This document shows positions 1-37,344 of a stretch of 37,344 nucleotides of DNA, one piece after another. Every line of letters starts with the position of its first letter. The first letter of the stretch is position 1. The stretch comes from Chrysophaeum taylorii (lineage: Eukaryota; Sar; Pelagophyceae; Pelagomonadales; Pelagomonadaceae): NCBI GenBank assembly GCA_029834535.1, contig JAQMWT010000461.1, forward strand, positions 1-37,344, read 5' to 3'. A program made the translations under genes and the position numbers. The notes below the pieces were generated by a model that ran no database searches, was not told where the DNA came from, and saw only the letters and a program-made list of their open reading frames with translations.

Positions 1-23
1 TGTCATAAAGAAAACTGACATCA

Positions 24-600
24 TCACGAACGGAGTAGGGTGCCCCTGATAAGGGGGTCTAGAAGAGGGTAAGCCTTAGAGGCGGGAGTTGCCGCCACAG
101 GACTCCCTGGTAAGAATTCGAGCTGCCCCAGCGAGGTGCTAGCGCGAGGAGCGCGGCTTCGCCTTACGAGCATCTCGTGAACGAATCTTCTGGTAAACGC
201 GGGTGATGACCGGTTCAGGAACTCGGCCACTGCGTAAGTAAACTTGGGGATCAACACATCAATCTCGTGCGGAGCGAAATCCGTGACACAAGGAGTTGTG
301 TTGGAAGAAACTCTGGACTTGTCGGTGAAACTTCGACCTTCAACGTCCTTGAACTCGGGCTTGAGCTTGCGGTGCGAAAGGTGAGAGGTCGGCTTGAAAT
401 AAGCGACATCATCGTTCGGACCCAATCGGAGTAGAAATGTAGAGCAACACGATCATTCTGTTAATCGTAAGGCTCGTAAACTTCAGCAACATAAATCATC
501 TTGCGCCAATCAGAGCGCTTCCGGTCAGGAATCCGGAAAACAACAAACTTACCGTGCTGATAATCATCACGGTTTCTTCGGGTTTGCGGATGGCTTGATC
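24..600 (-). pseudogene. C-terminal tail of gypsy pol, possible Tudor/agenet-like reader
   Basis: After the integrase GPY/F region, one minus-strand frame (about 575 to 440) reads a compact beta-rich stretch: GKFVVF, then W-R-K-M-I-Y-V-A-E-V-Y-E, an in-frame TAA at about 471, then D-R-V-A-L-H-F-Y. The pattern of a Trp, an A-x-V strand and a V-x-L/V-H-F-Y strand recalls Tudor/agenet or similar chromatin-reader folds placed behind integrase in some gypsy elements. That assignment is inference. The stretch from 425 to 24 is open (133 codons) and has no domain I recognise. The frame to its right (496-732) is a different frame, so at least one indel lies here as well as the stop. Confidence 0.5.
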
Positions 601-635
601 AACGATCGGAGGTACCATCACAGGCGTGATCTGAC

Positions 636-1716
636 TTACATGAACACGTCGTTCTTCGGGCGGAGAGTCGAGAGACTCAATCCTATAGGTGACCGGGAAA
701 GGCGTTCCTTGATAATAAACGGCCCTCGCCATTCCGGTCGAAGTTTGTTCTGAAGGAAAGGAATGTAGAGCAAAACGTGCGATCCTTCCTTGTATTCAAC
801 ATCAACATGATCAGCATTGTAAGCCAATCGCTGTTTCTTCAAAGCTTTATCACGAGCCTCGCGGACGATCTTTGTATAATACTTCAATCGTTCGCGAGTT
901 TCGGCGACTGCATCAGAGCGAGTCTTCGGCAATAATCGTATCAAAATCCATGAGCGTGTAGTCAGTCGGTAGCATCGGCTGACGGTTCAGGCGCAGCATA
1001 GGCAAGCACGGAGGAAGGCCTTGATAAATCGGTTTACACGCTCAGCCGGGTTCGACTGGGCATGATAAGGAATCGTAGTTTGGTATCGTGTGTTAAAGAG
1101 ATGGCAAAACTCGCGCATCAACTTGTTCACGAACTCTTTACCGTTGTCGGTACGAATCATCTGGGCAAGTAGCCTTGAGGAGGATGTTAATGACAAAAGA
1201 CTCGAGGACAGACTCAGCAGTCTTATCGTTTAAAACATCCAGAATCAAGAAATGCGAGAACGGATCAAAAATACTAGAAGATACGTCTCGGGACCAGCGC
1301 TAGGGGTCCAAATAAATCCATGCAGAAGAACATCACCATCGTAGACGGGCTGCTGCAAGAGTCCAGCTCGTTTGCTCGCGTACGAGTCTGGCAACTAAAC
1401 ATTCAGCAATGAAGACTCCAACTTCGTTCATGTGGGCCACCAAAATCGTTCTTGGATAGCCTGGACGGTACTGTGACGTCCCATATGACCACCGTTAACC
1501 GGAGTGTCATGGTAGAGTCGAATAATGCGCTTGCGCAACGTAGCAGGTAATCATCGGGTGCGAATCAGCAGAAATGCGGTAAAGAACATCTTTAACGACT
1601 TCGAATCGTTCGTTCGCTCGGGAACGTCGCGGCGTCTGACCTTGGGCCATTCGGTAGCGAATATCCTCGCAAGTAGCATCAGATTCTTGCTCACGTGCGA
1701 TCTCAGCGAGCGTCAT
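636..1716 (-). pseudogene. Gypsy integrase (H2C2 zinc-binding, catalytic core, GPY/F), frameshifted
   Basis: This would insert the element's cDNA into host DNA. The segment 1716 to 1507 reads the region before the zinc finger (DVLYRIS). A different frame from about 1550 to 1440 carries the two histidines of the H2C2 finger (RLYHDTPVNGGHMGRH, then ERFWWP). The Cys part near 1400 is split between frames. The core is clear at 1170 to 1020: R-T-D-N-G-K-E-F, then P-Y-H-A-Q-S-N-P-A-E-R-V-N, giving the second Asp and the catalytic Glu. The first Asp lies in a poorly preserved part near 1320. The C-terminal domain at 944 to 640 has the W-R-G-P-F motif of GPY/F integrases. At least four frame changes are needed, so this copy cannot make intact integrase as written. 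Confidence 0.85.
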
Positions 1717-2031
1717 ATTATCGGGTATCTTATCGATATAATCTTAGTAGGCGGCTGCGTCTTTGAAGATCTGTGGCTCGTCGCGCGCTCGGTTCTTCCG
1801 ACGTTGTCTCGTAGCGTGAGACGTAGCCAACTTTATCGGATCTTTTTCAGGATCTTCTTCCTCGTCTTCCGGCAGTTCGGTCGTAACAAACGACATTATG
1901 AAGTGGCAAGAGGGAATCCTCGGTCATCAACGGGTCGGTTAAGCTATTGGAACACCAAATAATAGTGTGTCAAAGGTTCTCCAAACTAGTCAGTCTCGAT
2001 GACATGATCTATCGGATTGCGGGAGAGACAG

Positions 2032-3123
2032 TCAGGGATACTCATTCCCGGTGACTTTCCGGCTTGTAACCAAGTTCAGGGTCAAAATGGCGAGGCGCAT
2101 CGCCCAACGAGCAAGCTGTCCAGACGAGTGCGTCGCCTTACGTAAAAACGTCAAATTTCGGTGATCGGTCTCCAAAACAGTCCGGTGCCCTTCGATGTAG
2201 GCTCGAAAGTGCTCTAGAGAAAGTATAACTGCCAGCAGCTCTAGCCGACGGGGCTCGTAATTGCGCATCTCCTTCGGCACAGCTCGGCTCCAATATTCAA
2301 TCACTCGTTCTTCTCGAGTCACTCTTCCGGCATCGTCCTTGACTTCGACAATCTGGAAGAGATATTCTCCAAGTCCATCCTTGGAAGCATCGGATCGGAT
2401 CTGAAAAGGCAGATCATAATCGGGGTGGTAGACTCCACGGGAATCAAACAAAGCCTCAATAATCGTATCCCAAGCTTTCTGACACTCGGGCGTCCATTCG
2501 AACTTTACACCTTCGAGGCATAATCGTCTCAACGGCTCCACGATCTTCGAGTAGCCCTTCGCATATCGCCGGCAGTAATTACTCATGCCGATGAAAGAGC
2601 GTATCTGGGTCTTCGGGGAAGTATTCGGTAAAGTATCTGGAATCGGCATCTTCTGCAGTGCTCCCAGCGTCTTCGGATTCGGCTTCAAGCCTTCTGGGGT
2701 AGAAATGTGTCCCAGAAATTCTATATCATCATTGAGAAGGTGGAACTTCGCGGTTCGACCGCTGTACCCTCTCTGTGCCAAATGACACATCACTTCGATC
2801 AAAACTTGTAAATGTCGATGAAGATCGTCGGATCCCATCATAATATCATCAACAAACGCAACCAAGTCTTGATACATCCATTTCGAAAGGTCGCTCGCCA
2901 TTTGCTTGCAGAAAAGAGCTCCGGCCGTCTTCACACCTAGAGGTAATCGCAAGAAACTATGAGCGCCAAGTGGGCTAACCATCGTGACAGCGTCTTGCGC
3001 TGCCGGATCCAGACGAAGGTTGTGGTATCCCCATCTAATATCGATGCATGTCCGCCATCGTCTCATAGCGAGAAAAGCTAAAGCATCATCTTGTTGAATG
3101 TTCGGCCAACTGTCATTGACCAA
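2032..3123 (-). CDS. Gypsy reverse transcriptase palm/thumb and RNase H
   Basis: The 363-codon frame holds most of the RT and RNase H. Its catalytic F-V-D-D is at residues 90-93 (about 2853 to 2845), where most relatives have Y-x-D-D. FLGH (137-140) and RSFIGMSNYCRRY (175-187) are the usual thumb and connection motifs. RNase H shows the acidic set D245 (RSDAS), E295 (LELLAV) and D320 (ETDHRNL). The frame ends early: the expected Y-K-P-G-K and LSRNP motifs lie in another frame at about 2075 to 2010, so an indel truncates the RNase H end. The upstream RT fingers are in the overlapping 3078-3626 frame. The first codon is not a true start, because this is an internal part of a polyprotein. Confidence 0.93.
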   Translation of the reverse strand: MVNDSWPNIQQDDALAFLAMRRWRTCIDIRWGYHNLRLDPAAQDAVTMVSPLGAHSFLRLPLGVKTAGALFCKQMASDLSKWMYQDLVAFVDDIMMGSDDLHRHLQVLIEVMCHLAQRGYSGRTAKFHLLNDDIEFLGHISTPEGLKPNPKTLGALQKMPIPDTLPNTSPKTQIRSFIGMSNYCRRYAKGYSKIVEPLRRLCLEGVKFEWTPECQKAWDTIIEALFDSRGVYHPDYDLPFQIRSDASKDGLGEYLFQIVEVKDDAGRVTREERVIEYWSRAVPKEMRNYEPRRLELLAVILSLEHFRAYIEGHRTVLETDHRNLTFLRKATHSSGQLARWAMRLAILTLNLVTSRKVTGNEYP

Positions 3124-3626
3124 TTGATCGTTGAGCTGACGTAAGTCAACTGCAGCACGGAACGCGTTTGACGTTCCAATCTCAGCTCCTTATTCGGAAG
3201 CATCAACACAGGAAAGCCCCAAGGTGAGTTGGCCGGACGAATGACTCCATCCCGGCACCACTCGCTGATCTGCTTGCGGAGACAATCGAGCTTCGCAGGC
3301 GTCAATCGGTAGGGCGTCATCTTAATCGGTCGCGGATTCGCGTCTTTGAATCGTAGAGACACAGGAGGCGAGTCCACAGGTCTCATAATCGGGTCGAAAA
3401 AGGCCCAAGAATATTGCACACAGTGACGGAGCATCAGTTTCGCCTCGTCATCTAAGTGCGGATTGTCAGGAATTCCCAGCTCCTGAACAACCTTGTCAAC
3501 TTCTTCCTTCGTAGGAACTTGAACTTTCATAGCTTCGTTATCCTTGACATGCTCGGGAGTTTGCGGCAGCGGTGCACCCTCAGCATCGCGCGGCGCATCT
3601 TTCCATGGCACATCGAACTTCTTCAT
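3078..3626 (-). CDS. Gypsy reverse transcriptase N-terminal part (fingers)
   Basis: Residues 60-145 carry the conserved entry of gypsy RT: P-P-V-S-L-R-F, P-I-K-M-T-P-Y-R-L-T-P, then D-G-V-I-R-P-A-N-S-P-W and F-P-V-L-M-L-P-N-K. The next expected motif, V-D-x-R-x-L-N, is found in the neighbouring frame (about 3150 to 3130), so a 1-nt indel near 3160-3180 separates this frame from the 2032-3123 frame. The first about 55 residues are a charged lead-in that follows the methyltransferase region. It is an internal polyprotein segment, and the ATG at its head need not be a translation start. Confidence 0.9.
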   Translation of the reverse strand: MKKFDVPWKDAPRDAEGAPLPQTPEHVKDNEAMKVQVPTKEEVDKVVQELGIPDNPHLDDEAKLMLRHCVQYSWAFFDPIMRPVDSPPVSLRFKDANPRPIKMTPYRLTPAKLDCLRKQISEWCRDGVIRPANSPWGFPVLMLPNKELRLERQTRSVLQLTYVSSTINWSMTVGRTFNKMML

Positions 3627-3633
3627 TTTAGTC

Positions 3634-4448
3634 TCACTTCCGGGTGGCTTTTGTTGATCCTCTCGCCTTTGACACGAACACTCGGCTCGCTCTTAATCTT
3701 CGGTTCCCGATCTCGCTCAGGATCTGGCGGAACGTCCAAATTTGGTTGTCGGGGGGGGCAGCAGAAGAAGCATGAGACGTCCCCGGCTCATCTGTTGCAG
3801 GCGGAATCAACGGTACCTCTGGAGGTTTCCATTTGGTGCGATCTTGGAGATCATCAGTCGACACCCATCTTACGACACGTGTGCGCGTGTTTAACAGCGG
3901 AACTTGTACGTGACGAAGGGTGGTTTCATCGATTGCAAATAATAATCAAACGGTCGGTCTGCAGGACTCAACGCTGACGGCAAAGCTTCGCCGCTCAGGT
4001 GAAAATCCTTGGTCACAGAGTTGTGCAGATCGAGTACTAATAAGGCCATCGTGTCTGGTGGCACGACGGACGCCAAGTGTTTCAACGAGGTCGTCCTGGA
4101 GAAGCCGGCCCAATCAAAATCAAGGGGCATCGTCAGCAACTCCGAAGTCATTTTCAGATTCAGAGATCTGTAATCGGAACGGTGCGGTCCTACGCGAAGC
4201 GGGACACGCGCAACGGTATAAGCTGCGTCTGTCGCGGCTCGTGATGATCCTAAATTGTTCATCTGAAGTAAATGTCGTTCGTCGGCGTAGCCAAGTGCTG
4301 CGGCGAACTCTTGCTGCATATTCTTGCAAGTTTTGGAACTGCGCGCAAATGGAGCGGATGGCTGGAAACCAACAATCGCACGCGACAGCTCATTAAACTG
4401 GGCGTTATGTCGTAAAAATTGACGACGTACGTAAGGGTGCAAACGCAA
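3634..4448 (-). pseudogene. C-terminal half of the element-borne methyltransferase and linker to RT
   Basis: Two frames (4448 to 3891, then 3864 to 3634) lie between the catalytic half of the methyltransferase and RT. In the first, L-G-Y-A-D-E-R-H-L-L followed by M-N-N-L-G-S-S-R fits the place and pattern of motif VIII of C5-methyltransferases, where relatives have a Leu-Gly-Tyr helix and then a G-x-P-Q-x-R stretch. The following 100 residues would be the target-recognition domain, and RPFDYYL near the end may belong to motif IX-X. These assignments are inference. The 3634-3864 part is Pro/Ser-rich linker. A frame change near 4430 separates it from the catalytic half. Confidence 0.55.
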
Positions 4449-5667
4449 CGTAAGAAATAATCGAGGCCTCCTGCTCTATCAACCACATGAAGAAACCAGC
4501 CATCTTGCATAATTTCATCGTCCAGTGGGTAGCGGTGACTCCCTTGCCAACATCTCTGGAAGTCAAGTTGCACAGAGCGGAGTGTACGCAGGGTGGCGAC
4601 GCGATACACATCGACGACGACCATTCCGCGTAGGGTAAATAAGATTCGATCAACCGTAAGGTTGTAACATAGCGACCACACAGTGTGTGCTGCACCACAG
4701 GAATATTCGGAAAGTTCTTGTGGTGGATCTGGTTGGCGGTGTCCGACGCATCGAGTGCTAGCACGACTCGAAACGACGTCCCACACGTTTCGTTGGCTCG
4801 TTGGAGACCTAAAGTACTGCCTCCGGCTCCACTGAACAGCATCACCACCTTGCGATAAGTGATTGGAAGCCATTGAACCTTTTCGTATCGGCGGCGGATC
4901 TCCGCTTCGGTGATCTCGCGGCATTTCTTTTCATCTTCTTCCGACCTTCGAGCGAAATCGTCGCTGCCTTCAGGTCGTTTGAGGGTGGACTTGTCCGCCA
5001 TAGCGGTCGTAGCGTCCTTCTGCGCCGTGCTCAGCAACATCGGCGGGGGAGACGCGTCGCAATGCGTCAAATGACTAGCGACAGAAACGGTGAAAGAAAG
5101 GTTCCCCTTGTCGTATCCTTCTTCACATTCTTTCGTAAGTTCGTTGATCGTAGAGACGTTCAACTCATCTTCGTACCTAACGATACCGCCAATCGCAAGG
5201 ACTTCGCCTTGAGTGACGACCGTCGGCACTTCTTCCGCGGCAGTAACCGCAATCCGAGCAGCGGACCGGTCGTGCTCTTCGCAAGAAGAACACATTCCTT
5301 CGACAACTCCCAACTGCTCGTTCTCAGCAAACGTAGCGACGAAAACCTGTCCCATTTCCATAGGTTTCGACAAAATAACCGGTAGATTGTAAGTTCGACC
5401 GGGCTCGATTTGAAGCGTGCGCGCAGCGTAAGCAACTACTTCCTGCGCGGCTTCTCCCGGAGCTGGGGAGAATTTGGTCGTAGCATGTCCTCGCGTAGCC
5501 AAGGCTACCGTACGTTCCGGCGGCGGGCTTCGGAGATCTTTAATCGTGCTCAAACGAGCGTAAACTCGAGTCTTGACCAGGTCGAGACTCTTCCGAAAGA
5601 CATCGTGTTGATGATTGTAGATCGGCACGGTTATCGGATCTCGATCGTAAATAGATCGAAAGGTCAC
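4405..5667 (-). CDS. Gypsy pol segment: protease-RT linker plus cytosine-C5 DNA methyltransferase catalytic half
   Basis: Residues about 85-165 look like the beta-rich linker common between protease and RT in gypsy elements (IEPGRTYNLPV...QVFVATF). Residues 200-260 are a charged hinge. Residues 273-400 are a cytosine-C5 methyltransferase: motif I L-F-S-G-A-G-G at 277-283 for S-adenosylmethionine binding, a motif II-like A-L-D-A-S-D-T-A at 304-311 followed by KNFPN, motif IV A-S-P-P-C with the presumed nucleophile C360, and W-L-I-E-Q at 395-399 where relatives have the E-N-V motif VI. Transfer of a methyl group to cytosine C5 is the known family role. The frame then runs out at 4405 and the remainder continues in the 4448 frame. 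The listed start is a GTG inside an open frame that extends upstream to about 5745, so it is not a real start. Confidence 0.85.
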   Translation of the reverse strand: MTFRSIYDRDPITVPIYNHQHDVFRKSLDLVKTRVYARLSTIKDLRSPPPERTVALATRGHATTKFSPAPGEAAQEVVAYAARTLQIEPGRTYNLPVILSKPMEMGQVFVATFAENEQLGVVEGMCSSCEEHDRSAARIAVTAAEEVPTVVTQGEVLAIGGIVRYEDELNVSTINELTKECEEGYDKGNLSFTVSVASHLTHCDASPPPMLLSTAQKDATTAMADKSTLKRPEGSDDFARRSEEDEKKCREITEAEIRRRYEKVQWLPITYRKVVMLFSGAGGSTLGLQRANETCGTSFRVVLALDASDTANQIHHKNFPNIPVVQHTLCGRYVTTLRLIESYLPYAEWSSSMCIASPPCVHSALCNLTSRDVGKGVTATHWTMKLCKMAGFFMWLIEQEASIISYVAFAPLRTSSIFTT

Positions 5668-5698
5668 GATGGGTGCATCGATTCGTTCATCCTTGAAC

Positions 5699-6763
5699 TT
5701 AATCTTCTTGCGCCCGTAGACGACTTGGGTTCGAAAAAAAACAGATCTGATCGTGGGGGTAGTCCACGACGGCTCCTAAAACTCGTATATCGCGCCCTCC
5801 CAACAGGAACAGATAGTTCGTATCGGCCACAATAGCGACAATGGGGGCAGCGATGTTGTCGGCGAGGGCGACCCGAATCGCGATCCAACGAAAGATCGTC
5901 GTCGTATTCAATCCTGATCCGTACAGCTTGCGCTTAATCGGAAGTTCGCCTTCATCGAAAATCAACTGATCTTTGGCCAACCTTCTGACCATTTCTCGGC
6001 AAATATAAGAAACATCTGCCATTCCATCGACACCGATGGTCGTCGAGAATTTCGGTCCGTCACGATTCCTGTAGATGTGACAGGCTATAAACGTAAGAGT
6101 ACCCGTATCTAAACAACTGAGGGTAACCAAATCATCTTCGATCGTCTTGCCGTCTCGCGGCGTCAACGAAGTGTGAGCACATCGGGCTCTGACTCGCTCA
6201 TCTCCGGGGTTGGGCATCGATACCGCGGCTTGAGCTTTCGTATCATCTGTTGTTGGCGTCATCGACGTAACGCTCGCGGCAGCCTCTTTGTCTGGCGGCT
6301 TCCGCTCTTCCTCCAAGACAATCTCAGTGCTGGTAGGGGATCCTGGTCTTCGTAATCCTTGGAAGCAAACCACCCCTCTCCATAAGTCATTCATTTCGTC
6401 TTTCCAGAATGCATCTGTAAATTCATTCGTCATCGGTTGATCATCACCCTCATCGGCGATCGGTTCCGTGTCGGATGCAGCTTCGAGTCCGTAGCTGAGC
6501 GGTTGTTCTGGTGGCTTCTTTAGCAAGAAGTTCTGAGTTCTCGTGCACCAATCCTGCAGGTTCCACGTCGGCTCGTCTTCGTCCCACTCGAGAACGCTGC
6601 TACTCTTCTTCTTCTTAAATCTATCCTTTTCTTCCGGCGGCGTATCGGTGGCTCGATCCGTCGTACCCGAAACCGTTTCGGGGGGGTCCGCAGGAAAAGA
6701 TGGCGTCGTCCCCGACGTCAACTCTATCGTAAGATCGCCATCTGCATCACTCGCGGTGGTCAT
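5699..6763 (-). CDS. Gypsy ORF with retropepsin-like aspartic protease domain
   Basis: The 354-codon ORF begins with ATG whose last bases overlap the stop of the preceding ORF (ATGA). Residues 1-200 are acidic and low in complexity, with W-C-T-R-T-Q-N-F-L-L-K-K-P-P-E at 72-86. Residues 215-345 fit a retropepsin: strand T-L-T-F-I-A-C-H-I, the loop V-D-G-M-A-D-V-S-Y-I with D246, then L-L-G-G-R-D-I-R-V-L-G and A-V-V-D-Y at the end, as in gypsy proteases. The loop has D-G-M-A where active enzymes have D-T/S-G-A, so activity is doubtful. A separate L-D-T-G-T at 218-222 resembles an active-site triad but sits one strand too early. The frame ends just past an A8/T8 run (5734-5741), where a 1-nt change would join the next frame. 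Confidence 0.65.
   Translation of the reverse strand: MTTASDADGDLTIELTSGTTPSFPADPPETVSGTTDRATDTPPEEKDRFKKKKSSSVLEWDEDEPTWNLQDWCTRTQNFLLKKPPEQPLSYGLEAASDTEPIADEGDDQPMTNEFTDAFWKDEMNDLWRGVVCFQGLRRPGSPTSTEIVLEEERKPPDKEAAASVTSMTPTTDDTKAQAAVSMPNPGDERVRARCAHTSLTPRDGKTIEDDLVTLSCLDTGTLTFIACHIYRNRDGPKFSTTIGVDGMADVSYICREMVRRLAKDQLIFDEGELPIKRKLYGSGLNTTTIFRWIAIRVALADNIAAPIVAIVADTNYLFLLGGRDIRVLGAVVDYPHDQICFFSNPSRLRAQED
5734..5741 (-). other. Homopolymer frame junction between protease and linker-methyltransferase frames
   Basis: On the minus strand a run of eight T lies where the protease frame stops making sense and the frame leading into the linker and methyltransferase begins. Joining them needs a +1 step (equivalently, one T fewer). 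A run of seven T would make the two frames continuous. This could be a real mutation, a sequencing length error or a programmed event. I favour a homopolymer length error or mutation. Confidence 0.6.
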
Positions 6764-7263
6764 CGTCTCTCGTCAGTCGAATGAGCGCGCAAGCTATCAC
6801 TGCAGAAATCCATGTCTGGCTCACAGCCAGTTCGGTCGCCAGAGGTCGTCCCTGGAGGGTCCAAAGATAAGCCGATGGCATCGAGGGCTTCCTCGTCAAA
6901 AATAAACGGCGGGTCGTCCGTGGACGACTCGTCAAATAACGTTATCGCGGACACTGGTTCACAAGGTGCAGCTTCTTCATCTTCCGAATCTGAATTGTCT
7001 TCCCAGTACCGTGGAGCTTCTTCGAGTTCATCGCTCGAATCTTCGAGTTCATCGCTCGACATCTGCTCATAAATCTGTGCCAAAGACCGACGATTGGTCA
7101 GCACGTCGTTGGGTGGCTCGTCCATCGGCGGGCGAGCAAGATCGTCGAATGCGGCAAGGGCGTCGGCTGCGTCGTCGGTGCGGGTGTCCGCGTTCGGGTA
7201 CACCGTCACTCTTAATGGTAACTGTTGACCGCAAGGGGTCGTAAACGCGAGCGTTGCGCTCAA
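6760..7263 (-). CDS. Acidic gag-region ORF of the gypsy element
   Basis: About 167 codons, rich in Asp, Glu and Ser, with a short internal duplication (S-S-D-E-L-E repeated at about residues 69-80). No zinc knuckle, capsid or other known domain is visible. It has no ATG at its head; it begins directly behind the stop of the 7260-7967 ORF and lies in the -1 frame relative to it, as expected if it is entered by frameshifting at the GGGTTTT heptamer. Its stop overlaps the ATG of the protease ORF (ATGA). I do not recognise the protein; its position suggests a gag extension or linker. Confidence 0.5.
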   Translation of the reverse strand: MSATLAFTTPCGQQLPLRVTVYPNADTRTDDAADALAAFDDLARPPMDEPPNDVLTNRRSLAQIYEQMSSDELEDSSDELEEAPRYWEDNSDSEDEEAAPCEPVSAITLFDESSTDDPPFIFDEEALDAIGLSLDPPGTTSGDRTGCEPDMDFCSDSLRAHSTDERR

Positions 7264-7269
7264 AAACCC
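7260..7269 (-). promoter_or_regulatory. Canonical -1 ribosomal frameshift heptamer (GGGTTTT) at the ORF1 stop
   Basis: On the minus strand, codons TTG GGT TTT TGA end the first ORF. The heptamer G-GGT-TTT (7269 to 7263) is in the correct phase for X-XXY-YYZ slippage and lies directly before the TGA. A -1 slip gives GGG TTT TTG AGC, which enters the next ORF exactly. GGGUUUU is a known slippery heptamer in plant luteovirids. I have not identified the downstream pseudoknot that normally supports such sites. Confidence 0.55.
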
Positions 7270-7967
7270 AAATCATATTGGTGTCGGCCTCCGTCGTATT
7301 CGTCGTCGCGCGATCGGCGTCGTCTGTGCCGGTGCGAACTTCGACTGGGGCTCTTGTTATCTTTGTCTCTCTCTGGCGTCAGTTCGGCAGGTCCTAGTAC
7401 CTCTGAATCGTCCCTGTAGGCGACTGGTGCTCCCAAGCCGATCCGAACTGTCTCAATCGTCTCGTCTATCGAAACATCGACACATGCATCGTCTTCTTGC
7501 CAAAACTCCGACCAAACGTAAATTAAATCTCCGTTGGCGAATAAATCCGTGCCTCGGGGTCGGAATTGCACTTCTTTCCGCTCTGGCGGTTTCTTCCTTA
7601 GGAAACAGTGAGCTCGTATCCATATCGTCGGTACGCTCATCTTCTTCTTATCCATGCTGATCGTCCCATCCAAATTCGATTCCGGGCGGCAGCTATACTC
7701 ATCCCTCATAGTATGTTCGGGATCTTTCTTTATCACGTAGCCATCATCATATGCAGGCTGAAAATCATTGAACTCTTCGTTCGTGAGTAATACGCCAGGG
7801 CTTTCACAGAGCTCCAAAGGCAGTTCATGCGTTATAAGATTCTTCACCTCTTCCGCTTTCGTATTCATTTTCTCGGCCGTTTCGCTCGGCCTATCATCCA
7901 CTCCATCGCTTAGAATATCGGCAATCGCCTCGTCACTAAAAATGTCGGCACACGAAATGTCTGCCAT
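7260..7967 (-). CDS. First (gag-like) ORF of the gypsy element
   Basis: Starts at the ATG at 7967 (MADISCADIF). An earlier in-frame stretch is open back to a stop near 8062 but has no better start. The protein is acidic in its first half, has W-I-R-A-H-C-F-L-R-K-K-P-P-E in the middle, and ends in an Arg/Ser/His-rich tail (SPSRSSHRHRRRRSR), which could bind RNA. No classical zinc knuckle is present. The W...FLxKKPPE block recurs in the protease ORF, so the gag region may contain an internal duplication. The call as gag rests on position and the basic tail; no capsid fold is recognisable by eye. Confidence 0.5.
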   Translation of the reverse strand: MADISCADIFSDEAIADILSDGVDDRPSETAEKMNTKAEEVKNLITHELPLELCESPGVLLTNEEFNDFQPAYDDGYVIKKDPEHTMRDEYSCRPESNLDGTISMDKKKMSVPTIWIRAHCFLRKKPPERKEVQFRPRGTDLFANGDLIYVWSEFWQEDDACVDVSIDETIETVRIGLGAPVAYRDDSEVLGPAELTPERDKDNKSPSRSSHRHRRRRSRDDEYDGGRHQYDLGF

Positions 7968-8045
7968 CGTCAAAGGGAACAAAACATCTGCAAAGACGTC
8001 TGCAATCGGTTCGTCGGGGGGCCCTGTGGGACGGGAATCCCCAAC

Positions 8046-8694
8046 ATGTCTTCAGTGCCGTTGACCCTTTTTTTTTCCAACGGACCTCAGCGAGTCGTCG
8101 CAACGACGCGGACACCATTAAAAAAAGGCGCCGCGACGACGACGACGATCGGAAGAACTGGCACGTCGACGAGCCTCGCGGCGGTCGACGGATGGTCGAC
8201 CCGTGGCGCAGCGATGATGGCCGTCCTCGACGGGGAGGGGACGCGCGACCCCCGGACCTTTCCAAAAAGCGACGCGTCGACGAGCGCTACCAAACAAGGC
8301 CAAGGCCGTCGTCGTCGTGGCTTCACGAAGCGAGTGATCGAGGGCAAGGCGGCCGGCGGCGCGATCCAAATCGAGACCACTCGCCGATGCGACGACGACG
8401 ACGACGAATCCCCGACCGCGCAGCAGACAACCCGTGCAGCTGCCGCCGCGACGGTCGAGACTTGCCGCACCGTTCTCGATCGCCAGGGCGAAGACGACGA
8501 CTTGCGTGCACGACCACTGGCGGCGCGACGGTGGTCAGAGAGACTGGCGCCGTTCTCAGTCGCCGGCGCGACAACAAGTGGGTGAGACGCGGCGCACCCG
8601 GCATGGCCCCGAAGGTCGCGCTGCTCCCTCGAGCCCCGCGCTAGCCAGCCGTTCCGAGGCACCGCGATGGCAACAAATTGAATGGGGGAAGCAG
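8046..8694 (+). other. GC-rich, CGA/GAC-repeat-rich stretch between the gypsy element and the NTAWAFA gene
   Basis: This stretch has several overlapping open frames on both strands because it is rich in CGA/GAC/TCG triplets, including runs of GAC at about 8138-8152 and 8393-8405. One plus-strand frame (8192-8644) reads an Arg/Ser/Asp-rich protein with RSRSPGRRRR and could be an upstream exon, but no splice site or homology decides this. The frame of the NTAWAFA gene is open from 8434, without an ATG until 8695. I see no LTR end or clear promoter here. Confidence 0.35.
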
Positions 8695-11134
8695 ATGACG
8701 GACCGCGGTGCGACTCCCGAGACGACACTTTCTCTCTTCGCGGCTCAAGGTGAAAAATTTAGCGCTCGGAACTTGTCGACTGCCGCGCACCGCGTTGCCA
8801 AGTTTGGAGGCCGCCGAAACCGCGACGTGCAGCGCGATCGCCGTGTGATGGCCCTCGCGAACGCTTGTCGGCGCCGTGTTAACGATTTTAATCCGCAGGA
8901 GATCGCCAACACGGCGTGGGCCTTCGCGACGGCGCGCATGGAGGCACCCGAGCTCTTCGCGGCGATCGCCAGGGCGGCTTCATCGCGGCTGGGCGAGTTC
9001 AATCCGCAGGATCTCGCCAACACCGCGTGGGCCTTCGCGAGGGCGGGCATCGATGCACCCGAGCTCTTCGCGGCGATCGCCGACGCGGCTCCTTCGCGGC
9101 TAAGCGAGTTCAATCCGCAGCAGATCGCCAACACCGCGTGGGCCTTCGCGACGGCGCGCATCCAGGCACCTGACCTCTTTGCGGCGATCGCCGGCGCTGC
9201 ACCCTCGCGGCTTGCCAAGTTCAATCCGCAGAACCTCAGTAACACGGCGTGGGCCTTTGCGACGGCGGGCATAGAGCCGCCCGAGCTCTTCGCGGCGATC
9301 GCCGGCGCGGCTTCATCTCGGCTTGCCGAGTTCAATCCGCAGGACCTCGCCAACACGGCGTGGGCCTTCGCGACGGCGCGCGTCGAGGCGCCCGAGCTCT
9401 TCGCGGCGATCGCCGGCGCGGCTTCATCTCGGCTTGCCGAGTTCAATCCGCAGGACCTCGCCAGCACGGCGTGGGCCTTCGCGACGGCGCGCGTCGAGGC
9501 GCCCGAGCTCTTCGCGGCGATCGCCGGCGGCTTCATCTCGGCTTGCCGAGTTCAATCCGCAGGACCTCGCCAGCACGGCGTGGGCCTTCGCGACGGCGCG
9601 CGTCGAGGCGCCCGAGCTCTTCGCGGCGATCGCCGGCGCGGCTTCATCTCGGCTTGCCGAGTTCAATCCGCAGGACCTCGCCAACATGGCGTGGACCTTC
9701 GCGACGGCGCGCGTCGAGGCGCCCGAGCTCTTCGCGGCGATCGCCGGCACGGCTTCTTCGCGGCTCGGCGAGTTCAATCCGCAGGAGATCGCCAACACCG
9801 CGTGGGCCTTTGCGACGGCGCACATCGAGGCACCTGAGCTCTTCGCGGCGATCGCCGGGGCGGCTTCATCGCGGCTGGGCGAGTTCAATCCGCAGGAGAT
9901 CGCCAACACGGCATGGGCCTTCGCGACAGCGCGCGTCGAGACACCCGAGCTCTTCGCGGCGATCGCTGGCGCGGCTTCATCTCGGCTTGGCGAGTTCAAT
10001 CCGCAGAACCTCGCCAACACGGCGTGGGCCTTTGCGACGGCGCGCATCGAGGCACCTAAGCTCTTCGCGGCGATCGCCGGTGCGGCTTCATCGCAGCTTG
10101 CCAACTTCAATCCGCAGGAGCTCGGCAACACGGCGTGGGCCTTCGCGACGGCGCGCGTCGAGGCGGCCGAGCTCTTCGCGGCGATCGCCGGTGCGGCTTC
10201 ATCGCAGCTTGCCAACTTCAATCCGCAGGAGCTCGCCAACACGGCGTGGGCCTTCGCTACGGCGCACATCGAGGCACCTGAGCTCTTCGAGGCGATCGTC
10301 CGCGCGGCTTCATCGCAGCTTGGCGAGTTCAATCCGCAGAACCTCGCCAACACCGCGTGGGCCTTCGCGACTGCGCGCATTCAGGCACCTGAGCTCTTCG
10401 CGGCGATCGCCGGCGCGGCTTCATCGCGGCTTGTCGAGTTCAATCCGCAGAACCTCGCCAACACCGCGTGGGCCTTCGCGACGGCAGGCATCGAGGCACC
10501 CGAGCTCTTCGACAGGATCGCTGGCGCGGCTTCAACGCGGTTGGGCGAGTTCAATCCGCAGGAGCTCGCCAACACGGCGTGGGCATTTGCCTGCGTCGAC
10601 TGGAAAAATAACCCTGGGATTTTCACGGAGCTCGCCTACATCGTTGTCACAGATCTCGATGCTCTCGATGATCGCGAACTGTCGCAGCTCCACCTTGCTT
10701 CGCTGCACTTTCACCTCGAGTGGCCCGACCTCCACCGGAACTTTCGGCTGTCAAAACACCAGCAGATGCTTCAGGAAGCGTATCAACGTCAGGACCCATC
10801 ACCATCCCAACTCCAGCGCGACGTTGCGACCGCGCTCGACCGAATTGGCTGGACGCACGTCTTCGAGCACGTGACCGAAGAGGGATTGTCGCTCGACATG
10901 GCTCAACCCGACACGAAGCGCGCGGTCGAAGTCGACGGGCCATACCACTACCTGAAGAGAACGAGGGTTGAGAACGGCGCTACGCGCTTCAAGTCCCGAG
11001 TGCTACGGCGGCTTGGCTGGGACGTTGCTCACGTCCCGTTCTTTGAGTGGCAGGCTCTCGACGGCGAGCGAGAACAAGACTCTTACCTCCGGGCAAGGCT
11101 GCAAATAATGCTTGCAGCATCGCGCAATATGTAA
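8695..11134 (+). CDS. NTAWAFA-repeat protein with C-terminal RAP domain, one internal frameshift
   Basis: The first ATG in the N-terminal frame is at 8695. It is followed by a degenerate first repeat (ARNLSTAAHRVAKFG) and then 16 helical repeats of 37 residues with the core FNPQxLANTAWAFATA (8886 to about 10600). The C-terminus (about 10860-11075) is a RAP domain: L-D-M-A-Q-P-D-T-K-R-A-V-E-V-D-G-P-Y-H-Y, then F-K-S-R-V-L-R-R-L-G-W-D-V and P-F-F-E-W. RAP proteins with helical repeats usually bind RNA in plastids or mitochondria, so a role in organelle RNA processing or translation is the family expectation. The frame changes from the 8695 frame to the 11134 frame at about 9528, where a repeat lacks two bases that its neighbours have. 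Apart from that the repeats are intact, and the gene may be functional with an assembly error. Upstream exons are possible. Confidence 0.9.
8878..10600 (+). repeat. 16 tandem 111-bp repeats coding NTAWAFA units
   Basis: Units start near 8886, 8997, 9108, 9219, 9330, 9441, 9550, 9661, 9772, 9883, 9994, 10105, 10216, 10327, 10438 and 10549. Spacing is 111 bp except between 9441 and 9550, where it is 109. Units from about 9290 to 9740 are almost identical, which indicates recent duplication or gene conversion. The outer units are more diverged. Confidence 0.95.
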
Positions 11135-11645
11135 TTATTATTACTTCCTCTGTCTTTATCCTGTTATAACCTCCGGACGGATCTCTATGATGGTTGCGAT
11201 ACTTCCCGGGAGAGCTGCGCTTAACGTCGATCGAAGCGGTTGCGCATGAAAACCGTATACTATTCTGGTGCGTTTTGTTTTTCTTCGCTTCCGAACTACT
11301 ACCATGGCACTCAAGCGGGACGGACCATTTCGAATGAAAGAAAGCTTTGACGACACGTTTCCATGGTTCAATGCCATCTTCAAAGGCTCAAGGTGCGTCG
11401 ACAATCCCGGCCGAACGCCGCGCTGCGATTTGTAGCTCCGCGACAACGAGGCGCGCGCGCGTATGTCAGAGACGGTCTTCTTTTGCGCGAAAAATCTCGA
11501 GCATCATCTAGAGTAAACCTTCAATTCATTGTTCGAAGGACGGTAGTCGCCTCGAAGGTTCTTATGATGTGCAGAGCGAGGTCGGCAATTATATTTCGCG
11601 TGGATGACTTCAAGTTTTACAAAAAGCAGTTCACTCCACAGAAAG
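11135..11645. other. Intergenic stretch downstream of the NTAWAFA/RAP gene
   Basis: No reading frame here looks like a gene. A plus-strand frame (11363-11659) and a minus-strand frame (11156-11446) are open, but their translations are Arg/Ser-rich and match nothing I know. No AATAAA is visible within 100 bases after the stop at 11134. The stretch ends where similarity to the right LTR begins. Confidence 0.5.
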
Positions 11646-13052
11646 AAAATCTGAATTAGGGCTAGTACCCCCTATTCTAGGGTTAGTTCCCTTAACTTTA
11701 GCACCTTATACCCATACATTAATAATCCGATGCAGAGAGAGAGGCCATTGATTAGTGTCCTCATATACTCAAAAGTACTAGAAACGGACGCCGAAACGGA
11801 CATTATTGTTAGTACGAATTCAAAATTTCGGGATGTTTGTGCGCGCTACAGGCGGGTCCTTACTACTACTAATTAGCAGATGTCTGTCTGTCTGTCTTTA
11901 AATGTCGACTGCTGAGAGGGGGGTGTGTGCATGAAGGATGTGGGTGGTTTTGTGGAGTAGGTCGACTCTCCCCCAAATCAGGGTAAGGCTCAGGTAGGCG
12001 CGCGACCCAAACATTGATCCTCCAAGCCGTCTATGGCGACCTCGCGGACTATTTCCACGACCCGCGGCGGCTCTTTTAGCCAGCGCGCCATTCTCACGCC
12101 CCGTCGAAACGATGCTGTCGATGCTGACGACGCGCGCATGACGGCGGCCTTTTTTCCCCGGAGACGAGGCGTCGGAGTTCTTTTCGGCCGCCTAGGTTGG
12201 GTCGGAAGACGACGCCTCGCTCTCAAGAGTTTTTTTTCATCTCCCTGACCACCAACAGCATGCTGGCTTTGATATCGAGCTTAAAGTCTTCGCAACCTCG
12301 ACCCGTCTCGCACGGCCACTGCAACGGTACCAGATACGTGATAGATCGTGTCGCGTGTCGCCGAGGCTCCTCAAACCAGTATCCCTCAAGCCCCACCGAC
12401 GCCAAACGATCAACAAGAGCCAGGGCCAGACGCCCCGCGAGGTCCGCGTCCTCTTGCCCACAAGCCCGTCTTCTGCCACGTCCAGCTCTACGTGGCTCTC
12501 TGTCGATCGGCAACTAACCCCGAGGATTTGCTCTTCTGGGTCGACGACTCCACCCTACCCCACACGTGCAGCGCAATATCGACCGATAAGCCCCCTCCCG
12601 GCGTCTACACGCGCACTGTAGGTGAAGAACTTACTGGGACCAGGTGAACTTACTTACGGGGGTTAGAGATTGGGACTAGGTGAACTTAGTCCCGCGAACG
12701 CTCGCGATGCCAGCGCCATAAGCACATTCGACGTGAAGCGGCGGCCCCCACGTTCGCACTCTTCCCCCACCGTGGTCTTTACGGTGCGTTGTGTCGCGTG
12801 TGAGGATGTGCCAGAAGGGCGTAGCAGAGATCTCATAAAAATTCAAAAAAAAAAGAACATGATATCATAAAAAAGCAGATGTATGGGTACTGGAAAAAAA
12901 AAGTCTGCGCCTCTCAACTCGTTGATTTAAGAAAACGCTGTGTTATTCACAGCGGCTGTCCTCGTTCCAGGAGACAGATTCGAGGACAGACTACCACTGT
13001 TCTCGCGCTCTGCTGAAGGGTAACTCAGTTGTTGAAATTACTGCTCTCTAAG
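11646..13052 (+). repeat. Left LTR of the copia element, interrupted
   Basis: Part A (11646-11705) matches 21811-21879, including CCCCCTATTCTAGGGTTA and GTTCCCTTAACTTTAGCACC. Part B (12921-13052) matches 21890-22056, including TTGATTTAAGAAAACG, GGCTGTCCTCG, AGACAGATTCGAGGACAGAC and CGCTCTGCTGAAGGGTAA. In the right copy the parts are about 11 bases apart; here they are about 1.2 kb apart. Exact LTR ends (TG...CA) could not be fixed. Confidence 0.8.
11706..12920. mobile_element. About 1.2 kb of DNA inserted in the left copia LTR, possible small DNA transposon
   Basis: This DNA has no counterpart in the right LTR. Near its ends lie TACCCATACAT (11709-11719) and its exact reverse complement ATGTATGGGTA (12879-12889), an 11-bp terminal inverted repeat. 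Inside are a (TGTC)4 run at 11881, a GC-rich centre with short overlapping frames on both strands, and two copies of GGGACYAGGTGAACTTA at about 12638 and 12672. No transposase is visible. About 30 bases between the right repeat and the resumption of LTR sequence are unexplained, and I see no clear target duplication, so deletion from the right LTR remains an alternative. Confidence 0.5.
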
Positions 13053-13129
13053 GAATTGGGCACCAGTCCTCAGGATTCGATTCCCAGACAACCCCCCGCT
13101 CGCTGACGTTCCTGAACCCAAGCAACAAA
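13053..13129 (+). other. Leader behind the left copia LTR, region expected to hold the primer-binding site
   Basis: Directly after the LTR part B the sequence reads TTGGGCACCAGTCC and then CAGGATTCGATTCC. A tRNA-primed element should have a site beginning TGG here. TGGGCACCAG could be complementary to a tRNA 3' end finishing in CCA, but I cannot name the tRNA. Confidence 0.3.
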
Positions 13130-14572
13130 ATGCCAACCAATCAAGAACACCAGAAGGAGATAAGAGAACATCGCTTAGAAGCCAGGCATCAAAAAGAGAT
13201 GCAAGACCAAGAAGTTCGCTTCATGGCACAAATTCAATTAAGCGCGCTGGCCGCCCAAGCACCACCACCTGCCGTCGCTGCTGCGGCTCCACCCCCCCCC
13301 TCCAGCTCAACAAGACCCTAAGAACAAAGCTAACACCTTTAGTAACTCACCTAGCGCCGTTCTCAAGTCAATGGACTCGGCTCAAGTCACACCCCAAATG
13401 CTTTCTTTTCGTGTCATGCAGTTGAACATCTGATGCCTGAAACAGGCATAACCCAATACTTTTTGCAGGGCCTCTACACGTGGGAATCCGTCTGGCGCGG
13501 ATCTAATGACCTCGCTGACGCTCTTCTCAGCCACTGCTGCATCAAAGAATACGACAAAGATTTCCAAGGCCGTTACGTCTACTACAAAGGCGTCTACCGC
13601 AAAAAAATCGGCAAATACTTCTTGGAGAACGTCTACGAGCCAAAGCTCCAAGAACTTGGAGATCAAGACAAGGACCCGACCGATACGACAAATCACCCAA
13701 CCGCATCTCCAAGGAAAAGAAACCGACTTCATCGTATAATACCTCCGCGAGACCGTGCACCCCCTCTTTCGCCGTTTCCTACATGCCGGTAGCGACTCCG
13801 TCAAGCACCCAGCATACGACGAAATCGATGCACTCGGATCTTCCAATCTGACAGGACTCGAATTTTTTGTGCTTCAAGTTCGCCTAGCACTCGACAAACA
13901 CACGGGCCGCCAGAACCGCGTCCACCATGCGCATTATGTCTATAATGCCTTCCTGGACACGCCGTTCAACCCGGAGATCCACGAGAGCCCGCGCTTTATA
14001 TTGATTATATGCGGCACGTTCAGCAGCAACTCCGCCAAATCACAAACGACACAAACGACACAAACGGCCCTTCTCTCTAACTTTCCGACGACAAGATCCT
14101 TCCTCGAGGAAATCCACCAACTTCTTCGCTTTAAGTACCCCCCAAGCTTGCGTGACTCCCGCGCCCCAACACACATCAAGGGCTTTTCACTGTCTGCGTA
14201 CTCCCAGCGACTCGCTGTTACTCGACGAAGACAAGGAAGCCATCAACCACCTTCCTAAGCATCATCGCTCGCATCACCGTCATTTCAACGTTTGAGCGCA
14301 ACTTTTGGGCTCACCTCAAGCCTCACCCCACTCTCAACTTCAAGCCTTTGCGCTTCGTTACGGACTTTGGTCGTCTGCCGACTAAAGACAATGCACGTTT
14401 CCGCTCCCGCCGTCATGGTCTCCGCCGATAACGATGATGACACCTCTCCCTCTGAAGATGAAATCCCTCCAGACCCCACTGAAAACACCGACCCTGTTGC
14501 TGTTTTTCTCACTGAGGCCGACCTCGATCAAGATGACGACAACGATCTCATCCAACATCCACACACACCTAT

Positions 14573-14603
<31 letters not shown>

Positions 14604-14720
14604 AGCAGGCTACACGACATCCCAAGAAGCCCCCCCCCCCAAAAAAAGCCTCACAATCCTCGCTCCCCGTCGTACTATGACGTCAATGACAGTCCAAAGC
14701 CCCCAAGGCCACCCCAGTGA
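13130..14720 (+). pseudogene. Gag-like region of the copia element, in several frames
   Basis: An ATG at 13130 opens a 63-codon frame with a charged coiled-coil start (EHQKEIREHRLEARHQKEMQDQE) and an Ala/Pro-rich end. The frame 13433-13792 reads a more globular part (ITQYFLQGLYTWESVW... YVYYKGVYRKKIGKYFLENVYEPKL), and 13755-14258 and 14292-14720 continue in other frames. Position after the LTR and the coiled-coil plus globular layout fit gag. There is no clear CCHC zinc knuckle. At least three frame changes are needed to read through. Confidence 0.5.
14574..14604 (+). repeat. (GAAA)n microsatellite
   Basis: Nearly eight uninterrupted copies of GAAA inside the gag-like region, coding Lys/Glu/Arg in the open frame there. 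C and A homopolymers follow at about 14631-14647, so this segment is prone to slippage. Confidence 0.95.
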
Positions 14721-15147
14721 CCCCACCGAAAAAAAACAAGCAAAATCCCCGTGCTGCTCCTGTCACCCCCCCGACAAACGCGAGCACCCGCATCTTCGCA
14801 AGGTCAACTTTCCAACTCAACCTCATCCACCTAAACCATCTACTCCTGACCAGCGATTCAAGGTCCCCCTTCGTGAAGTCCGTCGCAAGCTCCAAACCAT
14901 ACGGGATCTCGGCCAACCCGGTCGCCAACATACGTCCAGCTCCGAGCGCATGAGCAAGCTAATCAACCTCATCACCACCATCTCCGACGACGACGATATA
15001 CTTCTCTCCGAAGCCAATAACGATGCCGCAGAATTTCTTCGGGTGCTATCGTCCGATCCTGCGGAAGATCCACCCGATGAGGCGAAACTACTGAGGAAAA
15101 AAAAGACCAAGGCCATCTCGGTTTCTATGATGACCACGGACACCTAG
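14677..15147 (+). CDS. Charged ORF at the end of the copia gag region
   Basis: 156 codons. The first half has a Cys/His cluster (C-C-S-C-H-P-P...H-P-H) that is not a standard zinc knuckle, and the second half is a charged helical stretch (MSKLINLITTISDDDDILL). The frame stops at a TAG at 15145. I recognise no domain. It may be the gag C-terminus or the gag-protease junction, judging only by position. Confidence 0.35.
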   Translation: MTSMTVQSPQGHPSDPTEKKQAKSPCCSCHPPDKREHPHLRKVNFPTQPHPPKPSTPDQRFKVPLREVRRKLQTIRDLGQPGRQHTSSSERMSKLINLITTISDDDDILLSEANNDAAEFLRVLSSDPAEDPPDEAKLLRKKKTKAISVSMMTTDT

Positions 15148-17140
15148 GCCTCCTCTACGACGACACCATCCCCGAAGTCAGGATGATTCAAAGGAAGATT
15201 ACGCACAACGTCACAGCGACTACGTGCGTGCTCTCCACCACCAGAGTCAGCTTTTTCGCTGATGGTTGGTTGCCGACGACGACGCCTGTGCCGCCAACCA
15301 CATCTTACTCAATCAGGCACCAAGCCTCACGATGACGACGAATTTCCCGACATCATCAACCATCGCACCCGGAGTCGCAGATTTTTTTCTTTGTGCAACC
15401 TACACTCCAGGCAAGACCTCCTCAAAGAAGACTATAACTCGTTGCACGGATGCAATGGACCCGGCACTGAAACTTCTTTAATTGATATGGTGGCGCATCA
15501 TTTTTTTTCACCCGCACAATTCAACACTTTGTTCTTCCCGAGTCCATACGCCGGATTCCCGAACACACCATACGCATGGGAAGAGGCACCTTGACCAGCC
15601 ATTTCGTCGTCGGTGTTAAACCGTTGTAAGTACTTGCAGGCCGCAGGTCTCTCCCAAACAAAGGATATCAAACAATCAACTGGTTACGCACTATACCACC
15701 TTGTAGTATTTCTGGTCGTTCCGCAATTCCGCAAAAGTCTACAGGTTATCGCGACATCTCAGCTCAAAGCTCTGAATGTACAAGCAGCAGACCCTCCGTT
15801 GCCGCACGAACCATACCTGTATGAGAGCTAATGAACACGTCGGCAGCTGATCCTCACGATTACAAGACGCCGCTTCTAGGAAAAACAGCCATAGTTTTCG
15901 CCAATCGCCACAAACCAATGGCCTCTTGTCCCTGCAGTCTCGTCCAAAGCAAACATTCCGCGCTGTGGTTAGTTTCCACGCTGGAACAGAAATGTCACGC
16001 AAGGATGATGAACTCGCACACATCACACAGCATGTTGCAAAGACACGCTCGCAATCTCACATGTTAGATTTTCACTAAGCTCCAACATCTCTCCATCTTT
16101 TTATCTGATCTCATTCGCCTCCCGCGTACCGTCGTCCGTCCAATAGGCATTTCCTACCACAGCGGATCTATCTGTGCAAGCACAACCCCCTCCGCTAAAA
16201 AAAGCTATTATTGCAGGTGGACTTCATTCACCAAAAAAGTTTTTCCGCTTTTCGCAAACGCTTCGACGGCCGTATTACTGTCGTGGTCACCTGTGAAATT
16301 CATCCTATTATGCGCGCTCGCGCCCAACAACTCTTCCCGCATGCTCAGCCATTATGCAGATCTCAGACAGCTCAATAATGCCGCTCTGCAAAAATCGGCA
16401 AAATTCGACTACCTCATTTTGACTTAGCGGTTTTCATTCACACTGCCATGTCAACATTTGAGTAAAATGAAAGAATATGACGGCTACTCCAGTGACAGCC
16501 GACGTTTTTGCCACAGAACTAATCCGCTTTGTTCGCTGCACGCTCCCGACCTACGCCATTGTCGAGAACGTCCCTCCAACAACAACCCCCGAACTCATCA
16601 CGAGTACATCCAACTCGCCAAATGCTATCAGCGCTTAGGCTACTTCCGACACTCCGGTGTCTACAATGCCTCCTCCGCTTTTGGTGACGTCATCAGCAAG
16701 ACCCGCTATCTCGCTGTCTATGCCCGGCACCCGCTCACCGACAGTATGACAACCTCGAGAAAAAAAACGCTTCGCCTTGGTTAACATCTCCTCCGAGCAT
16801 GGTCCCCCTTCTGGACCCCAGCAACACTATCCCCGACGACGATCTCTGGATCGCCAACCCCGCCCTTCGTGGCACCGTGCTCCACCTTGACCTACTACCA
16901 ACACGAGGCCACTTTTTCCTACGCGCCTGCCAACGCCTCGGCTAAACTCTCGATTTCCGAGAATGCCCGCATCTGCCAAATGCTCGCACGCTTCACCAAG
17001 CCCTTCACGGATCTCGGTCTAGACGCCGACGGCACCCCCTACACCACCATGGCGTCCATTTCCAACCTTATGGTTTTCACATTACTGCACAACCATGGGC
17101 GAATTCTTACTCTCGATGACATGACCCCAAGGGACTCATT
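15148..17140 (+). pseudogene. Unrecognised copia internal region where protease is expected
   Basis: Short frames (15262-15594, 15613-15831, 15831-16067, 16458-16784, 16869-17273) read Ser/Thr/His-rich protein in changing phases. A copia element should carry its aspartic protease (D-T/S-G) between gag and integrase, but I find no convincing triad. The plus strand keeps the C-rich bias of the rest of the element, so this is probably decayed pol sequence and not foreign DNA. Confidence 0.4.
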
Positions 17141-17890
17141 ATGTCCAAAGCACGTCCCACTTACGCGGACTATGTCGGCCACATCGGAGACACGCTTCAG
17201 AAAAGCACCAAGTGCTACTCGGTCACTGGCTCGTACCCAACCAACACGAGCTACTCCAACGCCCTGCTGCTGATCTCTCCAGACCACATCCGCTATGCGA
17301 CCCTCAACGAAATCGCAAAGTTTGGACACCACTCGGTAAACCCGGAACTGCTCCGACTGTTCAAACAGCACCCGCCGTACTTCGCGTTCAAGGCACTGGC
17401 CAACGCCGTCCCGCACCATATGCTGCAGGCAAAGTACAGCGCTGTTCTCGCACTCCACGAATCGCACCACCACGTGAACTTTCACATCGAATGGGCAACA
17501 ATATGCAATGGCATCCCCACCCCCGGAGACATCACCCAGGTTGCAGACTTCTTCATGAGCATCTCCAGCCGTCTCTTAGCAGAGGAGGACCTCAACCTCA
17601 CCTCCCTCTTCAATTGTACCGTTGCAGATGCGCACCGTGATGCGATCCGCAAACCAAGCAAAAAAACGACAAAAAACCTCGAGACGCTTCTTGCCGAGGC
17701 AACCATTGCTAAAATCCGAGTCGACAAACCACCCAGCCCCCCCTCCCCAGCGCTTCGACTGCTGCTCTGCCTCCCTTGCACCAGCCCGGCACCATTCAGC
17801 ACGCCAAAAGAGTGCTTTTGGTCACTCGCTGGCACCGCATACACCACCAGCAACCAGAGATTCTTCGCCGCACGATTGCCGCTAACGTAA
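17141..17890 (+). CDS. Unidentified 249-codon copia ORF upstream of integrase
   Basis: An uninterrupted frame reading a mostly globular protein (YADYVGHIGDTLQ, HIRYATLNEIAKFGHHSVNPELL, DITQVADFFMSISSRLLAEEDLNL) with a Lys/Pro-rich end. It directly precedes and overlaps the integrase zinc-binding frame. I recognise no domain. Its length without a stop and its helical character suggest true coding sequence, perhaps the region between protease and integrase. Confidence 0.45.
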   Translation: MSKARPTYADYVGHIGDTLQKSTKCYSVTGSYPTNTSYSNALLLISPDHIRYATLNEIAKFGHHSVNPELLRLFKQHPPYFAFKALANAVPHHMLQAKYSAVLALHESHHHVNFHIEWATICNGIPTPGDITQVADFFMSISSRLLAEEDLNLTSLFNCTVADAHRDAIRKPSKKTTKNLETLLAEATIAKIRVDKPPSPPSPALRLLLCLPCTSPAPFSTPKECFWSLAGTAYTTSNQRFFAARLPLT

Positions 17891-18150
17891 CGAATCTCCG
17901 CCCAGGTGATGATGATCGGTATCTGCAAGACTGCAGTGAATGCAAGCGCTGCCAATCGCACGTAAGCTTCAGTCACAAGAACAATAATTCCTGGTCACAG
18001 AATGAACTGGCCTATGCTCCTGGCCAACACCTCCACATGGATGTCTCATACCCAAGCATCAGCAAATGTTATGGTGGATTTCGTTACATCATGCATTTCG
18101 TGTGTATTATCTCGGCATACAAGTGGGTCTATTTCCTGCGGAAACTGTGA
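17776..18150 (+). CDS. Copia integrase N-terminal part
   Basis: The frame reads R-W-H-R-I-H-H, then C-S-E-C-K-R-C at residues 53-59, the zinc-binding part, followed by A-P-G-Q-H-L-H-M-D-V, where D89 (about 18040) is the first catalytic Asp, and G-G-F-R-Y-I-M-H-F-V with I-S-A-Y-K-W, as in rve-type cores. It stops at 18148 and the remainder continues in the 18184 frame. The known role is integration of the cDNA copy. Confidence 0.85.
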   Translation: MHQPGTIQHAKRVLLVTRWHRIHHQQPEILRRTIAANVTNLRPGDDDRYLQDCSECKRCQSHVSFSHKNNNSWSQNELAYAPGQHLHMDVSYPSISKCYGGFRYIMHFVCIISAYKWVYFLRKL

Positions 18151-18183
18151 GACGCACAGGACGTTCTGGTTGGCATCCTCTAC

Positions 18184-18885
18184 GTGGTCAATGTGATTAA
18201 GGTCGAATTCGATGTAAATGTGAAAATCATATTATCTGATGCATTCTCAACTTTTCGCTGTGAAGCATTCTACCCCCTCAAGGTGCAGCTTGGTCTCCAA
18301 TTCCAAATCCTTGGTCGCCACCTCCACCAGCGGAATTTTGCTGAAAACATTTTCAAAGAAAACACCCGAGGCACGGTAGTTCGCCTCCTCAACCTTCGCA
18401 GCGTACGCATCGAAGGAAAGTCTATTGCCGCCGAGTATTATCACCCATTTGCTCTACTGCATAAGATCCAAGCCGACAGCCAGCGCCCTCATGGACTGCC
18501 CTCGCGCACAAACATGGCATGCACCGTCCCCCGGCGCATCATGTCACCCATTTCACCGCTCTTAAAGCTCCTTCCCTTTGGTGAACCTGTCAAAGTCACA
18601 AGCTGGAACCCTCCAGCGTCTTCGCCTCTTACTTTCATAGTAACAACTATCTCCCGAACCTCCCCGGCACGGACCGATTTATCCGTGATGTTCACAGCTC
18701 TATCCTGCTTGTACATCAAGGGGGATATGGAAAAATCGTCACCTCTAACGACTTTCACGTTGACGCAGACATGCCAGTCAACCGCAACAAGGAGATCGAA
18801 CGGATCAAAGCACTCGAGCACAGATCCCAGCAGAGGCACGACAAGAGGACCCGCTCCCAGCTATAAGCGAACAGCAAATGCCTGA
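18184..18885 (+). pseudogene. Copia integrase second half, frameshifted
   Basis: Begins V-K-I-I-L-S-D-A, which fits the strand with the second catalytic Asp. It then reads a region in which conserved motifs are only partly in phase: an A-x-E-Y-Y-H-x-F-A-L-L-H-K-I stretch similar to the helix after the catalytic Glu, and L-x-P-F-G-E-P-V near 18570, the usual copia F-G-x-x-x motif. The catalytic Glu is not visible in this frame, so an indel lies between about 18260 and 18400. Confidence 0.6.
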
Positions 18886-19231
18886 AGCTGGACAGGAATC
18901 GATAGATGAGGGCGAGACTCAAGATGACGACCATGATGATAAACCTGAAGAAGATGACGACGAGCACAAAGAACCGGATCCAACTCCCGCTGCCGATCCA
19001 AGTCCCGTCAGCGACGAGACACCTGAACAGGATTTTTCGTTCCTCAACCGGCCACCCCCGCCGGATGGTAGCATTCCGATGCCCAAACGAAAAGATCGCC
19101 TAGAGGTTGCTCTCGACGATTCAGGTTTTACTCCAGTTCTCGTGCATCGCAACCAGAGCGACAAACTCAAGGCAGATCTCAAGGAAGAACGCGGATTCCG
19201 CGTCCCTAAGGATCAACACTCTATGTCGTGA
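18878..19231 (+). CDS. Acidic linker between copia integrase and RT
   Basis: The 117-codon frame starts with a strongly acidic stretch (DEGETQDDDHDDKPEEDDDEHKE), then Pro-rich sequence, then a basic patch (PMPKRKDRLE). Copia polyproteins usually have such a low-complexity linker between integrase and RT. No catalytic domain is expected here. It stops at 19229, and a new frame (19228-19788) of unknown function follows. Confidence 0.55.
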   Translation: MPEAGQESIDEGETQDDDHDDKPEEDDDEHKEPDPTPAADPSPVSDETPEQDFSFLNRPPPPDGSIPMPKRKDRLEVALDDSGFTPVLVHRNQSDKLKADLKEERGFRVPKDQHSMS

Positions 19232-19788
19232 AACGTGTTGACGATGGAACACTCTTCACCAAACGCGCATTCTCGCCTCCCGAGTATGGTCGCAACTGGA
19301 AATGCCAGCAGGAGCAATCCACGGCTCGCGCCACAGCCAACATGTCCAGCACATTGATGTTCCTCATCCGTGTCAGCGCTCTGCACCAGGGCCACGCCGT
19401 CAGCATCGCATCTGACCTCAACATTAGAAGGGATGCTAAGCCGCCAAACGATGTCCCGAAAGGATGTCTCCTAGCAAATACCACACAAGACTACGGTATC
19501 ATGGGCGGCACTGCACTGGATCTGCAGAGAGAAACCGACGCGGAACTCTTGTGTGTCGACTGCCCAAGGAAGCCGCACCATTCATCTGTATTGGTCGACC
19601 ACCAGGACAACGACAACTCTGTTCTCGAGAGCTACGTGTGCCATGACGAACTGTCACCGGCAGAGTACTATGCGCGTCCGTCAATGGAACCAAGAATTCT
19701 GTTGTGTGGGCTCCTCCCTTTTGTGGGACATCTCAGCGCATCAGCACTACCATCTAGCTTCTCGTCACAGGCATGCCTTCATGCATGA
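19228..19788 (+). CDS. Unidentified copia ORF before RT
   Basis: The 186-codon frame reads mixed sequence with several Cys (LLCVDCPRKPHH) and no known domain. It lies where the integrase-RT linker continues. Other frames of the same stretch are less convincing. It may be partly out of phase with the original protein. Confidence 0.3.
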   Translation: MKRVDDGTLFTKRAFSPPEYGRNWKCQQEQSTARATANMSSTLMFLIRVSALHQGHAVSIASDLNIRRDAKPPNDVPKGCLLANTTQDYGIMGGTALDLQRETDAELLCVDCPRKPHHSSVLVDHQDNDNSVLESYVCHDELSPAEYYARPSMEPRILLCGLLPFVGHLSASALPSSFSSQACLHA

Positions 19789-19869
19789 TTCTGGCGAACT
19801 CGGACACCTCTTTCTAAGTCAAAGTGATCCGAATCAAGATATTCTCCAAGAAGTCATGGACTCTATGAC

Positions 19870-20780
19870 TTGCAGCACATCGATCACGTCGTGTTACAAC
19901 TCGCGACTGCTGAAGATATTGTCTATGAGCCCGAAAAGATTGTCGAACTCAAAGGACGACTCCGCGAAGAAGGTAAGTTAAAGCATACCGCTTCGATTCG
20001 CAATGAAATTGAAGGCTTGTGCTTCAACGGTGTCTTTAAGCTTGAACCTTTACCGCCAGACCGTTTCGTTCGTCTATCTCGACGACGAAACTCGTGCTGA
20101 AGACCAAGTATTTTGCTGACGGCACCCCAGACCGCTACGAAGCTCGTCGTCTAGTTGCCCGAGGTTTCTTGGCACGTGTCGGCATTGACTTTTATGCCAC
20201 ATCTTCACCGACCGCGATGCTCGCCACCAACCGGTTATTGCTCGCCATCGCTGTGAAGCACAAACTCCCGGTCGCACACGCGGACATTCCGCAGGCATTC
20301 ATCCAATCGGCGCTCGATCGCCCGGCAGCGTGGATTGGCTTACCTCGAGGAGGAGGAATACGTGTCTCGCAAAATCTTATCCAGCAGATGATACAGAAGA
20401 ACCATCCAGAGTCCAAGCTCGCTCTCCGACTCGTCAAGGCTCTCTATGGCCTGAAGCAGTCAGCTTTGTTGTGGAACATCAAACTCGACTCGTTTCTTCG
20501 CCAACATGAGTTCGAACGCTCACAAGTCGACACTTGCCTCCATATCAATTGGGATCGATCTATCAAAACAAATGGGTGTTCTACTATCCGTTTCAGTCGA
20601 TGACGACTATTGATCACTGGTACCAACACCGCCAAAATCAAACCTCTTCGCACCGCTTTGGAGAAGGAATATGGCAAAGGTACGTGGCACGACAACATCA
20701 GATCCTTCCTTGGTATCGATGTCCAATAAAATGTCTCGGCTGGTCATCTCACTACGAATGTAGGCAGCGAAGATCTCACC
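19870..20780 (+). pseudogene. Copia reverse transcriptase (RVT_2), frameshifted at the catalytic motif
   Basis: The frame from about 19975 gives I-R-N-E-I-E-G-L and G-V-F-K-L-E-P-L-P, the usual copia RT entry. The frame 20094-20603 gives K-x-K-Y-F-A-D-G-T-P-D-R-Y-E-A-R-R-L-V-A-R-G-F, H-A-D-I-P-Q-A-F (catalytic Asp at about 20283) and L-V-K-A-L-Y-G-L-K-Q-S. The expected Y-V-D-D is present only as S-V-D-D in a third frame (about 20598-20612), and L-L-I-T-G-T-N-T follows in yet another, so indels flank the active site. L-G-I-D-V ends the recognisable part near 20725. Confidence 0.92.
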
Positions 20781-20783
20781 AAG

Positions 20784-21365
20784 ATGCTTGCTGAGCATAA
20801 GCTCAACCTACATAATATGGACGTCCCCTATTCGGACATCCTCACTCGAAAGCCTCCTGCTAAACTTCTCTCAGACTTGGCTCCTACCTTAGACGTATTA
20901 CGCCAACATTTTCCTCACTACTGTGGCACACTAGTATTTTACTCGTCAGTCGGCCTGATATTACCACTTTGTGCAACAAATGCTGCAAGGGCATGCATGC
21001 ACAATCCTGATCAGACCCACCTTTTGCACTTGTCTGTTTTACTTCGCTACTTAAAGGGTACTCCGACTGATTCACTCGACTATTCATCCGACTCTATTAT
21101 CCCCTTTATATTCAGCATCTGATCAGCCGCTATTCTGAACTGCATCACCTTCGTTTACCTATTATTCGTTTTACTGATGCATGTTTTGTTGACCGCTCTG
21201 AGCCTCGCTTGCGATTCAATTCTGGTGCGTGTATCTTACGAATCTTTGGCAATTTCGTATTTTGGTCTAGCAAACGTCAAACTCTTACTGCCAAAAGCAC
21301 ACCATGGAAGCTGAACTCATCGCCGCCAGCGCAGCCGCCGATGAATGTCACTGGTATTTGACCAG
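20784..21365 (+). pseudogene. Copia RT thumb/connection and RNase H, frameshifted
   Basis: The frame 20784-21122 carries the connection region (H-L-S-V-L-L-R-Y-L-K-G-T, L-D-Y). A second frame reads R-F-T-D-A-C-F-V-D-R-S (first RNase H Asp, about 21170) and F-V-F-W-S-S-K-R-Q-T-L-T-A-K-S. After a shift near 21300, M-E-A-E-L-I-A-A-S-A-A-A-D-E-C-H-W-Y supplies the catalytic Glu helix. These are standard Ty1/copia RNase H motifs. Three frames are needed. Confidence 0.9.
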
Positions 21366-21810
21366 CAGCTATTGTCCTCCCACCCTTATTTATTTTCGTG
21401 TGATCAAGCTCACGCTATTTCCCCTGCTTATTGATAACGCTAGCGCACTACGTGTCGCTAATTAATCATCCTAAAGAAGTCAGTGCTCCCTCTCGTCATA
21501 CGTCAACTTACGAGAATTTCGCATTCGTGACTACCAAGCCACCACCTCGGTCATTCGTCCTCTCTGGTGTCCTACTCTTTACCTTTCAAAACTCCTATCA
21601 CGCAATTTCTTTTTTCACAAGTTCAAAAAAAACCGTGGTGTTCACTACTCCACCTCCTCCTGACCGCCTTCTCATCAAGTTACTCCTTCAGCTACTCTTC
21701 TTCCACCGTACGACTCTGTCGAGAGCACTCTCTACATTCTTGTAAATGGTAAGACGACGCTCCCTGCTTAGTTTTTGATCCATTTGATTTCGGTCTATCC
21801 GTAGAGGATA
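21366..21810 (+). other. Copia 3' untranslated part and polypurine tract
   Basis: Short C/T-rich frames without recognisable protein. AGAGGATAGAAAA at about 21803-21815 is purine-rich and directly precedes the right LTR, as expected for the polypurine tract that primes plus-strand synthesis. Confidence 0.5.
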
Positions 21811-22056
21811 GAAAATCTGAAATAGGGTTATTAGTACCCCCCCTATTCTAGGGTTATTAGTTCCCTTAACTTTAGCACCAGCACCTAATTTGATTTAAGA
21901 AAACGGTGTGTTATTCATTCATTCATTCATTCATTCAGACCGGCTGTCCTCGTAACTTTAAGAGAGACAGATTCGAGGACAGACTATACTACTGTTCTCA
22001 CGCTCTGCTGAAGGGTAACACAGTTAGTTAGTTGTTGAAATTACTGTTCACTAAGA
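21811..22056 (+). repeat. Right LTR of the copia element
   Basis: Matches both halves of the left LTR. Differences are mainly small repeat gains: (ATTC)6 here against a single ATTC in the left copy, GTTAGTTAGTTG against GTTG, and TTATTAG against TAG at two places. The end is placed at CTAAGA (22056), where similarity to the left copy ceases. Confidence 0.8.
21913..21936 (+). repeat. (ATTC)6 microsatellite inside the right LTR
   Basis: Six perfect ATTC units. The left LTR has only one at the corresponding place (12946), so the array grew in, or was lost from, one copy after insertion. Confidence 0.95.
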
Positions 22057-22661
22057 CTTTGATGACCGACCGACCGACCGACCGACCGACCATGCCAGCT
22101 CGCAATGCTCGTACCAGTGGACACAAATACGGTCTCGCCGGGGGGGGCGACCCAGCCCGCAGGAATTCGGCCGGAACTGTCGAGCAGGTCGATGAGCATG
22201 TCTCGTCTACGCCATTGGTGACACACGACGCGCACCGCAATCGAGGCGGGATTCGGACCCGCGAGAACCGTGCGGGTTGTGGTGTCGGTGGTGCCGGGCA
22301 CGAGGACGGCGAAGTCCGCCCTGAGGAACTCGTCGTAGAAGGCGCTGGTGATGTTGACAACAACGAGCTCGTCGGGGATCCGCAAAATGATCGCGTTGCA
22401 TACGACTCGCAGCTGAGATGTTGATAGGCAAGCACCGGAGCAGCTGCCAATCCTGATGGAGTCTTCAGTCAAAGGGAAACACCAGATCCTCGAGCCAGTT
22501 CCCAACGTTTTCGGCCGGCCGCCTCGTGCAAGCATGGGTAGAGCCAACCATCGGCGTCGTCGGCGCGCGGTCCCAGCAGCAGCAGCAACAATCGAGTCGT
22601 CCGTCACCACGAAGCAGTCAGTCCACGAATGCGAAGATCTCGGTCCCGGCGGCGACGACAT
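22041..22661 (-). CDS. Hypothetical protein, minus strand
   Basis: The long minus-strand frame is open from 23222, but its upstream half is low-complexity. The ATG at 22661 (MSSPPGPRSSHSW) begins the more protein-like part: an Ala/Arg-rich segment, then alternating hydrophobic strands such as VVCNAIILRIPDELVVVNITSAFYDEFL and a late WVAPPGETVFV. The C-terminus is made by the (GACC)7 repeat (GRSVGRSVG). I do not recognise a family. The minus frame looks more protein-like than the plus frames of the same DNA, but no homology supports it. Confidence 0.3.
   Translation of the reverse strand: MSSPPGPRSSHSWTDCFVVTDDSIVAAAAGTARRRRRWLALPMLARGGRPKTLGTGSRIWCFPLTEDSIRIGSCSGACLSTSQLRVVCNAIILRIPDELVVVNITSAFYDEFLRADFAVLVPGTTDTTTRTVLAGPNPASIAVRVVCHQWRRRDMLIDLLDSSGRIPAGWVAPPGETVFVSTGTSIASWHGRSVGRSVGHQSLSEQ
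22064..22091 (+). repeat. (GACC)7 microsatellite just outside the right LTR
   Basis: Seven perfect GACC units begin eight bases after the end of the right LTR. Confidence 0.95.
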
Positions 22662-22868
22662 ACATAGCTTGTACCTGCCGAAAATAAACAAATAAGTCTG
22701 ACGTCCGTGCCGGCTCAGAGACGTCTGCCAACCAAGGGACCGAGGATACCACCGAAGCTTAAAGGAATCTTTGGCGCGCAAAAAAAAAACGACGATCGCC
22801 TCTCGATTAAACCACGCCACCGACGGCCTGGAACATGCTTTGGGCCGACCGACCGGAGGAGCGCACCA

Positions 22869-22893
22869 TCCGATCCGATCCGATCCGATCCGC
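22869..22893 (+). repeat. (CGATC)5 short tandem repeat
   Basis: Five perfect CGATC (GATCC-phase) units. No reading frame across this site is convincing. Confidence 0.9.
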
Positions 22894-23210
22894 CGACTTT
22901 TGGTTGTTGCTGGCCGCTCGGACGATGACCAGATAGTGGCCTGGTACAGTTCTCCACTAAAGGCCGGCCGTCGCCTCCTGAAACGAAAAGGCCGTCTCAC
23001 CACGCCAAAAATGCTTCCACGATCCGCTTCGTATATTTGTTTATGTCCCAGCTGGGATGGTAAAAAAAAAAAACCGGGTCGTCGCTCTTGTAAGTACTTG
23101 TATGGCAACGACATGGATTTCTCCGGCACGCGAGGGAGCTGCGTGCGGACGGACTGCACGGGCTTTCGAATCGCGGCTTTAAAACGTACGTCCGTTAGTT
23201 CGCCTTCGAT

Positions 23211-23480
23211 GGGAAACGACACGAGTCCGATTCTCTACGAGGAGCTCGTCGACCAGCTCGATCTCGACGGAATTGTTGACGTCGGCGAAGACGGGAAGAA
23301 GAAGCAGGTATTGTGGAGGAATTTCGACTTGGAGCTGTTCAGGACGGGGTCCAGTACATAATGTTCGGCGACTTGGGCTACGCGCGCAACGACGTCCTCC
23401 AAACTGCTTTCGAGGGCGTTTGTTTTGTTTTCCCCGCCGATGCTGAAACGCGGTTCAACTATATCCCGTGGAATGAATGA
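23211..23480 (+). pseudogene. DDE transposase C-terminal remnant (DDE_Tnp_4, PIF/Harbinger-like)
   Basis: One frame (23211 to about 23300) reads S-P-I-L-Y-E-E-L-V-D-Q-L-D. The next (from 23295) reads E-E-E-A-G-I-V-E-E-F, then D-G-V-Q-Y-I-M-F-G-D-L-G-Y, L-Q-T-A-F-E-G-V and E-T-R-F-N-Y, and stops at 23478. The G-D-x-G-Y motif with the following P/A-F and R-F-N is the pattern of the second Asp region of DDE_Tnp_4 transposases. The N-terminal catalytic part and the final Glu region are missing. Family recognition is by eye and moderately certain. The stop is created where a (GAAT)5 repeat begins. Confidence 0.5.
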
Positions 23481-23490
23481 ATGAATGAAT
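23471..23490 (+). repeat. (GAAT)5 microsatellite
   Basis: Five GAAT units that coincide with the end of the transposase-like frame, where the expected M-S-x-x-R motif is lost. Confidence 0.95.
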
Positions 23491-23639
23491 GGGCCTTCAG
23501 CTTTGCGGCAAATTCTTCTTCTTCCACGTCGCGACCGTGAAACTGCCGCGTCTGCGGCCATGAAACTGTCTGCGGCCATGAAACTGCCAGCTCCTTCGGC
23601 AGCCCCGCCCCAGATCTCCCGGATTACCTCGTATCTCTT

Positions 23640-24362
23640 AGCGCCGTCTAAGAATCGTCGTCGTCGTCGGCAGTGTTTGTTTTTTATGGATGGAAAAGGG
23701 TGGGCTCTCTGACTGGGTCTTCCTTCTGGTGGTTAAACGTTCTTGCAGCACGAGTTCTATCTGCTTTGCTGGCCGCTTCGTTCGCTGCATCTTTCTCGAT
23801 CCGCGCCTTATCCACTTCCATCCGCTCCTTCTCCAACTTCTTTTCTTCGGCCTCTGCCTTCTTTTCCAGGTACTTGGCAAAAGCCTTGTCGAAATCGCCG
23901 TCATCGTCACACCACCCGGCTTCGTCAAGTCGACCACGGGAGCCGCACGCGAAAGGGGAACCTTCGCTCTCTTCTTCTTCTTCGGCTGCCCACCCGACTC
24001 GCAGCCCTACATTCGTTGCATGGCGGTGTTCAACGTAGCGTTGCCGATAGACTCGATCTTCCCCTGCTCGGCGGCCCTCTCTTTCCGCTCGGCGGCGACG
24101 GGCGGTCTTTATTCTCAAAAGCCTGCCGTTGCTGTTCGACCACCACGCGCTCGTACTCACGTCCTCCTTGTCATTCTTGCCCGCGTCCTTCCTGCCTCCG
24201 CCTGCTCGGCGACAGCCTTGATCCCCGCTCCTTGATCAACTTTTTCTCGGCTTTGTAACGCCAACGTTGGTGGGGCCTTGGTGAACTCCGCGCACAAATC
24301 CCCCCACCACATCTTCGTCTTCGTCTTCGTCCTGTCCTCCCTCGCGTTAAAAAACAGCACAC
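23640..24362 (-). pseudogene. Charged coiled-coil protein frame, possible Myb-like transposon partner
   Basis: Minus-strand frames join into one coherent protein. 24360 to about 24250 gives M-W-W-G-D-L-C-A-E-F-T-K-A-P. Other frames give KAEKKLIKERG and REYERVVVEQQRQAFENKD. Then comes a basic patch P-K-K-K-K-R-A-K that could be a nuclear signal. The frame ending at 23684 gives DFDKAFAKYLEKKAEAEEKK, a charged coiled coil. The layout (Trp-containing start, basic patch, long coiled coil) resembles Myb/trihelix-type proteins encoded beside PIF/Harbinger transposases, which would fit the neighbour at 23.2-23.5 kb. That link is inference. At least three frame changes are needed. Confidence 0.4.
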
Positions 24363-24365
24363 CCA

Positions 24366-24392
24366 GTTAGTTCGTTAGTTCGTTAGTTAGTT
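24366..24392 (+). repeat. (TTAG/TTCG)n tetranucleotide repeat
   Basis: About six units of TTAG with TTCG variants, just upstream of the minus-strand coiled-coil frame. Confidence 0.9.
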
Positions 24393-24537
24393 GCAAGGAC
24401 GAAGAAGGTCTCCTTGATCTTCGGGTCCGCCAGGTGCTGCTGCTGCTGCTGCTGAACTTCAACTTAGGCGCGAAGAACATCTGGAAGTTTCCATTTTCTT
24501 TTCCGCGCGTGCGAACTTTGAGGCTTTCTGCTAACCA

Positions 24538-24987
24538 GAGGTGGCCGTCTACCTCGCGTACATCCTCAAGTACGACTTGTTCAGGTCCGCCCTGGTGGAG
24601 ATGCCCGAGGATGGATGGTACGACCACGCGCGGATGATGATGTTTTCTGATTTGACCATTTTTCGCTGATAAGGAGCGGGAGATCACGCGCTAAGTACCT
24701 CGCGGCGCTTGCTTGACGAGTACGCTATCGTTGTTTGCCGGTGTCTCCAGAAGCAAGACGACTTCCAACGCGACTTGCTCCAGGACCGCCTCGCGAATTT
24801 GCCGCCTCGCGAATTTAAGGACGGAACTACTTCGCCCGGACGTACTCTCGGCACGGCTAGAACTTGGCTCTCCCCTTCTATCTCCTCTATCATACATTGC
24901 CCTTCGCTTCATTGATCATTGTGTCGCGACGAGCGTTGGCGGACGGCGAGAAAGGCCGGCTGGGCTGTTCTTCGAGGAGCGTCTTTA
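24538..24987 (+). pseudogene. Fragments of an unidentified plus-strand reading frame
   Basis: 24541-24669 reads V-A-V-Y-L-A-Y-I-L-K-Y-D-L-F-R-S-A-L and ends at TGA. 24709-24915 reads L-L-D-E-Y-A-I-V-V-C-R-C-L-Q-K-Q-D-D-F-Q, and 24713-24988 ends RFIDHCVATSVGG. All three look helical and coding-like, but I cannot assign a family or join them with confidence. Confidence 0.25.
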
Positions 24988-25108
24988 GACGACGTCTATA
25001 GAGAGAAAAAATGACCCCTTTAGTCTCACACTCACAGAAATCGCTGTGTCGACGAACACCGTGCTGCTGCTCTTTGTGCCGTAAGAGGACAGGGACGAGT
25101 AGAGTGGC

Positions 25109-25110
<2 letters not shown>

Positions 25111-25140
<30 letters not shown>

Positions 25141-25141
25141 C
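25111..25141 (+). repeat. (TAAC)7 microsatellite
   Basis: Seven TAAC units in an otherwise gene-poor stretch (24990-25140). Confidence 0.95.
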
Positions 25142-25819
25142 CCTGCAGGGGCGGCTGTGCTCGTAGTTGAAATCGTCGTCGTCTTTTTTTGCCATCATGG
25201 ATGGAGTGCGTCGTGCAAACAAGGAGCGAGAAGGCAGGCGATTGTTGGCGATAGCATGGCCCAGACTAGTGGCAGTCCACGCAAGGCTGTCGAGCGTCGT
25301 GGGGGTAGAAGACGCGTCGAACCAAGCGAAGCGTCGACGACGTCGCGTACGGCCGTCGAGACAAATGGCACGCATCTCCTGCACAATAGTAGTCTCAACA
25401 GCTACGGACTTTTTTGCCAGCCAGATGAAGATGAAGATGAGGATGAGGCAGCCATCCTCCACACACCCCGACGCGGCGTGAGACCTAAACCGCGCTCGAG
25501 CCGTTCCTACATTTATTCGAAGTCGACGGGGAAATAAATGATAGTTGATGGCATCTACGAGACTGGGCAATAGAATTCCGCCCGGCGAGACGAAGCGAAA
25601 ATAGATCGAGGTAACTGACAAGAGAGCGTCATGGCCAAGCGGGGATTCAGCGCCACTGAGCCTGGTGGTGACCGCACGGCCATATCGAGCCAGAGCGTGC
25701 GAACGCGAGACTCCACGGTAAAACAACGTCGAGTTGAGCATGCGCGGACGACGTGCAGCAGACGATGGTATTAAAAATACGAAGAAGGTCGTCGTGCTGG
25801 TGCTCGATGTGATGTGCAC
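25130..25819 (-). CDS. Hypothetical 229-codon minus-strand ORF, low confidence
   Basis: Opens with ATG at 25819 (MHITSSTSTTTFFVFLIP) and stops at the edge of the TAAC repeat. It contains a hydrophobic run (CLILIFIFIWLA) that comes from GAA/GAT-rich triplet DNA on the other strand, and an Asp-rich end (KKDDDDFNYEH). Plus-strand frames over the same DNA (25197-25481, ATG with KKDRRA-type basic content, and 25157-25537) are about as plausible. I do not recognise any of them. Confidence 0.2.
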
Positions 25820-26097
25820 GCACTCGAATTCAGGTAATAATCAAACCTAATTTAATTTTGGTTTGATCAAACTTCTTCGAAAAATCACATCAACCTTGTC
25901 GTCGTATTTTTCGAGTCTCCTACGGATGAATTAGCACTACAGGGGTGTCAGCGATCTTCCGGTTGTTGTTGGCACCCCTTCGCATCGTATTTTTTGCCGA
26001 CTATTGTATGGCGAGAGTTGAGAGGTGGTCGTAGGTGCCCGAGCAGCTTGCTGTGATACGACGCAAGCAGCGTGCTAGGATCCGAAGCTGATGGCCT
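25820..26097. other. Gene-poor stretch with one AT-rich hairpin
   Basis: ATCAAACC (25840-25847) and GGTTTGAT (25860-25867) can pair around a 12-base AT-rich loop. The rest shows no gene. The stretch leads into the light-harvesting gene copy, and I see no definite TATA box. Confidence 0.5.
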
Positions 26098-26743
26098 ATG
26101 TACAAAAGCCACAGCACTGCCGTCGTTGGGCGTCGGTTTCTCGCTTCGACGGTTCATAACAAAAAAGGATCTTCTTCTTCTTCTCCAAGGTCGTCGTCGT
26201 CGGCTGCTGCCTTCGCGCCTCCCGCGCAGCCCCCAAGACCGTCGCAGCAAGGCCTTCGAGACCGACCTCGGCGTCCAGCCCCCGCTCGGCTTCTTTGATC
26301 CTCTCGGCCGACGCCGACCAGGAGAAATTCGAGCGCCTCCGCTACGTCGAGATCAAGCACGGCCGCATCTCGACGACGTGCTTGCCGTCCTCGGCCTGGA
26401 TCGCGACCAAGGCGGGGATCTTCCTTCCGGGCACCATCGACTACTCGGGCACCAAGTTCTCGGACGTCCCGACGGGCTTTGGTGCCTTCTCCGCGATCCA
26501 ACCGGCAGTTATCGCCCAGATCGTCGCCTTCGTCGAGCTCTTCGTGACGAAGGACTCGGCCAACGGTGCCGCTCCCGGCGAGTTCCCGGGCGACTTCCGC
26601 AACGGCACGCTGGACTTTGGGTGAAGGGATTCGCTCTCGGCCGAGGAGAAGCTGAGCAAACGTGCGATCGAGCTCACAACAACGGCCGCGCTGCCACGAT
26701 GGGCATCCTCGTGGTCAGCGAGGGCCCCGTTGCTCGCGCGTAG
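26098..26743 (+). pseudogene. Fucoxanthin-chlorophyll a/c light-harvesting protein (FCP/LHCF), disrupted
   Basis: The ATG at 26098 opens a presequence whose A-A-A-F-A-P (residues 36-41, about 26203) matches the ASAFAP-type cleavage motif of secondary-plastid targeting. A second frame gives K-A-F-E-T-D-L-G-V-Q-P-P-L-G-F-F-D-P-L. A third gives D-Q-E-K-F-E-R-L-R-Y-V-E-I-K-H-G-R-I-S (helix 1 with its chlorophyll ligands), W-I-A-T-K-A-G-I-F-L-P-G, I-A-Q-I-V-A-F-V-E-L (helix 2) and G-E-F-P-G-D-F-R-N-G-T-L-D-F-G. A TGA at 26622 stands where relatives have Trp. E-E-K-L-S-K-R-A-I-E-L (helix 3 start) follows, and N-N-G-R-A-A-T-M-G-I-L is in yet another frame. All three membrane helices are represented, so it was full length. 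The product would bind pigment in the thylakoid. As written it cannot be translated whole. Confidence 0.92.
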
Positions 26744-26773
26744 ACCCAAGAGAGTATTGTAATGTGAACCGAT

Positions 26774-26790
26774 GTAAATAAAAAAAAATC
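26774..26790 (+). terminator. Poly(A) signal-like AATAAA behind the light-harvesting copy
   Basis: GTAAATAAAAAAAAA lies about 30 bases after the last stop at 26743. AATAAA is the common eukaryotic polyadenylation hexamer, and the spacing suits the upstream gene. Confidence 0.45.
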
Positions 26791-27370
26791 TCGTGTGGCT
26801 CATATTTCTGGCCACGCTTCGTGTCAAATTTAGGGCGTCGAATTTTTGTGTTGGATGTGACTCGCGAGAATGTGCACTTAGTACAACAAGCTCCTCGAGG
26901 GAGCTTTGACGCACGAGAGACTGAGAAAATGGCATTTCGGCATACTGAAACAAGCGTGATCGGTTTGAGCATACTGCATAAAACTGCGGTATGGAACGCA
27001 TCCGCTTTTTTCGCGCTTTCTTGCTTCTTCTTTGCAGGCGTCATTAAAGAAGAAGAAGAAAAGCCACCGCCGTAGCGAGCAGATAAGTTCGTCTCAAAAT
27101 CTGCAACCATAGATGTGTCTCCAAAAGTTGCGTTCCAAGGTAACGAAAGAAACATACCTCGAGCCCACCATACAAATTCTCAGTATATCCCCCGTGCCGT
27201 ACGAAGGCGAAAGGATGGTGTGTCGCAAGGCCACGACGCCACAGGCCTCTTTACGAGCAGCGACTTGTAGGAGACGGCGGGGGCGGCGGAGTCCCTCGAC
27301 TTGAATTTTGTCGGTGAACTTCATGTCACTACGCGTGCTCGACTCTCTGCCAGGAAAAAAAAATTACCTT
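26791..27370. other. Gene-poor stretch, short minus-strand ORF only
   Basis: A 76-codon minus-strand frame from an ATG at 27324 (MKFTDKIQVEGLRRPRRLL) is the best candidate but has no recognisable domain. A longer minus-strand frame (27155 to 26715) overlaps the end of the light-harvesting copy and is not convincing. I see nothing else. Confidence 0.3.
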
Positions 27371-27431
27371 GGGGGATCGTGGTTTTTTACGTACGTACTC
27401 GGGGATCATAAATAAATATTGGGTGGTGCAC

Positions 27432-27481
27432 TATAAGCAGTTTTCTCAAAAAGTCGTGACGTCACTAATGGGGCACACGTG
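27432..27481 (+). promoter_or_regulatory. Promoter-like cluster: TATAAG, CRE-type palindrome, G-box
   Basis: TATAAG at 27432, the palindrome GTGACGTCAC at 27456-27465 (the CRE/bZIP core TGACGTCA) and CACGTG at 27476-27481 (G-box/E-box) fall within 50 bases, just inside the left inverted repeat and upstream of an ATG at 27505. Binding is inference from the motifs. Confidence 0.4.
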
Positions 27482-27504
27482 GCGCGGTGAGTGATCACGC
27501 GTCG

Positions 27505-27843
27505 ATGGCGCACGCGACACAAAAAAAAAAAAACGACAAGAAAAAAAACTCAGCGCTTAGCATATGGCGGAGCCACTCACTCACTCAACGCGGTGTTTGC
27601 CGCTGCCTTGAAGATGCTGACAGGGAATTTAAGAAGTGCGACGGAACACGTCCTGTGTGTTCGATATGGCGCGCGAGGCGTGCGACGACGAGACGATTTT
27701 TTTTGCGGCGCCGCGACGGTGTTTTCAATGCCAAGAAGCTCGTGAGTCCGGTAAAGCGCCACGGTGTTTGGGTGGAGGGGCGCGCAAGACCCACTTCGTG
27801 CGTTACGCGGCTGGCCGGACGACCCATCATCGCCTTCTCCTAA
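27505..27843 (+). CDS. Hypothetical ORF inside the inverted-repeat element
   Basis: The ATG at 27505 starts M-A-H-A-T-Q-K-K-K-N-D-K-K-K-N-S and the frame runs 112 codons to a stop at 27841. It is Arg-rich with VFNAKKLVSPVKRHGVWVEGRARPTS near the end. Another plus-strand frame (27868-28170) follows. Neither matches a family I know, and both could be chance frames in GC-rich DNA. Confidence 0.25.
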   Translation: MAHATQKKKNDKKKNSALSIWRSHSLTQRGVCRCLEDADREFKKCDGTRPVCSIWRARRATTRRFFLRRRDGVFNAKKLVSPVKRHGVWVEGRARPTSCVTRLAGRPIIAFS

Positions 27844-28292
27844 AGAGCGCGGGGTCACCTCGATGCTGTGATATGTTGTCGCGCGGCCCGGCCTTCCGCC
27901 GTAGGTTTGTTTTTCACCCCCGGTATCTCTTCAAACAAAGTGCACGCGGGCCTGGTTTCCCTCCGCGGGCTTTTGGCTCCCGTTCTTTTCCACGAAATCC
28001 GGTCCGACCACTACGTCGAGCGCGAATTCTGCTGCTCGACGTCGCGGCCGCGAATAAGCGCGATGCCATTCCAGGCTCGGCTGCCACCACCTCTGTGCGC
28101 GCGTGCCCACACCAAAACCTTCGAGCACCACGCGCACTGCCACCTCTTAGCGCGTCCCTCTATTTTTTAGAGCGGTTTCAAGCAGGGTTGCAGCCACGTA
28201 GCACCGTTAACAAACACTTGATCCCAACATTTGACCATAGGGGTTTTTACCCAAAATTTATGATCCCTGGGTACGTACGCAAACCATGATCA

Positions 28293-28549
28293 CACGAGCG
28301 ACCCGGTCCCTGTCTGCCGGAAGGACGGACTTCGCGCCAACGGAGAAAGCCTGTTCAAGCGAGGTGCACGCAATTAGTCCACCGCCGACTCTCCGACGCG
28401 CTCGCGGCATCTGAACATTATTCGTCCTGGCGACGACGCGGTCTTCGTCTTTCTATTGCCCGACCGTAACGGCACGGTCGAATCGCTCCACTACGACTCT
28501 TGATGTTCGCGGCGAACCACCATCACGAACTGCAGGGCTTTCTTTCCGG
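28293..28549. other. Stretch without recognisable gene
   Basis: No frame on either strand gives convincing protein between the inverted-repeat element and the GGCTC array. Confidence 0.5.
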
Positions 28550-28663
28550 AGGCGAGGCGAGGCTCGGCTCGCCTCGCCTCGGCTCGGCTCGGCTCGGCTC
28601 GGCTCGGCTCGGCTCGGCTCGGCTCGGCTCGGCTCGGCTCGGCTCGGCTCGGCTCGGCTCGGC
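28550..28663 (+). repeat. (GGCTC)16 pentanucleotide array with degenerate flank
   Basis: 28581-28660 is 16 perfect GGCTC units. 28550-28580 contains GGCGA and GCCTC variants of the same unit. On the minus strand the array would code a Ser-Arg-Ala-Glu-Pro pentapeptide, but there is no sign that it is translated. Confidence 0.97.
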
Positions 28664-28798
28664 ATATCTCAGTCCACCGCCGCCGAAGCGATAGTCGATG
28701 TCGGGAGGGCCGCCGCGTAGGCCGACTAAGAAAGGAATGCCGAAAGCAGCAGCAGCAGCAGCTGTCGCAACTCTGAGAAGTACTTAGCGACGTTACGC

Positions 28799-29730
28799 CT
28801 CGAATTGCAGTCAAAAGCTCGGTTTGCAGAAGGAGAGAGACCGCGATGCGGCGGACGACGCTCGCAATGCTGAGGTGGTGGTGGCTGCGGAGCGCCGAGA
28901 GCAGGTCGAGTTTTGCAGCTGGAGGAGGCTGTCCGCGTCGCCGCAGCTCGAGAGGAGCTGCTGATCAACCGACAGAAAGGACGCCAAGTCCAAGCACCGC
29001 TCCCGCGACGCCGAGAGGCCTTCAACAAGCGTGAAGAGCTCGAGGGGGCAGCAGACGGACGCGAGGAAGCGGCCGCCAAGAGACGCACCCGTGCTCGGCT
29101 CTCGCGTTCGAATAATCCGAAGGAGTACCGCAAGCTCCAGTCCAGCTACGCTTCAACTGGATCTCTCTTCGCCGCCGCCGCCGCCGCCGCCGAAGGGCGC
29201 GCCGAGGCCAAAGGAGTTAGAGGTCGTGCGGCGGCTGGTAAAAGCGAGTCGAGGAGCTTGATCAGCAAGGGGCGCAGATCTGGGTGCCTTCGAAGCCAGA
29301 TGGTGCCGGCTCTAGAGAGACGGCTTGGCCGTCCAAGCTCCGGCGGCGGCTCTACGTGAAGCTTTTAGCACTTCGCGTGCCACTGGCCGAAATCTCCGAG
29401 GCTGTCGCAGGTCGGTCGTCTTGGGTCCTGAGCTGTTAGGTGCTCGAACTGCCGAGTTGGTGGTGGTGGTACTCTCGACTACCCGAGGCCTTGGACGTCA
29501 GTCAACGAGGAGATCGAGGCCTACCACGAGTAGTTCTTGGCCGAAGTCCGCGACATCGTCTTCGGCGAGGTCGACTTTCAGATCAAGGGCGCGCGTCATC
29601 ATCACGCACGCACGCTCGAGACCATATCAAGGCCCGGGGCGAGGGCTGCCTGCACACCTTCGCGAAAATAATGGTTCTGGCTACGTGGACATCGGCGAGT
29701 TTCCCCAAGAAGGCGAATCAGACGGATGAA
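28799..29730 (+). pseudogene. Coiled-coil protein frame ending in an EF-hand loop
   Basis: Plus-strand frames combine into a coherent protein. About 28830-28905 gives E-R-D-R-D-A-A-D-D-A-R-N-A-E-V-V-V-A-A-E. 28913 onward gives L-Q-L-E-E-A-V-R-V-A-A-A-R-E-E-L-L-I-N. Then come NKREELEGAADGREEAAAK, PKELEVVRRLVK, VEELDQQGAQIWVPSKP and LRRRLYVKLLALRVPLAEISEAV. A stretch about 29500-29590 gives N-E-E-I-E-A-Y-H-E and F-L-A-E-V-R-D-I-V-F. At 29664-29699 an EF-hand loop reads E-N-N-G-S-G-Y-V-D-I-G-E, followed by F. The first loop residue is Glu instead of Asp because a frame change falls at that spot. A Ca2+-responsive cytoskeletal or flagellar role would fit coiled coil plus EF-hand, but is inference. 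Introns could explain part of the frame changes. Confidence 0.45.
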
Positions 29731-30408
29731 CAGCTCAAGACGGCTTTCCCGCTGCCTCAAAACGTCAAAACGAACCGCCGAGAAAGCCAATTTATAGGCA
29801 CCCACCAAGTACCACCACGGCAGCAGCAGCAGCATCATCCCCTCGAGCAATATCTCCTGCGTCGTCGCCCGCGGTAGTAGTAGGGATGGTGTGATTGGCG
29901 GGCTTGATGACTCGATCAGCGTAGCCCCGCGCGGGTCGATGACAACGGCGCGAGCTGGTCGACGGCGAAGCAGTCGACCAGCGCGAGGATGAGTAGTTGG
30001 CTCGGAACGAAACTGCCCGAGAGCGCGATAAGAATCGTCGAGATGGCGCTCGACTTGCGGCGTCATGTCGTCGAGGCTCTGGCCAAGGTCAAGAGAGGTC
30101 ACGCCCATCTCTCTCGTCGTCGAATATCTGATCTCCACGACAGGGGAAACACCTTGCTTCGCTCTCGTTGGACGCAGATCGAGATTCCGCGAGGGCACAT
30201 CCATGAAGTGCGACATCTTGGGGGCTAAACAAAGAGCCCCGGCCAAGTCCTACACTTCGAGGGAGATATCGGCGAGGCCGGCAGCAAACGTGGCCTTCCT
30301 GACCGAGACACTGGAGCGGACTTTTAAGACCGTAACGGCTTCTGGAAGTAGCGACGCAATTCGCTACGCGCCGAGCTCCTCTCGTTCAACAGTTCCAAGC
30401 CGATTTAT
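29731..30408 (+). other. Continuation of host-like DNA without a firm gene
   Basis: Plus frames 29989-30228 and 30065-30427 and a minus frame 30246-29602 are open, with the plus frames helical in places (ESAIRIVEMALDLRRHVVEALAKVK). They may belong to the coiled-coil/EF-hand gene or its introns. I cannot choose a product. Confidence 0.25.
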
Positions 30409-30603
30409 TTGCTCAGTTCGCCGCTGATTGCCAACGACGGCGCAAAGCTTAATTTCTTGGATCAACTCGCCGCCGCCGCCGCTGATCAAGCTATTCTCAA
30501 AGCCAGAATCGCCGCTGATTACGCTGATCTCAGAGCCAAAACCACTGCCGCAATCGAAGCTCGAGACGAGCAACTTATGATGATCAAGGCGTGCAACTTA
30601 TGA
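30409..30603 (+). CDS. Short Ala-rich coiled-coil ORF at the start of the right-hand region
   Basis: 64 codons reading L-D-Q-L-A-A-A-A-A-D-Q-A-I-L-K-A-R-I-A-A-D-Y, then T-T-A-A-I-E-A-R-D-E-Q-L. It ends within the 23-bp tandem repeat, whose length is not a multiple of three. Similar helical sequence (LAATEAMLVRKDDAL) occurs again near 31.5 kb. It looks like the N-terminal coiled coil of a gag-like protein. Confidence 0.4.
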   Translation: MLSSPLIANDGAKLNFLDQLAAAAADQAILKARIAADYADLRAKTTAAIEARDEQLMMIKACNL

Positions 30604-30656
30604 TGATCAAGGCGTGCAACTTAGGATGATCAAGGCGTGCAACTTATGATGATCAA
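30571..30656 (+). repeat. 23-bp tandem repeat, 3.7 copies
   Basis: Units CAACTTATGATGATCAAGGC-GTG start at 30571, 30594, 30617 (one mismatch, AGG for ATG) and 30640 (partial). Every unit contains ATGATGATCAAG, so the start-like MMIK is offered in three successive reading frames. Confidence 0.95.
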
Positions 30657-31752
30657 GCTCCCCAACCAGCTGTTCTTCCGGCAACTCCCCTCGAGCACAA
30701 GCAAACTTCTCACGAAGTCGCGACCCAAGACCAACCGATCATCTCGATGGTCACCCCCCCTCATGCCGACAACCTCATCGGATATCAAACACCCCACGGC
30801 AAAGTCTCAGACCCCACTGCCTTCCCTCCGGACCCAGGCAAGGTTACTCCCACAACCTGGCACACCCCACGTTCACGAGGACACTCCACCTCGTTCAAAT
30901 ATCGCACCACCAGAAATGTTGAACACACCACCACCAATAACCATTACTCCCTTCACTCCGCCAACCCCACCGGAGCCTCCACCTCCTTCATTGGAGCCTA
31001 ACTCCCCACTATCGGCGACTCCCGCTACACCACATATACAAGTTCCCCCCCAACATCCACGTCAACCCCCTCCACTCATCTCCTTGATGATCATGCCATA
31101 TACGGCCATGACGGCCCCGGCACCTTCATCCCTGACCAAAACCCCACCGCGGCTCAAGGTGCTCGTGGTGCCCCACTGTCGGATTCCCTTGTCCGATATC
31201 CATCATCTTCCGCAAGAAAGCACTCTCCTCGGGACTTTCCTCTCCATCCACAAGACCATGCCACCTACGGCCGCGACGGCCCCGGCACTTCCATTTCTAC
31301 CACAGCTCCTTCCGCGGCTCAAGTTCCCGCCGCCCAACCATCGCAAAATTCTGACAGACCTTCCTCACCTTTCGAAAGTCGCTGTTCCTACGATTTGCCC
31401 CTCCATAAGCGTGACCACGACTACGACCATTCCTCCGTCCCCATTCAAGCAACACTCCACCTCCTTTCTCAAAGTTCCAATGCACCTCCGTCTGCATTCC
31501 AACGCGACTTGGCCGCCACTATGGCTGCATTCCGCTCCCAAACCGCTGAATTGGCCGCAACCGAGGCCATGCTCGTTCGCAAGGATGACGCTTTGTGTGT
31601 CCTCCAGAGCCAACAGACTCACCACCACCGACGCCGCCCTGGCTTTCGCCACTGCCCAGCTCGCCATCCAAGCCGACGAACTGGTCTCCTCCCAAGCCGA
31701 ACACCCATCTCACTCACACCCAGCTCAAGGCACTCGAAACTGCCCACGCTGA
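30637..31752 (+). CDS. Pro/Thr/Ser-rich ORF of the right-hand region
   Basis: 371 codons beginning near the last 23-bp repeat. The first 250 residues are very rich in Pro, Thr, Ser and His, with no structure I can name (TPPPITITPFTPPTPPEPPPP). The end becomes Ala-rich and helical (TTTDAALAFATAQLAIQADEL), continuing a coiled coil that starts in the overlapping 31395-31826 frame (FQRDLAATMAAFRSQTAELAATEAM). One frame change separates the two coiled-coil parts. It resembles a gag-like linker and coiled coil, but no family is recognised. Confidence 0.4.
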   Translation: MQLMMIKLPNQLFFRQLPSSTSKLLTKSRPKTNRSSRWSPPLMPTTSSDIKHPTAKSQTPLPSLRTQARLLPQPGTPHVHEDTPPRSNIAPPEMLNTPPPITITPFTPPTPPEPPPPSLEPNSPLSATPATPHIQVPPQHPRQPPPLISLMIMPYTAMTAPAPSSLTKTPPRLKVLVVPHCRIPLSDIHHLPQESTLLGTFLSIHKTMPPTAATAPALPFLPQLLPRLKFPPPNHRKILTDLPHLSKVAVPTICPSISVTTTTTIPPSPFKQHSTSFLKVPMHLRLHSNATWPPLWLHSAPKPLNWPQPRPCSFARMTLCVSSRANRLTTTDAALAFATAQLAIQADELVSSQAEHPSHSHPAQGTRNCPR

Positions 31753-31800
31753 CATCCGCAGCTCCCAACGCCGTCCTCCAAACCATTCTTACCTCATTGG

Positions 31801-32543
31801 ATGCCACCCACCCCACCCAAGATTAAGCTACATCGTATCTTTCACCTCCTTTCCCCATCCACAACCAACCTTCATCCCCTTCCGAACCAACCTCCAATGC
31901 CTCTCCCCCGATTCTCCCCGAGTATCATCAACACCTCCACGGATGCCCCGGACCTGGTTCTCCTGGTTCACCACCCATTCCACCTATCTGTTCTCAACAC
32001 CCCGCCATCTCTGGCCCCTCCTCCTCTCCCAAATCACTCTTCGCCTCTCTGGCATCCCCTGAACCCCTTTGAGCCCGCTCGCCTTATCAGCCACCTGGTT
32101 CATTCCAACTCGACCACATCCCCACGTCCGAGTTGCGAGGGCGTACATTCAACACCGGCGACCGTACCCCTACCACCAGCGACGATCACCACGTGCAAAG
32201 CCCCACCAAGAATCAAGACCACCCACATCAAGAGTCGACAAGTTCTGAACTATCAAAAGACAGCTCTTTCTCTGACGGTCATGCTCACCATCATGCTGCC
32301 AAAACATGCACAAGGGCGTATTCTCTCTTCGGACACAACGGCCCAGGAAGCAATCTTGTCGAAGGAACACCAAGCCACCTCGTTCCCACTTTCGACAAGT
32401 CAAAGAACAAGACACCTCGAGATGTTCCCGAGTATTATGCCTACATCGACTATGGCAACCACACCCAAGAACCTAAGGCTCCGCCGTATTCTATGCCCCA
32501 GGCACAAGAGCCGCAGGCCACTGACAGACAACATCCCCTCTGA
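31801..32543 (+). pseudogene. Low-complexity frames between the Pro-rich and the 812-codon ORF
   Basis: Two overlapping frames (31801-32547 and 32133-32543) are open. The second reads an E-L-R-G-R-T-F-N-T-G-D segment and Y-Y-A-Y-I-D-Y-G-N-H. The frame of the second is the same as that of the 812-codon ORF but is closed by stops near 32542, 32557 and 32638. It may be the decayed upstream part of the same protein. Confidence 0.35.
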
Positions 32544-32666
32544 TTGAGCCCCCTGGTATGATGCATACAGCGAAGAAGCAAGACCCACTTCACTAGTCTC
32601 GAAGATGGTCTCCTCGACCATTCCAGATCAGCCGCTTGATCCAAGCACCATCACAATGCCCCCGCA

Positions 32667-35105
32667 ATGCCGTACCCACAAGGACAAGACACGCTGGCAA
32701 CGGTCCCACGGTCACCATACTCGCAGGCACTCACCGCACCTGCAGGTATCAGCTCAGATTCACCAGGCATCCCCGCCTTATTCGATATCTCTCGATCAGC
32801 AGCTCCCGATCACGTCGAAGCTGGTTCCGCCTCGCCGCCTCCCCTCCTCGAAGACAGGCGCGCACTACCGCTCACCGGCGCTTGCTGCTACACCCACCAT
32901 CCACCTTCTCGGTGGGATGCACTGGATGACACTGCTCAGCAGGTTGCATGGACCCATCTGCGACCACCGTGTAACGATTTGATGGACGTCTTCGCACGAG
33001 CACCAGTCGCAGCACCTGATCACCCGCTCCCCAACTTTCGGGCGGAGTACGCACTCCTTTTGACTGCCGATCCTTATGTCTCACCGCGACCAAGCCTCGG
33101 GAAAGATTTTCCCATGGCTGCAGTAACAGACACAGATTTCGAGAGTTCTGAACGACCCGATCAGCCGCAAACTATGCACGATTCCATTGCGACCACTTCG
33201 GTCCTGTATGTCCCCTTGCATAGCTCTCTTCTGGACGCCACACGCTTGCGCTGCCTCCGGAAAATCGACGTTGCGCTCTCAGGAAACATTCTCCGCGCAC
33301 TATGCACAGACTCGCTCCAACTGAACCACTTCTGTAAGCATTTTCGCATCACTGGAATGCACGACAAACGTTCCACGCCAGCTGCCGGCTCCACCACAAA
33401 CATGCACCCAAGACACGTACGTTGCCTCCATCAAAAGCGTCTTATCGCTCAGCACGTCACTCCTCATTTGAGGACGCAAGTCACATGCCCGCACCTTCGA
33501 ATGCTCAACACGCCTAAGGGCAACCCTGGTCGCTACGGCACTCACCGCTCTGGTCCCAGCATCTCCACTATTGAGGATGCACCCAGCAGGACTGAGCCTT
33601 ACATCGCCCTTCGTTCAACTGCACTCTCCTTCGGCGACCCCTCTTTTCGAATTCCCGCACTGGACCCCAAGCATTTCAGGCCGGATACTCTCCACCACGG
33701 GATCTCAGCTCACGCGCCCATCTGCCCTACCTTGCAGACAGGTCAGCCGCGAGCCACACTCCTTTTGGCACTGACTTCGGACCACCCGCATCACGCGCTT
33801 TGCTCTCGGAGCACGACACGCTTCGATGCTCTCCGCGTCACCGCCTCTAACACCACGACACTCGTCATTTCCACCGACACTCCGCGCCGCAACGTATCTC
33901 ACGACCTTCAGATCACCAACATAAGTCGCTCGCGCCCGCACCACGTCGCGCACGCCTTACGAGGGCGTATTTCAATTGGTGACCTCACAGGTCTTTCGAT
34001 GATGCATTATCCGACGTCCGACTTTGAACTTACGAGTTTCTTTATGGCAATTCCCAATGCCAAGACGTCTGAAGCTGCGCAATCATGTCTCTGGAACTCC
34101 AAAGCAACAGAAACTGCCAGACAAGAGAGCACTCAGCTCTCAGCTGCTCAACAGCTACTTAAAGTCTCGCACATAGCAACTACTATCTCGCAGTCTCTAT
34201 TGGACGACAAGACGAAAGATAAGACCACAACGGCCAGCTACACCAGCCAGCTCGTTGATGTAGCAGACGAGACAACGCAAACCAACTGCACAGCACGGTT
34301 CCAGACTATGCAGACGATGCTCAGGTCCAACGCTCAATTACTCGACCACGCAAACGCTCTGTCACCTGACCTTGCACTGCTACTGGCTCCTGTCTCATTC
34401 ATAGCTGATGCACCCCATCCAATGGACCAATCCTTAAGATACGTCCCGCTCGCAGAAGCACCACCACAGGACACAGAGGTACATCTTGAAGACACAGGTA
34501 AGCGCACCACGATCACGCGCACAAGCTCATTGCGCCTATCTGATTACGACGAGACGAAGCTACAGCTTTACTTGTTCCCTTCGCCTCTGGAAGACAAAGG
34601 CCGCCTCTCAGCCCCCCAGGCACCTGACCCTTCCCTGTCGCTGCAATCCGCATTTGCACAGACGATCTTGCCTCCCTGCACGACCGCAGATCAGGCACAA
34701 GCCAATGTCAGCACTCTGCAGAGTTATGCGCACCCGCTGGAATCTTACCAGCACGGCTACCTCAGCCAGTCAGGTCACTGCACCACCTCGGTCTCCCCTG
34801 ACACCAGGTCGACGTATCGCTCATTCGCGACCACCCCAAGTCATCTAATGGACGACTATGATCTCGAGCATGAACTCATTGCAACGCTTGAGTCATACCC
34901 AAGAAGGAATCCTACTTTGGAGTCACCTCAACCAATCCCACAGGAACTTTGGCCACCAGACGCCACCCGTGTGCTCGTGGTTTCTCCATTGGTTTCCTCC
35001 AAAGCATTTGACTGCAGCAGAGACAAAACGAAACCTCCCCATGCGACTATAACCGCATTCTCGTTTGGGACACAAGCATTTACTTCATGTCATTTACGCC
35101 CATAG
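32667..35105 (+). CDS. 812-codon ORF of unknown function
   Basis: The longest unbroken frame in the window, starting at ATG 32667 and stopping at 35103. The protein is rich in Ser, Thr, Leu, Pro, His and Asp. It has predicted helical parts (TSEAAQSCLWNSKATETAR, SAAQQLLKVSHIATTISQSL) and strand-rich parts (LRVTASNTTTLVISTD). No signal peptide, membrane segment, zinc finger or enzyme motif is evident. A-L-R-G-R-I-S-I-G-D at about 33954-33983 and L-E-D-K-G-R-L-S-A-P at about 34587-34616 belong to a motif that recurs downstream. Given the base composition, chance openness over 812 codons is very unlikely, so I take it as coding. Function is unknown. Confidence 0.7.
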   Translation: MPYPQGQDTLATVPRSPYSQALTAPAGISSDSPGIPALFDISRSAAPDHVEAGSASPPPLLEDRRALPLTGACCYTHHPPSRWDALDDTAQQVAWTHLRPPCNDLMDVFARAPVAAPDHPLPNFRAEYALLLTADPYVSPRPSLGKDFPMAAVTDTDFESSERPDQPQTMHDSIATTSVLYVPLHSSLLDATRLRCLRKIDVALSGNILRALCTDSLQLNHFCKHFRITGMHDKRSTPAAGSTTNMHPRHVRCLHQKRLIAQHVTPHLRTQVTCPHLRMLNTPKGNPGRYGTHRSGPSISTIEDAPSRTEPYIALRSTALSFGDPSFRIPALDPKHFRPDTLHHGISAHAPICPTLQTGQPRATLLLALTSDHPHHALCSRSTTRFDALRVTASNTTTLVISTDTPRRNVSHDLQITNISRSRPHHVAHALRGRISIGDLTGLSMMHYPTSDFELTSFFMAIPNAKTSEAAQSCLWNSKATETARQESTQLSAAQQLLKVSHIATTISQSLLDDKTKDKTTTASYTSQLVDVADETTQTNCTARFQTMQTMLRSNAQLLDHANALSPDLALLLAPVSFIADAPHPMDQSLRYVPLAEAPPQDTEVHLEDTGKRTTITRTSSLRLSDYDETKLQLYLFPSPLEDKGRLSAPQAPDPSLSLQSAFAQTILPPCTTADQAQANVSTLQSYAHPLESYQHGYLSQSGHCTTSVSPDTRSTYRSFATTPSHLMDDYDLEHELIATLESYPRRNPTLESPQPIPQELWPPDATRVLVVSPLVSSKAFDCSRDKTKPPHATITAFSFGTQAFTSCHLRP

Positions 35106-35410
35106 TACCGCGACACACGGCAACCAAGATAGAAGTGGACTGCGTTCCACCCTCATCTCTGAGCGCCACCCCGACATGCTGCTCCCGGCACTACTAGCCA
35201 GTCCCACCGTCTGATTCAGCTCCCATCGCTTTGTATGACGTCATATGTCATATTCCGATTAAAGCCCAGACACCGCACAGGCTACTGCACTCGCGACGGC
35301 ACGCTCACCGCCCCTCTCGGTTTAGACTACGAACATTGCGCCATACCCATGGTACACTCACAGTCAACTGAGACGCACGCTCGCTTGTCGCGTACGATGC
35401 CCGAACACTT
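35106..35410 (+). other. Gap between the 812-codon ORF and the next frame
   Basis: Short frames only. The C-rich composition continues, so the stretch probably belongs to the same unit with stops introduced. Confidence 0.4.
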
Positions 35411-35944
35411 TTGATTCAAGATACGCAGAACACTGTCGTCTCATCCACCGCTGAAGCGCCTCCTCCGACCGCCGCCCGGCTCTGCGCTCGTTTCGCAATC
35501 ACGTTCTATCGGTCTCACCGGCAATTCGAAGATTTCACCCAGTTCGAATTACGAGGGCGCATTAGTTTTCCACCGACGACAAGATTCGTTTCGATTCGCA
35601 TCAGTCATGCCTCCTATGGCTACTCTGCCTACATCGGAATTCACTTCAAGGCACGTACCGAAGTCCCTCTTCCTAAGGACCCCGTCACACGCCAAGACCT
35701 GATGAGTATTCGTCGTTCCTCCTCGCTTCAACGCGACTCCCGACGACCAAATCCCCGACGATTTGTGATGACACAAAGTTCCGTCATCAATGCAATTCAG
35801 AGCCACCCACGCTCTTCCGTCAGTCTCTCGCAGGTCACACCTCTCAAATTTCAGCATTCCACCCTCGCTCGATTTTATCCAGCATGCTGCTATATGCAAA
35901 CGAAGTTCAGTCACGCCAAAGCCACACGTCGCAGTTATCGCTAG
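35411..35944 (+). CDS. Unidentified ORF carrying the LRGRIS motif
   Basis: 177 codons. Residues about 36-60 read S-H-R-Q-F-E-D-F-T-Q-F-E-L-R-G-R-I-S-F-P-P, a relative of the motif in the 812-codon ORF and at the right edge. The remainder is Ser/Arg-rich, with S-H-A-S-Y-G-Y-S-A-Y-I-G. It lies in a different frame from the 812-codon ORF. No known domain. Confidence 0.45.
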   Translation: MIQDTQNTVVSSTAEAPPPTAARLCARFAITFYRSHRQFEDFTQFELRGRISFPPTTRFVSIRISHASYGYSAYIGIHFKARTEVPLPKDPVTRQDLMSIRRSSSLQRDSRRPNPRRFVMTQSSVINAIQSHPRSSVSLSQVTPLKFQHSTLARFYPACCYMQTKFSHAKATRRSYR

Positions 35945-36279
35945 TCTCGCGCAATAAATGCCCGCCACCAGATGATGCCGCACGCAGAGTCCTTTCATCT
36001 CTTCGCGTCCCTCCCAGCACTATGCTTGACGTTGAAGCTCTGCACCACTATGGTTCGGTTACAACACAACTTCACGCGAAATCCTCGTCCAGTTCTGATC
36101 ATATCTCGCATCTGTCGACATTGGAATCATGCTTCGGACACAGCTCAGACAGCACAGCGTATTACGCTCTTATGGCGCACTCGGTTCGCTCCTCTCCGTT
36201 CGCACTGCAGGTTCCATATTGCAGAACGCTGAGCCCAACAGCCGCCATTGCGTTTCGCACTAACCGTCGCTTTCCGTAG
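35884..36279 (+). CDS. Unidentified ORF, continuation of the right-hand coding region
   Basis: 131 codons reading S-R-N-K-C-P-P-P-D-D-A-A-R-R-V-L-S-S-L-R-V-P, then H-Y-G-S-V-T-T-Q-L and S-D-S-T-A-Y-Y-A-L-M-A-H. It resembles the 812-codon ORF in amino-acid style and overlaps the end of the 35411 frame. No domain recognised. An overlapping frame, 36248-36760, may carry the next part. Confidence 0.4.
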   Translation: MLLYANEVQSRQSHTSQLSLVSRNKCPPPDDAARRVLSSLRVPPSTMLDVEALHHYGSVTTQLHAKSSSSSDHISHLSTLESCFGHSSDSTAYYALMAHSVRSSPFALQVPYCRTLSPTAAIAFRTNRRFP

Positions 36280-36465
36280 CACCCGCGAGGATAACTCCCA
36301 ATCTCCACAGGTGGACACGCGCTTCTGCCTAAGCATTCCACCGCATCTCACTGCCGCACACCGCGCTCCACCAGTTGTGTTACGAATCAAGGAAGTTAAC
36401 TGCCATGACTATTCATTCTTCATTCCATCACATCTTCTCGCTGCTAGCCACAGTCTCTCACATGA

Positions 36466-37344
36466 CTCATTGCCGGACAGTTCTCGCATTATGGACAGGA
36501 CCTCACATCATGTTCATTCTTCGGACATCCCCCGTCCACAGATCAATCCTCTCTTGAAGCAACGCTCCCCCCTACACGTTGTAAACTGTACAGATCTCGC
36601 ATATCGACAACACCCTTCTGTCGAATGTCTCCCCTTTCAGTCACTGCACGATTCACCAGGGATGCACCACGCTCCCTCGCGCTTGTACATCAAGGGAAGT
36701 TTGATTCTGGTGAAAACGTTTCGTTTGATTCTGATGAAAACGACTCCGGACATGAAATGAATGGATCAGTCGATTGTCACAGTTCAGGATCACTTTGCAA
36801 CATAGAACACGAAAGATGCGACTTTGACCATACCTTCGAAGTCAACTCTCCCCCTGGCACGGACACTATCTTCAAGCAGTCCATCGCCTTCAGGCATTTT
36901 CTTCTGTTGCCCAACTCTTCTGCATTTTCTGCACAGGGCACCGACTCGTCAGCACAGGACACACGCCTGTATCCACCATCATACGCGATACACTCGCAAA
37001 CCTCAGTCTCCGCCCAATCATCTTTCGATGATAGCCACTGGCGACTTACACGAGACTACGAACCCCAACCTACAGCAAATTTAGAGTTTTCATATTTATG
37101 GCCAACCCCAGACAACTTTATAAAGATATCACCATCGCACTACGATTACACCCACATCATTTTAGACGCTCATAGCCTAGCTTCAGCTGTCCCACGCTAC
37201 ACTCAGGACGACAGCTTTGACACGTATGTGACAGGCAATTCTGGTTCTCTCATCTTCCAGAAACAGCTCCGCCTTACTCGCTCTCATTACGACGATTACC
37301 TTACCATGTCGAAACCGATTTGGTTAAATGGTCATATCTCTTCA
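36466..37344 (+). CDS. 293-codon frame open to the right edge, partial
   Basis: After a TGA at 36463-36465 this frame is free of stops to the last base. The first ATG is at 36625. It reads V-H-Q-G-K-F-D-S-G-E-N-V-S-F-D-S-D-E-N-D-S (an imperfect tandem repeat of FDS-ENxS at about 36697-36741), then IFKQSIAFRHFLLLPNSS, ISPSHYDYTHIILDAHSLASAV, and S-H-Y-D-D-Y-L-T-M-S-K-P-I-W-L-N-G-H-I-S at the very end, which matches the recurring motif. The overlapping 36248-36760 frame is an alternative for the first part. The 3' end is outside the window. Confidence 0.5.

Follow-up and report, generated by a model that had tools for sequence, protein, structure and literature searches.

Does the Ty3/gypsy element at the start of this stretch of Chrysophaeum taylorii DNA (37,344 nucleotides, hereafter the window) encode a cytosine-C5 methyltransferase (MTase) as a part of its polyprotein, and what would a retrotransposon keep such an enzyme for? 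The preliminary description had placed the enzyme between the protease linker and the reverse transcriptase (RT) and proposed that it could methylate element or host DNA and affect silencing. The features of the window are collected in Table 1.

Table 1. Coordinates of the annotated features in the window
Feature	Position	Strand	Remarks
Decayed Ty3/gypsy element, family 1	1..8024	-	cut by window start; tblastn and blastn against L029
Aspartic-protease-like segment (VDGMADVSYI ... FLLGGRDI)	5786..6031	-	motif level
C5-cytosine MTase domain	4056..4857	-	motifs I-X; frameshifted past motif VI
MTase motif I LFSGAGG	4839-4819	-	
MTase motif II VVLALD	4767-4750	-	
MTase motif IV ASPPC	4602-4588	-	catalytic Cys
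MTase motif VI WLIEQ	4485-4471	-	
MTase motif VIII CRVRLL	4387-4370	-	
MTase motif IX region	4187-4155	-	
MTase motif X ASVVPP	4076-4056	-	
Reverse transcriptase RVT_1	2704..3144	-	Pfam E=2.8e-12
RT motifs	LPLGVK 2946-2929; FVDD 2859-2845	-	
RNase H (RT_RNaseH)	2089..2421	-	E=1.3e-24
Integrase region, decayed	696..1547	-	corresponds to Integrase_H2C2 and rve region of L029
Ty1/copia element	12922..22055	+	LTR-like ends 12922-13052 and 21890-22055, 74% alike
Copia Gag-like ORFs, decayed	13497..15259	+	tblastn of L010 Gag
Copia C5-MTase domain, decayed	16147..17096	+	
Copia MTase motifs	TLPC 16440-16451; IVENV 16558-16572; FGDVISK 16680-16700; SENARICQML 16956-16985	+	
Copia reverse transcriptase RVT_2	20046..20600	+	E=2e-22
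Chlorophyll-binding LHC gene (PF00504)	26160-26621	+	

The methyltransferase domain of the gypsy polyprotein

Motifs I, II, IV and VI and the RT named in the preliminary description were all found on the minus strand of the window, and the C-terminal half of the domain, with motifs VIII, IX and X, was present beyond them. The description had also put the MTase in the frame of the linker. This holds for the N-terminal half, which is read through from the upstream linker in a single open frame (ORF 5775-4405). The C-terminal half, however, lies in other frames, so the window copy is broken by frameshifts. The MTase is otherwise complete, with motifs I-X between the protease-like segment and the RT. 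We take the motifs of that segment to be aspartic-protease-like; a Pfam profile search of the segment gave no match. Polyprotein residues 346-3026 of a reference copy, L029, align to window positions 8024-142 (tblastn), and the two copies are 94-95% identical (blastn). Residues 1-345 of the reference frame had no counterpart in the window element by tblastn.

On its own, the window ORF scored 19.5 bits against PF00145 (E=7e-4), below the curated cut-off of 22, and the match inside the 3,026-aa frame of L029 reached 18.9 bits. The isolated domain of this family (family 1), however, passed PF00145 in 14/14 aligned copies (best E=4.4e-6; first member 25.9 bits). The 14 domains came from 17 examined copies; L041 and L044 were omitted because their frames are broken there, as was L033, which is open at the MTase and rearranged downstream. 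The profile match, the ordered motifs and the many copies bear out a C5-MTase in the gypsy Pol between the protease-like segment and the RT.

In an alignment of six gypsy rows, from two families and a MMETSP transcript (P0001), Cys117 of motif IV, Glu155-Gln156 of motif VI and Arg187 and Arg189 of motif VIII (Arg-x-Arg) are invariant, and PPC is kept in five rows. The AdoMet loop is GAGG in 13 of the 14 family-1 copies and GAGA in L036. Motifs I, VIII, IX and X follow the canonical order in the gypsy MTases, with motif I lost in P0001, and the motif VI triad is IEQ or LEQ instead of ENV. Given this triad and the loss of motif I in the MMETSP relative, the catalytic function may have changed.

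PDB matches of the gypsy domain were non-significant (E 0.017-1.7), with unrelated chains scoring as well; the cytosine MTases among the family-1 matches in this range were DNMT2/tRNA-C38 MTases and bacterial enzymes. No stand-alone homologue appeared at E<=1e-3 among 5.8 billion proteins, in a search that covers proteins of 0.55-1.75x the query length sharing 5-residue words. Phage records gave one match, annotated as DNA methyltransferase, at E=0.3. Viral contigs held no relative of the gypsy domain, and bacterial genomes gave no relative with search patterns that fell outside the catalytic core. TIGR00675 (dcm) stayed below its cut-off of 100.65 for gypsy, copia and two host genes alike. 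A structure model of the MMETSP fragment and two window pieces had a pLDDT of 37 and was discarded.

In a tree of 11 tips, few and distant from each other, the gypsy MTases came together (0.94-1.0) and were joined by a host gene (0.80); the grouping of MTases in this tree may be taken as a hint only. This host gene, G000:C634 (L001:1498-2577), has a 360-aa open frame with PF00145 over residues 1-319, and from its motifs we take it to be DNMT2-like. Another host gene, G000:C621 (L009:7468-9999), is DNMT5-like: its single 2,086-aa frame matches both PF00145 and SNF2. The photosynthetic host presumed in the preliminary description fits the LHC gene in the window.

Two further regions of the window were noted. 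A RAP-domain protein (8338-11134, plus strand) contains 111-bp (37-aa) tandem repeats in 15 register copies, where one spacing of 109 nt shifts the frame. A third repeat-like region (30300-37344, plus strand) holds an 821-aa frame at 32640-35102 without Pfam match, and its recurrent NGPGT/DGPGT motif is similar to the beginning of the copia Pol.

Gypsy and copia copies across the genome

The 141-residue N-terminal half of the MTase was used to search the 70.8-Mb genome that contains the window. We found at least 150 matches to the family-1 MTase, as all 150 scored candidates matched, the window copy included (771 candidates); those listed are 87-100% identical, in open frames of up to 3,067 aa. 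The family-1 RT had at least 107 matches (107/107 scored; 1,233 candidates), and at least 60 of the 107 listed have the MTase upstream on the same strand. In these 60 paired copies the RT starts 1,356-1,719 nt after the MTase start (median 1,700). When 12 of the other 47 RTs were sampled, 10 had MTase sequence upstream, some of it partial or frameshifted, and 2 had none; in one of these two, L051, LTR sequence occupies the MTase position. Near-identical rows from contigs C25/C521 and C10/C297 suggest duplicated contigs or haplotigs, which would slightly inflate the copy counts. The protease-MTase-RT order that the preliminary description proposed to look for elsewhere thus recurs in many copies with the same spacing, one of them with a frame of more than 3,000 aa.

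The copy on contig C5 carries a pair of 336-bp LTRs, which are plain direct repeats and 100% identical, and it is therefore a recent insertion. No target-site duplication was seen at this copy, the sole one inspected. Its frame includes the 3,026-aa frame of L029, in which the MTase match starts at residue 1405 and is followed by RT (1960-2124), RNase H (2219-2331), H2C2 (2515-2573) and rve (2591-2684). Behind the 5' LTR lies the primer site TGGTGGAGGA, which complements the 3' end of tRNA-Ala(AGC), CCA included; the complementarity continues imperfectly past the site into the T-loop. A host tRNA-Ala(AGC) gene is present at C630. Among the sites listed from 117 matches, 24 rows are one base off tRNA-Ala(AGC) and 3 are two bases off, and by their sequence these would be the primer site of the element. 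The RT-RNase H-integrase order, the LTRs and the tRNA primer site identify the element as Ty3/gypsy. As a side observation, the gypsy primer site (L047:395-495, L064) complements tRNA-Ala over a longer stretch than is usual for retrotransposon primer sites.

A second gypsy family came from an RVT_1 search (150 of 611 candidates scored) and was read at C225. Its MTase lies in a 2,129-aa frame, is 39% identical to family 1 and matches PF00145 with 37.8 bits (E=2e-9) over N- and C-terminal parts of the profile, including positions 257-321. It occurs at about 125 merged places or more (134 of 898 candidates scored). At least 27 of the 41 listed family-2-like RTs have an MTase 1.2-2.0 kb upstream, and the other 14 have none among the matches listed. 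A further relative, 42% identical, lies at C676. The same RVT_1 profile gave eight matches on the single contig G000:C696, which may be organellar group II introns.

A search with the full gypsy frame returned two proteins, P0001 and P0002. The MMETSP transcript polyprotein P0001 is a gypsy Pol, 47% identical over the stretch from RT and RNase H to the start of the integrase. Its MTase-like domain has the same position as in the gypsy families (24% identical, E=2e-19), although on its own it has no PF00145 match. It has PDC in place of PPC, and its motif I glycines are lost, so some of the relatives are probably inactive. P0002 is 30% identical over 29%, and its domain list does not include PF00145. 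The shared position of the MTase in family 1, family 2 and the MMETSP transcript indicates an old capture within this clade.

The window also holds a Ty1/copia element that bears an MTase of its own, which the preliminary description had not mentioned. Of the 57 PF00145 matches listed from the genome, 55 belong to this copia family and 2 to other genes (123 of 474 candidates scored); the gypsy MTases, whose scores lie near the cut-off, are absent from these. In the 1,952-aa Pol frame of the copia copy L010, PF00145 covers residues 349-475 and RVT_2 residues 1686-1933, while an rve-like match at 1016-1110 scores 17.2 bits, under its cut-off of 32.6. The RVT_2 domain lies downstream of the integrase in this frame, as in Ty1/copia, and the window element has an RVT_2 domain too. 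No LTR pair was found inside the fetched stretch of L010.

The copia MTase is present at about 139 merged places or more (143 of 654 candidates scored) and passed PF00145 in 13/13 aligned copies (first member 35.5 bits), drawn from 26 sources with a match. Motif I is degenerate, motif X did not align, and TIGR00675 gave 34.6 bits. The domain is 35% identical to a phage Dcm over residues 46-140 (L060, viral contigs) and 25% to an archaeal-virus DNA methyltransferase (E=2e-6), with which it groups in the 11-tip tree (0.89). Stand-alone homologues were absent at E<=0.01 among the 5.8 billion proteins. That the gypsy and copia MTases share a recent ancestor was rejected on hhalign probabilities of 0.5% and 0.2%, which reveal no relation between them other than their common PF00145 membership. 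These alignments are shallow, and a deep common origin could still underlie both.

Selection and CpG content

The MTase domain is under purifying selection. With Nei-Gojobori counts, mean dN/mean dS was 0.074 for the whole family-1 domain (105 pairs) and dN/dS was 0.054 for its catalytic part (120 pairs). The family-1 RNase H gave 0.078 (118 pairs), the linker 0.162 (28 pairs) and the RT 0.109 (105 pairs), the last value being raised by the frameshifted L033 and L044. The family-1 copies were mostly chosen for long frames, which lowers these ratios but affects the contrast between subfamilies little. Against L029, the MTase had a dN/dS of 0.15-0.23 for copies of the same subfamily and of 0.05-0.06 for those of other subfamilies, where dN was about 0.12 at a dS of about 2, that is, at saturated synonymous change. 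The corresponding RT values, L033 and L044 aside, were 0.03-0.19 and 0.01-0.03, so the MTase is somewhat looser than the RT. For the copia MTase, sum dN/sum dS was 0.138 (153 pairs), compared with 0.214 in the segment that follows, 0.088 in the integrase and 0.145 in the RT.

Stable CG methylation of the elements would be expected to lead to CpG loss, as described for the SymbioLINEs in the relevant passages of PMC5890265. We observed no CpG depletion in the gypsy elements: their CpG o/e was 1.30-1.31, with 1.26-1.46 in four gene-bearing stretches and 1.01-1.05 in copia. TpG was 1.09-1.16 in copia against 0.71-0.90. The third repeat-like stretch of the window had a CpG o/e of 1.02, so the copia value may reflect composition, and the mild relative CpG deficit of copia could be either this or an old footprint. 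Single-copy C>T changes at CpG numbered 29/3790 in gypsy subfamily A, 9/2371 in subfamily B and 28/4451 in copia, and those at other Cs 54/8430, 24/5745 and 111/12596, respectively. None of the three showed a CpG-specific C>T excess, with 0.71-1.19x the rate at other Cs. CpT in subfamily B was slightly high (C>T 14/1924), in one of 12 comparisons. These data therefore speak against a lasting CG methylation of the elements, most clearly for gypsy.

Possible roles and known relatives

These elements carry an MTase domain with ordered motifs, at a fixed place, in many copies and under purifying selection. We think it probable that they form an old, high-copy clade of MTase-bearing gypsy elements, whose enzyme modifies the element's own nucleic acid during replication. 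The MTase would be cut out of the polyprotein together with the RT and packaged in the particle, where it might methylate the element's own cDNA, RNA-DNA hybrid or genomic RNA; such methylation would help the new copy to survive or integrate. Action during replication is the preferred inference because selection keeps the domain while lasting CG methylation is disfavoured. The copia family in the same genome, with a different MTase, points to an advantage shared by LTR elements in this host. It is possible, though we put this forward only tentatively, that two LTR superfamilies independently took different non-DNMT3 MTases directly after the protease and use them on a replication intermediate, with no lasting genomic 5mC. 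Retrotransposon replication would then include a nucleic-acid modification step carried out in the particle. With the same reserve, the gypsy MTase would in that case be DNMT2/Dcm-like and the copia MTase prokaryotic/viral Dcm-like.

The first proposal, that genomic DNA of the host or the element is the enzyme's main target and that silencing is thereby altered, now seems rather unlikely. SymbioDIRS enzymes do methylate CG in yeast, as stated in the part of PMC5890265 that concerns them, and the host DNMT5-like gene could preserve de novo marks. Copia elements also have lower CpG and higher TpG than the gene-bearing stretches. However, the third repeat-like stretch matches the copia value, gypsy CpG is undepleted and C>T at CpG is raised in neither superfamily.

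We consider it unlikely that the enzyme is a DNMT2-like RNA methyltransferase whose targets are genomic RNA or tRNA inside the particle, with no 5mC ever left in the genome. The DNMT2/tRNA-C38 and bacterial enzymes among the PDB matches, the place of the domain beside C634 and the missing CpG C>T excess all agree with such a role, but the PDB matches are non-significant and GGA1 chains score better in one search. The primer is tRNA-Ala, which to our knowledge is not a DNMT2 substrate, so there is no special support for the primer as the target. The copia MTase, moreover, is Dcm-like, so an RNA role shared by the two would have to be convergent.

It is improbable that the domain is a non-catalytic, MTase-derived structure retained to assemble particles or to bind nucleic acids. 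The replacement of ENV by IEQ/LEQ in gypsy and the altered motifs I and IV of the MMETSP relative would suit such a role, but families 1 and 2 keep the GAGG loop, the PPC cysteine, the motif VI glutamate and motif VIII. A one-off insertion or a misassembly can be dismissed, since all of the 150 scored candidates matched, the distance to the RT is fixed and a second gypsy family carries the domain.

An MTase kept by selection in jumping elements hints that marking RNA or DNA helps them to spread. Within a single 71-Mb algal genome, gypsy and copia elements alike have cytosine MTases at matching Pol positions, and the recurrent capture of these enzymes without a CpG C>T footprint raises a testable question: do they serve replication, evasion of silencing or a change of the host epigenome? 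The small genome and the many copies make DNA and RNA methylome tests feasible.

A gypsy-borne C5-MTase is already known from Klebsormidium nitens. KnitGypsy-Dnmt3, as presented in the sections of PMC5890265 devoted to it, is a gypsy Pol with a DNMT3-type MTase, a DIRS-like repeat arrangement and Ka/Ks < 0.2. It resembles our element in the embedded C5-MTase, the several copies and the purifying selection. In contrast to its DIRS-like repeats, the C5 copy, the only one inspected, has plain direct 336-bp LTRs. The motifs here are FSGAGG, SPPC and IEQ, the nearest PDB matches are DNMT2 and bacterial enzymes (non-significant), and DNMT3 is absent among the few, weak PDB matches (A1, A5, A6). The gypsy enzyme is apparently of a non-DNMT3 type. 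The host, too, is another alga, one that has genes for an LHC protein and a DNMT5-like enzyme.

SymbioLINE-Dnmt and SymbioDIRS-Dnmt3 of Symbiodinium, covered in the same parts of PMC5890265, are likewise many-copy retrotransposons of a marine alga with a C5-MTase, but the carriers there are LINE and DIRS elements, whereas here they are LTR gypsy and copia elements. SymbioLINEs are CpG-depleted, unlike our gypsy elements, and the Symbiodinium copia elements are described in those passages as being without any DNMT domain. One sentence of PMC12344493, citing the 2018 paper, places DNMT3s in 'LTR Copia and DIRS'; the text of the cited paper names Gypsy instead. The pertinent lines of PMC6338049 report DAM-/DCM-encoding Ty3/Gypsy and DIRS elements in Stramenopiles among others, and do not separate the two enzymes. 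Compared with the open-access literature, what looks new is the capture by copia, together with enzymes that are apparently not of DNMT3 type. The copia MTase shares its TLPCQ and ENV motifs with prokaryotic and viral Dcm-type C5-MTases, but lies inside a 1,952-aa Pol between a protease-like segment and the integrase. For the gypsy MTase, the independent capture that the preliminary description raised as a possibility is likely.
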